From assembly GCA_013792135.1 (NCBI GenBank), contig VMSP01000020.1:1-45740 (forward strand): 45,740 nucleotides of DNA. Direction: 5' to 3'. This document shows positions 1 through 45,740 of this stretch, one piece after another. The notes beneath the pieces were generated by a model. It did not search any database. It worked only from the letters and a program-made list of their open reading frames with translations, and was not told where the DNA came from. The DNA comes from Desulfocapsa sp. (lineage in GTDB: Bacteria > Desulfobacterota > Desulfobulbia > Desulfobulbales > Desulfocapsaceae). Numbering within the stretch: the stretch's first letter is position 1; each line of letters begins with the position of its first letter. The position numbers and the translations under genes are program-made.

Positions 1-58
1 ATGACATGGTTCACATTCAAAGTAACTCCTCCCTCATATTTGTAATATGAATCTTCTA

Positions 59-1222
59 TCAGTTGCGGGAGGTGTTGTCCAGGATATAATGCAACTTGTC
101 GATATTGTTTTGTAAGCGAGTTAGGATAAATTCACCCTGACCTGCCAGGAGTTCCATATTTGCTGCCAGTTCAGCCGTATTTCCCATTTCAAAGAGCAGC
201 CCGGTCCTGCCATCCTCAATCTGCTCCGGGATGCCGCCGATCCGGCTGCCGATGATCGGCTTGCCAAAGGCCATGGCTTCGAGCACCACCATGGAACAGT
301 TTTCATACCATTCAGACGGAACCACGACAAAGGCCGAGTTGGCAATCAGATCATGCAGGGCCTGGCCACTCTGGTAGCCAAGAAAATCGACCTCAGGATA
401 TTCCCGCCGCAACTCTTCTTCCAGCGGCCCGGTGCCGACCATTTTTAAAGGCAGATTCGTTTTCAGGCTTTGATGGGCACGAAGCAGTGTTTTTACCCCT
501 TTTTCCCTGGATAGCCTGCCAAAATAGAGTCCATAGCCCTGATCTGCATACCTTGGTTGATAGGTATCCACATCAATACCATTAGGCAGCACCTTGATTT
601 TTTCTCGGGGGATACGCTGCCCAATCAGATCGGCCAGAAAACGACTGGGAGCCAGAAAGAGATCAACCCCGTCATAACTCCCCCGCCACTTATGAAACAT
701 GGCCTCTGCCGAAAGAAGAAGACCACGCATCCGTGAATCCTGGCAGTTCATGGTAAAGGCATTCCAGAACTTTCCCCCGGCACAACCATTACAGATGGCC
801 TCATTATTCAAGGCCAGATAACTTGGGCATACCAGTTTATAGTCATGAAGGGTCAGGACAACCTTGACCCCATGTTTTTTCAATACGGGAATAATGGAGG
901 GAGTGAGCTGGTGATAGATATTATGGAGATGGGCTATCTGCGGCTTTTCCTGAACAATCAAGTCCTCAATCTTACGCACTGCCACTGAAGAATGGACAAA
1001 GGAAATGGCCTGCTGGAGTTTCCGGGCTATGCCGCCACCGGAGCTGTAACTGGTGTTGGGCACAAAAAAGTCCGCAGTCGGAGAAGGAAGATTCCTCTCA
1101 TCGGCCATGGAAAAATCAACAACGTCATGTCCCTGTTCTAACAGGAAAGCACGTTCTTGAAAAAACACGGTTTCAGAGCCGCCATTGAGGTGGAAGAATT
1201 TATTGGCGAGAAGGATCTTCAT
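59..1222 (-). CDS. GT4 glycosyltransferase, copy 1 (C-terminus replaced)
   Basis: Retaining GT4 (GT-B fold) glycosyltransferase, probably adding a sugar to a lipid-linked O-antigen or exopolysaccharide unit on the cytoplasmic face. An N-terminal acceptor domain has the glycine-rich GGSETVFF loop and HLHNIYHQLTP. The C-terminal donor domain has LYFGRLSREKGV and the E-x7-E signature in ENCSMVVLEAMAFGKPIIGS near residue 305. It matches the copy at 9808-11013 in about nine of ten residues by eye until MELLAGQ. The last 40 or so residues of that copy are then replaced by about 25 unrelated ones, so a breakpoint lies near nt 130. The ATG sits in TAATG with the stop of the upstream AlbA_2 gene, preceded by AAAGGGG, so translation is probably coupled. 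The catalytic core is complete, so activity is possible. Confidence 0.85.
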   Translation of the reverse strand: MKILLANKFFHLNGGSETVFFQERAFLLEQGHDVVDFSMADERNLPSPTADFFVPNTSYSSGGGIARKLQQAISFVHSSVAVRKIEDLIVQEKPQIAHLHNIYHQLTPSIIPVLKKHGVKVVLTLHDYKLVCPSYLALNNEAICNGCAGGKFWNAFTMNCQDSRMRGLLLSAEAMFHKWRGSYDGVDLFLAPSRFLADLIGQRIPREKIKVLPNGIDVDTYQPRYADQGYGLYFGRLSREKGVKTLLRAHQSLKTNLPLKMVGTGPLEEELRREYPEVDFLGYQSGQALHDLIANSAFVVVPSEWYENCSMVVLEAMAFGKPIIGSRIGGIPEQIEDGRTGLLFEMGNTAELAANMELLAGQGEFILTRLQNNIDKLHYILDNTSRN

Positions 1223-2622
1223 TACACCCCTTTCCTTTTCTCTGCGGCAAGACAGTTTCGGCCACTTTCAGTGATGGAATACTTCTGGTCAACCGCCCGG
1301 GGGTTGTCGGGTTTCGACATGACGATGAGGCCTTCTCTCAGCGCAGGTTGTAAATAGTTGGAGCGAAAATGTTCCCGATCCCGCAAACCAAGTTTCTCCT
1401 GTAAATCCCTGCGGCCAAGTGGCTTATCCAATGTCTCCAGAAGCTTAATTACATGCGGGGTAACATGCGGGGTAACATGCGGGGTAACATGCGGGGTAAC
1501 ATGCGGGGTAACATGCGGGGTAACATGCGGGGTAACTTCCTCTGTTATCCGTAACTCAACTTTGAAAAAATCACCGATTTCCTCTACTATAAGGGCAATT
1601 TCAGGGTACTCCTGCAGAAACTCCCTGATGCGCACAAAGCCAGTCCCATACTTTTCAATATCGCCAGTAAGATAAAATGCCTCGGCCAGCAACCTGTTGC
1701 GTATAGAAGAGACGTAATCATCACGCTCAAGATCTACCAAACACAGCTTGCCATAAAGACGACCAGGGTTGGTGAAGACAATTCTATTGTCAAAAATCTT
1801 GATAACAATATCAGAAAAATTTTTATAGTCTCTGTGAACTATACAGTTCAGTAAGAGTTCACGTAAAGCTTCCAACGGATACTGCCAACGTTCTTTGCGT
1901 TGAATGGACCCGTCAAAGTGGTAGGCAAGATTGATATGTTTCTTGATAAAGGTCATTGCTTCATCGACAACAAGAAACAATGGACCTTTAACGACATTAT
2001 CATCGATGATGGTCGCCTCGGATTTAAAACGACCTATCCGTATCGCAAAGTCGGGATCGCCAAACAGGAGGTTTGCCGCGTGGGTGATTTTTCCGTCACG
2101 GACAAGTTTCAGCTTCACAAGGTTTGTCAGGAGATCATCACGCAGAACTACCCGTCCCCGACTGTTCACCCGCTTAAAAAACTCTTCAATCAACCCCTTG
2201 TTAAGTTCGCTCAAGGTGTTTGGTGATGGGTAAGCATCATAAGAAATAGACAAGGATTGTTGCTGGAGGTCAACAATCTCTTCAAGAGTTAGGAGATGGT
2301 TACTGTTGTGTACCCGTTTGTAATACCTGTTTTTGTAGGCGACCGGCTTGACAGGGTATTCACCGACCTCAAAAACAAGAAGATGTTTCTCGCCTTCTTC
2401 GTCAATCCGTGTCTTTGGCAAAAGTTGAGGGTAGGTTGCCACTTTAATCTCATTCAAATAACGTTGTAACGTCTCCGGTCCGACCTCTACTCCGCAGACA
2501 ATACCCTTGTTGTCGTCAATACCAACAATAACCTTACCGCCATCACTATTGGCAAAGGCAACAAGAGAGATAATAACTTCCTTGCCAAAGGATTTTTTAT
2601 GTTCAACCAGCTGCGATTCCAT
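1222..2622 (-). CDS. AlbA_2 / GHKL-ATPase / winged-helix protein (COG2865-like), copy 1
   Basis: Putative DNA-binding transcriptional regulator of the Schlafen AlbA_2 type, 466 aa. The N-terminal AlbA_2 domain (about 1-120) has LVEHKKS and VAFANSDGGKVIVGI. A HATPase_c_4-like domain (about 230-350) has ALRELLLNCIVHRDY and VFTNPGRLYG. A linker of seven TPHV units (about 370-400) leads to a winged-helix-like C-terminus with NYLQPALREGLI. It lies between a GT4 N-terminal fragment upstream and GT4 copy 1 downstream, sharing one base (TAATG) with the latter. The ligand and DNA target are unknown. A paralogue with the same architecture lies at 8354-9796, also next to the same GT4 family. Domain assignment is secure; the regulatory role is family inference. 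Confidence 0.85.
   Translation of the reverse strand: MESQLVEHKKSFGKEVIISLVAFANSDGGKVIVGIDDNKGIVCGVEVGPETLQRYLNEIKVATYPQLLPKTRIDEEGEKHLLVFEVGEYPVKPVAYKNRYYKRVHNSNHLLTLEEIVDLQQQSLSISYDAYPSPNTLSELNKGLIEEFFKRVNSRGRVVLRDDLLTNLVKLKLVRDGKITHAANLLFGDPDFAIRIGRFKSEATIIDDNVVKGPLFLVVDEAMTFIKKHINLAYHFDGSIQRKERWQYPLEALRELLLNCIVHRDYKNFSDIVIKIFDNRIVFTNPGRLYGKLCLVDLERDDYVSSIRNRLLAEAFYLTGDIEKYGTGFVRIREFLQEYPEIALIVEEIGDFFKVELRITEEVTPHVTPHVTPHVTPHVTPHVTPHVTPHVIKLLETLDKPLGRRDLQEKLGLRDREHFRSNYLQPALREGLIVMSKPDNPRAVDQKYSITESGRNCLAAEKRKGV
1451..1534. repeat. 12-bp coding minisatellite, 7 perfect copies
   Basis: Seven exact tandem copies of ACATGCGGGGTA (plus strand) encode the TPHV linker of the AlbA_2 protein. Because the unit is four codons, slippage would change linker length between the ATPase and winged-helix domains without breaking the frame. 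Perfect identity of the copies points to recent expansion. Confidence 0.97.
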
Positions 2623-2635
2623 TGTTCTTTAGTAT

Positions 2636-2941
2636 CTACTTATGAAGAGAAGTGACCTGCGGCTTTTCCTGAACAATCAATTCCTCAATCTTGCGCACCG
2701 CCACAGAGGAATGGACAAAGGAGATGGCCTGCTGGAGTTTCCGGGCGATGCCACCCCCGGAATTGTAACTGGTGTTGGGCACAAAAAAGTCCGCAGTCGG
2801 AGAAGGGAGATTCCTCTCATCGACCATGGAGAAATCAACGACCTCATGACCCTGCTCAAGCAGGAAATCGCGCTCTTGAAAAAACACGGTTTCAGAGCCG
2901 CCATTGAGGTGGAAGAATTTATTGGCGAGGAGGATTTTCAT
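2636..2941 (-). pseudogene. N-terminal fragment of the GT4 glycosyltransferase (copy 3)
   Basis: This is the first 95 or so residues of the same GT4 family, from MKILLANKFF to EELIVQEKPQ, followed by six unrelated residues and a stop. The fragment lacks the donor-binding domain and cannot be active. An open frame extends upstream to 3034 over the end of hipA. However, similarity to the intact copy begins only a few codons before the ATG at 2941 (NKELQAM versus NKEIQAM), so 2941 is taken as the original start. The AlbA_2 gene starts 13 bp after the stop. The truncation point, at ctgcggcttttcc, is the same as in the short trace at 4909-4937. Confidence 0.85.
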
Positions 2942-2999
2942 TGCCTGGAGCTCTTTGTTTAATTTCCTGTTACCGGATGAGTTCGGGTCTTTGCCAATT

Positions 3000-4316
3000 T
3001 TAAACCACCCATGCTCCCCTGAACTTTTCAGCAAGACGTTTTAAACTTCGGCCTTCCTCACCCAGGTCATCAAAAGCAAAAGGATTGAGAAACTGACGGC
3101 CCCACAACAAGGCTCGATCAGTTTTGTTGATCTGGGCAATATCACAAACTTCAGTCCAATTATCAACGATGGCGTGCAATTGCTTTTCCATAATGATAAT
3201 TGCCTCTTTCCTGGGTAGCAAAAAATGACTCGCAACCTCCAAACAGAGTGAAAGACGGCTCAGGCGACTTTCGCCTACGATCAACATGGCCTGGGATGCT
3301 TCATTGCCGGCTCGTCCTTGTGGACAAATATCATAAGCAGGGGTGAGGCTGAGCATGTTGCCATTCCAGAAGGCCGCATGATTGCGTGCGTGATCATCGG
3401 TGTTACCACACAGGATATTAAAGACCAGACGAGAAAAGAGTTCTTTGAGGGTTTTTGCGGCATTGGTAAAGCGGTGGCGAATGATCTCCGCCAGCTCTTC
3501 ATAGCTTGCGTAACGCGCCATCATTTCATCGAGGCCGAATAATGTCAGGGCCGAAACCACGGCCCTCCTTTGCCAGTTTCCATTGGCAAAAACACGGTCG
3601 AAGCGCTCAATAAGTAATACATCCTTTCCAGATGCCTGAGTCAGTGTGACAGGCGCAACCTGTATTCCCGCCATCTGTGCAAGACGCATAGCGACAAACT
3701 CCGCCTTGACTACACTATACAGATCCGTACTGGTTGAAAATTTCGCAATATATTTTTTGCCGTTCTCCTCAATCAAGGCTTTGGGCCTGGCTCCACCAAT
3801 GGAACTGCCATGATACAAAGCCTGATCCAACTCCTGCGTTAATGGCACTCCCTGTTCGACCCGTTCGGCTGATTTCAGCAAGTCAACAATATAGGCATTC
3901 GTTGGATTACGGGGGACATACTCGGTGGCAGAGAGTTGAAAATCCAGCGCGCCGATCCGATCGGAGCCGGATTCTAAAAGATAGGTCAACTCATTAAGGA
4001 TATTTGTATCTACATGAACATCTCTTAGCCCGAGTTTTTGGTTGATCAGGACTCGTCGACCCCAGGCATCAGGTGAAGCATCGCGGATGCTGCCAGGCAT
4101 ATGCAGGCCGCCAGGCAAGGGGAGAATGCCAGTGGTTAAGGGCAGCTCCGGTTCATATATGGAAATGGCGTTATGTCGTGCCAAATAACTCCGGCCATAA
4201 TGAAAGAGCAGTTGTTCTCCGGAGGAGAAGAGTTTGCCGGCGACCACAGGATCATGCATCCCAGGCAGCCAGATCCAGACAAATGCTTCAGTATAGATTA
4301 TGTCAGAATTCATCAT
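3000..4316 (-). CDS. hipA: HipA-type serine/threonine kinase toxin
   Basis: HipA-family protein kinase toxin, 438 aa, the usual length. HipA kinases phosphorylate translation factors such as glutamyl-tRNA synthetase and cause growth arrest; the target here is unknown. The N-terminal HipA_N domain has ASPDAWGRRVL. The kinase lobe has GGARPKA (about 175), a lysine in KYIAKFS, the catalytic loop LCGNTDDHARNH (about 305) and LTPAYDICP, equivalent to the metal-binding aspartate motif. All motifs look intact. It overlaps hipB by 14 nt and is expressed after it. Its 3' end is followed by the GT4 fragment. Confidence in the family is high. Confidence 0.92.
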   Translation of the reverse strand: MMNSDIIYTEAFVWIWLPGMHDPVVAGKLFSSGEQLLFHYGRSYLARHNAISIYEPELPLTTGILPLPGGLHMPGSIRDASPDAWGRRVLINQKLGLRDVHVDTNILNELTYLLESGSDRIGALDFQLSATEYVPRNPTNAYIVDLLKSAERVEQGVPLTQELDQALYHGSSIGGARPKALIEENGKKYIAKFSTSTDLYSVVKAEFVAMRLAQMAGIQVAPVTLTQASGKDVLLIERFDRVFANGNWQRRAVVSALTLFGLDEMMARYASYEELAEIIRHRFTNAAKTLKELFSRLVFNILCGNTDDHARNHAAFWNGNMLSLTPAYDICPQGRAGNEASQAMLIVGESRLSRLSLCLEVASHFLLPRKEAIIIMEKQLHAIVDNWTEVCDIAQINKTDRALLWGRQFLNPFAFDDLGEEGRSLKRLAEKFRGAWVV

Positions 4317-4635
4317 CTACCATCATGGCATTCCTGCGGATCTTTTTGGGCAAAACAGTGAGCTTCTCATCTGTTTGCGCGAGGTGATGGGCAAGTGACG
4401 ACCCTTCAGGGTCAAAGAGTTTTACTCCCACAAGAACAGCCACCTCAAAAAAGAGACCAATGGCGCAGCCGGAGTGGCCTTTTTCGATTTTCTGCAGGGT
4501 CGCCCTGGCAATACCTGCTCTTTCAGCTAATTCAGATTCGTTCCAATTATGTTTTTTTCGGCCAAGCTGGATCTGCTTTCCCAGCAAACACAAGGCTTCT
4601 CTGGTATATTTTGAGTAAATTCTCTTTTTTGTCAT
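4303..4635 (-). CDS. hipB: HipB-like XRE antitoxin
   Basis: XRE-family helix-turn-helix protein, 110 aa, expected to neutralise the HipA kinase and repress the operon. The HTH spans about residues 30-80, with SELAERAGIARATLQKIEKG. The frame is open to an ATG at 4653, but that start has no ribosome-binding site and lies 9 bp from a large inverted repeat. The ATG at 4635 (MTKKRIYS) has GGTGG ten bases upstream and leaves the palindrome outside the gene, so it is preferred. It overlaps hipA by 14 nt, which supports translational coupling and tight stoichiometry. Confidence 0.88.
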   Translation of the reverse strand: MTKKRIYSKYTREALCLLGKQIQLGRKKHNWNESELAERAGIARATLQKIEKGHSGCAIGLFFEVAVLVGVKLFDPEGSSLAHHLAQTDEKLTVLPKKIRRNAMMVDDEF

Positions 4636-4661
4636 TTTTCTGAAGCCACCCATGAATTGGA

Positions 4662-4702
4662 TACTATTGTAGTCATTAGGAACCTAAACGACTACAATAG
4701 TA
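4662..4702. promoter_or_regulatory. hipBA operator, 13-bp perfect inverted repeat
   Basis: TACTATTGTAGTC (4662-4674) is repeated in perfect inverse at 4690-4702 with a 15-bp spacer. The spacer itself holds a smaller inverted pair (TTAGG/CCTAA). It sits just upstream of hipB, where HipB dimers are expected to bind for autoregulation. The sequence is direct evidence; operator function is inferred from HipBA systems. Confidence 0.75.
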
Positions 4703-4908
4703 GTCACTGCCTTGGCGGGCGTCAACGATAAAAAGAAAGTGCTTCTATATGAAATGCAACCAACCCGTCACATCATTGCGGCGAAGGCCCAAATCCAGGT
4801 AAGCGGTTGGTTTTATCAGGCCGGCAGCAGATCGATTTTTGTCATCTCTTTTCGGAGTCCCTGCTCCGCTGCTCTTTTGTATCTGTTTCGAAGAAGAGCT
4901 CTCTGTGG

Positions 4909-4937
4909 TTTTCCTGAACAATCAATTCCTCAATCTT
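4909..4937 (-). pseudogene. 29-bp trace of the GT4 glycosyltransferase gene
   Basis: Twenty-nine consecutive bases, from ttttcctgaac to ctcaatctt, are identical to the codons for the KIEELIVQEK part of the GT4 genes (compare 2666-2694 and 10735-10763). It is flanked by unrelated DNA and has the same left-hand breakpoint as the 2636-2941 fragment. It is too short to encode anything and is best read as a recombination scar. Confidence 0.75.
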
Positions 4938-4959
4938 GTCATCCTATGTGCTTCCTGAC

Positions 4960-5030
4960 TGTCATCTCGACTGCAGGGAGAGATCTTTATCTCCATCGTT
5001 GAAGATTCCTCACATACGTTCGGAATGACA
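4960..5030. repeat. Small MITE-like repeat with imperfect terminal inverted repeats
   Basis: A 71-bp segment begins TGTCATCTCGAC and ends TTCGGAATGACA, inverted with 9 of 12 matches. The interior resembles the widespread gcagggagagatct / gaagattcctcac small repeats seen in many bacterial genomes. It lies between the GT4 trace and vapC. No coding capacity is seen. Confidence 0.5.
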
Positions 5031-5062
5031 AACTAAAGGCTAGCGTCCCCTTTTTGGCACTA

Positions 5063-5473
5063 TTATCCCTGCTCTGCACACCAATTTTCTAAGAGTAACC
5101 CCGGAACCCGTATAAATTCTTTTTCATTATTTGTTACCAATATCATCCCAGTCGCCCTTGCATGTCCCGCGATCATCATGTCGTAAGGCCCTATCGGTTG
5201 CCCAATTCTGTACAGTTCAGCCCGGATCCGGCCAAAGTGACTTGCTTCCTTGATTCCAAAGGGCAGTACTTCAAGGTGGGCAATCATCATTTCAATATCT
5301 GCGAGATTGCGCTCCACCTGCCTGGAATGCTCAGCACCAAAGACAAGTTCTCCCACGCTTATAGAAGAAATACACATTTGACCTGCATGTTGCTTAAAGG
5401 ACTTTTTAACCTGGGCTGGACGATTTTTTATGGTGTAAATAAGAATGTTCGTATCCAGCATGTATTTCAGCAT
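5063..5473 (-). CDS. vapC: VapC-type PIN-domain ribonuclease toxin
   Basis: PIN-domain endoribonuclease toxin, 136 aa, typical VapC length; family members cut tRNA or rRNA with Mg2+. The acidic residues of the active site are visible: D in MLDTNI at the N-terminus, E in SVGELVFGA (about 43), D in GPYDMMIAGHA (about 98) and the terminal TNNEKEF block. It starts in TAATG, sharing one base with the stop of the antitoxin gene, so expression is coupled. The toxin appears intact. The RNA target cannot be read from sequence. Confidence 0.92.
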   Translation of the reverse strand: MLKYMLDTNILIYTIKNRPAQVKKSFKQHAGQMCISSISVGELVFGAEHSRQVERNLADIEMMIAHLEVLPFGIKEASHFGRIRAELYRIGQPIGPYDMMIAGHARATGMILVTNNEKEFIRVPGLLLENWCAEQG

Positions 5474-5709
5474 TACAGAATCTCTCTCAGTTGATCTTCC
5501 GGTTGCAGTCGTTCTGCCATAAAGTCGTTGGAAACTCCGGGTGAATCAAACCAATCATCCCACGATTGATCGACCGGAGTAATAATGCGTGTATTGCCAA
5601 CTGCGATAATCTCGACATTTTTGACTGATTCCGGAAAAGCTATAGCCTTGGGAAGACGAACAGCCTGACTCGTGTTGCTCTTGAACAGCTTGGTTTGAAT
5701 ACAGGGCAT
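5473..5709 (-). CDS. vapB: VapB-type AbrB/SpoVT antitoxin
   Basis: Small antitoxin of 78 aa with the swapped-hairpin AbrB-like DNA-binding domain at residues 5-45 (KLFKSNTSQAVRLPK, then a beta-rich RIITP block). A C-terminal tail with DDWFDSP and acidic residues is expected to plug the VapC active site. A strong ribosome-binding site, GGAGGTGG, lies just before the ATG. A sigma70-type promoter lies 41-69 bp upstream. The pair probably represses its own promoter. Confidence 0.9.
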   Translation of the reverse strand: MPCIQTKLFKSNTSQAVRLPKAIAFPESVKNVEIIAVGNTRIITPVDQSWDDWFDSPGVSNDFMAERLQPEDQLREIL

Positions 5710-5749
5710 AAAACCACCTCCATAAAAATAAATTTAAATAGTTTCCTTT

Positions 5750-5778
5750 AATATATGGGCATGCGCAGGATATGTCAA
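5750..5778 (-). promoter_or_regulatory. vapBC sigma70-type promoter
   Basis: On the minus strand TTGACA (5778-5773) and TATATT (5755-5750) are separated by 17 bp, a near-consensus promoter ending 41 bp before vapB. The AT-rich leader contains the palindrome ATTTAAAT, a possible antitoxin site. Confidence 0.65.
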
Positions 5779-5968
5779 CAGGATATACATAGGGGCGGGA
5801 GCGGCTCAATTTATCTTTACCCCTCACTTTCAACCCTTGCACACCGTACTCAGTTCAGCCGCCACTCCTCTTCTTTAGCCACCACTCCCACCCCAGACGC
5901 AGAGGCCGGTAAAAATAATAGAGAAAAGTCAACATTCTCCGCAATCTTTATGGAGTGAGGCCTGCGGA

Positions 5969-6181
5969 TGCATGACCGCATCAAAGCTGTCACCAGCAAA
6001 GAGTTGCCGAAGATCACCTTTGTTCAGCAGGTCACCCTGAACAAATTTCCCCCATTTGACTGGCTTCCCTGTACCCGTTGGAAAGGTTGTCAAAAACAGT
6101 CACCGTATGATTGTGAGCTGCCAGCTTTTTGGCCATATGCGACCCGATATATCCGGCGGCGCCGCAGATGAGGATGTTCAT
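5969..6181 (-). pseudogene. galE: Frameshifted N-terminal fragment of UDP-glucose 4-epimerase
   Basis: The frame begins MNILICGAAGYIGSHMAK, matching the intact galE at 26721-27695 through the Rossmann GxxGxxG loop and VTVFDN. After REA a single extra base shifts the frame. In the +1 frame homology continues (KWGKFVQGDLL to SFDAVMH) and then stops near 5969. About 70 of 324 codons remain, so it is inactive. It follows the GT4 at 6243 in the same direction, suggesting a once longer operon. Divergence from the intact galE shows it is an old paralogous copy, not a recent duplication. Confidence 0.88.
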
Positions 6182-6242
6182 GATATTTCTTTTGGTTTAA
6201 AATGAAGGGCGTTTATAAAACATCAGCTGAATCACAACAAAA

Positions 6243-7343
6243 TCACAAAAGAGCCTTTTGATAAACGGCAACTGTCTGCTCGGCAATCTTCTGCCAGTTG
6301 TATTTCTCAATAATTTCTGTTCGCAACAGTTGCTGCTCCTTATCAGACAACTCAAGGTCAATCAGCCTCTCTAGTTTTTCGTGCAGATCCTTGACATCGC
6401 CGCATTTGAAGAAGCGCTCTGCTGGCAGATCGACTTCCCGATTGGCGGGAATATCGGAGACAAGAACAGGCAGACCGTAGCTCATCGCCTCCAGCAGGGC
6501 AATCGGTAAACCTTCATGGTAGGAGGGCAGACAAAAGAGTCTGGCATGGGTAAAGACCTGGTTCAGGTCCTCGCCGGTGATATAGCCGGTGAGGATGATC
6601 CGCTTATCTACCGCGGCTAGCTGTTTCAATTCCCGGCTGTATGTTGTTTGATGGTCGGCGTCGCCAGCAATCACCAATTGGTAGTTGCGCTTAAGATCCG
6701 CAAAGGCCTCGATCAGATCGTGAAGCCCCTTTTCGGGAACAAATCGGGCCACAGCCAGGATATAGTTCTTCGGCTTAATCGCTGTCCGGTCAAGATAGCT
6801 TGTGGATTCACTTCGATCCGGTAGCGGAACCCCGTTATAGATCAGGTTCGAATCCCGGCCGCAGCGCTTCCTGATGATTTCGGCGATCACCGATGAAATT
6901 ACGATAATCTGGTTGGCAAACTTACCGCTCAGATATTCACCCAACTGCAGCATGGTCTTGGCCAGGACACCCCACTTCTGACGGTCATAATCAGGTCCGT
7001 GATTGGTGACCACGACCTTCAGGCCGAGCAGTCTGGCAAAGGGAGCCATAAGGCCGGGACCGACCGCGTGGATATGGATCAGATCGGCCTTTTCTTTTTT
7101 CGCTTCCAGAACGGCCAGGAAGGTGTGGCCAATCGCCTCCAGGCTCTTTTTATGCGGGGCATAAAGGTGAGCGAGTTGTATGCCCTGCCAGCTTGCTGCC
7201 TTTTCCTTGATATAGGGCGTGCGGGTGGCCACGGTCACACTATGGCCCATGGCAGAGATCAAAGGGTACAGTTCCTGGCAGTGTTTTTCAACCCCGCCGG
7301 GAATATCGGGAATCCCCCGGGTACCGGTTACAAATATTCGCAT
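6243..7343 (-). CDS. GT4 glycosyltransferase (DUF1972-type N-terminus)
   Basis: GT-B glycosyltransferase of 366 aa. The N-terminus GTRGIPDIPGGVEKHCQEL is the glycine-rich acceptor-domain loop of DUF1972/GT4 proteins such as rhamnosyl- and mannosyltransferases of capsule and O-antigen loci. The donor domain has AVARFVPEKGLHDLIEAF (about 190-210) and the E-x7-E block SYHEGLPIALLEAMSYGLPV (about 275). It starts 11 bp after the radical SAM gene and is probably cotranscribed with it. The acceptor and sugar are unknown. It does not belong to the near-identical GT4 family found three times elsewhere in this region. Confidence 0.9.
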   Translation of the reverse strand: MRIFVTGTRGIPDIPGGVEKHCQELYPLISAMGHSVTVATRTPYIKEKAASWQGIQLAHLYAPHKKSLEAIGHTFLAVLEAKKEKADLIHIHAVGPGLMAPFARLLGLKVVVTNHGPDYDRQKWGVLAKTMLQLGEYLSGKFANQIIVISSVIAEIIRKRCGRDSNLIYNGVPLPDRSESTSYLDRTAIKPKNYILAVARFVPEKGLHDLIEAFADLKRNYQLVIAGDADHQTTYSRELKQLAAVDKRIILTGYITGEDLNQVFTHARLFCLPSYHEGLPIALLEAMSYGLPVLVSDIPANREVDLPAERFFKCGDVKDLHEKLERLIDLELSDKEQQLLRTEIIEKYNWQKIAEQTVAVYQKALL

Positions 7344-7354
7344 AACAACAGATT

Positions 7355-8350
7355 CTAATCAGCGATAGGGTCAAGGCAGGCGTCATTGCCCCGAGCCAGG
7401 ACTTTCAGCTTATTGCGGACGACCCACTTGAGCGGAATGGAAATCTTTTTCTTCATGGCCGGACCGGCCGAGCCGATCATCCAGCACTGTTGTGGGCACT
7501 CTTTGACCTGTTGCCGGATTTCTTCGGCTTTTGGCCCTTGCCATATTTTATCAAAACTCTGCTCATGGAGGTTGCCCATTATCATCGGCTCCGGGGAACC
7601 ATTGCAGGGCAGGACATTGCCGAAGGGATCGACAAAAAACATATCGGTGCCGACCTCGCAAGGCAGGGCCCGCTTCTGACCCCGCACCTTCCTGGCCAGG
7701 CCCATATTGAAATAGGCCCGGAACCAGTTCTTCGGCTTGTTGGTTTTCAGCATTTCCACGGCAATATTCTCAAAGGTCCTGGCCACCTTGTCTTTATCTT
7801 TGTATTTGTTCTCCGTGGTATGGAAATAGAAGGAGTTATGGGTGGTGGCGGTGGCAAACTCAAGTCCCATGGCATTGGCCAGCCGGTAGAGCTCGATCAT
7901 GTCATCGGCATTGCGGTCGGAAACGGTCATGCCAAAGCCAATATCGCTAATCCCCATACCCTGCAAGGTGGTCAGGGTACGCAAGCCATGGTCAAAACCG
8001 TCCTTGATACCGCGCAACTCATCGTTGGCGGCAGGCAAGCCTTCAATAGAGATTCTAATGCCAACGCGGTTGCCGAAGCGCTCAAAGAGCTTGATAACCC
8101 TATCAGTAAAATAGCCGTTGGAGCTGATCACCAAACGTTTTGTCTTGGTGAGAGCCTTTTCGACGATCTCTTCAATATCCTGACGCAGAAAAGGCTCACC
8201 GCCGGTGATGTTGATAAAGTCAAGACCCTCCGGCAGCTTGTCCACCAGCTCCGGGCCATACTCTTCCTCTTTTTTACTGGGGTGCTGCCAGGTGTTGCAC
8301 ATATAACACTTGGCGTTGCAGCGATAGGTGACGATGAGACATGCTTCCAT
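7355..8350 (-). CDS. Radical SAM/SPASM protein
   Basis: Radical S-adenosylmethionine enzyme of 331 aa. The CxxxCxxC cluster motif is C11, C15, C18 (CNAKCYMC), and the SAM-binding GGEP follows at about residue 52. A C-terminal SPASM-like region has cysteines in LPCEVGTD, NVLPCNGSPEP and KECPQQCW, which should ligate auxiliary FeS clusters. The reaction cannot be deduced; SPASM proteins usually modify peptides or sugars and related molecules. It lies in a glycosyltransferase run, 3 bp after the AlbA_2 gene and 11 bp before the next GT4, so sugar or carrier modification is plausible but unproven. Confidence 0.88.
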   Translation of the reverse strand: MEACLIVTYRCNAKCYMCNTWQHPSKKEEEYGPELVDKLPEGLDFINITGGEPFLRQDIEEIVEKALTKTKRLVISSNGYFTDRVIKLFERFGNRVGIRISIEGLPAANDELRGIKDGFDHGLRTLTTLQGMGISDIGFGMTVSDRNADDMIELYRLANAMGLEFATATTHNSFYFHTTENKYKDKDKVARTFENIAVEMLKTNKPKNWFRAYFNMGLARKVRGQKRALPCEVGTDMFFVDPFGNVLPCNGSPEPMIMGNLHEQSFDKIWQGPKAEEIRQQVKECPQQCWMIGSAGPAMKKKISIPLKWVVRNKLKVLARGNDACLDPIAD

Positions 8351-8353
8351 AAT

Positions 8354-9796
8354 TTATTCTCTATTTTTTTGCTCTGCCAGCCACTGCCTACCAAGTTGGG
8401 TCAGCTGGTATTGCTGAAGGGGGCTGTTTGGTTTGTCTGGGATGGTCATTTCCAGGAGAGCCTTCGTCAAGGCAGGCTGTAGATAATTTTCGAGAAAATA
8501 CTTCTTGTTTTTGATGCCCATACTGCTTTGAATTTCTTTCCTGGAAAGCGCCTTTTCACAGGTGGCTAACAGTCTAACAACTGAGGGGGTAACTGAGGGG
8601 GTAGCTGAGGGGGTAGCTGAGGGGGTAACATGGGGAGTAAGTTCTTTCGCTTCAGGGTGGGGGTAGACAATCACTCGAATTGTTGGCCCAATTTCCTGCC
8701 ATTCCGGAGCGGGGTATCCATTGGCATTACAAAAATCGACCACCCTTTTATAACCACTTCCCCATTCCTCCATGACACCAAGCTCTTTTAAGGTGCGGGC
8801 GACAACACGATTTCTGATCCTGCTGAGCCCGGTTTTGAGATCATCCATGGTCATCCCAAAAGGCAGAAGACCTGGGCTTTGTATCTCGAGTCTGTCTGAA
8901 AAAATAGCGACCATCACCCGCATCCCTGTTAGAGAATAATCACAGTGGACAACACTGTTGACGAGGATTTCCCGGACGGCAAAGCCGGGGTAGGCGGGGA
9001 TATCTTCACGCTTCATCCCCTCAATTTTTGGAAACAGCCTGCTATTACGGAGAATAAAGGTTGGAACCTTTTCAATAGCCTCAAGAATAGAGCCTTCAAA
9101 ATCCAGCCGGTCAAGAAAATGGGCTTTGTCGGTGCCGCTAAATCTGGCGCAACTGACCCTGGCATCCGGTAATATTTGTTGCCTGATATCCGGCTTGCCG
9201 AAAAGAATGAGCCCACCATAGGTCACTACATTTCGCCCGGCAAACGGAGTCAAAATTCCGAGGGAAATAAGCTGTTGTTCATGCACCTCTCTTCCAGCTT
9301 CCTTAAATATTTTCTCAATAAATGGAAGGTCCAGCGCCTCTATGGAAAGGGAAGGACAAGGCAACTGGTCAAAGGTTTTATTTTCATGCTGCCTTTTCAT
9401 CTCAGCAATAAACTCAGGCCCGGCCTGACGGGTGCTGGAACCCAGACGAATATATACGCCTCGCTCATCTCCTTCACTCTTTAGATAAAACGGGCCTGGC
9501 CAGTGGGCGACACGAATACACAACAGTGCTTTTCCGGCAACCGAGACGATTTCAATGTCCGGCATGATCATGGGCGCAATCGAATCGGCAATAGCACTGG
9601 ATAATTGTTCCTCAACCTGAAGGGGGTTCTCAACACCAGCGATATTGCCATCATCCTCCCTGCCGATGACAATGACGCCGCCGGCAGTATTGGCAAAGGC
9701 GACAATGGTCTTCATGATCTGCTTGAGAGCAGATGTATCCCGTTTGAACTCGAGCGTCTTTCCTTCTGAAGTGGTGAGGAGTTGTTTGATATCCAT
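8354..9796 (-). CDS. AlbA_2 / GHKL-ATPase / winged-helix protein (COG2865-like), copy 2
   Basis: Second AlbA_2 regulator, 480 aa. The N-terminal AlbA_2 domain has TLEFKRDTS and VAFANTAGGVIVIG (residues 13-50). The HATPase_c_4-like domain has AVREILVNSVVHCDYS (about 265) and IQSPGLLPFG. A linker of five degenerate 4-aa repeats (TPHV, TPSA, TPSA, TPSV, TPSV) leads to a winged-helix end with NYLQPALTKALL, closely matching copy 1. It lies between GT4 copy 2 (11 bp upstream) and the radical SAM gene (3 bp downstream) in one minus-strand run. It may regulate that cluster or act as an independent defence-type gene; the sequence does not decide. Confidence 0.85.
   Translation of the reverse strand: MDIKQLLTTSEGKTLEFKRDTSALKQIMKTIVAFANTAGGVIVIGREDDGNIAGVENPLQVEEQLSSAIADSIAPMIMPDIEIVSVAGKALLCIRVAHWPGPFYLKSEGDERGVYIRLGSSTRQAGPEFIAEMKRQHENKTFDQLPCPSLSIEALDLPFIEKIFKEAGREVHEQQLISLGILTPFAGRNVVTYGGLILFGKPDIRQQILPDARVSCARFSGTDKAHFLDRLDFEGSILEAIEKVPTFILRNSRLFPKIEGMKREDIPAYPGFAVREILVNSVVHCDYSLTGMRVMVAIFSDRLEIQSPGLLPFGMTMDDLKTGLSRIRNRVVARTLKELGVMEEWGSGYKRVVDFCNANGYPAPEWQEIGPTIRVIVYPHPEAKELTPHVTPSATPSATPSVTPSVVRLLATCEKALSRKEIQSSMGIKNKKYFLENYLQPALTKALLEMTIPDKPNSPLQQYQLTQLGRQWLAEQKNRE
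8580..8639. repeat. 12-bp degenerate coding repeat, 5 copies
   Basis: Five 12-bp units (two ACTGAGGGGGTA, two GCTGAGGGGGTA, one ACATGGGGAGTA) encode the linker of the AlbA_2 protein. It is the counterpart of the seven perfect units at 1451-1534 but more diverged, so linker length differs between the paralogues. Confidence 0.93.
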
Positions 9797-9807
9797 TGTA
9801 TTGCGTT

Positions 9808-11013
9808 CTATGCTCCGGTAAGAAGCTCAGAGTAGATGCTCAGCAACTGGCGATTATGTTCTGCCAGCGAGTACTCCTGCTCAAGCTTACTTCTGGCGGC
9901 GCGACCCATTTGATCTCTCAATTCAGCATCACCTGCCAGGAGTTCCATCTTTTCCGCCAGTTCAGCCACATTGCCCATTTCAAAGAGAAGCCCTGTCTTG
10001 CCATCTTCAATCTGCTCCGGGATGCCGCCGATCCGGCTGCCGATGATCGGCTTGCCAAAGGCCATGGCTTCGAGCACCACCATGGAACAGTTTTCATACC
10101 ATTCAGACGGAACCACGACAAAGGCGGCGCTGGCAATAAGATCGTGCAGGACCTGACCACTCTGATAGCCAAGAAAATCGACCTCAGGATATTCCCCCCG
10201 CAACTCTTGTTCCAGTGGCCCAGTGCCAACCATTTTTAGAGGCAGATTTGTTTTCAGGCTTTGATGGGCACGAAGCAGGGTCTTCACCCCTTTTTCCCTG
10301 GATAACCTGCCAAAATAAAGGCCATAGCCCTGATCTGCATACCTTGGTTGATAGGTATCCACATCAATACCATTAGGCAGTACCTTGATTTTTTCTCGGG
10401 GGATACGCTGCCCAATCAGATCGGCCAGAAAACGACTGGGAGCCAGAAAGAGATCACCCCCCTCATAACTCCCCCGCCACTTATGAAACATGGCCTCTGC
10501 CGAAAGAAGAAACCCACGCATCCGTGAATCCTGGCAGTTCATGGTAAAGGCATTCCAGGACTTCCCCCCGGCACAGGCGTTGCAGATTGCGCCATCCTTC
10601 AAGGCCAGATAACTGGGGCATACCAGTTTGTAGTCGTGCAATGTCAGGACAACCTTGACCCCATGTTTTTTCAATACAGGAACAATGGAGGGAGTGAGCT
10701 GGTGATAGATATTATGGAGATGGGCTATCTGCGGCTTTTCCTGAACAATCAATTCCTCAATCTTACGCACTGCCACTGAAGAATGGACAAAGGAAATGGC
10801 CTGCTGGAGTCTCTGGGCTATTCCACCAGCGGAGTTATAACTGGTGTTGGGCACAAAGAAATCAGCATAGGAAGAGGGAAGATTCCTCTCATCAGCCATG
10901 GAAAAATCAACGACCTCATGCCCCTGCCCCGTCAGAAAAGCACGTTCCTGAAAAAACACGGTTTCCGATCCGCCATTGAGGTGGAAGAATTTATTGGCGA
11001 GGAGGATCTTCAT
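9808..11013 (-). CDS. GT4 glycosyltransferase, copy 2 (full length)
   Basis: The complete member of the local GT4 family, 401 aa, and the reference for the truncated copies at 59-1222, 2636-2941 and 4909-4937. The acceptor domain has NGGSETVFFQE and HLHNIYHQLTP. The donor domain has LYFGRLSREKGVKTLL and the E-x7-E block around residue 305. The C-terminus LRDQMGRAARSKLEQEYS is the usual GT4 tail, missing from copy 1. The frame is open to 11106, but those codons run into an IS3 remnant and lack similarity, so the ATG at 11013 (MKILLAN) is chosen. It precedes the AlbA_2 copy 2 gene by 11 bp. Donor and acceptor are unknown. Confidence 0.92.
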   Translation of the reverse strand: MKILLANKFFHLNGGSETVFFQERAFLTGQGHEVVDFSMADERNLPSSYADFFVPNTSYNSAGGIAQRLQQAISFVHSSVAVRKIEELIVQEKPQIAHLHNIYHQLTPSIVPVLKKHGVKVVLTLHDYKLVCPSYLALKDGAICNACAGGKSWNAFTMNCQDSRMRGFLLSAEAMFHKWRGSYEGGDLFLAPSRFLADLIGQRIPREKIKVLPNGIDVDTYQPRYADQGYGLYFGRLSREKGVKTLLRAHQSLKTNLPLKMVGTGPLEQELRGEYPEVDFLGYQSGQVLHDLIASAAFVVVPSEWYENCSMVVLEAMAFGKPIIGSRIGGIPEQIEDGKTGLLFEMGNVAELAEKMELLAGDAELRDQMGRAARSKLEQEYSLAEHNRQLLSIYSELLTGA

Positions 11014-11106
11014 GGCCTGGATCTCTTTGTTTTTTAGGCGCTGCCTGTATTTCATTAATACAGGCCATCCCATATTCTGTGATGTTATATCTCTGATCAG
11101 CAGCAC

Positions 11107-11233
11107 TTTTTAACTACATTGAAGTCTACTACAAGCGTCGAAGAAAACATCCTACTAATGGGCATAAATATCCAGCTCGTCAATATGAGAAGGAATGTGG
11201 GATATGAAAAAAGCGGCTTAACTACGGCTCCAC
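11107..11233 (+). mobile_element. IS3-family remnant: C-terminus of transposase OrfB plus right end
   Basis: On the plus strand a frame reads FNYIEVYYKRRRKHPTNGH, then KYPARQYE and a stop at 11207. This is the C-terminal DDE-transposase tail of IS3-family OrfB (compare the usual FxYIExxYNRxRRHSxxGYxSP). Nothing upstream of the phenylalanine is in frame, so the 5' part is gone. The following GGCTTAAC...TCCAC block resembles, in inverse, the TGTGGACAC...TAAGCC start of the remnant at 16128-16275, so both may come from one IS type. It is inactive. Confidence 0.7.
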
Positions 11234-11295
11234 TTTGTTGTGGCAGAATCGGATAGATTGTGAGCGTGTAGCGATCCACGATTTATCCTTATTCG

Positions 11296-12348
11296 TTATA
11301 TTTTTAGCCTTAATTTTACAACCTCCCAAATGCTCTTTCCCATTTTTTCTTCGTTAAATTTGTCTCTTACTGTGATTAATCCTTGTTGGCCTATCTTTTT
11401 TCGCAAAAGAGCATCATTCTCTAACCTTAATATCTGACCAGTCAAATAATTACTGTCGTTAAGTGGATATAATAAAGCGTTTTTTTCAGATTCAACATAG
11501 TCTGTTATCGCACCTATGTTGGTTGTGATAACAGCTTTTGCAAATGCCATTGCTTGTAATACACTCATTTGTCCATGGGCATATTTTTTTTCAGTAAGGG
11601 GAATTATGATAAATTTTGAATTATTGATTAGTTTTTTTAATTCGTTGATGGAGACTGAGGGATGTAAGGATACTCCTTGTGGCAAGGGGATGTCCATTTT
11701 TTTTGGTCCGACAATAAGTAACTTAGTAGAGATAGCTGCGTTCTGATACGCCAAAATTAATGTTTTCCAGTCTCTTGAGTGGTAACCAAAGGAGAGTATA
11801 TAATCTTCACTAGGTGTGATGTCTGATGGATGGAAAAAATCTAGATCAACGCCAAAAGGAATAAAATGAGAGTCATTGCTTAGTGTTGGAAAATATTGTT
11901 TGTAATGTTCTTTTTGCATTGTTGCATGATAGATAACCATGTCTATTTTGGTGGCAGCAAATTGTGTCAGGGACAGTATTGGCTGTTTACTATTGCCACC
12001 ATTAATTGCGGCAACATCTATTAAAATGTGAGGCGGATGATTTTTGAAAAAAATTTTTCTTAATATTCCGAGGACTAGAGCGCTTTGTCCTCCATGGGAT
12101 ATAATTAGATCATACTTCGATGAAATGAGAAAAGCGTACAATGCTTGGATAATATGTAGTTTGAATAATTTTTTCTCAATCTTTCCAAACATACCGCAGT
12201 CAATTATTCTGACATTCAGATTTGAAATCTGCCAATATTTAAAAAACCAATATCGTTCATTTGTAACATAAACATCAGGAGATTGTTTATTGCAAATGTT
12301 TGACATGACGTGATCGACACGCCAGTTTGGTAAAAACAATACTCGCAT
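11296..12348 (-). CDS. GT4-like glycosyltransferase
   Basis: GT-B glycosyltransferase of 350 aa. The first domain is diverged (MRVLFLPNWRVDH, then an AT-rich Lys/Ile-rich stretch with LIISHGGQSALVLG). The donor domain is clearer: ILSFGYHSRDWKTLILAY (about 195), LLIVGPKK, then LTEKKYAHGQMSVLQAMAFA and TTNIGAITDYVE (about 260-290). The first glutamate of E-x7-E appears shifted or replaced in this block. It starts just after the DUF115 gene in the same direction (4 bp apart). It is AT-rich, as in the rest of the 11.3-19.7 kb block, which suggests transfer from another genome. Substrate unknown. Confidence 0.8.
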   Translation of the reverse strand: MRVLFLPNWRVDHVMSNICNKQSPDVYVTNERYWFFKYWQISNLNVRIIDCGMFGKIEKKLFKLHIIQALYAFLISSKYDLIISHGGQSALVLGILRKIFFKNHPPHILIDVAAINGGNSKQPILSLTQFAATKIDMVIYHATMQKEHYKQYFPTLSNDSHFIPFGVDLDFFHPSDITPSEDYILSFGYHSRDWKTLILAYQNAAISTKLLIVGPKKMDIPLPQGVSLHPSVSINELKKLINNSKFIIIPLTEKKYAHGQMSVLQAMAFAKAVITTNIGAITDYVESEKNALLYPLNDSNYLTGQILRLENDALLRKKIGQQGLITVRDKFNEEKMGKSIWEVVKLRLKI

Positions 12349-12352
12349 AATT

Positions 12353-13246
12353 TTACTTTTTCCTGGTGGCCTTAGTACTTAGTGCGTTTTCATCTACGAG
12401 CCATTGATTGGCACGTTGGTTCAGGAACATAGAACATAAATCCACCCTGTCAAATACTTCAAGCATACCGCCTCTAGTTGCATTGAAAATTTTGACCCCG
12501 TTCTTATCGGCATACTTTTTGGCAATGGAAAATGCGTAAATCATTAGCTCTCCAACGCTGGCTGCATTCTTGTCCTTCCAGCCGGATGCCACAAAGTGTT
12601 GTTTTCCATGTTTGCTATAGTTGCAATCGGTTCCCAATAGATAAATTTCAGAAAATCCCATGTACACTGCTAGTTGAAGCATTGAATATGTAACAGAGTA
12701 GCCGTCATGTACAATTTTCGAAGCGTCATTAGAAAATCCGGTAGTACGTGGGACGAGTTCTCTGTGCCGACCATGGAAACATGTAAAATGGAAATAAGGA
12801 ATATAATTGTGAGGAATTGAGAACTGGGTTGTCATTTGATGTCCGACAAAAATTGTCCCTAGATCAGAACTTCGAATTTCCTCTTCCAGTTTTTCATACA
12901 CGTTCGCATCTTGAATTCCATAATAGGTAGGACGCCACTCTGTTTGGTTAAAAGTCTTAATGATTGAATTGACGCTGAAGCAAAATTCGTCCTTCAATAG
13001 CGAGAGGTCATCAAAAGTAAGGCTAGGACCTGTTGCTACAATGAAGCACCTTTTTCCCTTGTGAATATCTTTGAACATTTCAATTTTTTGATAAGGCGTA
13101 TTCTTCAATAACTTCAATTTGATAAGCAGATAACGCAAATATCGAAATGAATCCATAACAAGATTGTGAAAAATAATGTTTATTACAATGCCGAGCCCAT
13201 AAGTGAGCTGGTTTTTTTTTAGGGTGCTATATATTTTGTTGATCAT
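12353..13246 (-). CDS. MptE-like / DUF115-family protein
   Basis: Protein of 297 aa with the DUF115 (6-hydroxymethylpterin pyrophosphokinase MptE-like) fold. Visible features are KGKRCFIVATGPSL (about 62-76), a Rossmann-like nucleotide site; YLLGTDCNYSKHGKQHF (about 205-220); and FNATRGGMLEVFDRVDL near the end, the usual closing motif. Family members in surface-polysaccharide loci are thought to act in glycan modification or nonulosonate/phosphosugar transfer; the reaction here is not known. It overlaps the polymerase gene by 20 nt, with AAGAAGG as a well-spaced ribosome-binding site. A related domain is fused to the aldolase at 17055-18599. Confidence 0.75.
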   Translation of the reverse strand: MINKIYSTLKKNQLTYGLGIVINIIFHNLVMDSFRYLRYLLIKLKLLKNTPYQKIEMFKDIHKGKRCFIVATGPSLTFDDLSLLKDEFCFSVNSIIKTFNQTEWRPTYYGIQDANVYEKLEEEIRSSDLGTIFVGHQMTTQFSIPHNYIPYFHFTCFHGRHRELVPRTTGFSNDASKIVHDGYSVTYSMLQLAVYMGFSEIYLLGTDCNYSKHGKQHFVASGWKDKNAASVGELMIYAFSIAKKYADKNGVKIFNATRGGMLEVFDRVDLCSMFLNQRANQWLVDENALSTKATRKK

Positions 13247-14465
13247 CCATGTGCCTTCTTATATTTTGCGGATTTTCATTTGATGGCAATATAGCGAGAA
13301 GGGTAAAAAGGAATACGCCATTGGTTGATTTGATGATACCTGTTCCAATGCTACAGACAACAAGCATTGCGAAGGCAGCCATTGCTATTGTTTTATAACG
13401 AATTGATGAACGCTTATCTTCATTGAGAATTTGAAAGAGCTGGAAAAGTATTACTATGTAAATAAGTGTGCCGAAGTACCCAGTCTGGGCGATTATCATT
13501 GCCAGATAGTTATCATTAAGAAAGTTACCATGCTTACCATTATGGCCTGTGCCCAGTCCATAAACATAGAGCAAGCCATATTTAACATAAAGGGGGGAGT
13601 AGTGCTGTTTTGCCTGTTCTCCACCATAAGTTGCAAATCCTGATCCAAAGGGTGCGTAATCATTGGCCACTTTAAAGGAATTTAGCAGGAGATGCATGCG
13701 AGGAGAGTTGTAATCCGTGATGTAGGTGGTAATTTGATAAGACGAAATTAGAAATATTGCAGCAGCGAAAATAACAAGATGCCTAATTTTAATATTTGCT
13801 TTGTTATCAATGATGAAAATGATAAAACTGACTGTAAGAAATGAATATATAACACCTTTAGTCGTCTGAAGAAGTGTCACGAACGATAGCACTACGTATA
13901 AAACGAATTTCCTGTTTGGTAAAGTTGAAGCTGATATTATTAAGAGACAAGCAACAACAGATATTCCGAATGCACTTTGATTACCAAAGACAAAGCAAAA
14001 CGCCTTGATGCCGTACCGTTCATCAAAAGTCATTCCTATATCAATGAACTGTGATAAGAGTGCCAATATGAAAGTCAATATGATATAAAATTTTGATATA
14101 GGGGTTAGAAAATTTACGAACACTTGTCTTTCATGCTCGGACAATACTTTTCTCAGCAAAACAAATACAAGGAATTGTTTGTATATCGTAAGCATGTCTA
14201 TGATTATAGGCGGGGGCGAAACGATGAGATTGCTTTGAAGATTTGATGTCAGACCAATCAAATATGTTATTATAATATTGAAAAAGATCCATCGATCTCG
14301 ACGAGAAAATCTTTTCCTGCTCGTTGTCAAATGAAAAAACGCACAAACAAAAACAAAGAACTCATCATAATAAGCAAAGACCCCTGGAATGATGTAGCTA
14401 ACGGGGAGCAACATTGTTGCTAAGGCTAAAATTTTCGCACGACTCAAGGAGATTTTAGTAGCCAA
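13227..14465 (-). CDS. wzy: Wzy-like O-antigen/polysaccharide polymerase
   Basis: Very hydrophobic inner-membrane protein with about ten predicted membrane segments and a long hydrophilic loop near residues 260-330 (GSGFATYGGEQAKQHYSP, then GLGTGHNGKHGNFLNDNY). This is the usual shape of Wzy polymerases, which join undecaprenyl-linked units in the periplasm. The frame is open to an ATG at 14522 inside the flippase gene. A TTG at 14465 preceded by GGAG with 7-base spacing overlaps the flippase stop by 11 nt and is a better start. Wzy proteins share little sequence, so the call rests on topology and on position beside wzx and GT genes. Confidence 0.75.
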   Translation of the reverse strand: MATKISLSRAKILALATMLLPVSYIIPGVFAYYDEFFVFVCAFFHLTTSRKRFSRRDRWIFFNIIITYLIGLTSNLQSNLIVSPPPIIIDMLTIYKQFLVFVLLRKVLSEHERQVFVNFLTPISKFYIILTFILALLSQFIDIGMTFDERYGIKAFCFVFGNQSAFGISVVACLLIISASTLPNRKFVLYVVLSFVTLLQTTKGVIYSFLTVSFIIFIIDNKANIKIRHLVIFAAAIFLISSYQITTYITDYNSPRMHLLLNSFKVANDYAPFGSGFATYGGEQAKQHYSPLYVKYGLLYVYGLGTGHNGKHGNFLNDNYLAMIIAQTGYFGTLIYIVILFQLFQILNEDKRSSIRYKTIAMAAFAMLVVCSIGTGIIKSTNGVFLFTLLAILPSNENPQNIRRHMDDQQNI

Positions 14466-15981
14466 GTTTTTTCTCCAAAAAAGAACAGATATAAACCTGT
14501 TCTTCACGGGATAATCCCACAAAATATATGGCTAAGATGGAACTTAGGGTGGATACCACGGAGACAACAATCAGAGCCATGACCCCCTCAACAAAAAAGC
14601 TGACCGTCAGTGGGGCGATTGGTGCCAACATTGTAACGAAAATAATTGGAGCAATCACTATATGCATATAGTTTTTTAGATCGAACTCTGGCAGTAGTTT
14701 TTTAATCACTCGCAAAATAACGTAAAGATACACCAACCGAACTATAATATATCCGAAGTAGACACTTTGTGGAGGAAAACCAATTGCCAAGAATATGTAA
14801 GCAACAGGAAAATTCATTAAAAAAACAATCCCGCCAAGTAACGAGTACCCCTTAAGATTACCAACAGATTGGACTGCTGCCCAAAGAGGGTTTTTTAGAG
14901 AATCAACGAGAGTATAGATGATTATTAGTATCGAGAAACCTGAAGTATACTTCGGGACAACGGTTAACCAGGTATTCAGGATGAAATCAATGTTCAAGAT
15001 CAATGGTATAGCCAGCAACATTAAAAGGTAATAAGTGAATTTTGAGCTTAGATTTATTGTTTTAAAAAAGAATGTCATATCCCTTACTGCGTACGCCTTT
15101 ACCATTTGAGGTCGAGCGGCAGTATAAATATTTTGACTGAAGCTGAGTAAAGCGTTACTTATTTGGTATGATATCCCTCGTGCGGCATTTATTGTAGGGC
15201 CCATGAAAATATTTAAGAGGACACTGATTCCTTGTTGGTTTATAGCCTCTGTTAGAGCGGTAAATGCATTCCATCCTATAAATGAGAACATCTGTTTGAA
15301 TAGGTCGCTGTTCCAATAGAAGCTAATCTTGCTTTCGGTAAAGTTTTTGGAACAGTAAATCATTTTTACCAGGCCTACAAGTAATGTGACCACCATATAT
15401 AGGAAAGCGTAGTGGACTAACTTGTCATGGGAACTGATTATAAGTACGTATGCAATTATTAATCGACCAACGGCTTCAAGTATGCCAACGTATGCGTATA
15501 CTTGCATCCGTTCTCTGGCAATTATAACAGCGTCATAGATGTAGCTGTTTATTGTGAAGAAGACCGATAATACAGAAAAGTGGAAAACTAGATTTGCCGC
15601 GGGTAGCCGTTCAATTGGTATGACGAGTTTATTGTTTATGAACCAGAGACCCAATGTTTCAAGAATAACCACAACAATGACCGACATCGCAAAGAAATTA
15701 AAACAGGCCATGTTGAATACATGGTTCGCTTCAACTTCATCGCCTAAGCCATATTGGTAGTTCAAAAAACGCTGCGCCGAGTTGGATAATGACGACCCAA
15801 AGAAGAAAAACATTATGACAAAACCTGCTACAAGATTGTAGATGCCAAAGTCAACTACCCCCAACTCTTGTAGTATAATTCTGGAACTATAAAGCGTGAC
15901 AAGGAGAACGAGGCCCATGCGTATGTAGAGAAGCATGGTGTTTTTGAGAATGCTTTTATTACTCAGTTTGACTTTATACAT
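14455..15981 (-). CDS. wzx: Wzx-like polysaccharide flippase
   Basis: Inner-membrane protein of 508 aa with about 12-14 membrane segments, of the MOP (MATE-like) polysaccharide-transporter superfamily. The N-terminus holds YSSRIILQELGVVDFGIYNLV, shortened here to its core LGVVDFGIYN, the hallmark of Wzx/RfbX proteins. A conserved QGISVLLNIFMGPTINAARG block lies near residue 250. It should flip undecaprenyl-diphosphate-linked oligosaccharide to the periplasm for the adjacent Wzy. It is the first gene of the AT-rich block wzx-wzy-DUF115-GT4, with overlapping ends. Upstream DNA holds an IS3 remnant, so the native promoter may have been altered. Confidence 0.9.
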   Translation of the reverse strand: MYKVKLSNKSILKNTMLLYIRMGLVLLVTLYSSRIILQELGVVDFGIYNLVAGFVIMFFFFGSSLSNSAQRFLNYQYGLGDEVEANHVFNMACFNFFAMSVIVVVILETLGLWFINNKLVIPIERLPAANLVFHFSVLSVFFTINSYIYDAVIIARERMQVYAYVGILEAVGRLIIAYVLIISSHDKLVHYAFLYMVVTLLVGLVKMIYCSKNFTESKISFYWNSDLFKQMFSFIGWNAFTALTEAINQQGISVLLNIFMGPTINAARGISYQISNALLSFSQNIYTAARPQMVKAYAVRDMTFFFKTINLSSKFTYYLLMLLAIPLILNIDFILNTWLTVVPKYTSGFSILIIIYTLVDSLKNPLWAAVQSVGNLKGYSLLGGIVFLMNFPVAYIFLAIGFPPQSVYFGYIIVRLVYLYVILRVIKKLLPEFDLKNYMHIVIAPIIFVTMLAPIAPLTVSFFVEGVMALIVVSVVSTLSSILAIYFVGLSREEQVYICSFLEKKLGY

Positions 15982-16127
15982 GGCCGCGTAAAACGTGTTT
16001 TAAGGAGAGGTGAATCCTATTCGACGGACAGATCATCGACCAAAAGTAGGTGGAATCCAATAGTAATTATGCCGCTAATTGCAATCACGCCCGGCGTCTT
16101 CGGAGCGAGTTAGTTGCCAATAGGCCT
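15982..16127. other. Non-coding stretch upstream of wzx
   Basis: AT-rich leader with AAGGAGAGG-like purine blocks on the plus strand and no convincing gene on either strand. Together with the IS3 remnant to its right it makes a 348-bp gap without an intact gene. A wzx promoter is expected here, but I see no clear -35/-10 pair. Confidence 0.4.
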
Positions 16128-16275
16128 CTAATCAGGACCAGGAGTTGTATGATCATGTTCCTCTGTCTGCAGCACTGCATTTCTCTTAAATTCTGAATCG
16201 TATTGTCTCTTGTGTTGAACACTCATGTTTTTCCTCCTGTTATTTCCATAACAGTGGCTTAGCCGAGTGTCCACA
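16128..16275 (-). mobile_element. IS3-family remnant: left end and N-terminus of OrfA
   Basis: On the minus strand a TGTGGACACTCGGCTAAGCC-type end is followed by AGGAGGAAAAAC and an ATG at 16226. The frame MSVQHKRQYDSEFKRNAVL is the N-terminus of an IS3/IS911-type OrfA (HTH_Tnp_1). It diverges after TEEHDH and stops at 16128, leaving 32 residues. Everything after is missing. With the opposite-facing remnant at 11107-11233 it brackets the wzx-wzy block. Confidence 0.72.
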
Positions 16276-16329
16276 TTTTTAGGGCAACACCAGTTGTGAA
16301 GAATTGACGGATTGCTTGAGTAGATTCAA

Positions 16330-16995
16330 CTAATTGTACATCTTCTCTGCAATAGCAAAGTCTTCTTCCCAATCGATGTCAAAAGATTCTTTACCGTCCA
16401 AGATATAAAGATATGGTTTCTTGCCGATCCTGTCATTTAACGCAATGTAGTTATTGCGTGATGAAATAAATATTCCACTATTTACCTCATACAGAGGTGG
16501 CAATGATTGAGTGAATGGCCACTTTTGTTGCTCCCGATCATAGTTGATTGGTCCATTTTGGTCCCAGATAAAGGTCTGAAGTTTCGTCACGCTCATGAGA
16601 GAGTCAAACTCACTGGTGGAATTGTTGAAATAGATCCTAATGGCGGCTTCATAACTTTTTGCTTGAATGAATGGAGAAGTAACATGTGTCCATAGGATAT
16701 GTTCATTTTGAGTCAAAGAAGGAACATATTTTATCAAATCGTCCGTGGTGGTTTCGTTGGTGCAAAGATGTTCTGGTCTTCTGTCAATTTTCAACTGTGG
16801 GATATCCAATCGTTGCCCAATGTCGATGATGTCTTTATCGTTTGTGGACAAAATGATCTCGTCTACCATCTTCATTTTTGATAACTGCTCCAATTTGATT
16901 CTTGCCAGTCCTCCATCAATGCCGGCAAATGGTCGGATGTTTTTATTTTTTACGCGTTGAGAGCCTTTTCGGCAGGGTAAGAAAACTGTGATCAT
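16330..16995 (-). CDS. CMP-sugar (acylneuraminate/Kdo-type) cytidylyltransferase
   Basis: Cytidylyltransferase-like protein of 221 aa (CTP_transf_3 family). These enzymes transfer CMP from CTP to the anomeric hydroxyl of 2-keto-3-deoxy sugar acids such as sialic, legionaminic or Kdo-type acids. The N-terminus VFLPCRKGSQRVKNKNIRPF carries the nucleotide-binding CRxGSxRVxxKN motif. STNDKDI (about 50), ILWTHVTSPF (about 100), YEVNSGIFISSR (about 165) and FDIDWEEDFAIAE (about 208) match the family. It is short but complete. It follows the aldolase-fusion gene by 59 bp in the same direction. No NeuB or NeuC is in the window, so the activated sugar acid may be made by the adjacent aldolase. Confidence 0.85.
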   Translation of the reverse strand: MITVFLPCRKGSQRVKNKNIRPFAGIDGGLARIKLEQLSKMKMVDEIILSTNDKDIIDIGQRLDIPQLKIDRRPEHLCTNETTTDDLIKYVPSLTQNEHILWTHVTSPFIQAKSYEAAIRIYFNNSTSEFDSLMSVTKLQTFIWDQNGPINYDREQQKWPFTQSLPPLYEVNSGIFISSRNNYIALNDRIGKKPYLYILDGKESFDIDWEEDFAIAEKMYN

Positions 16996-17054
16996 GTATT
17001 CCTCTAATTAAATAAAAACGTACGTCAACCCTATCAGGGGTGGAGTATCCTGAG

Positions 17055-18599
17055 CTAAATGAGACTGTATATGGAGATCTCATGAACATTCTGGTATCTC
17101 GTTGGAGTTAGTGATGTTAAAATTTTTTCAGTTTTTTGAAATGCATCAAGCAGGAATTGGTTTTCCTGCTCAACCTCCAACATATGATTGCCTGTTCCAG
17201 TATCATATCCGTCAAGACCAAAAAGATATACGGTTTTTGCAGCCATTAACGCCGCGAGTTGGAATGCAATTGTTAAGAGGGAGTCGGGATAATCATTAAA
17301 CAAAGTTATTTCTTTAAGTTCATAGGTCTGATTTTCAATTTCGATGGGAATAATGGTTCCCATCAGGCGTGGAGATGGCTCAATTATAAAAATATGGTTT
17401 GCTATTTTCTGACTCTGAAGAGAGTCCTTCATCTTGTATCCTTCAGAACCGAGCAAGCAAACAAACTGTTTATTATTGCCCAGATCAGAAAAATCTGAAA
17501 TGTGACGGCTTCCCGCATGTATCAAAACGGTACTTGGATTTTTTTTGCAAAATATTTTCAAAGCATGGGCATGTCTCTTGGAATTAGCACCCCCGCCAAC
17601 GATTACAACCGTATCGGCTATACTTTCAAGATTTAATATGGGTACGTTCTGATTGTCCGGCTGTTGATCTTTATGATTTTGAAGTGCGTTGATAATACTT
17701 TTTGGTGTATATCTTTTTTTGGAAATCCAACTCATGACATCTTTTTGAGGCAGTGAAAATGCGCCCGAAATCATGTATGGTAACGATGTTCCCCATTCGT
17801 ACACCTTTTGAAGCTTTTCGAATTCGGAAATAATCGAGGTCAAGCCATTGTAATTAAAGCTATTGTTCTCTTTTGAGTCTAAGCATGTCAGTAACAATTC
17901 AGTTTTCAAGTTTCCAGCCCCCCGCCCCATACCTGTGATTGTTACGTCAACAATATTGCAGCCGTTGTCGAGTGCAGCGAGTGAATTAGCTAGAGCCAAT
18001 TCCAGGTTGTTGTGACCATGAAAACCTAACGGAATATTTGTAGTAGATTTCACTTTGTTAAAAGCGTCTTTAACTTCTTGTGGATACACACTTCCATAGG
18101 AATCAACCAATGTGAGGTAATTTGTATCCACATCTCTGAGTTTTGCCAAAAATGCATCGTCTACAATCCATTTGGACATATACATTACGTTCAGGCCCAC
18201 CTCAAACCCTCGAGATATGATCTCTCTGGCAAGGCGTGATGCACGTTCAATGTTCACGGGATCCACTGCCAACCGAATCATGTCTATGTATCCTTCACAC
18301 GGATATAACAGCGTGTTCAAATCCTCCAGTCGTGTGCTTTTTTCATTGAGCATAATTGCTATTTTTTTGTCAGGACATTTCTCTCGTGCAAGTTGCATGA
18401 CATGTGCCGGACAATAGAAGTATTCGCCCAGATACTCCTTCATGGGTAAGCTCCTGTAGCCAATTTCAACATAAGTTATTTCTGGAATACTGTTGACTGC
18501 AGCGAAGTAACGGCATACCAAGTCTTGAGTGAAATCCCAATTTGTGTAGTAACCTCCATCTCTGAGGGTACAATCCAATATTTCATGTTTTGGTAGCAT
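17055..18599 (-). CDS. HMGL-like aldolase fused to an MptE-like (DUF115-type) domain
   Basis: A two-domain protein of about 514 aa. Residues 1-275 are a DRE-TIM metallolyase barrel: LDCTLRDGGYYTNWDF with the DRDG metal site, YVEIGYRS, LGFHGHNNLELALANS with the HGHN ligands, and GMGRGAGN. Enzymes such as 4-hydroxy-2-oxovalerate aldolase make or break C-C bonds next to a keto acid. Residues 310-514 hold VVIVGGGANSKRHAHALK and VYLFGLDGYDTGTGNHM, like the phosphate-binding and GTD motifs of the DUF115 protein at 12353. The ATG at 18599 has GGAG six bases upstream; the frame is open to 18611 without one. It lies between kinase and cytidylyltransferase genes, suggesting synthesis of a 3-deoxy-2-keto sugar acid. 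That pathway is inference. Confidence 0.75.
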   Translation of the reverse strand: MLPKHEILDCTLRDGGYYTNWDFTQDLVCRYFAAVNSIPEITYVEIGYRSLPMKEYLGEYFYCPAHVMQLAREKCPDKKIAIMLNEKSTRLEDLNTLLYPCEGYIDMIRLAVDPVNIERASRLAREIISRGFEVGLNVMYMSKWIVDDAFLAKLRDVDTNYLTLVDSYGSVYPQEVKDAFNKVKSTTNIPLGFHGHNNLELALANSLAALDNGCNIVDVTITGMGRGAGNLKTELLLTCLDSKENNSFNYNGLTSIISEFEKLQKVYEWGTSLPYMISGAFSLPQKDVMSWISKKRYTPKSIINALQNHKDQQPDNQNVPILNLESIADTVVIVGGGANSKRHAHALKIFCKKNPSTVLIHAGSRHISDFSDLGNNKQFVCLLGSEGYKMKDSLQSQKIANHIFIIEPSPRLMGTIIPIEIENQTYELKEITLFNDYPDSLLTIAFQLAALMAAKTVYLFGLDGYDTGTGNHMLEVEQENQFLLDAFQKTEKILTSLTPTRYQNVHEISIYSLI

Positions 18600-18617
18600 A
18601 TTATTCTCCATGTTATG

Positions 18618-19664
18618 TTATCTTGTTATTCGTCCTGATGTATGTCCTTGCAATAATTTTTCAATATCTTCAATTAAGGATAGATTGAAGTCACCCTCAA
18701 TTGAGTGTTTGAGTGCAGAAGAAGCTGTAGCAAAGTCAAGAATATGTTGGAAGTCCGTACCGAAATTGTTGATTCCGTATATGATTCCTGCTGAAAATGA
18801 ATCCCCGGCACCAACTCTATCAACAATGTGGGTAAGATTGTACTTGTTGCTATGATAGATTCGTCCGGCGTTATAAAGAATTGCCGACCATGTGTTGTGG
18901 CTAGCGCTTACTGATTCTCTCAATGTGAAACACACTGTTTGCGCTCTTGGGAATTTTTTGCATACATCAGAACAGATTCGCTCATAGTGTGATTTTGAAA
19001 TTATTTGATACTCTTCGCTATTTTCTGAGTTATCTGTCTGTATTCCTAGACATTTTATTGCATCTTCCTCATTTCCAATTATTACATCGCAGTATTGTGT
19101 CAAGTCCGTCATTACTTCCGCACTTGATTTATTATATTTCCAGAGGTTTCCACGATAATTCAGGTCAACTGAAATTGGTACTCCAGCTTTTTTTGCATAA
19201 TGAATCGCTTCCTTGGTCACCTGGTATAGGTTTTCTGATAGGGCGGGAGAGATCCCAGACCAATGAAACCATCGAGCTTCAGCAAAGATTGTTTGCCAAT
19301 CGATTAGTCCTGGTTGGATTTTGCTGAAAGCCGAGTCTTCTCTATCGTAGATAACTTTGCTAGGCCGATGTATTGCACCTTTTTCGATAAATATAAGGCC
19401 TTGTCTATTATTGTTATAAATTATGTGGTGAATTCCCAAATTATATTTTTGCAAATCATGCCGTATTCGCAGTCCAAGATCATTGTTAGATAGTGCTGTT
19501 ACATATTGCACGTTTTCATTTAGCAGAGAAAGGGATACAGCAACGTTTGCCTCTGAACCGGCGCAACTTATTTTGAACGTATCGGATTGGAGTATTTTTG
19601 TAAAGTTTTGAGGTGATAGCCTGAGCATAATTTCACCGAAAGTCACAATTGCCGGTCTGTTCAT
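18618..19664 (-). CDS. PfkB-family sugar kinase (KDG-kinase-like)
   Basis: Carbohydrate kinase of 348 aa in the ribokinase/PfkB family. The N-terminus VTFGEIMLRLSPQ resembles 2-dehydro-3-deoxygluconokinase, and the sugar-binding CAGSEANVAVSLSLL follows. The signature DRVGAGDSFSAGIIYG near residue 285 contains the catalytic aspartate and anion hole. The SVDLNYRGNLW block (about 165) is also KDG-kinase-like. It starts the run kinase-aldolase fusion-cytidylyltransferase (18 bp to the fusion gene). In that setting it may phosphorylate a sugar or keto-sugar acid intermediate. Substrate is not determined. It is AT-rich like its neighbours. Confidence 0.85.
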   Translation of the reverse strand: MNRPAIVTFGEIMLRLSPQNFTKILQSDTFKISCAGSEANVAVSLSLLNENVQYVTALSNNDLGLRIRHDLQKYNLGIHHIIYNNNRQGLIFIEKGAIHRPSKVIYDREDSAFSKIQPGLIDWQTIFAEARWFHWSGISPALSENLYQVTKEAIHYAKKAGVPISVDLNYRGNLWKYNKSSAEVMTDLTQYCDVIIGNEEDAIKCLGIQTDNSENSEEYQIISKSHYERICSDVCKKFPRAQTVCFTLRESVSASHNTWSAILYNAGRIYHSNKYNLTHIVDRVGAGDSFSAGIIYGINNFGTDFQHILDFATASSALKHSIEGDFNLSLIEDIEKLLQGHTSGRITR

Positions 19665-19684
19665 TGGGAAATTCCTATTTGATT

Positions 19685-19804
19685 TTAGTTGTTGATGATC
19701 ATTATTGCGACAGAGGCAGATTTTACCTGTTCATTTGCCACATCAACAAGCAGATTTTCTGTACCACCGGGGGACAGCCCCCAGGTAACGTGCATTATTT
19801 TCAT
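19685..19804 (-). pseudogene. N-terminal remnant of a GT4 glycosyltransferase
   Basis: A 39-residue frame, MKIMHVTWGLSPGGTENLLV followed by DVANEQVKSASVAIMIIN, has the exact start of GT4 proteins (strand, GGTE loop, helix). It stops at an artificial junction 20 bp before the kinase gene. The remaining 300 or so residues are absent, so it is inactive. It marks the upstream boundary of the AT-rich sugar-gene block and indicates a deletion between an upstream polysaccharide operon and the kinase gene. The 185 bp up to the RAYT element contain no further recognisable gene. Confidence 0.7.
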
Positions 19805-19989
19805 ATCATCCGACGAACAACACTATAGCCGTTGATAAGATTACCCTTTCAAATTGGTGTAGCAAATCCATGAACGATACACAATTGACTATTGAGAGAG
19901 GTTCGTTAAGAAAATGAAAAAAATCACTGCCATATTTTCCTTATCGGCATCGTTAATGCCCGGTAAGGCTTGTACAGGGGTTGACAATG

Positions 19990-20926
19990 GGGTCGGACCA
20001 AGCTATCTATTTGATCATTCAACATTTAAATCCAAATAATACGTGTTTTCAGTGCTTAAAAGTACCTTTTCAGGGGCGAAATGGGCATTGTAAGAAGCCC
20101 CTTGCTCTCTCAGTTCGTAATGATCTTTGACTTCCCTCGTCTTTCGCCCCATCTGCCTTGCTTGTAATCTTTCCCTGATTTCGTCGACGAAGGCCTCACT
20201 TCCGACTGCAATGGCGTCTGTCCATTCTGGTTCTCGTCCTTTTACTCGGTTATGACGAATGGATTCTTCCACCCAGTGACGGTGCTCTTTGCGAAGTTGT
20301 TCATCGCTGGTCGAACCACAGCAGGCGATGAGCTGCTCTCGGTTAATCAGTGAATATCTTAGCGGTGGATTTTGGATTTCATTGTAACCACCATGCGCCC
20401 ATGAAGAAGGATGAGAAACGACGCCATTTCTTACCATGTTTAAATCGATGTAAGTGAGGCATCTGAAAAAATGTTCTCCTGGCTCTACCGCCGTTGCATG
20501 GTATCGATCATCCCAGTAAGCACCTTTTCGATTTTTTCTTCTATTGAACTCCTGAGCTGTCTTACCTGCGACGAGCTGGAGACTCTGTGGTACCACCTCT
20601 GCATCTCCATCAATAATCAACAGGTGAATATGGTTAGAGGTAACTACGTAATTAAGGATTTGCAGACCATACCGTTTCTTGGCTTCAAACAACCACTGCA
20701 GCCATCTTTTCCTGTCACGTGAAAATTTGAGCAGAAATTCTTGTTTATGACAGCGATGGGTAATATGCCAAACTTGTCCCGGAATATGATGTCGATTGGC
20801 TCTAGCCATATCAGATTATTCCTTAAACCCGTCATCTTTGCCCGGAAATGGGCGACCTAAGGCCTTTTTGTAGATATTTAATATGATATATTTTCGTTTT
20901 ATCAGGTGGTTAGCTTGGTCCGACCC
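19990..20926 (-). mobile_element. RAYT transposon-like element bounded by 16-bp inverted repeats
   Basis: The element carries a RAYT gene and is bounded by gggtcggaccaagcta at 19990-20005 and its perfect inverse at 20911-20926. Its right end lies inside a hicA toxin gene, so it was inserted there. The same 16-bp end recurs, with at most a few changes, at 21414, 21489, 22956 and 24187, three of these joined to truncated RAYT 3' ends. The terminal repeats are direct sequence evidence; mobility in this form is inference. Confidence 0.75.
20015..20809 (-). CDS. REP-associated tyrosine transposase (RAYT, Y1_Tnp)
   Basis: Y1-type HUH transposase of 264 aa, the RAYT group that processes REP palindromes as single-stranded DNA. 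The HUH pair is H60-I-H62 in TSNHIHLLI, and the likely catalytic tyrosine is Y120 in CLTYIDLNMVRNG. The N-terminus MARANRHHIPGQVWHITHRC is the standard RAYT start. The C-terminal part (about 190-264, from HNRVKGREPEW to YYLDLNVE) is the portion copied at three other places nearby. Coding is intact. It lies within inverted repeats, 15-24 bp inside the left one. It may still be active. Confidence 0.92.
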   Translation of the reverse strand: MARANRHHIPGQVWHITHRCHKQEFLLKFSRDRKRWLQWLFEAKKRYGLQILNYVVTSNHIHLLIIDGDAEVVPQSLQLVAGKTAQEFNRRKNRKGAYWDDRYHATAVEPGEHFFRCLTYIDLNMVRNGVVSHPSSWAHGGYNEIQNPPLRYSLINREQLIACCGSTSDEQLRKEHRHWVEESIRHNRVKGREPEWTDAIAVGSEAFVDEIRERLQARQMGRKTREVKDHYELREQGASYNAHFAPEKVLLSTENTYYLDLNVE

Positions 20927-21032
20927 GACCCAAACCTCCATGGCTGCCTGCAGCCTGGCGATCAAATACAAAACCAAATCTTTTGAGGCGTTTGATTATC
21001 TCGCGATACCTGAATCCTGCAAATCGGCCCAT
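20910..21032 (-). pseudogene. hicA: hicA toxin gene interrupted by the RAYT element
   Basis: The frame starts MGRFAGFRYREIIKRLKRFG and continues FVFDRQAAGSH, which is the first half of a HicA mRNA interferase including the active-site histidine of GSH. It then runs directly into the RAYT right inverted repeat and stops at TAA within it, giving 40 residues instead of about 60-80. The rest of the dsRBD-like fold is lost, so toxin activity is unlikely. The start ATG lies within 2 nt of the hicB stop. The missing 3' half is not recognisable at the other end of the element. Confidence 0.8.
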
Positions 21033-21033
21033 G

Positions 21034-21264
21034 TCAGTTAGCTACGACAAGTTGCAAGTCAAAACTTTTCTTTAGCGGCGGCAATTTTAGAGATTTTTTA
21101 CGCCCACTCTGTGCTTCCAGTAGTCTACGAGCCACATCCCTGGCAATTTCCATCGTTTCAACCACGGTTCTGCCCTGCGCCACCAACCCCTGGACGTCAT
21201 CGGACGTAGCAAGATAAAAGCCCTCGGGCAGTTTTTCAATGTGGATATTGATAATTCTTTCCAT
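21034..21264 (-). CDS. hicB: HicB-like antitoxin (partner toxin broken)
   Basis: Small protein of 76 aa with the HicB/DUF1902 partial RNase-H-like fold: INIHIEKLPEGFYLATSDDV, GLVAQGRTVVETMEIARDVA and RRLLEAQ. HicB antitoxins bind and block HicA and often repress the operon. Here the antitoxin comes first and hicA follows immediately, but hicA is cut by a RAYT element. The antitoxin would therefore be an orphan without an active local toxin. No DNA-binding extension is obvious, so autoregulation is uncertain. Confidence 0.8.
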   Translation of the reverse strand: MERIINIHIEKLPEGFYLATSDDVQGLVAQGRTVVETMEIARDVARRLLEAQSGRKKSLKLPPLKKSFDLQLVVAN

Positions 21265-21404
21265 AATGCCTCCGCTTAATGCTCATTTACAATGTGAGAA
21301 AAAGGGGCCACTCCCTAGATTTCTCCCACCGTTATCATAACGGAAATCAGGTAGAGTAGGAAGCTGATTTCCGATTAGCGATCGGGAATTTTATCTAATG
21401 CCTC

Positions 21405-21504
21405 GGATATTTGGGGTCGGGCCAAGCTAATCCTCGGATATTTGGGGTGATATTTGGGGTGGGGTGATATTTGGGTCTGGGATATTTGGGGTCGGGCCAA
21501 GCTA
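21405..21504. repeat. Tandem RAYT terminal repeats with GATATTTGGGGT units
   Basis: Two copies of gggtcgggccaagcta (21414-21429, 21489-21504) lie 75 bp apart. Between them are several gatatttggggt units. The first copy is a terminal repeat with no RAYT sequence attached; the second leads into a RAYT 3' end. The G-rich units look like slippage or nested-insertion products. Confidence 0.8.
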
Positions 21505-21753
21505 TCTATTTGATCATTCAACATTTAAATCCAAATAATACGTGTTTTCAGCGCTTAAAAGTACCTTTTCAGGGGCGAAATGGGCATTGTAAGCAGCCCC
21601 TTGCTCTCTCCGTTCATAATGGCCACCAACTTCCCTCACCTTTCGGCCCATCTGTCTTGCTTGTAGTTTTTCCCTGATTTCGTCGACAAAGGCCTCACTT
21701 CCTACTGCGATGGCGTCTGTCCATTCTGGTTCTCGACCTTTTACTCGGTTATG
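21489..21753 (-). pseudogene. RAYT 3'-end copy 2 (C-terminal 79 codons)
   Basis: From the 16-bp end at 21489 the sequence follows the intact RAYT nearly base for base up to the codons for HNRVKGREPEW at 21753, then breaks off. The frame is still open and ends in the same YYLDLNVE tail. With no start codon, HUH or tyrosine it cannot be a transposase. It lies 62 bp downstream of the intact YhcG gene. The conserved frame suggests recent copying. Confidence 0.85.
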
Positions 21754-21815
21754 GAAGAAATAGGGACGGAGCCCGATATCACAAACCCTCCACCATTTTA
21801 GTTATTGGTTGGGGA

Positions 21816-22829
21816 TCATTGCCCCGCTTCTCGCAAGCTCAGTTCCAGCTCGCGGCGGAGAGACTCACGGTCTGGTAGATAGAGCTGGTATTTCTGCACG
21901 AATAGTTGGCTGTTCATTTGGTAAGTGGCATATTCTACCAGCAATTCATCTTTGTTGCGGCTTAGGATGATACCAATTGGCGGCTTGTCGCCTTCGACAT
22001 TTTCCTCGTTGGCGAAGTAGCCCAGATACAGATTCATCTGGCCGATATCGTGGTGCTGAACCTCGCCCATCTTGAGATCAATGAGTACGAAGCAGCGCAG
22101 GATGCGGTGGTAAAAAACCAAGTCAACCTTGTAATGGGCGTTGTTGATGGTGATCCGGTATTGCCTACCCACAAAGGTGAAACCTTTGCCAAGTTCGAGC
22201 ATGAAGGGCTGGAGATGGTCACAGAGTATCGTTTCGAGTTGGGTTTCAGATACCTGGTAGGGTTCGGGAATTTTCAGAAACTCAAATACATAGGGCTCGC
22301 GTAGCAGGTCTGCAGGTTGTTCGGTAACCTGGCCTTGGGCGGCGAGTTGCAGAATTCCGGCCTTATCCTTGCTGGCAGCAAGACGCAAGAACAGGGATGC
22401 AGCCTTCTGTCGTTTTAATTCCGGCACCGACCAGTGTTCAGCAATGGCCTGTTTCTCGTAAAAGCTACGCTCCAGTTCATCATCCAACTTGAGAAGTTCT
22501 ATATAATGTGACCAGCTCAATTGGTGAGAAGGCTTCTGACTTATTGGGTAACGCAGATACAGCAGCCGCATGTAAACCAAATTGCTACGACTGAAGCCCT
22601 TGCCATGGCGGAGCCCTAAGTCTTTGGCTAAACTATTAATTAATGCCGTGCCATATACAGCCCTGATTTTGCCCGCTTGCTCAAACTCGACAATATGCCG
22701 CCCGACCTGCCAATAGGTTTCGGTGATATGGGCGTTGACCGCCTGCACCGCCAATAAGCGGCCTTGAGTGTAGGAACCGGAAATCTGTTCAAGTAGATCA
22801 CGGTAACCTTCTATCGTGGATAATTCCAT
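21816..22829 (-). CDS. YhcG/DUF1016-family PDDEXK nuclease, intact copy
   Basis: Protein of 337 aa, close to the usual YhcG length. The N-terminal DUF1016_N helical domain (about 1-160) has TETYWQVGRHIVEFEQ, KGFSRSNLVYMRLLY and LSWSHYIELLKLDD. The C-terminal PDDEXK domain (about 180-330) has KVDLVFYHR with the metal-binding aspartate and FVLIDLKMGE with the D-x-K pair, followed by QMNLYLGYF. YhcG proteins are putative DNA-processing or defence nucleases of unsettled function. All catalytic residues are present. It has a RAYT 3' end 62 bp downstream. Upstream lies a 17-bp sequence (ggtagagtaggaagctg, 22894) also found at 21350. Confidence 0.88.
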   Translation of the reverse strand: MELSTIEGYRDLLEQISGSYTQGRLLAVQAVNAHITETYWQVGRHIVEFEQAGKIRAVYGTALINSLAKDLGLRHGKGFSRSNLVYMRLLYLRYPISQKPSHQLSWSHYIELLKLDDELERSFYEKQAIAEHWSVPELKRQKAASLFLRLAASKDKAGILQLAAQGQVTEQPADLLREPYVFEFLKIPEPYQVSETQLETILCDHLQPFMLELGKGFTFVGRQYRITINNAHYKVDLVFYHRILRCFVLIDLKMGEVQHHDIGQMNLYLGYFANEENVEGDKPPIGIILSRNKDELLVEYATYQMNSQLFVQKYQLYLPDRESLRRELELSLREAGQ

Positions 22830-22955
22830 ACAAACCCCATCTTTTCAGTCATTACATCCTCTCCTGGTTACCCATGTGCCACATGGAAAAAAGGGTAGAG
22901 TAGGAAGCTGTTTTCTCGAGCATAGCCAGGCAAAAATGCAGTATAATGCAGTATC

Positions 22956-23147
22956 GGGTCGGACCAAGATATCCTACTGATTTTTCGCATTTAAATCCAG
23001 ACAATATGTGTTTCCTGTGCTTAAAAGTACATTTTCAGGGGCAAAATGGGCATTGTAAGCAGCCCTTTGCTCTTTCAGTTCATAATGCCCACTGGTTTCT
23101 CTCGTCTTCCGTCCAGTCCTATGTAAAGTTTTTCCCTGAAATCAGCC
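22956..23147 (-). pseudogene. RAYT 3'-end copy 3 (degenerate)
   Basis: It begins gggtcggaccaag at 22956 and follows the RAYT 3' end (YNAHFAPENVLLSTGNTY in the minus frame) with more changes than the other copies and an internal frameshift near REKL. It runs straight into the stop region of the second YhcG gene at 23142. It is the oldest-looking of the copies. Confidence 0.8.
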
Positions 23148-24163
23148 AATCTCATCCCCCTCCCATCCCTGTAACCGTTCCCGGATTTCCTCCTCGCTCG
23201 GCAGCATATGCTGGTAAGCCGCCGGCAGATGTGAGGTCAGACTGTAGGTGGCAATGCCGATGGGTTGGATAGCAGTCTTCAGCGCATATTCGACCACTGT
23301 TTTTTTCTTGTTCTTGCAGATGATGATGCCGATGGCGTCGCTTTCACCTGGTAGCTTAACTTGCTCGTTGAGCGCCACGAGGTAGAACTCCATTTTACCT
23401 TTGTGCTCGGGCTTGAATTCACCGATTTTAAGTTCTACAGCTATCAGGCTTTTCAGCGCCCTGTGGTATAGCAGCAAGTCGATGTAGTAGTCGTTGCCTT
23501 CCACGGACAACCGGTATTGACTGCCCACAAAGGTGAAGTGTGGCCCCATTTCGGTGAGGAATCTCTGAACATGGGCGATCAGGGCGGTTTCGAGTTCCCG
23601 CTCCTCGTGTGCGTCGGAGAGCTCAAGAAAGTCGAAGGTGTAGTGATCCTTGACCGCCAGCTTGGCTTGTGCGGCGATGGCTTGCGGCAGGGCGCTATCG
23701 AAGCTGGTCTGGTTGAGTAGGTATTTTTCGTAGGTCTGGTTGTCGATCTGGTGCTCCAGCACCCGGCGTGTCCAGCCAAAGCGGGCAGTGCGCGCAGGTA
23801 GAACTCGCGCTGCAGTGGGTTTCGGCAGCGATCGAGGATTAAGGTGTTTTTGGTCCAGGAGATTTCTGCAGCCAGTGGCTGCAGAATTGGCTGTTCCTTG
23901 TATTCACGGTAAAACGTGCGCATGTACCAAAGATTGCGCCCGGAGAAGCCGCTCTTTTCGCTGAATTCAGCACGCAGATCGGCGGACAGCCGCTCGACAA
24001 CAGCCTTGCCCCAGCCTTCCGCTTCCTGACGTTCCTCGTTCAGCTTGCCAATGTCCCAGTAGAGGGCGATCAGTTCTTTGTTGACTGCACGCAACGCTGT
24101 ATATTGCGCCGTGTGTATGCGAGTTTTGAGTTCGGTCAGCAGCGTTCCGTAATCAGCACCATT
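23142..24163 (-). pseudogene. YhcG/DUF1016-family nuclease, frameshifted copy 2
   Basis: Two overlapping frames together make one YhcG protein. The upstream frame carries GTLLTELKTRIHTAQ, KELIALYWDIGKL and GFSGRNLWYMRTFY to PLQREFYLRA. Near 23790 a one-base loss shifts the frame, and the downstream frame continues RFGWTRRVLEHQI to the end. The nuclease domain itself is intact in the second frame (YYIDLLLYHR and IAVELKIGEF). The N-terminus lacks an ATG because a RAYT 3' end abuts it; the first usable start would be a TTG at 24094. It is probably inactive, unless the shift is a sequencing error or is corrected by recoding. Confidence 0.82.
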
Positions 24164-24186
24164 CTGTGTGATTTGGGGTTGATTTG

Positions 24187-24308
24187 GGGTCGGACCAAGC
24201 TATCTACTTGATCATTCAACATTTAAATCAAAATAATACATGTTTTCAGCGCTTAAAAGTACCCTTTCAGGGGCGAAATGGGCATTGTAAGCAGCCCCTT
24301 GCTCTCTC
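24187..24308 (-). pseudogene. RAYT 3'-end copy 4
   Basis: It starts with the perfect 16-bp end gggtcggaccaagcta at 24187 and continues with the last 30 or so RAYT codons (EQGAAYNAHFAPERVLLSAE). It breaks off at 24308, where a RhuM-type remnant begins. A preceding gatttggggtt duplicate resembles the units at 21405-21504. Confidence 0.85.
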
Positions 24309-24310
24309 TC

Positions 24311-24428
24311 TCAGTGTCCAGATGGTTTCGTCCTCATAACGGGCTTCAATGCTCTGCCCACCGCTTTGCCCGGTAAATATCAGGAATTCTGCCGTACTGT
24401 TGCGGATCAGCTTCTTTTCACCCTTCAT
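24311..24428 (-). pseudogene. N-terminal remnant of a RhuM-family gene
   Basis: The frame starting at 24428 reads MKGEKKLIRNSTAEFLIFTG and continues to SIEARYEDETIWTL, the characteristic start of RhuM/virulence-associated proteins (normally over 300 aa). It is cut after about 40 residues by the RAYT 3' end, with which the frame fuses before stopping. AAGGTAAAAGG precedes the ATG. Inactive remnant. Confidence 0.7.
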
Positions 24429-24475
24429 CCTTTTACCTTCATCCTTCGTAACTATTCACCTGAGATTTCACTAAT

Positions 24476-24506
24476 TCTGGTTCCCATGCTGCGCATGGGA
24501 ACCAGA
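24476..24506. repeat. 14-bp perfect palindrome with 3-nt loop
   Basis: The arms tctggttcccatgc and gcatgggaaccaga pair perfectly around TGC. This is the type of ggttcccatgc/gcatgggaacc repeat found dispersed in many proteobacterial genomes. It lies between the RhuM remnant and the third YhcG gene. It could fold in either strand, but no T-run follows, so a terminator role is not supported. A decayed relative is at 22870. Confidence 0.8.
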
Positions 24507-24588
24507 TAAAACGCAAGCTCTGCGGGCATCTGCTCCTCCTGCATAAATCTCATAGCGGGTCCGCAAAATCAGGCTCCGTTTCTATTTT

Positions 24589-25607
24589 CTAATCCAGAGC
24601 CAACCGCTGACGGACTATTTCAATAGAACGATGCAGTTTGGCTTCCAGCAACTCTTTTGGTGGCAACAGCGTGAGATAATCCGCAACACGGATATTACTT
24701 TTGTCCAACTGCAGCAATTCAACATGTTCGTGATTCTTTCCCGTACAGAGGATCAAGCCGATGGGGGTATTCTCACCTTCCAACTGTTCGTGCTTCTCCA
24801 GGTAGCGCAGATACAGTTCCATTTGACCTTTGTAAGCGGCTTCAAATTCGCCGATTTTCAGATCAATAGCCACCAGACATTTCAGGCGGCGGTGGTAAAA
24901 AAGGAGATTGATATAATAATCACGTTGATCAATGGTGATTCGCTTTTGCCGCGCCATAAACGCAAAATCGCTGCCAAGCTCGATAATGAATCGTTGTAGT
25001 TCAGCCAAAATTGCGGATTCGAGGTCTTTTTCGGAATAGCTGTCGGACAAGCCAAGAAAATCCAGCACGTAGGGGTCGCGGAAGGTGAGATCCGGTGAAA
25101 GTTGCCCTTGGTCGCGTAAAAGATCGAGGTCTTGTCGGATGGTGTCTTCCGGCTTTTTGGATATAGCTGTGCGCTCGTAGAGCAGCGAGTTGATACGCTC
25201 TTGCAGCTGGCGAACGCTCCAATGTTCGAGACGGCAGATTTCGAGATAGAAATCGCGTTTGAGCGGGTCATCGATATAGATCAGTGCCTTAAGATGAGAC
25301 CAAGACAATTCTCTCCGCACTGTAGAGAGAATTTGCTCATCGGGGTATACCTCAGCCAATCGCAAGCAGTGACGGAGTTGCTGCTCGCTCCACCCTTTGC
25401 CAAAATCGGTCGTCAGCAGCCGCGCCAATTCGGCGACCACCTGCTTGCCATATTCAGCCCTTTGCCCCTGCAGCAATTCGCTGTTAATGCGTCGACCGAT
25501 CTGCCAGTAGAGTTGGGTGAGTTCGGCATTGACCGCTGTCGGGCGGCATCGATGAGATGACGCACATCGGCAAGCAGTTGCTTATCGGTTGGAATGGGGT
25601 TGATCAT
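24589..25607 (-). pseudogene. YhcG/DUF1016-family nuclease, frameshifted copy 3
   Basis: The start frame MINPIPTDKQLLADVRHLID runs 20-25 codons, then a single-base loss near 25545 shifts it. The next frame continues AVNAELTQLYWQIGRRINSE and the rest of a YhcG protein to 24589, with WSEQQLRHCLRLAEVY, LSWSHLKALIYIDD and a nuclease domain. The expected aspartate of the PDDEXK core is asparagine here (YYINLLFYHRR instead of a YYIDLL-type block), while AIDLKIGEF is kept. Both the frameshift and the lost aspartate point to an inactive gene. The long open second frame shows the decay is recent. Confidence 0.82.
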
Positions 25608-25629
25608 GTTCTTTCATTTCTCTTAAAAT

Positions 25630-25785
25630 TTATGGTCTCGTAAATAAAGCTTTGCGGAGGTTCCCACTTAGTTTTTTGTGTTTCAGCGCCACAGCAATTG
25701 CTGAAGAAGAAAGTGGATGTTCCAAGCAGACTGCAAGGATGTCTCTATCAACTTGTGCCTCAACGCTGTAATGGAGGACATCGGG
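25630..25785 (-). pseudogene. C-terminal remnant of a COG2865/AlbA_2-type protein
   Basis: A frame without start reads DVLHYSVEAQVDRDILAVCL, then EHPLSSSAIAVALKHKKLSG and NLRKAL before a stop at 25630. This resembles the winged-helix tail (EAQV linker, PLSxxxIA, GHKxxSGxL) of COG2865 proteins, the family of the two intact genes at 1222 and 8354. Only about 50 residues are left. It sits between the HEPN/MNT pair and YhcG copy 3. Assignment is by motif only. Confidence 0.5.
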
Positions 25786-25798
25786 TTATGCCCGCTGG

Positions 25799-26131
25799 CT
25801 AACCTGAGCTAGATACTGCACCGCTCGCACGCGAATAAATACATCGCCCAACTCGGTTAATATGTGCAAGCAGTTCTTTTTCAGAAATTTCTTCGAAATG
25901 GACAATGTCAAAAAAATAGGGAGTTGCAGACTCTTCGTTGAGAAGAAAGGAAAGCGATGCAACTACTTCGTGATCTATTCCCTTCCCTGTGACGGCAATA
26001 TCGACATCTGATCCTTTTTTAAAATTACCTTTGGCCCTGGAACCAAAGATGATTGCCTTCTCGACCACAGAAAATCTTTGCAGGATACGGATAATCTCAG
26101 CCAAATCCTGTTGCTGCAGGCCAAAATCCAT
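25799..26131 (-). CDS. MNT-type nucleotidyltransferase antitoxin
   Basis: Minimal nucleotidyltransferase of 110 aa. The active-site motif is FGSRAKGNFKKGSDVDIAV (about 29-47), with GS and the paired D-x-D metal ligands. MNT proteins in HEPN/MNT pairs inactivate the HEPN toxin, in studied cases by adding AMP groups to it. It overlaps the HEPN-like gene by one base (TGATG) and is translated after it. The last residues (SRASGAVSSSG) look like read-through into foreign DNA, so the original C-terminus may have been altered by insertion. Confidence 0.85.
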   Translation of the reverse strand: MDFGLQQQDLAEIIRILQRFSVVEKAIIFGSRAKGNFKKGSDVDIAVTGKGIDHEVVASLSFLLNEESATPYFFDIVHFEEISEKELLAHINRVGRCIYSRASGAVSSSG

Positions 26132-26541
26132 CAGCCCTCCATTGCTTTGAATTTTCGAAACAGGGTCAACAAGGCAGGGAAATAAGCGTCTCTGATTTTC
26201 TGTTCCACTGCTAGAGCAATCTTTTCTTCATAGGTGTGTACGGTAAGATTCCGATCCTTCAACGCTTCAATCCAGACATGGCCATTCTCCAGCAAGCCAG
26301 CCTGAAAAGCCTGCTTGATAGTATCTCTGGGGCTCGCCACGCTAAACCCCTCTTCCTCAAGGTAATCTTTCAATACCTTCCAGGCCAGCTCGAATGACAT
26401 TTCAAAAAACTGGATAAGACCTGCCCGTTCCGCATCTGAAGGATGCTCGATTTTCATTGTCTGTTCAAGCAAGAGAAACGCCTTCCTAAAGTGAACGAAT
26501 CGCTGTTTCCAGCGGATATCTTGACTGTCATCAACTGCCAT
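26131..26541 (-). CDS. HEPN-like partner of MNT (HI0074-type)
   Basis: All-helical protein of 136 aa, nucleotidyltransferase substrate-binding HI0074 family: RWKQRFVHFRKAFLLLEQ, LIQFFEMSFELAWKVLKDYL and DTIKQAFQAGLL, then WIEALKDRNLTVHTY with the family's R-N-x-x-x-H-like motif. This pattern is the putative RNase or AMP-accepting site of HEPN-type toxins. GGTGGT lies six bases before the ATG. It is the first gene of a two-gene toxin-antitoxin-type operon with MNT. Both genes look intact, unlike most of the surrounding mobile and defence genes. Confidence 0.85.
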   Translation of the reverse strand: MAVDDSQDIRWKQRFVHFRKAFLLLEQTMKIEHPSDAERAGLIQFFEMSFELAWKVLKDYLEEEGFSVASPRDTIKQAFQAGLLENGHVWIEALKDRNLTVHTYEEKIALAVEQKIRDAYFPALLTLFRKFKAMEG

Positions 26542-26720
26542 ATGTTACCACCTGGACTTTCCTGGTTAACTTAAGGGTATCTTGAAAAATGGTTTTTTTG
26601 CCCAAGCTCCGCGTTGTTTAAAACAATTTTATCATCGGAATATCAACTATATGCCTGTGGTAAAATTTATTCATCCCTTGGTTTTGAACAAAAATCCTGT
26701 TTTTTCAAGGTACCGTTATT

Positions 26721-27695
26721 TCACCACTTCTGTGCCTGATGCCATTTCCAGGCCGTAGCTAGAATCTCCTCGAGTTCCGTGTAGTCAGCCTGCCAGCCAA
26801 GCTCTTTATGGATCAGCGTACTGTCCGCTACCAAAGTGGCTGGATCCCCAGGACGTCGTTCTTCGTAATCAAAGGGAATTTCGCAGCCCACCACCTTTTG
26901 GGCCGCCTCGATAATCTCCAAAATGGAAAATCCCTTGCCGTTGCCCAGATTAAAACCATGGGCCCCGTGTTTAGTGCCCATATAGTCAAGAGTCTGTAGA
27001 TGCGCTGTGCACAGGTCATTGATATGGATATAATCCCGGACGCAAGTACCATCTGCGGTGGCATAATCCTTACCAAAAACCTTAAGCCTCTTCCCACCTT
27101 TGAGCACAGCCTTCAGGACATTGGGGATGAGATGTGTCTCCGGGTTGTGTGCTTCTCCTATTTCTGCCTCAGGATCAGCGCCGGCTGCGTTAAAGTAGCG
27201 GAGGCTCACAGAATTCAGGCCGTATGCCTGCGCGTAGTCCTTTAAAATCCGTTCCACCATCAGCTTGGTCTGGCCATAGGGGTTGATGGGATTCTGGGGA
27301 TGTGTCTCGTCAATGAAATCTTTGAGCGGATTGCCAAAGGTTGAGGCGGAGGAAGAGAAAACGAATTTCTTTACTTCATATTTGACCATGGCATCGAGAA
27401 GGTTCACTGTGCCTATCACATTATTTCGGTAATATAAGGCAGGGTTAGACATTGACTCACCCACCAGGGACTTGGCGGAAAAATGCATGACCGCATCAAA
27501 GCTTTGCTTGTTGAAAAGCTGGTCAAGGGCATTCTGGTCAAGAAGATCCCCTTCTGCCAGCTCTCCCCATTTAACCGCCTGGCGGTATCCGGTGGAAAAG
27601 TTGTCAAAAACAGTAATTTTATGGTCTAGGGTGGCAAGCATCTTTGCCATGTGGGAGCCGATATATCCGGCCCCGCCGCAGATGAGTATGTTCAT
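26721..27695 (-). CDS. galE: UDP-glucose 4-epimerase
   Basis: Extended short-chain dehydrogenase of 324 aa that interconverts UDP-glucose and UDP-galactose (or the N-acetyl forms) with tightly bound NAD+. GGAGYIGSHMAK is the NAD-binding loop, SSSASTFG carries the catalytic serine region, YGQTKLMVE the YxxxK pair, and YFNAAGADP and RRPGDPATL the substrate region. It supplies galactose-type donors for the polysaccharide genes. It follows cysC by 56 bp in the same direction. A truncated paralogue lies at 5969-6181. Full length and intact. Confidence 0.96.
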   Translation of the reverse strand: MNILICGGAGYIGSHMAKMLATLDHKITVFDNFSTGYRQAVKWGELAEGDLLDQNALDQLFNKQSFDAVMHFSAKSLVGESMSNPALYYRNNVIGTVNLLDAMVKYEVKKFVFSSSASTFGNPLKDFIDETHPQNPINPYGQTKLMVERILKDYAQAYGLNSVSLRYFNAAGADPEAEIGEAHNPETHLIPNVLKAVLKGGKRLKVFGKDYATADGTCVRDYIHINDLCTAHLQTLDYMGTKHGAHGFNLGNGKGFSILEIIEAAQKVVGCEIPFDYEERRPGDPATLVADSTLIHKELGWQADYTELEEILATAWKWHQAQKW

Positions 27696-27730
27696 AGTCT
27701 TAAAGTACGTTTGTAGTTTTTAGTTTGATT

Positions 27731-27747
27731 GTAACACTGAGTGTTAC
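27731..27747. repeat. Hairpin between cysC and galE
   Basis: GTAACAC and GTGTTAC form a perfect 7-bp stem with a 3-nt loop just after the tandem stops of cysC. No T-run follows on the minus strand, so it is more likely an mRNA-processing or stability element, or partial attenuator, than a strong terminator. Confidence 0.5.
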
Positions 27748-27751
27748 CTTA

Positions 27752-28354
27752 TTAAAAAATAATTCCCCGGGCACGGAGAGCGTCGACAACAATATTCACA
27801 CATTCCATTAAGGGCTGGGTGCCGGAATCCAATTCAATATCCGGGTTGACCGGCGGTTCATAGGGAGAGGAGATTCCGGTGTAATTTTTAATCTCTCCTT
27901 CGCGCGCCTTTTTATACAAGCCTTTGACGTCTCGTTGTTCACAGATCTCCAGGGAACAATTGCAGTAGACTTCAATAAAGTCATCAGGGCCGATAATTTC
28001 TCTGATGCGAGCCCGGTCTTCTATCAGGGGCGAGATAAAGGCGGTGAGGGAGATCACCCCGGAATCAAGGAAAAGTCTGGTCATTTCAGCAATTCTCCGC
28101 AGGTTTTCCCGCCGATCTTCCATGCTGAAACCAAGATCACCACACAAGCCATGCCTGACGTTATCGCCATCAAAGACATAGGTTCTTTTACCCTGCAGGT
28201 GCAGCCGTTCTTCAACGGCATGGGCAAGGGTTGACTTGCCGGATCCGGAGAGTCCGGTAAACCAGAGATTAACACTTTTATGGCCGTTCAATGTTTCACG
28301 ACGAGGCCGGGTGACAGCAGCATTGTGCCGTACTACATTAGGTGAGGTTTTCAT
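27752..28354 (-). CDS. cysC: Adenylylsulfate (APS) kinase
   Basis: APS kinase of 200 aa that phosphorylates adenylyl sulfate to PAPS with ATP. The P-loop GLSGSGKST is at about 34-42; DGDNVRHGLCGDLGFS and DRRENLRRIAE form the APS site; FISPLIEDR and KGLYKKAREGEIKNYTG follow. PAPS could feed sulfation of a surface glycan or sulfate assimilation. No ATP sulfurylase or PAPS reductase gene is near. Its place next to galE suggests a link to polysaccharide sulfation, which is inference. The gene ends in two tandem stops. Confidence 0.95.
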   Translation of the reverse strand: MKTSPNVVRHNAAVTRPRRETLNGHKSVNLWFTGLSGSGKSTLAHAVEERLHLQGKRTYVFDGDNVRHGLCGDLGFSMEDRRENLRRIAEMTRLFLDSGVISLTAFISPLIEDRARIREIIGPDDFIEVYCNCSLEICEQRDVKGLYKKAREGEIKNYTGISSPYEPPVNPDIELDSGTQPLMECVNIVVDALRARGIIF

Positions 28355-28570
28355 TTATTGAGACGCTCAGTAGCGAACATATTGTAACTATTATACGAAT
28401 TTACATTTTGCAAACTGTAGCCGATGGAACAATCAAAGTAAATAAATAGAAACACCTATTGTGGGCAAAAATTTCCATCCCTTGCTTTATTATGGTAGAC
28501 TTTCCTTATTGATCTTCTATACTCAAGATAATCTCTTATCATCAATGTCTTACCATTCAGGGTTTATCAT

Positions 28571-29311
28571 ATGAAATATTTATTAACCATCCTTTTTCTA
28601 TTTTTTCTCTCCACCGCAGTCACCTTTTATTTTCTCTGGCCCAGCGGTATAAAACCGGCCAAAGACATTGCGCTCAGTGTCAATGGCCATGGAATGTCTC
28701 AGTTGCAGGTAGACGAACAGAGCGAAGGACGGGGATATCATGGTGAAAATGAAAGGGACAAGGTCAACTCCATCGTTACCAGAGAACTCTTGCTCCAGGA
28801 AGCCGAGCGCAGCGGTATAAACAAAGAGCCTGGATTCAGGGAGATGCTGAAGAGCTATTACGAGCAATCCCTGATCAAGACCCTTACCGATAGAAAACTT
28901 GCCTCCATCAAAGTGGAGGTGGCAGAGAGTGAGATCGATCATTACCTCTCCTGTTTCGGCAAGCTGTATACCTTTACCCGTCTGCCCCTGATCAACGGAG
29001 AGGTACCGAAAGGGGAGGCAGGGCAACAGAGCTCTGTGCTCTTTGATGACCTGGCCGAGTCACTTCGTTTACTTCTGGCCGGATTAGAGCCAGGAGAGAG
29101 CGCCAGCCAGTTTGATACGGGAACCGAGATTGGCCAGATCCGTCTCGACGCGGTCAGCAAGAATACAGAAGGAGGGCAGCTTATTGATCGGCAACAGGTC
29201 AAAGGCATCCTGACCCAGTATAAAAGGGGCCGGGAAATTGATAGCTGGATCAATGAACTGAGGAAAAAGGCATCCATCATTATCAATGGTAAGGTGGTCG
29301 ATCATGAGTAA
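28571..29311 (+). CDS. SurA-like periplasmic protein without a visible PPIase domain
   Basis: Membrane-anchored or secreted protein of 246 aa. Residues 3-25 form a signal anchor (LLTILFLFFLSTAVTFYFLW). The middle resembles the helical SurA_N/PpiC N-terminal chaperone domain: IVTRELLLQEAERSGI, FREMLKSYYEQSLIKTLTD and EVAESEIDHYLS. The C-terminal rotamase domain expected in SurA or PrsA is reduced to a diverged stretch with no clear motif, and the protein ends early. It is the first gene of a plus-strand operon, overlapping the next gene by 8 nt. Likely a folding or assembly helper in the envelope; partner unknown. Confidence 0.7.
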   Translation: MKYLLTILFLFFLSTAVTFYFLWPSGIKPAKDIALSVNGHGMSQLQVDEQSEGRGYHGENERDKVNSIVTRELLLQEAERSGINKEPGFREMLKSYYEQSLIKTLTDRKLASIKVEVAESEIDHYLSCFGKLYTFTRLPLINGEVPKGEAGQQSSVLFDDLAESLRLLLAGLEPGESASQFDTGTEIGQIRLDAVSKNTEGGQLIDRQQVKGILTQYKRGREIDSWINELRKKASIIINGKVVDHE

Positions 29312-29909
29312 GACACAATATAAAAGACGAAACATTTTTGTGAAGAAAAACTTCCAGGGCAAGCTGATCCTGGGATACTTCCTCTTTATGCTGGGCGGCT
29401 GTCTGCTCTTTATTGCCATTCTTGCCGCCTTTTCCGGAGACTCTTTGACCATCGCCTATCAAAATCATGATCTTCAGATGGGACAGACGCCTTTAATGCT
29501 CCTGCGAAAGGTGTTGATGGCCCATTGGATCTTTGTCGTCCCCGGCGGCGTATTGCTGGTCATAGCCACTATGTTCATCACTCACCGGATGGCCGGGCCG
29601 CAGTTTCGTTTTGAGAAGGCGCTGGATAACATGATCGCCGGCCGACTTGACGATACCATCTATCTCAGGGACAAGGACGAAGGCAAAGAACTGGCAGCTA
29701 AACTGAATTGCTTTAATATGGAGCTGTCTCGGAAAATAGAGACCATTGACAAGAATGCCAAAAAAGTTGATGACCTGCTACAAAAATACTCACTCCTTGA
29801 TCCGAAAACGGTCAAACCCGAGGATATGGATTTGATTTGTCAGTCCATAACTCTGCAGAATGCAGAGATTCGTAAGATCACCAACACTTTCACCCTACTC
29901 AATGAATAA
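29304..29909 (+). CDS. HAMP-domain inner-membrane protein
   Basis: Protein of 201 aa starting at ATG 29304, which overlaps the previous stop (ATGAGTAA); the frame is open to 29286. Two membrane segments (about 18-42 and 72-96) enclose a very short periplasmic loop. They are followed by a HAMP-like linker (HRMAGPQFRFEKALDN and IYLRDKDEGKELAAKLN) and a coiled-coil-rich tail. No kinase, methyl-accepting or cyclase domain follows, so it cannot signal alone by a standard output. It may transmit or sense state for the two neighbouring periplasmic proteins. It overlaps the next gene by 8 nt. Confidence 0.75.
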   Translation: MSKTQYKRRNIFVKKNFQGKLILGYFLFMLGGCLLFIAILAAFSGDSLTIAYQNHDLQMGQTPLMLLRKVLMAHWIFVVPGGVLLVIATMFITHRMAGPQFRFEKALDNMIAGRLDDTIYLRDKDEGKELAAKLNCFNMELSRKIETIDKNAKKVDDLLQKYSLLDPKTVKPEDMDLICQSITLQNAEIRKITNTFTLLNE

Positions 29910-30438
29910 CCGGCTGAGTCTGGTCAGCATATTGTTTCTGGGACTGCTTATTCAGACAGGTGAGGGGTGGGGTGCTGAATATCAGAGCAGATACGTGACG
30001 CTTTCCTTTAGCGATATGGCAGTGTTACGCGATTTCAATGAGAATCTCAGCCTGGACAGAAAACTCAGTTACAGCATGCAGAAAAAGAATGTGGTCACTG
30101 TGACTGATGAGGTCTTGGCCAAGGTGGACATCATTATTGAAAAGACCCAGGTAGTCTTGGATATGTTCCCCAATGGCTACCACATTCAACTGATCCTGTT
30201 ACCCGATGTCGATGCAGTATCCCAAATCTATAAAGCAAAATACGGTAAGCATGTCAATCACATTGCCTATTATTCCCTTTCGGAAAAGACCATCTATGTC
30301 TCAGTGGAGGACACCCGGCTCCAGGTATTGGCCCACGAGATTGCGCATTCCGTTGTCGACTACTATTTCAAAGTACGCCCCCCTTACAACATCCACGAAT
30401 TGATGGCCCAGTTTGCAGAAAAGCACATCACCGACTAA
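29902..30438 (+). CDS. Secreted zincin-type metallopeptidase-like protein
   Basis: Exported protein of 178 aa. The ATG at 29902 overlaps the previous stop (ATGAATAA), and the first 25 residues form a signal peptide ending near GWGA. The zinc motif HEIAH (H145, E146, H149) is followed by YYFKVRPPYNIHELMAQFAE, where the glutamate of HELMAQFAE may be the third ligand, as in gluzincins. The body has a beta-rich part with VSVEDTRLQVLA. Small size and lack of pro-region suggest a specialised peptidase or pseudo-peptidase. It ends the three-gene operon with SurA-like and HAMP proteins, which implies a shared envelope function. Confidence 0.72.
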   Translation: MNNRLSLVSILFLGLLIQTGEGWGAEYQSRYVTLSFSDMAVLRDFNENLSLDRKLSYSMQKKNVVTVTDEVLAKVDIIIEKTQVVLDMFPNGYHIQLILLPDVDAVSQIYKAKYGKHVNHIAYYSLSEKTIYVSVEDTRLQVLAHEIAHSVVDYYFKVRPPYNIHELMAQFAEKHITD

Positions 30439-30637
30439 CCCCCTCTCTCTCTGAAAGCATGAAAGGAATACCTGCGGACGAGCAGGTGCTGCTTAATGGA
30501 AATCCGGATTTCTGGATCCAGGACAGGATTGATAGAAAATTTATGATAAAACTTCAGAAGGGATACAACATTGAATGAATCACGACCGCACAAATCCTCA
30601 TCGTTTCATGCAGTTCGTGATGCGGAAATGCGGCAGC

Positions 30638-31306
30638 TTAATCCTCAAAGACCTCCGGTGAATGGCGGATGATCTCGGCGTTCACCAGGTAAATGACATC
30701 TTCCGCAATATTGGTGGCATGATCGGCAATCCGTTCCAGATGCCGGCTGACGGACAGATTATGCAGCAGAATATTGATATTAGTGGAATCTTTTGCCAGC
30801 TCCTCTTTAACCAAGGCATACATATCCCGGTTCATGGCATCCACCCGATCATCCTCGGCACGCACCCGATGTGCCTTCTGCACATCCAGATTGACCAGGG
30901 CCTCAATACTGCGGGTGAGCATACTTTCCACGGTGTGCATCATAGCACTCATATCAAAAGCGATAGTTATTCCCGGTTGTTCAATAAGAAAACTGCTGCG
31001 TTCGGCAATGCCAACAGCCAGATCACCCACCCGCTCCAGTTCGTTGTTGATCTTTAAGACGGCAATGATAAAACGGAGATCACTGGCCACCGGCTGATGA
31101 AGGGCGAGGATCTTCAAGCAATCCTCTTCTATATTAACCTCCAACTGATCAATTTCATGATCCCCGGAAAGTACAGCCTGCGCCATCTTCTGATTACGGT
31201 TGATAAGTGCCACCGTGGCCCGGTAGACCCGATCTTCCACCTCGGTCCCCATATAGATGATTTTTTCCTTGAGCGCGTCGATTTCTTTCTGTAAGTGCTG
31301 TGACAT
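30638..31306 (-). CDS. phoU: Phosphate-signalling regulator PhoU
   Basis: PhoU of 222 aa, two tandem three-helix PhoU repeats with the metal-binding E/D-rich motifs DLAVGIAERSSFL (about 100) and DHATNIAEDVIYLV (near the C-terminus). PhoU links PstSCAB transport state to the PhoR kinase. The ATG at 31306 is preceded by GGGGGAG; the frame also allows a TTG at 31321. It is the last gene of the run pstS-pstC-pstA-pstB-phoU, 11 bp after pstB. No phoB or phoR lies in the window. Confidence 0.96.
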   Translation of the reverse strand: MSQHLQKEIDALKEKIIYMGTEVEDRVYRATVALINRNQKMAQAVLSGDHEIDQLEVNIEEDCLKILALHQPVASDLRFIIAVLKINNELERVGDLAVGIAERSSFLIEQPGITIAFDMSAMMHTVESMLTRSIEALVNLDVQKAHRVRAEDDRVDAMNRDMYALVKEELAKDSTNINILLHNLSVSRHLERIADHATNIAEDVIYLVNAEIIRHSPEVFED

Positions 31307-31317
31307 AGTCTCCCCCT

Positions 31318-32103
31318 TCAACCGAACCGGCCAGTTATATAATCTTCCGTCTGTTTTTCCCGTGGTTTGGTAAATATCTTCTTGGTGGCATTAAATTCCA
31401 CCAGGCGTCCTTCATAAAAGAAGGCGGTATAATCTGAGATACGGGCAGCCTGCTGCATATTGTGGGTTACGATGACGATCGTATAATCATTGCGCAACTC
31501 GCCAATCAGATCTTCGATGCGAATGGTTGACTTCGGATCAAGGGCAGAGGCCGGCTCATCCATGAGCAAGATATCAGGCCCTACGGCCAGGGCCCTGGCA
31601 ATACAGAGGCGCTGCTGCTGGCCGCCTGACAAGCCGATGGCATTGGTCTCGAGCCGATCCTTCACCTCATCCCACAGGGCGGAACGGATCAGGCTCTTCT
31701 CCACTATCTCGACCAGCTCCTGCCTGTCCTTGGTGCCATGGATACGGGGCCCATAGGCCACGTTGTCAAAAATGGATTTGGGAAAGGGGTTGGATTTCTG
31801 AAAAACCATCCCCACCTTTCTGCGCAGGCGTACAACATTACTGCCATTTTCATAGATATTCTCACCATTGATATGGACCTCTCCTTCAAGCCTGGTCCCG
31901 GTAATGGTATCATTCATCCGGTTAAATATGCGTAGGAATGTTGACTTGCCACAACCGGAGGGTCCAATAAAGGCAGTGACCCTACGACCGGGAATATCCA
32001 TACTGATATCAAAAAGGGCCTGAGTCTCCCCGTAAAAAAAATTGACCTGACGGGTGGTGATCACGTGGTCGGTATCTGCGGGGAAAATGGAAGTTTCTAC
32101 CAT
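31318..32103 (-). CDS. pstB: Phosphate ABC transporter ATPase PstB
   Basis: ATP-binding subunit of the high-affinity phosphate importer, 261 aa. Walker [11 protein letters not shown]-loop [11 protein letters not shown] (the PstB-specific NPFP), signature [15 protein letters not shown], Walker [13 protein letters not shown] and H-loop VTHN are all intact. It drives the PstCA channel. It overlaps pstA by 7 nt and precedes phoU by 11 bp. Confidence 0.98.
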
Positions 32104-32948
32104 CGATATTTTTTCCTGAAATGAATGCGAATGATTATGGCCCCCAGACTGAGTCCGAGCACCAGAAGCAGCAGGACAAGGGCCGTAGCATACTGCAGCG
32201 GCAGGACCTTATCAGCCTCCGGGTGCTGAGTGGCCAGGATATATAAGTGGTATGGCAGGGCCATAACCTGATCAAAGATTGAATTAGGCAGCCTCGGCAG
32301 ATAAAAGGCGGCAACGGTCAGCAGGATGGGTGCGGTCTCTCCAGCGGCCCGGCCGATTCCAAGAATAGATCCGGTGATAATGCCGGAGAGGGAATAGGGC
32401 AGGACATTGGTGCGGATCGTCTCCCACCTGGTGGCGCCAAGGGCCAGACTTGCGTCCCTGTAGCCCCGGGGAACGGCCCGCAAGGCCTCTTCGCTGGAGA
32501 CTATAATGGTGGGCAGGATCATGCAGGCGAGAGTCAGACTGCCGGCCAGAATGGAGGTGCCGAAATTAAGAAAGAGGACAAAAAGGCCGAGCCCAAAAAG
32601 CCCATAGACAATGGAGGGCACCCCGGCCAGGGTGATAATGGCCAGGCGGATCATGGCGGTAAAACGATTCTGTTCCGCATATTCAGAGAGATAGATGGCA
32701 CTGCATATACCAAGGGGCAAGGCGACGATAATAGTGCCGACCAGCAGCGACAGGGTGCCGACAATAGCCGGCAGGATCCCGCCCTCGGCGCCGCTCTTCC
32801 GGGGATACTCCGACACAAACTCCCAACTCAGGGCCGGCAGCCCATTGCGGATAATATCAAAAAGGATATAGCCGATCACCAGGACAATAGAGTACATGAC
32901 CATCCTGATCAGGAAATAGATTATCTGCTCCGACCGTTGTCTTCTCAT
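32097..32948 (-). CDS. pstA: Phosphate ABC transporter permease PstA
   Basis: Inner-membrane permease of 283 aa with six membrane segments and the cytoplasmic EAA-type coupling loop [17 protein letters not shown] (about 173-190) that contacts Pst[17 protein letters not shown] marks the periplasmic entry region. It pairs with PstC to form the phosphate channel. It overlaps pstC by 4 nt and pstB by 7 nt, consistent with one transcript. Confidence 0.97.
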
Positions 32949-33811
32949 TTCATCATCCCGTATCGAACCAGAACCCGCTGGGCAATGATATTGAGGAGAA
33001 AGGTCACCGCCAGCAGCACCAGGCCGATCCAGAACAGGGCCTGATAATGAAGGCTGCCAAAGGAGACCTCGCCCATTTCAGCGGCAATCGTCGCGGTCAT
33101 GGTCCGCACCGGCGCCAGCGGCGACCAGGTCATGAGAGCAGAATTTCCGGTGACCATGAGTACGGCCATGGTTTCACCGACAACCCGCCCTACACCCAGC
33201 ATAATCGCGGCTATAATCCCAGGCAGAGCGGCAGGAATTATCACCTGAAAGATGGTCTGCAGATCACTGGCGCCCAAGGCACGCGAGGCATCCTTATAGG
33301 CGCGCGGCACACTCATGATGGCATCTTCGGACAAGGTGATCACCGTGGGAATGGCCATGAGGGTCAGCAGCAAGGCACCGGTCAGGGCACTCAACCCTGT
33401 GCCGAGCCCAAAGAGGCTTTTGATCAGCGGCGCCAGAACCACCAGGCCGAAGAAACCAAGGACCACCGAGGGGATACTGGCCAGCAGCTCAATAAAGGGT
33501 TTCAGGATCTCCCGCTCCACAGGGCTGGCAATCTCGGCAATATAGATGGCGCCCAGCACTGACAGGGGAATGGTGAAGAGCATGGACAGCCCGGTGACCA
33601 AGGCTGAGCCGGTCACCAGGGGCAGGATGCCATAACGTTCCTGGACAAAGGAGACAGGAATCCACTGACGATCAAACAAGGCGTCCAGCCCCGGCTTCAG
33701 GGCAAAGGGGGCGGCCTCCTTCACCAGAAAGATAAAAATGAGCGCCACAAGAAAAATACTGGTTGAGGCCGCGCTCAGCATCAAGAGGCGCATGGCCTTG
33801 TCTTTCCACAT
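32945..33811 (-). CDS. pstC: Phosphate ABC transporter permease PstC
   Basis: Inner-membrane permease of 288 aa with six membrane segments. The coupling loop SVPRAYKDASRALGAS (about 168-185) and the segment VVLGFFGLVVLAPLIK match PstC. It is on the short side because the N-terminal extension seen in some PstC proteins is absent. It starts 5 bp after pstS and overlaps pstA by 4 nt. Confidence 0.97.
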   Translation of the reverse strand: MWKDKAMRLLMLSAASTSIFLVALIFIFLVKEAAPFALKPGLDALFDRQWIPVSFVQERYGILPLVTGSALVTGLSMLFTIPLSVLGAIYIAEIASPVEREILKPFIELLASIPSVVLGFFGLVVLAPLIKSLFGLGTGLSALTGALLLTLMAIPTVITLSEDAIMSVPRAYKDASRALGASDLQTIFQVIIPAALPGIIAAIMLGVGRVVGETMAVLMVTGNSALMTWSPLAPVRTMTATIAAEMGEVSFGSLHYQALFWIGLVLLAVTFLLNIIAQRVLVRYGMMK

Positions 33812-33816
33812 AAGCG

Positions 33817-34707
33817 TTACTTTATGGATATATAACCGGTTTCCGTCACAATCTTCTGACCGGCTTCACTGAGACAGAAATCAACAAAGGCCTTTGCCTC
33901 TGGAGAGGAAGTTCCATTGGTGTACAGATAGAGAGGCCGGGCCACCGGGTAGTGACCAGCACGCACCGTTTCATCACTGGGCATCACTGCCGCAGCGTCA
34001 TCTGCTGATTTAACCCCCACCATTTTTACCGTTGCCTTGGCCTCGAGGGCAAAGGCGAGACCAACATAGGCAATGGCCCCCTTATCCGAGGCCACAGACT
34101 GCACCAGGGCCGATGTTCCTGCCAGCAGCCTGGCCTTGGGGGTATAGTCAGCCTTCTTGAGTACATGCTCCTGAAAAAAGACAAAAGTGCCGGAACTTGA
34201 TTCTCTGGAGAGGACAATAATGGGCAGGGCAGGCCCACCCATATCCTTCCAGTTCGTATATTCACCGATAAAAATCTTGCGAAGCTGCTCCATTGAGAGG
34301 TCCACGACCGGGTTGGCCGGATTGACAATAATTGCCAAGCCGTCACGGGCCACAGCATACTCCACAAGATCAATTTTTTTCTGAGCAGCAAGTTCTTTTT
34401 CCTTGCCTTGAATCTCACGGGAAGAGGCGCAGATATCTGTCGTCCCATTGAGCAGAGCGGCGATACCCGTACCTGATCCACCACCCGTTACCGAGATCTG
34501 GGCATCAGGATGCTGACCCATGTACTGCTCCGCCCAGGAACTGGTCAGGTGTACCATGGTGTCAGAGCCTTTAATGCTTATCGCCTTCTGGGAACCGGCC
34601 TCACTCCCTGCCTCTCCCTTCGAGGCTTCCTTCTGACCGGAATCACACGACGTCTGCAGAAGCAGAAGCAGAACAGCAAGCCATGGAACTATTTTCTTAA
34701 TTATCAT
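33817..34707 (-). CDS. pstS: Phosphate-binding lipoprotein PstS
   Basis: Periplasmic phosphate-binding protein of 296 aa. The signal peptide ends in the lipobox LLQTSC, so it is a lipoprotein anchored at C20. Ligand-site segments are ISIKGSDTMVHLTSSW, TGGGSGTGIAALLNGTTDIC and LSRESSSGTFVFFQEHV. It delivers phosphate to PstCA. First gene of the operon, with a near-consensus promoter about 130 bp upstream; the leader between may hold regulatory sites, but I see no clear Pho box. Confidence 0.97.
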   Translation of the reverse strand: MIIKKIVPWLAVLLLLLQTSCDSGQKEASKGEAGSEAGSQKAISIKGSDTMVHLTSSWAEQYMGQHPDAQISVTGGGSGTGIAALLNGTTDICASSREIQGKEKELAAQKKIDLVEYAVARDGLAIIVNPANPVVDLSMEQLRKIFIGEYTNWKDMGGPALPIIVLSRESSSGTFVFFQEHVLKKADYTPKARLLAGTSALVQSVASDKGAIAYVGLAFALEAKATVKMVGVKSADDAAAVMPSDETVRAGHYPVARPLYLYTNGTSSPEAKAFVDFCLSEAGQKIVTETGYISIK

Positions 34708-34836
34708 AGTTTTCCCCCTTCGTTTGTGATGTGTTCACATGACGATGCTGAAATTTTAGCAACTAGCAACCAACCGATCACCATGTGCTATAACTTCAGC
34801 TCTTCCCGACACCATCTTAATGAAACGTACAATTTC

Positions 34837-34866
34837 AGTATACTCAAGACCTGTCAGCCCTGTCAA
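34837..34866 (-). promoter_or_regulatory. pstS promoter (sigma70-type)
   Basis: On the minus strand TTGACA (34866-34861) and TATACT (34842-34837) are 18 bp apart, with TGACAGG repeated twice in the spacer region. A leader of about 130 nt follows to pstS. The perfect -35 is unusual, because PhoB-activated promoters normally have a Pho box there. Confidence 0.6.
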
Positions 34867-34944
34867 TGCCAACCCTTTTAGCCGATACGTTTCATTTCAA
34901 AAGTCCTCTATTTCATCCAGGTAACGACATCCTTTCACAACGGC

Positions 34945-36009
34945 TTACAACCACCCCCGTCTCTTGAAAAATCTGATCATCACTACAGCCACCAGCAGCA
35001 GGACAGCCCAGAAGACAAAGTAACTGTATTTATAATGAAGTTCAGGAAAATATTCAAAATTTGTCCCATAGACCCCGGCGATAAAGGTCAAGGGAATGAA
35101 GATTGCAGAAAAGATGGTCAAGACCTTCATGATCTCATTTAACTTGTTACTCACCCCGGTATTGTAGATATTCAGATAATCAAAAAGCATCTCGCGATAG
35201 GTGTCAACAATCTCAACCGACTGCAAAGCCAAGCCCTGCATATCCTTGAGAAAAGGATCCGTCTTATCACTTATAAGCTCCGAATCCAGAAAACTCAACT
35301 GCTGAGTGAGTTCCCTGAACGGCCTGACAGACTTGCGGATATAATTCATCTCCCTTTTATAGCGGATGATCTTTGCCAGTACCGCCTGACTGGGACCGAG
35401 CAGGACCTCTTCCTCAAGCTCCTCCACCTTCTCCCCCAATTGCTCGATGATAAAGATATAGTTGTCAACGACGGTATCGAGAAGGGCATAGGCAAGATAA
35501 TCAATCCCTGCCCCCCTGATCCGTCCTTTCTGCCTGCGGATTCTCTCCCGCACCGGTTCAAAGGTATCACCCGGTTGCTCCTGAAAGGTAAGAAGAAAAT
35601 TTGGACCCAGCACCATGCTCAACTGTTCGCCCACAACCTGCTCCTGATCCTGGTCAAAACGCAGCATCTTGACCACCAGAAAGATACAGTCGTCATACTC
35701 CTCTACCTTGGGCCGTTGTCCGGTATGGACAATATCCTCCAGGATCAGGGGATGGAGCTCAAAGCTCCTGCCGATCTCCATGATCAGATCCGTGTCATGC
35801 ACCCCGTCAACATTGATCCAGGTGGCAGTATCTGTTTTCTTGAAACGCCCCCCCTCCGCCAGATCTTGCAGTTCCAGTTCCCGCAGATTGCCATGATCAT
35901 AATCCATAACCGTGACCCTGGCCTGATCCATCTTCTGGCTACCAACAAAAACAACAGAACCCGGCGAGCGATGTAAACTTGCCTTATTTTTTTTCAGAAA
36001 CCGCGCCAT
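34945..36009 (-). CDS. corA: CorA-family divalent-cation channel (GTN in place of GMN)
   Basis: CorA family Mg2+/Co2+ channel of 354 aa. A large cytoplasmic N-terminal domain (about 1-285, with VHDTDLIMEIGRSFELHPLI and a long helix ending in LNEIMKVLTIFSAIF) leads to two C-terminal membrane segments. The loop between them should read YGMNF but here is GVYGTNFEYFPEL, with threonine for methionine. The last residues KRRGWL form the basic tail. It lies between the pst operon and the Na/Pi cotransporter. The family is certain; ion selectivity is uncertain because of the altered signature. Confidence 0.93.
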   Translation of the reverse strand: MARFLKKNKASLHRSPGSVVFVGSQKMDQARVTVMDYDHGNLRELELQDLAEGGRFKKTDTATWINVDGVHDTDLIMEIGRSFELHPLILEDIVHTGQRPKVEEYDDCIFLVVKMLRFDQDQEQVVGEQLSMVLGPNFLLTFQEQPGDTFEPVRERIRRQKGRIRGAGIDYLAYALLDTVVDNYIFIIEQLGEKVEELEEEVLLGPSQAVLAKIIRYKREMNYIRKSVRPFRELTQQLSFLDSELISDKTDPFLKDMQGLALQSVEIVDTYREMLFDYLNIYNTGVSNKLNEIMKVLTIFSAIFIPLTFIAGVYGTNFEYFPELHYKYSYFVFWAVLLLVAVVMIRFFKRRGWL

Positions 36010-36412
36010 ACGTCTCTCTCTTTAGGGGGTATCAGCAAATAAGCTTCGTACTTCTGTTCACTTGGTTACGACAAGCAAAGATGGCATTGTAGCGCTTGCT
36101 CCATGCACAGATGAAAAAGGCTCTACCGGTACTCAAATACTATCGCCAGATACAGAAAAAAACAAGCAGATCTCTCCCTATCCCGGCAGAATACGTTGCA
36201 AGAAGGTAAATAACAGCAGCACCCGACTGAAATCACCGGCAAGGTACGCAGGGCCAACAGCTGCCACTTTTGACCGTTGACCGACAGCCGTACCTCTCCC
36301 CTCTTTTGTCACAGAATTATTGCAATCCTAACAAAGATGTGGCACAAATGCTATTCTCTAGAGAGTGCGCCGCTGAAAAGCGGTTCCATCGAAGAAAACA
36401 AGGAGTACTTAC
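36010..36412. other. Intergenic region between corA and the Na/Pi gene
   Basis: About 400 bp between divergent genes. No frame has gene-like features. The right part contains tttgaccgttgaccgac (a short direct repeat) and ccgctgaaaagcgg, a small hairpin 40 bp before the start. Promoters for both genes should be here, but no convincing -35/-10 pair or Pho box was found. No RNA gene was recognised. Confidence 0.5.
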
Positions 36413-38098
36413 ATGACAGCAGCAAATATAATAATCACGGTACTGGGTGGGCTGGCACTGTTTTTATTCGGCATGAAAACCATGAGCGACGGTCTGCAGA
36501 AAGTGGCAGGGCCAACCATGCGAACCATTCTGTCCAAAATGACGGGAAACCGGTTTTCCGGCGTTATCACGGGCACGCTGATCACCTCGATGGTTCAGTC
36601 TTCGAGTGCAACCACGGTGATGCTTATCAGTTTTGTAAGCGCTGAACTGCTGACGCTGACCCAGGCAGTCGGGGTCGTCATGGGTGCCAACATCGGCACC
36701 ACCATGACCGGCTGGATTGTGGCGCTATTCGGATTCAAATTTAAAATAATTCTGCTCTCTTTTCCCGCCATTTTTTTGGGATTTCTGCCCCGACTGCTTG
36801 GTATGCAAAAGCAAGCTGACTGGGGCGAAGTATTGCTGGGTTTCGGCGTGCTCTTTCTGGGGCTCGATTTCATGAAAGAATCGGCTGAAAGTCTTAAGGA
36901 TTCCGCAGCCATCCTCGCCTTTGTCCAATCCGTAGATGCTTCAACCATGATGCACCGGCTAGGGGCAGTGGCCGTCGGAGCGATCATAACCATGATTATT
37001 CAATCCTCTTCGGCCACCATGACCATCACCATGACCCTGGCCGCGCAGGGCATCATTGATGTCCCCTCGGCCTGTGCACTGGTTCTCGGTGAAAACATCG
37101 GCACCACGATCACTGCCAATCTTGCCGCCCTGGGGGCCTCCCGCGAAGCCAAGCAGACGGCTGTTTCTCACTCCATTTTCAACCTGTTCGGGGCTCTCTG
37201 GGCCATAGTGCTGTTCAATCCTTATCTGCAACTCATCGATTATATTGTTCCTGGAGAATTGATGAATTCGTCCACCGGCACGGCAATTTCTATGGTCGCC
37301 CTGGCAGCCCATATAGCCATGTTCCACACAATGTTTAATGTCATCAACACATGCCTCTGCCTTCCGTTTATAAAACAGATCGCCTGGGCTGCCAGCAGGA
37401 TCGTTCCCTCTAAGACATTGAAAGATCGCCCTATTCTTCAGTACCTGGACCCCCATGTAATCAGTTCACCACCCATGGCACTGCACGCCGTGCGCATGGA
37501 AGTGCGCAACATGACCAACGAGGTCTATTCGATGCTCGACAAGGTGCTTCTGCTCATTGAATCACCCGTTTCCAAAATGGGTCTTGTGGCTGACGCCATC
37601 AGTCAATCTGAAAACAAGGTAGATTATCTGGAGAAAGAGATCATCCAGTATCTGGTGATCATTACCCAGGGCGAAACGTCACGCAGCGAAGCCCATGAAA
37701 TCACCGGCATGATCGGTGTGGTCCACTACATTGAGCGCATCGGTGATCGCTGTGAGTCTTTGCAAAGAGTGCTGGCCCGGCGCTATGATCAGAAAATTGA
37801 GCAATCCGAAGAAGCGACAAAACAGCTTCTGGAGATCGGCAACACCACTCGACAGTTCATACGGCTCATCGCCGATAATCTGGAACATCCTTCACCAGAA
37901 ATCATGGTCACTGCCCAGGGACTGGAAAACACAATTGATGAAATGCGCAGACACATGCGCGACAGCCACATTTCCCGTCTCAATGAACAGCACTGTTCCG
38001 TTGCCAGCGGCCTGATGTTCATAGACATGCTCACTTCTTTTGAAAAAATCGGTGATCACGCCTACAACGTGGCCCAGGTATTGGGCGGTGAGCGCTGA
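36413..38098 (+). CDS. Na/Pi cotransporter with C-terminal PhoU-like domain
   Basis: Sodium-dependent phosphate cotransporter (NptA/PNaS family) of 561 aa. Two inverted transport repeats carry the QSSSATT (about 62) and QSSSATM (about 200) motifs, and each is followed by a GANIGTT/GENIGTT block. Eight or so membrane segments end near residue 320. The C-terminal 200 residues are helical and PhoU-like (SENKVDYLEKEIIQYLV, RIGDRCESLQRV, EKIGDHAYNVAQ). It may import or export phosphate at lower affinity than Pst. AAGGAG precedes the ATG. It lies opposite corA. Confidence 0.94.
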   Translation: MTAANIIITVLGGLALFLFGMKTMSDGLQKVAGPTMRTILSKMTGNRFSGVITGTLITSMVQSSSATTVMLISFVSAELLTLTQAVGVVMGANIGTTMTGWIVALFGFKFKIILLSFPAIFLGFLPRLLGMQKQADWGEVLLGFGVLFLGLDFMKESAESLKDSAAILAFVQSVDASTMMHRLGAVAVGAIITMIIQSSSATMTITMTLAAQGIIDVPSACALVLGENIGTTITANLAALGASREAKQTAVSHSIFNLFGALWAIVLFNPYLQLIDYIVPGELMNSSTGTAISMVALAAHIAMFHTMFNVINTCLCLPFIKQIAWAASRIVPSKTLKDRPILQYLDPHVISSPPMALHAVRMEVRNMTNEVYSMLDKVLLLIESPVSKMGLVADAISQSENKVDYLEKEIIQYLVIITQGETSRSEAHEITGMIGVVHYIERIGDRCESLQRVLARRYDQKIEQSEEATKQLLEIGNTTRQFIRLIADNLEHPSPEIMVTAQGLENTIDEMRRHMRDSHISRLNEQHCSVASGLMFIDMLTSFEKIGDHAYNVAQVLGGER

Positions 38099-38119
38099 GC
38101 TGCCTGGCCTGCTCCAAAA

Positions 38120-38476
38120 TCACGTCCCCATGATCTTGGAGCGAAACAGAAAAAAGACCGCGCCCAGCAGACAAAGCCCGGCCCACAGATAATCCAGAGA
38201 CAATTTCTCTTTCACGTAAAAGAGAGAAAAGGGGATAAAGACCGACAGGGTCACCACCTCCTGCAGGATCTTCAACTGGCCCACATTCATAACCTGATGG
38301 CCAATGCGGTTGGCGGGAACCTGCAGCAGATACTCAAACAGGGCAATCCCCCAACTAACCAGAGCCGCAAAGAGCCATGTCCGATGCGCCATATTCGTCA
38401 GATGACCATACCAGGCAAAGGTCATGAACACATTGCTGCAACAGAGTAAAACCAAGGTAACAATATAGGGATTCAT
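38120..38476 (-). CDS. DUF486-family small membrane protein
   Basis: Membrane protein of 118 aa with four predicted helices, the usual DUF486 size (a DMT-related family of unknown function). Conserved-looking blocks are FMTFAWYGHL, ALVSWGIALFEYLLQVPANR and LKILQEVVTLSVFIPFS. The frame is open to 38560, but the ATG at 38476 (MNPYIV) gives the family length and has AGGCGG nine bases upstream. Convergent with the Na/Pi gene, 21 bp apart. Confidence 0.85.
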   Translation of the reverse strand: MNPYIVTLVLLCCSNVFMTFAWYGHLTNMAHRTWLFAALVSWGIALFEYLLQVPANRIGHQVMNVGQLKILQEVVTLSVFIPFSLFYVKEKLSLDYLWAGLCLLGAVFFLFRSKIMGT

Positions 38477-38611
38477 CTTCTCCATCCGCCTCATACAGTA
38501 GAAATCAATCAACACAATCAGAAATTTTATATTAAAACATGTGGCAAAGTGTATCGTCAATCAGAGACAGCAATTCGCCCATGAACAGTATGCCCTTTTC
38601 AACCCATAAAC

Positions 38612-38640
38612 TTGACATAACTCGATAAGACCATTCTAAT
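38612..38640 (+). promoter_or_regulatory. nhaA promoter (sigma70-type)
   Basis: TTGACA (38612-38617) and TCTAAT (38635-38640) are 17 bp apart. The leader to nhaA is 55-70 nt and contains TGGAGGAATCTGAC, a ribosome-binding-like purine block without a start codon at the right distance. Confidence 0.65.
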
Positions 38641-38709
38641 GATCAAAGATCAGATCCCTGGAGGAATCTGACAAAACACTCTTTCTTCTTTTACGTGACA
38701 GAGCCCCTT

Positions 38710-40074
38710 ATGACACCTGAAAATGAAACGGATTGCGGCCGGAACCGGTCACAACTGGAACTGACCTTTCAACGGCTCAAGACACCCCTTGATAAATTTA
38801 TCCATTATGATGCCGCCTCGGGACTCCTTCTCATAGGATGCGCCATCCTGGCCCTGATCCTGGCCAACACCTCCCTGGCCCCATCCTATGAGCATATCCG
38901 CCATACCGTCATCACCCTGCAACTTGGCTCTTTCACTTTAAGCCATACCCTCCACCATTGGATCAATGACGGCCTGATGGCCCTCTTCTTTTTTCTGGTG
39001 GGACTGGAGATTAAACGGGAGATCCTGGTGGGCGAACTCGCCAGTCTGCATCAGGCCCTCTTGCCCATTGGTGCGGCTCTCGGCGGCATGATCGTCCCGG
39101 CCCTGGTCTATGCCGCCATCAACAAAGACGGAATTGGCGCGGGAGGATGGGCCATCCCCATGGCTACCGATATCGCCTTTGCCGTGGGTGCCCTTGTGCT
39201 CCTTGGCAAACGGGTACCCAAAGCATTATTTGGCTTTCTACTGGCCCTGGCCATAGTTGATGACCTTGGCGCCATACTGGTCATTGCCTTCTTTTATACC
39301 AAGACCATTGACCAGAACATGCTTCTTTGGGCAGCCTTTATTTTTTCCCTTCTGATCGGCTGCAATCGTGTGGGAATACGTAAACCACTCCCCTACTTTC
39401 TGCTGGGTGGTCTCCTCTGGCTTGCCCTTCTCAATTCAGGAATCCATGCCACTCTAGCCGGGGTTCTCACCGCCCTGACCGTGCCTGCAAGACCCAGATG
39501 TCATCCGTCAAAATCCATCGAGATCATGTCCAACTTGCTCACACGATTTGACAAAGTTCACGAACCAGGCAGGACCATTGTCGGCAACACCAAAGCACAA
39601 GGAGTCCTGCAGAATCTGGAAGATGCCATCCACAATATGGCTTCTCCGCTTCAACGCCTGGAGCTTCACCTCCACCCATGGAGCGCCTTTCTGATTATCC
39701 CACTTTTTGCCCTGGCCAATACGGGGATCCCCATAGAATTTTCCAGCCTGGCCACTACCCTGCGCCATCCCGTAACATTGGGGGTCATTGGGGGGCTTGT
39801 GGCAGGGAAAAGTATCGGCGTCTTCGCAAGTGTCTTGCTCCTGCAACAAACCGGGATCTCCCGCTTGCCGGCTGGCATAAACCTGCACCATATTGCCGGA
39901 GTTTCTCTCCTGGCAGGTATCGGATTCACCATGTCCATCTTTATCGGCGAACTCTCTTTTGCAGGTCAAGATAACCTCCTGCTCCAGGCCAAGACCGGAG
40001 TACTGATCGGCTCACTGCTGGCAGGAATCAGTGGTTTTATCTGGCTTCGCCTGGCAGGATCGGTGGATAACTAA
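38710..40074 (+). CDS. nhaA: Na+/H+ antiporter NhaA
   Basis: Sodium/proton antiporter of about 454 aa, with 12 membrane segments, which expels Na+ in exchange for H+ for pH and salt homeostasis. GLLLIGCAILALILANT starts the first helix, MALFFFLVGLEIKRE and PMATDIAFAVGALVLLG follow, and IVDDLGAILVIAFFYT holds the paired aspartates of the ion site. A hydrophilic insert (about 265-300, VPARPRCHPSKSIEIM) is longer than in E. coli NhaA but common in other groups. The frame also allows a GTG start at 38695; neither has a good ribosome-binding site. Confidence 0.96.
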   Translation: MTPENETDCGRNRSQLELTFQRLKTPLDKFIHYDAASGLLLIGCAILALILANTSLAPSYEHIRHTVITLQLGSFTLSHTLHHWINDGLMALFFFLVGLEIKREILVGELASLHQALLPIGAALGGMIVPALVYAAINKDGIGAGGWAIPMATDIAFAVGALVLLGKRVPKALFGFLLALAIVDDLGAILVIAFFYTKTIDQNMLLWAAFIFSLLIGCNRVGIRKPLPYFLLGGLLWLALLNSGIHATLAGVLTALTVPARPRCHPSKSIEIMSNLLTRFDKVHEPGRTIVGNTKAQGVLQNLEDAIHNMASPLQRLELHLHPWSAFLIIPLFALANTGIPIEFSSLATTLRHPVTLGVIGGLVAGKSIGVFASVLLLQQTGISRLPAGINLHHIAGVSLLAGIGFTMSIFIGELSFAGQDNLLLQAKTGVLIGSLLAGISGFIWLRLAGSVDN

Positions 40075-40101
40075 ATATATATATCCTTTATAAGCTTCAA
40101 C

Positions 40102-40130
40102 TTGTGGAACCTCCGCCAAAATTGTATAGT
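40102..40130 (+). promoter_or_regulatory. rfbA promoter (sigma70-type)
   Basis: TTGTGG (40102-40107) and TATAGT (40125-40130) are 17 bp apart, about 48 bp before rfbA. It should drive rfbACD; rfbB follows after a 119-bp gap. Confidence 0.55.
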
Positions 40131-40178
40131 ACCGGACCCTTAAATTTATACTGACCCTCAACAAACCCACAGGACACC

Positions 40179-41060
40179 ATGCGCAAAGGTATCATACTGG
40201 CCGGCGGCTCCGGTACCAGACTGCACCCCCTGACCCACTCGGTGAGCAAGCAGCTCATGCCGATCTATGACAAGCCGATGATCTATTATCCCCTGTCCAC
40301 CCTGATGCTGACCGGGATCCGGGAGATTCTCATCATCACCACTCCGGCTGACATGCCCCTGTTTAAAAACCTGCTGGGAGATGGCCGTCAGTGGGGACTT
40401 GAATTAAGTTATGCCGTGCAGCCCAGCCCGGATGGTCTGGCCCAGGCCTTTCTGATTGGAGAGGGTTTTATCGGTGACAGCCCGGTCACCCTGATTCTGG
40501 GCGACAACATCTTTCATGCCGAAGGGCTTTCTCATAAGCTGCAGCAAGTCAGTCAACAGGAACATGGGGCCACGGTTTTCGGCTATTATGTGCAGCGACC
40601 TGAGCGCTATGGCGTTGTTGTCTTTGACAAGGATGGCAAGGTCATTGACCTGGAAGAAAAACCGGCCCAACCCAAATCATTCTATGCCGTAACCGGCCTT
40701 TATTTTTACGATAATGAAGTGGTGGAGATCGCCAAGCATATTCGGCCGTCAGAACGCGGTGAACTGGAGATCACTGACGTCAATCGGGAATATCTCAAAC
40801 GGGGCGCATTGCAAGTCGAGATCCTCAGCCGCGGCACGGCCTGGCTGGATACCGGCACCCATGCCTCTCTCCTTGATGCTGCCAACTTTGTCCGGGTCAT
40901 TGAGGATCGACAGGGGCTGAAGATCGCCTGTCCCGAAGAGATTGCCTTCCGCATGGGATACATTGACCTGAAAGACCTGGAGGCGTTGGCCGCTCCCTTA
41001 TCCAAAAATGGCTATGGTGCTTATCTGCACTCCATCTGCCGGATGGAGCTTCAGCCATGA
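40179..41060 (+). CDS. rfbA: Glucose-1-phosphate thymidylyltransferase
   Basis: RmlA of 293 aa: dTTP plus glucose-1-phosphate to dTDP-glucose, first step of dTDP-L-rhamnose synthesis. The N-terminal [14 protein letters not shown] is the nucleotide-binding loop; [31 protein letters not shown], and [17 protein letters not shown] follow. [19 protein letters not shown] is near residue 225. Overlaps rfbC by 4 nt. Full length and intact. Confidence 0.98.
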
Positions 41061-41617
41061 AGGTGATCGAGACCCCTCTAGCGGGACTGCTGATCATTGA
41101 GCCCAAGGTTTTTGGTGATGAACGGGGTTTTTTCCTGGAGACCTGGTCGCGTAAACGATACCAGGATATAGGAATCAATATTGATTTTGTGCAGGACAAT
41201 CTTTCCTTTTCCGGGCGCGGAGTCCTGCGCGGACTGCATTTCCAGAACCCTCAGCCCCAGGGAAAACTTGTCTATGTTCTCCAGGGTGAGGTCTTTGATG
41301 TGGTGGTGGATATCCGTAAAGGCTCGCCAACCTTTGGCCGGTGGCACGGGGTTGTCCTTTCAGGCGAAAATAAACGCCAGTTCTGGGTACCTCCCGGCTT
41401 TGCCCATGGCTTCTGTGTGACCAGCGACACCGCACTTTTTGCCTATAAATGCACGGAATTGTATGCTCCGCAGCATGAAAAATCAATCCGCTGGGATGAC
41501 CCCGCCCTGGCCATCGACTGGCCGATAAACGAACCGCAAGTTTCGGATAAAGACCGCTTGGCGCCGATGCTGGCAGATATTGATCCAGCCAGTTTTTGTC
41601 TGTTTGAGAACAAATAA
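41057..41617 (+). CDS. rfbC: dTDP-4-dehydrorhamnose 3,5-epimerase
   Basis: RmlC of 186 aa, a cupin that epimerises dTDP-4-keto-6-deoxyglucose at C3 and C5. [18 protein letters not shown] holds the catalytic histidine; [18 protein letters not shown] and [12 protein letters not shown] complete the active site. It overlaps rfbA by 4 nt and rfbD by one base (ATAATGA), so the three are coupled. Confidence 0.98.
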
Positions 41618-42510
41618 TGAAGGATAATTCTTCCATCCTGCTGACCGGGGCCAATGGCCAGGTCGGATACGAAGTAACTCGTCAGGCCAACGCAAGAGGC
41701 TGCGGCCTGATAGCCTTGACCCGGCAGCAACTCGATATCGGCGATGGTGAGGCGGTGGAGCAGATCATCAGCCAGTTGCGCCCCTCCCTTGTCATCAACG
41801 CTGCAGCCTATACAGCCGTGGATAAGGCCGAGCAGGAAGTCGAGGCCGCCATGCGGGCCAACCGGCAGGGACCGGCCAATCTGGCTGCCAGCTGCCATAA
41901 TCACCAGATCCCCCTGATCCATCTCTCCACCGATTATGTCTTTGACGGCAACAAGGCCGGGCCCTATGAAGAAGATGATCCGGTTTCCCCCAGCGGCGTC
42001 TACGGCCGAAGCAAGTGGGAGGGCGAAGAGGAGGTGCGCGCCAGACTAAGAGAGCATCTGATCCTCCGCGTCAGCTGGGTCTTCGGGCCGCACGGAAATA
42101 ACTTTGTCAAGACCATGCTCCGGCTGGCAGCCGAACGTGATGAACTGCGGGTGGTGTCTGATCAGCGGGGATGCCCAACCTGTGCTACCCATATTGCCGA
42201 GGCCCTGCTAATCCTGGCAGACAAGATCAGTGAAGGAATTGATATTTCCTGGGGCACCTATCATTATTGCGGCCTGCCGGAAACAACCTGGCACGGCTTT
42301 GCGAAAATCATCCTTGAAGAGGCCTGCAAAATTGGCCTTAGTGATCATGTGATTCCGATACATCCCATCACCACCAGTGACTACCCGACACCCGCGCGCC
42401 GTCCCCAGAATTCAGTCCTTGATTGCCATAAAATCATGCAGACCTTTGACATGAAACTTCCCAATTGGCAGGAAGGATTAACCACCATGTTAGGGGCCGT
42501 TACGAAATAA
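41617..42510 (+). CDS. rfbD: dTDP-4-dehydrorhamnose reductase
   Basis: RmlD of 297 aa, a short-chain reductase that makes dTDP-L-rhamnose with NAD(P)H. LLTGANGQVGYEV is the cofactor loop; NAAAYTAVDKAEQE, HLSTDYVFDG and SPSGVYGRSKWEGEE carry the catalytic T/Y/K residues. VSDQRGCPTCATHIAEALL and PTPARRPQNSVLD are typical of the C-terminus. Starts one base into the rfbC stop. Confidence 0.97.
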   Translation: MKDNSSILLTGANGQVGYEVTRQANARGCGLIALTRQQLDIGDGEAVEQIISQLRPSLVINAAAYTAVDKAEQEVEAAMRANRQGPANLAASCHNHQIPLIHLSTDYVFDGNKAGPYEEDDPVSPSGVYGRSKWEGEEEVRARLREHLILRVSWVFGPHGNNFVKTMLRLAAERDELRVVSDQRGCPTCATHIAEALLILADKISEGIDISWGTYHYCGLPETTWHGFAKIILEEACKIGLSDHVIPIHPITTSDYPTPARRPQNSVLDCHKIMQTFDMKLPNWQEGLTTMLGAVTK

Positions 42511-42629
42511 CCATTAGCTTTCTATCCATTTCATTACGGCCGTTATGCTGTTCACGCACGGTATTGTCATGTTATGATTATTTTTCAACAGCGGCCTGGC
42601 CCTGATTAAACAAGAAAAAAGGAAATAAA

Positions 42630-43751
42630 ATGCTTTATCAGCCCGAAAAAATCCTGGTAACCGGAGGCGCTGGTTTTATCGGCGCCAATTTTGTCCACTT
42701 CTGGTTGCAAAATCACCCTGATAGCCGGGTTGTAGTCCTGGACGCCCTGACCTATGCCGGAAACCGTGCCAACCTGATCTCCGTTAAAACCCAGAAAAAC
42801 TTTCGTTTTGTTCATGGCGATATCAGGGATTACGATCTGGTACTCGGATTATTGCAGGAAGAAAAGATTGACACCATTGTCCATTTTGCCGCCGAATCCC
42901 ACGTTGATCGTTCCATCCATGGTCCGGATGAATTTATTGACACCAATGTCATCGGCACCCATGTCCTGCTCAAGTCAGCCAAGAAGATCTGGCTGACTGA
43001 TCCTCAGGCACCGCGACCGCACCGCTTTCATCATGTCTCCACCGATGAGGTGTATGGCACCTTGCGACCCGAAGAACCGCCGTTTACCGAAAGTAACCAG
43101 TACGCACCAAATTCGCCCTACGCCGCTTCCAAGGCCTCTTCCGATCATCTGGTACGGGCCTACCATGAGACCTATGGCCTGCAGGTAACAACCAGTAATT
43201 GTTCCAATAATTACGGACCTTACCAGTTCCCGGAAAAACTGATCCCCCTGATCATCAGTAATATCCTTGATGGGCTGCCCCTGCCCATATACGGCGATGG
43301 ACTGCAGATCCGCGACTGGCTTTATGTGGATGATCACAACCGGGGTATTGATCTGATTATCCACCAGGGAAAGATTGGTGAGACCTATAATATCGGCGGC
43401 AACAACGAGTGGACCAATATTGAGATCGTCAAATTGATCTGTCGTCTCTTAGATGAGAAATTTGCCGCCCATGAAGAGATGAAGCAAAGATTTCCCCACG
43501 CCCCGCAGGTATCGGGCGACATGGCTGAAAGCTTGATCACCCATGTCGCGGACCGGCTTGGTCACGATCGCCGCTACGCCATTGATGCCGCCAAAATCAC
43601 CAACGAACTTGGCTACTGTCCGCAGGAATCCTTTGAGACCGGCATTCGCAAGACCTTGGACTGGTATCTGAACAATGAAGGCTGGTGGCGGGCAGTTATG
43701 GATGGCAGTTATCGAAAGTGGGTGGAGCTGAACTATAGCCAGAGCACTTAG
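42630..43751 (+). CDS. rfbB: dTDP-glucose 4,6-dehydratase
   Basis: RmlB of 373 aa, NAD-dependent, second step of the dTDP-rhamnose pathway. VTGGAGFIGANFVH is the Rossmann loop; HFAAESHVDRSI, HVSTDEVYGTL and SPYAASKASSDHLVRAYH hold catalytic residues; SNNYGPYQFPEKLIPLII and YGDGLQIRDWLYVDDH follow. It lies 119 bp after rfbD with AAAAAAGGAAAT as a start signal, so it may have its own promoter. Its stop overlaps that of the convergent ligase gene. Completes the A-C-D-B set. Confidence 0.98.
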   Translation: MLYQPEKILVTGGAGFIGANFVHFWLQNHPDSRVVVLDALTYAGNRANLISVKTQKNFRFVHGDIRDYDLVLGLLQEEKIDTIVHFAAESHVDRSIHGPDEFIDTNVIGTHVLLKSAKKIWLTDPQAPRPHRFHHVSTDEVYGTLRPEEPPFTESNQYAPNSPYAASKASSDHLVRAYHETYGLQVTTSNCSNNYGPYQFPEKLIPLIISNILDGLPLPIYGDGLQIRDWLYVDDHNRGIDLIIHQGKIGETYNIGGNNEWTNIEIVKLICRLLDEKFAAHEEMKQRFPHAPQVSGDMAESLITHVADRLGHDRRYAIDAAKITNELGYCPQESFETGIRKTLDWYLNNEGWWRAVMDGSYRKWVELNYSQST

Positions 43752-44956
43752 ATCCGAGCTTCCGCAGACTCCTTTCGCATATAGAGCACGGCACTGAAAA
43801 GGGAGAAGAGAAATCCTGTCTGAGCAATGATCAGATAGGACTCGGTGAACATGATGGTCAGGAAAAACAGGGGAAAGGCCAAACGGATTCGCTCCCAGCC
43901 GTCTGACAAGACAAAAGCCTGACGAATCTGGGTCACAAAGATGCCAACCAGGGCCGCCAACCCAAGTAGTCCCATTTGGCACAAGACAAAAACATACTGG
44001 TTATGGGGATTATCGGTTGCCACCATCCGCGGTGATGTGAGCTTATTAACCTCGGCATAGGCCGACTGAAAATCACCAGTGCCCACCCCCAGCCATGGAC
44101 TCTTTTTTATGATCTCCCAGGAATTCTGCCAGAAAAGCAACCGTAAGCCCACAGAGGTATTCGGATTACTTTTAAACTGGTGAACCTCGGAACAGGCCCG
44201 ATCCACACGCCCATGAAAGACAGGGCTGAGCTGATAGCCGGCAGTAAAGATTGCCGGAAGAAGAAAGATCATGATCAGCCCGGCGCGCAGAATATTTTTT
44301 CTGAAGATCTGTAGAAAAAGTAGACCAAGCAGGACAAAAAATACAATCTGACCGCCCCGCCCTTCCGTAATAAACATGTTGAATATCATAAGAAAGGCCA
44401 AGCCGGCCAAGGGCCAACGCAGGGCAGATCTGATCTTACCCCACACCAGCTCATGACAGAGGAGATATATGGCAAAGGCCAGCATGGGATTGTAGATGAC
44501 ATGAAAGGTACCACGGGTGAGATGTTGTGTAGTGATATCCGCATAATGCAAAAGACCGAACCAGGCCAGATAGGTCATGGTCATGGCAATAGTCATCCCT
44601 GCTAGAAAAAAACCTGTATACACCCGCCGCATCTCCCAGCGAGCAGTCGTCAAAAATACAGGCAAAAGCATGAGTTTCCAGTATTTTTTCAGGACATCAA
44701 GGCCATTTGCCAGATCTTCAGTCCAGAGCAGGCCGATCACATAGAGTGCAAGATACAAAAGAACCGCCATGGCAACCGGGTTTGTGGAGATCAGCCGTAA
44801 CTTTTCCCGGTAGCCTCCTTCGACTAGCCAGACAACCAGTATCAAGATGGCCAGTACCGAAAGGGCAGAGGTGGAAAGCGGCAGCACAAAAGCCATAATG
44901 GCCAGAAGCCATGTGTTCAGACGCCCTGCATTCTGTTGAAGAGTTCTATGATTCAT
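43748..44956 (-). CDS. waaL: O-antigen ligase-like membrane protein (WaaL/Wzy_C)
   Basis: Inner-membrane protein of about 402 aa with around 10-12 membrane segments. The periplasmic loop near residues 265-330 has PWLGVGTGDFQSAYAEVN and ATDNPHNQYVFVLCQMGLLG; the histidine of NPHNQ is the conserved residue of the O-antigen ligase/Wzy_C family. WaaL transfers polymer from undecaprenyl-diphosphate to lipid A-core. A Wzy polymerase role cannot be excluded by sequence. The frame is open to 45013; the ATG at 44956 (MNHRT) precedes the first membrane segment more closely. It overlaps the end of rfbB tail to tail. Confidence 0.85.
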   Translation of the reverse strand: MNHRTLQQNAGRLNTWLLAIMAFVLPLSTSALSVLAILILVVWLVEGGYREKLRLISTNPVAMAVLLYLALYVIGLLWTEDLANGLDVLKKYWKLMLLPVFLTTARWEMRRVYTGFFLAGMTIAMTMTYLAWFGLLHYADITTQHLTRGTFHVIYNPMLAFAIYLLCHELVWGKIRSALRWPLAGLAFLMIFNMFITEGRGGQIVFFVLLGLLFLQIFRKNILRAGLIMIFLLPAIFTAGYQLSPVFHGRVDRACSEVHQFKSNPNTSVGLRLLFWQNSWEIIKKSPWLGVGTGDFQSAYAEVNKLTSPRMVATDNPHNQYVFVLCQMGLLGLAALVGIFVTQIRQAFVLSDGWERIRLAFPLFFLTIMFTESYLIIAQTGFLFSLFSAVLYMRKESAEARI

Positions 44957-45013
44957 GATGGTCGTTTCGTAGCAAATACCATTATAAAAAACAAGGCCTA
45001 AATGGGGATCCAT

Positions 45014-45310
45014 TTCTGTGCATCAGACGTTTAATGTGATAACCTTGCTGTTGCAATTTTTCAATCTCTGGCCCAGAAAATAAAAAAAATATTTTATTTT
45101 TCATTTGCCAACCCTATTTTTTTGTGAAAAAATAATAAATTATAGCCTCGTAACAATTCATACTCCTCGCACTGGAGGCTCTTTCTATCCCTCTTGTGTG
45201 TGCGTGGATGACAAAAAATAATCTTTCGTACTACCTGTTATTGCAAGTCCGCTCGCTTAAGAGGAACTGGTACATTCCATTCAGGGATACCTTAATTGGG
45301 GAGAAAGCTC
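45014..45310. other. AT-rich leader region between ligase and beta-helix genes
   Basis: About 300 bp with long A/T runs (aaaataaaaaaaatatttta), between divergent genes. It should hold both promoters. No RNA gene, riboswitch or palindrome of note was recognised. The last 60 bp (gttattgcaag to ggggagaaagctc) supply GGGGAGAAA as ribosome-binding site for the following gene. Confidence 0.4.
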
Positions 45311-45740
45311 ATGAAAATGTTTTCGTACGGCATCGTTGCGGCAACCGTTCTCTCTTCTTTCATCCTTTTTTTCTTCCAGCCGCAGGCCCAAGCTGCCACT
45401 CTCACAGTGAACAGCATTGCTGATTCCGGCGCCGGCACCCTGCGTCAGGCCATACTGGATGCCGTAGCCGACGACACCATCGACTTTAATCCGACGGTAT
45501 TCCCGCCCACCGCTCCCGCCATCATTACTCTGATCAGTCAACTCACCATCAACAAGAACCTGACCATCAATGGTAATGGCGGGGTTATTCTCGATGCAAA
45601 CCAAACCGGCAGGGTTATGCTGATTGATGATGGGACAGCGGCCATCATGAGCGCCAGCCTCAGCGGTCTCACTTTCATGAATGGACTGGTTAGCGGTCCA
45701 GGCGGCGGTATTTACACCAAAGAGCATCTCACCCTTGCCA
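45311..45740 (+). CDS. Secreted beta-helix (pmp/parallel-beta-helix repeat) protein, 5' part
   Basis: A frame starting at 45311 runs off the window end: MKMFSYGIVAATVLSSFIL, a signal peptide ending at AQA-A, then TLTVNSIADSGAGTLRQAIL. This TLR-x-A-I-x-x-A block is the typical N-terminus of exported right-handed beta-helix or polymorphic outer-membrane-type proteins. LTINKNLTINGNGGVILDAN and LSGLTFMNGLVSGPGGGIYT are the following beta-helix rungs. The surface location and function (adhesin or other) are unknown. Only 143 codons are visible. Confidence 0.85.
   Translation, partial: MKMFSYGIVAATVLSSFILFFFQPQAQAATLTVNSIADSGAGTLRQAILDAVADDTIDFNPTVFPPTAPAIITLISQLTINKNLTINGNGGVILDANQTGRVMLIDDGTAAIMSASLSGLTFMNGLVSGPGGGIYTKEHLTLA

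Follow-up and report, generated by a model that had tools for sequence, protein, structure and literature searches.

Gene layout of the locus

The window, meaning the whole stretch of 45,740 nucleotides of Desulfocapsa sp. DNA that was analysed, carries a kinase gene, a fusion gene and a cytidylyltransferase gene side by side on the minus strand, as the original prediction had placed them. The open reading frame (ORF) coordinates leave 6 bases between kinase and fusion and 59 bases between fusion and cytidylyltransferase. These genes and their neighbours are as follows.

18618..19664, minus strand: PfkB sugar kinase of the KDG kinase type (Pfam PfkB, 3.3e-28; homology to 2afb)
17055..18611, minus strand: fusion protein made up of an HMGL-like (DRE-TIM) aldolase domain and a Maf/MptE-like domain at the C terminus
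17871..18584, minus strand: HMGL-like aldolase domain of the fusion, residues 10-247
17055..17648, minus strand: predicted Maf/MptE/Cst-II-like C-terminal domain of the fusion, residues 322-518
16330..16995, minus strand: CMP-ulosonate synthase-like cytidylyltransferase (Pfam CTP_transf_3, 2.2e-14)
14455..15981, minus strand: hydrophobic protein, putatively Wzx-flippase-like, by appearance only (ORF)
13227..14522, minus strand: hydrophobic protein, putatively O-antigen-polymerase-like, by appearance only (ORF)
12353..13246, minus strand: free MptE-like protein that may be the ulosonate glycosyltransferase of the cluster (Pfam MptE-like, 1.5e-14)
11296..12348, minus strand: glycosyltransferase group 1 (Pfam, 2e-12)

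The free MptE-like gene at 12353 had also been predicted and was confirmed by its Pfam match; the protein gave further weak matches, far below cutoff, to the PseD and WaaZ models. When the profile of the fusion C-terminal domain was compared by hhalign against an alignment that has this protein as its lead sequence, 27 columns around a GxD motif were matched at a probability of 94%. The ORF at 13227..14522 had no Pfam match at E <= 0.1 and the single Pfam match of the ORF at 14455..15981 was CrgA, below cutoff. The island around the cassette is of foreign composition. A transposase-like gene (by appearance) adjoins the island.

The aldolase domain of the fusion protein

Pfam placed an HMGL-like domain in the N-terminal half only of the window fusion (8.5e-22, 78.2 bits against a cutoff of 29), and this score together with an Arg-Asp pair and a His-x-His motif, which we take to have their usual roles in DRE-TIM metallolyases, assigns the domain to that family. 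Both metal motifs had been described as intact: HGHN was found, starting at H198, while the predicted DRDG actually reads LRDGGYY (R17, D18). Retention of the motifs in homologues was borne out, as R17, D18, H198 and H200 were invariant in 81/81 aligned proteins.

The closest characterised folds to this domain are pyruvate aldolases. The fusion scored below cutoff for all 25 NCBIfam models listed (of 28), including the 4-hydroxy-2-oxovalerate aldolase equivalog TIGR03217 (79.6 bits against 286). It differs from the DmpG/BphI type of that enzyme (1nvm) in the fused Maf-like domain and in Tyr21, which aligns where BphI-type aldolases have a His that is presumably the base, and no dehydrogenase was present among the eight island proteins scanned with Pfam. 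The N-terminal domain is 53% identical to that of BVU_2661 of Phocaeicola vulgatus, a putative aldolase whose structure (PDB 3dxi) covers the N-terminal domain only.

The cytidylyltransferase and its recurrence in related loci

The window cytidylyltransferase belongs to CTP_transf_3 (54.3 bits against 22.6), with nucleotide and metal motifs that are conserved among 52 aligned members and include the stretches RKGSQR, TSP and DIDWEED. The nearest NCBIfam model, the PseF equivalog TIGR03584, was not reached (64.3 bits against a cutoff of 205.7). On the tree, pseF is the default label of L095, L123 and L032; of these, L095 lacks a cassette cytidylyltransferase and the enzyme of L032 resembles KdsB. 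In L132 and L133 the cytidylyltransferases were 39% and 33% identical, and no aldolase was recognised in the ORF starts inspected.

Relatives of the fusion were compared in the best 80 of 162 loci. The predicted partnership of fusion and cytidylyltransferase was supported, with a cytidylyltransferase downstream within 6 kb in 79/80 and as the immediate next gene in 67/80; at offsets -6 to -1 such genes occurred 9 times in all. The cytidylyltransferase was also present in all of eight further loci, taken from evenly drawn genomes, where a HAD phosphatase (6) or a kinase (2) accompanied it. Because 15/80 loci span less than 21 kb, absences there are weaker. Sialyltransferase-type genes followed: GT29 (11/79), polysialyltransferase (2) and MptE-like (2) at gene +3, and polysialyltransferase (10/79) and MptE-like (4) at gene +4. 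None of the three was among the 25 commonest families at -2, which reach down to 3/78 members (78 of 79 genes tallied, L038 left out). According to the excerpt of PMC13171606 consulted, GT29 enzymes transfer ulosonic acids from CMP donors.

The fusion itself had been thought unusual. This did not hold, as a genome scan ruled out uniqueness and showed a family that is patchy but widespread in Bacteroidota. A Leisingera plasmid encodes a fusion 27% identical, directly followed by a KdsB-like gene that scores 306 bits against the cassette profile and by a HAD gene (92 bits). Horizontal acquisition of the surface-polysaccharide cluster, with Bacteroidota as the likeliest donor, is the most likely origin. 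Viral contigs gave no relative with a one-protein query that reaches close relatives only. Proteins of about 320 residues from the window's taxonomic class, 30-34% identical, were excluded as a different subfamily; in L120 and L125 they adjoin a KHG/KDPG-aldolase-like gene (by appearance). Paraburkholderia and Legionella plasmid matches were also set aside, their neighbourhoods differing from the cassette.

The source of the sugar acid skeleton

To our knowledge, bacterial routes to CMP-ulosonic acids begin with a PEP-dependent synthase. The NeuB/KdsA-phosphatase-NeuA/KdsB pathways make sialic acid, Kdo, legionaminic acid and pseudaminic acid. The cassette resembles them in its CMP-ulosonate synthase family enzyme, in the HAD of most relatives and in the nearby sialyltransferase-type genes. 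It differs in having an HMGL-like aldolase-type protein in place of the PEP-dependent synthase and, in the window, a KDG-kinase-like gene and no cassette HAD.

As predicted, the gene set contains no PEP-dependent synthase. In the window's own genome NeuB was not above cutoff, its sole weak match falling inside KdsA, and KdsA was above cutoff on a different contig only. No KdsA was detected near the fusion in the 80 best loci (0/80, up to 10 kb a side; one 14.9-bit match to a NeuB was not counted). A neighbouring NeuB or KdsA in related genomes had been named as evidence against the pathway; NeuB lay within about 10 kb in 19/80 relatives. Of the NeuB-bearing loci, 13/19 had a second strong cytidylyltransferase and 6 had none; NeuB was present in L095, the locus without cassette cytidylyltransferase, and in L154, one of the eight further loci. 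A search of 44 of the 80 relatives' genomes left 10/44 without NeuB above cutoff. Sphingobacterium deserti (L088) is an example of a carrier that lacks NeuB. Taken over the own genome, the 44 genomes and the 80 loci, NeuB is not supported as a hidden general source, despite its nearness in 19/80.

A different source of the skeleton is the strongest competing explanation, and we estimate its chance at clearly below one half. The cassette would still make a CMP-ulosonate, the skeleton coming from housekeeping KdsA, KDG metabolism or a HpaI/DHDPS aldolase, and the fusion would act at another step such as aldehyde making or chain modification. KdsA was found in the window's genome and in 12/12 relatives' genomes searched, so a Kdo-derived supply is possible. 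The cytidylyltransferase was KdsB-like in 31/80 loci, and both representatives tested (2/2) were above the KdsB subfamily cutoffs (NF009905, NF003952) and below the kdsB equivalog cutoff, suggesting that for some loci the product could be Kdo itself. A HpaI/GarL-type aldolase (family from one representative) lies between fusion and cytidylyltransferase in 10/80 loci and a DHDPS-family gene adjoins the cassette in L123, so the fusion may do something else there. L131 lacks the fusion and has a HpaI-type aldolase alongside cytidylyltransferase and HAD, suggesting that a pyruvate-aldolase gene can occupy the position of the fusion. However, 69/80 loci had no HpaI-type cluster gene within six genes, the fusion is the gene that all the sets share (the loci having been found by it), and its nearest characterised folds argue for a pyruvate aldolase.

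The C-terminal domain of the fusion protein

The C-terminal half had been described as MptE-like. The fold was supported by a model of the isolated domain, which matched Maf and MptE structures; the Pfam assignment was not, as the MptE-like gathering cutoff (PF01973) was not reached and Pfam gave no match in this part of the window fusion. Among family members, MptE-like was listed, mostly weakly, in 54/81 at E <= 1 (best 2.8e-6), a tally that takes no account of position; in L123, a distant relative, the matched region was C-terminal (387-529, E 1.9e-4). The best match of the structure search was a Maf glycosyltransferase over 186/197 residues with Cst-II further down, and a Maf/MptE/Cst-II fold is thus predicted from the model. 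Foldseek with this domain gave no match under E 0.001.

Alignment of the domain from 79/80 relatives and the window (L074, identical to L072, was left out) contained 14 invariant columns. The domain is like the Maf/PseD flagellin glycosyltransferase and GT42 Cst-II in predicted fold and unlike them in being fused to an aldolase. It also lacks the NGPS-type loop, which we take to be the Maf/GT42 glycosyltransferase motif: the consensus of the 80 aligned domains is GGGxS and the window reads GGGAN. The domain probably binds a CMP-ulosonate for transfer or for regulation of the aldolase. Maf moves CMP-activated ulosonic acids, as the excerpt of PMC11339370 has it, and such a transfer would account for a free MptE-like gene in the cluster.

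The Maf-like match could also mean that the domain is itself a glycosyltransferase, making the fusion a bifunctional enzyme of the first and last step. The invariant columns and an NGPSL stretch kept in L123 are consistent with this, but the changed loop, the stand-alone GT29, polysialyltransferase or MptE-like genes close by in some loci and the same fold in the diphosphokinase HPPK and in SteA argue against it, and we consider it rather unlikely.

Exchange of kinase and HAD phosphatase

The window kinase is homologous at whole length to 2afb, its closest solved relative, deposited as 2-keto-3-deoxygluconate kinase (E 3e-85, residues 5-348). It carries GAGD at 285-288, and Y106, R108, R171 and D288 align with Y103, R105, R167 and the GAGD Asp of 1v19, the first three presumably being KDG-binding (substrate-acid) residues; these columns were conserved in all 5 cassette kinases. 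Unlike 1v19 it has Ile at Tyr89 and its gene sits in a surface-sugar cassette. The NCBIfam KDG kinase equivalog cutoffs were not reached (best NF041332, 199.4 against 440 bits).

As a regular member of the set the kinase had to be given up: among the 80 best loci it was present in 2/80 and a HAD phosphatase in 69/80, with neither in 9/80. Related kinases were found in the cassettes of L064 (the P. vulgatus locus of BVU_2661), L113, L137 and L138, where the order is fusion-cytidylyltransferase-kinase as opposed to kinase-fusion-cytidylyltransferase in the window. The kinase was absent from 84/89 loci, a count in which L152 and L153 (proteins of L096 and L097) and the G297 match (L105 genome) were not recounted. 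Kinase and HAD were mutually exclusive in the loci examined, and the window has no HAD of the cassette type. Where both were present, cytidylyltransferase and HAD shared the strand of the fusion in 67/68 loci. Exchange of kinase and HAD is outside what a simple scheme explains. A kinase run in reverse as HAD substitute was set aside by reasoning as thermodynamically unlikely.

The exclusion suggests that the phosphate state matters, as it would if a phosphorylated sugar linked kinase and cytidylyltransferase toward a CDP-type donor and the aldolase were catabolic. This is very improbable, as the hydroxyl on which CTP_transf_3 members act is the anomeric one of a ulosonic acid, most loci lack the kinase and sialyltransferase-type genes lie nearby. 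Chance neighbourhood in a mosaic polysaccharide island, which the foreign composition and the adjoining transposase-like gene would fit, is hardly credible given that fusion, cytidylyltransferase and kinase recur together in four other loci, which we take as refuting it.

A proposed aldolase-based route to CMP-ulosonic acids

We conclude, with a probability of roughly 0.6, that the three genes form one cassette whose product is a CMP-activated ulosonic (3-deoxy-2-keto sugar) acid, and that the surrounding surface-polysaccharide cluster was gained by horizontal transfer, with Bacteroidota as the likeliest source. The support in hand is the gene set, its recurrence, the predicted folds, the conserved residues and the kinase/HAD exclusion in the loci examined. 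Of the pathway originally predicted, the aldolase-type protein with a CMP-ulosonate-synthase-like gene and the MptE-like fold stand; the kinase as usual partner and the rarity of the fusion do not. The HMGL-like domain would stand in for the PEP-dependent NeuB/KdsA step by joining pyruvate and an aldehyde into a 2-keto-3-deoxy acid, the cytidylyltransferase would convert this to the CMP-sugar, and a sialyltransferase-type enzyme, in the window perhaps the MptE-like protein encoded at 12353, would transfer it. For the majority of relatives a sugar phosphate is the probable aldehyde, with the HAD taking off the phosphate. In the window, where the HAD is missing, the free 2-keto-3-deoxy acid is the probable substrate of the KDG-kinase-like enzyme; this step is the least certain.

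More broadly, we see an even chance that the cassette represents a family of CMP-ulosonic acid pathways that is dispersed over the Bacteroidota and has spread to further phyla. In this family the role of the PEP-dependent synthase would fall to a metal-dependent pyruvate aldolase, whose fused Maf/sialyltransferase-like domain would bind the CMP-sugar for transfer or feedback. Loci with a KDG-type kinase in place of the HAD would be a second variant, which recurs independently and in which phosphorylation follows another logic. No description of an aldolase-based CMP-ulosonate cassette was found in the open-licence literature searched, which included excerpts of PMC10433991, PMC11339370, PMC13171606 and PMC3210612. 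If the proposed pathway is true, a class of acidic surface sugars escapes genome screens based on NeuB or KdsA, the solved structure 3dxi, so far unassigned, would gain a function, and the cassette would provide testable enzymes for new ulosonic acids.

The fusion locus in the window

The original prediction of three adjacent minus-strand ORFs was borne out in the window, and the families it had named for the kinase, aldolase and cytidylyltransferase were matched by Pfam. The genes considered here are:

16330-16995, minus strand: CMP-ulosonate synthase-like cytidylyltransferase
17055-18611, minus strand: fusion of an HMGL-like aldolase domain and a C-terminal Maf/MptE/Cst-II-like domain
18618-19664, minus strand: PfkB kinase, KDG-kinase-like
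12353-13246, minus strand: free MptE-like gene

G+C content was 37-42% from about kb 11 to kb 21 of the window, the stretch holding the three ORFs, with glycosyltransferases and hydrophobic proteins as neighbours, and 46-56% in most 2 kb windows elsewhere. When the fusion was searched in 257 genomes of the window's class, a whole-length match was found only in its own genome. The remaining matches had 30-34% identity and covered the aldolase part only, except that one (G018) was a distant fusion once read as a locus (L123). Separate searches of 117 relatives with the kinase and with the cytidylyltransferase gave no same-genus kinase match at E <= 1e-30 and a single weak same-genus cytidylyltransferase match (E 1.4e-11). 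On these searches, the three-gene set does not appear to be native to the genus.

Bordering the low-G+C island are a REP-associated-transposase-like gene (20015-20809) and several DUF1016-like nuclease ORFs (within 21816-25476; two overlap in different frames), all named by appearance. Three window ORFs (59-1222, 2636-3034 and 9808-11106) share the glycosyltransferase start MKILLANKFFHLNGGSETVFFQER..., repeated copies inside one 45 kb window of which one is only 132 residues. Adjoining these copies are two related proteins, ATP-binding-like by appearance (1222-2622 and 8354-9796), with repeated TPHVTPHV / TPSATPSV linkers.

The fusion family and its cassette

A scan of named genomes identified 162 genomes with fusion relatives, and the best 80 of the 162 were retained (near-whole-length matches, 43-57% identity; 77 Bacteroidota, 3 Balneolota). 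The fusion was present in 3/301 genomes of the P. vulgatus family, P. vulgatus counted in, and in 9/395 of its phylum, a count that takes in P. vulgatus and three genomes from the 162-relative scan. The fusion is a protein family of patchy distribution. The N-terminal domain of the P. vulgatus member, BVU_2661, is PDB 3dxi, deposited as a putative aldolase. A second aldolase subfamily (~320 residues, VIDCTVRDGGLMN) was seen at L125 553-1503 and L120 6456-7460, in both loci next to a gene that by appearance encodes a KHG/KDPG-type aldolase. Judged by length, many of the class matches to the fusion (67/257) resemble this subfamily.

Among the 80 loci of these best relatives, a cytidylyltransferase lay within 6 kb downstream of the fusion in 79 (immediately next gene in 67) and a HAD phosphatase was present in 69. 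The sole exception for the cytidylyltransferase, L095, has the HAD and a NeuB 6 kb away. The cytidylyltransferase was of two kinds, PseF-like or KdsB-like (the latter in 31/80 loci), swapped repeatedly on the fusion tree. Going by its starred branches, the two labels must have changed at least 7 and at least 13 times, on a quick tree with SH-aLRT support only and labels that we assigned, a few of them rough. An HpaI/GarL-type aldolase lay between fusion and cytidylyltransferase in 10/80 loci. Within the window's taxonomic order, L123 encodes a DHDPS-family protein, HAD, fusion and cytidylyltransferase; the related cassette of L131 (6588-10526), possibly another aldolase-based ulosonate route, lacks the fusion and encodes a cytidylyltransferase, an HpaI-type aldolase, an epimerase-like protein and a HAD. 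On a Leisingera plasmid, a gene resembling the fusion (27% identity over 98% of the length) precedes a KdsB-like gene and the HAD; in the protein of this fusion-like gene Pfam found HMGL-like and did not find MptE-like. The closest relative of the window fusion lies in L034, where NeuB adjoins a gene (14648-15808) that joins a cytidylyltransferase and a HAD domain in one protein.

Exchange of kinase and phosphatase

Kinase and HAD were tallied in 89 loci (the 80, the window and eight new ones). The kinase was absent from 84 and accompanied the fusion in the window, in L064 (P. vulgatus) and L113, both among the 80, and in two loci of the evenly drawn genomes, L137 and L138. HAD was present in 0/5 kinase loci versus 75/84 others (Fisher p 4.8e-5, relatedness ignored), and no cassette-type HAD was found in the five even at E <= 10. 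Neither gene was present in 9/80 loci, one of which, L046, ends 1 kb past the fusion. Gene order was kinase-fusion-cytidylyltransferase in the window and fusion-cytidylyltransferase-kinase in the other four. The five loci need at least three changes on the fusion tree, and cassette kinases from three tree positions share just 38-46% identity. The window kinase is a whole-length relative of KDG kinase 2afb (E 3e-85) and, except for Ile in place of Tyr89, keeps residues that bind the 2-keto-3-deoxy acid in 1v19. The swap of HAD for kinase suggests that related products are made under two different schemes of phosphorylation.

NeuB and KdsA

The gene set holds no PEP-dependent synthase. NeuB was not over the cutoff in the window's own genome, and the KdsA of that genome is encoded on another contig. 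NeuB over the cutoff was likewise not found in 10 of 44 relatives' genomes; in six of these ten the cassette cytidylyltransferase is PseF-like. NeuB lay within ~10 kb in 19/80 loci, which counts against NeuB-independence, and one of the eight new loci, L154, has it too. A second cytidylyltransferase in those 19 scored >100 bits in 13, was weak only in 3 and was missing in 3. KdsA was not found in any of the 80 loci. Since it was present in 12/12 relatives' genomes searched and in the window's own genome, the cassette may have a Kdo-derived supply.

Candidate transferases

Counting gene positions from the fusion (n=79 each), position +3 held GT29 in 11, a polysialyltransferase in 2 and MptE-like genes in 2, and position +4 a polysialyltransferase in 10 and MptE-like genes in 4; the majority at both were other families. 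None of the three was among the 25 commonest families at -2, a list ending at 3/78, so up to three occurrences are possible. According to PMC13171606, GT29 enzymes use CMP donors to transfer ulosonic acids. PMC11339370 describes the Maf domain PF01973 as resembling Cst-II and a C. botulinum Maf member as using Neu5Ac and Kdo donors. Through Maf the MptE-like genes are tied to ulosonate transfer; the polysialyltransferase genes are tied to it by family name. The MptE-like gene at 12353 is a candidate for the window's transferase.

Proposed function

The cassette falls under no named pathway. It is likely to make a CMP-ulosonate (probability about 0.85), and pyruvate aldol chemistry by the fusion is somewhat likely as the source of the ulosonate. 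The C-terminal Maf-like domain may act in transfer, channelling or sensing, all candidate roles.
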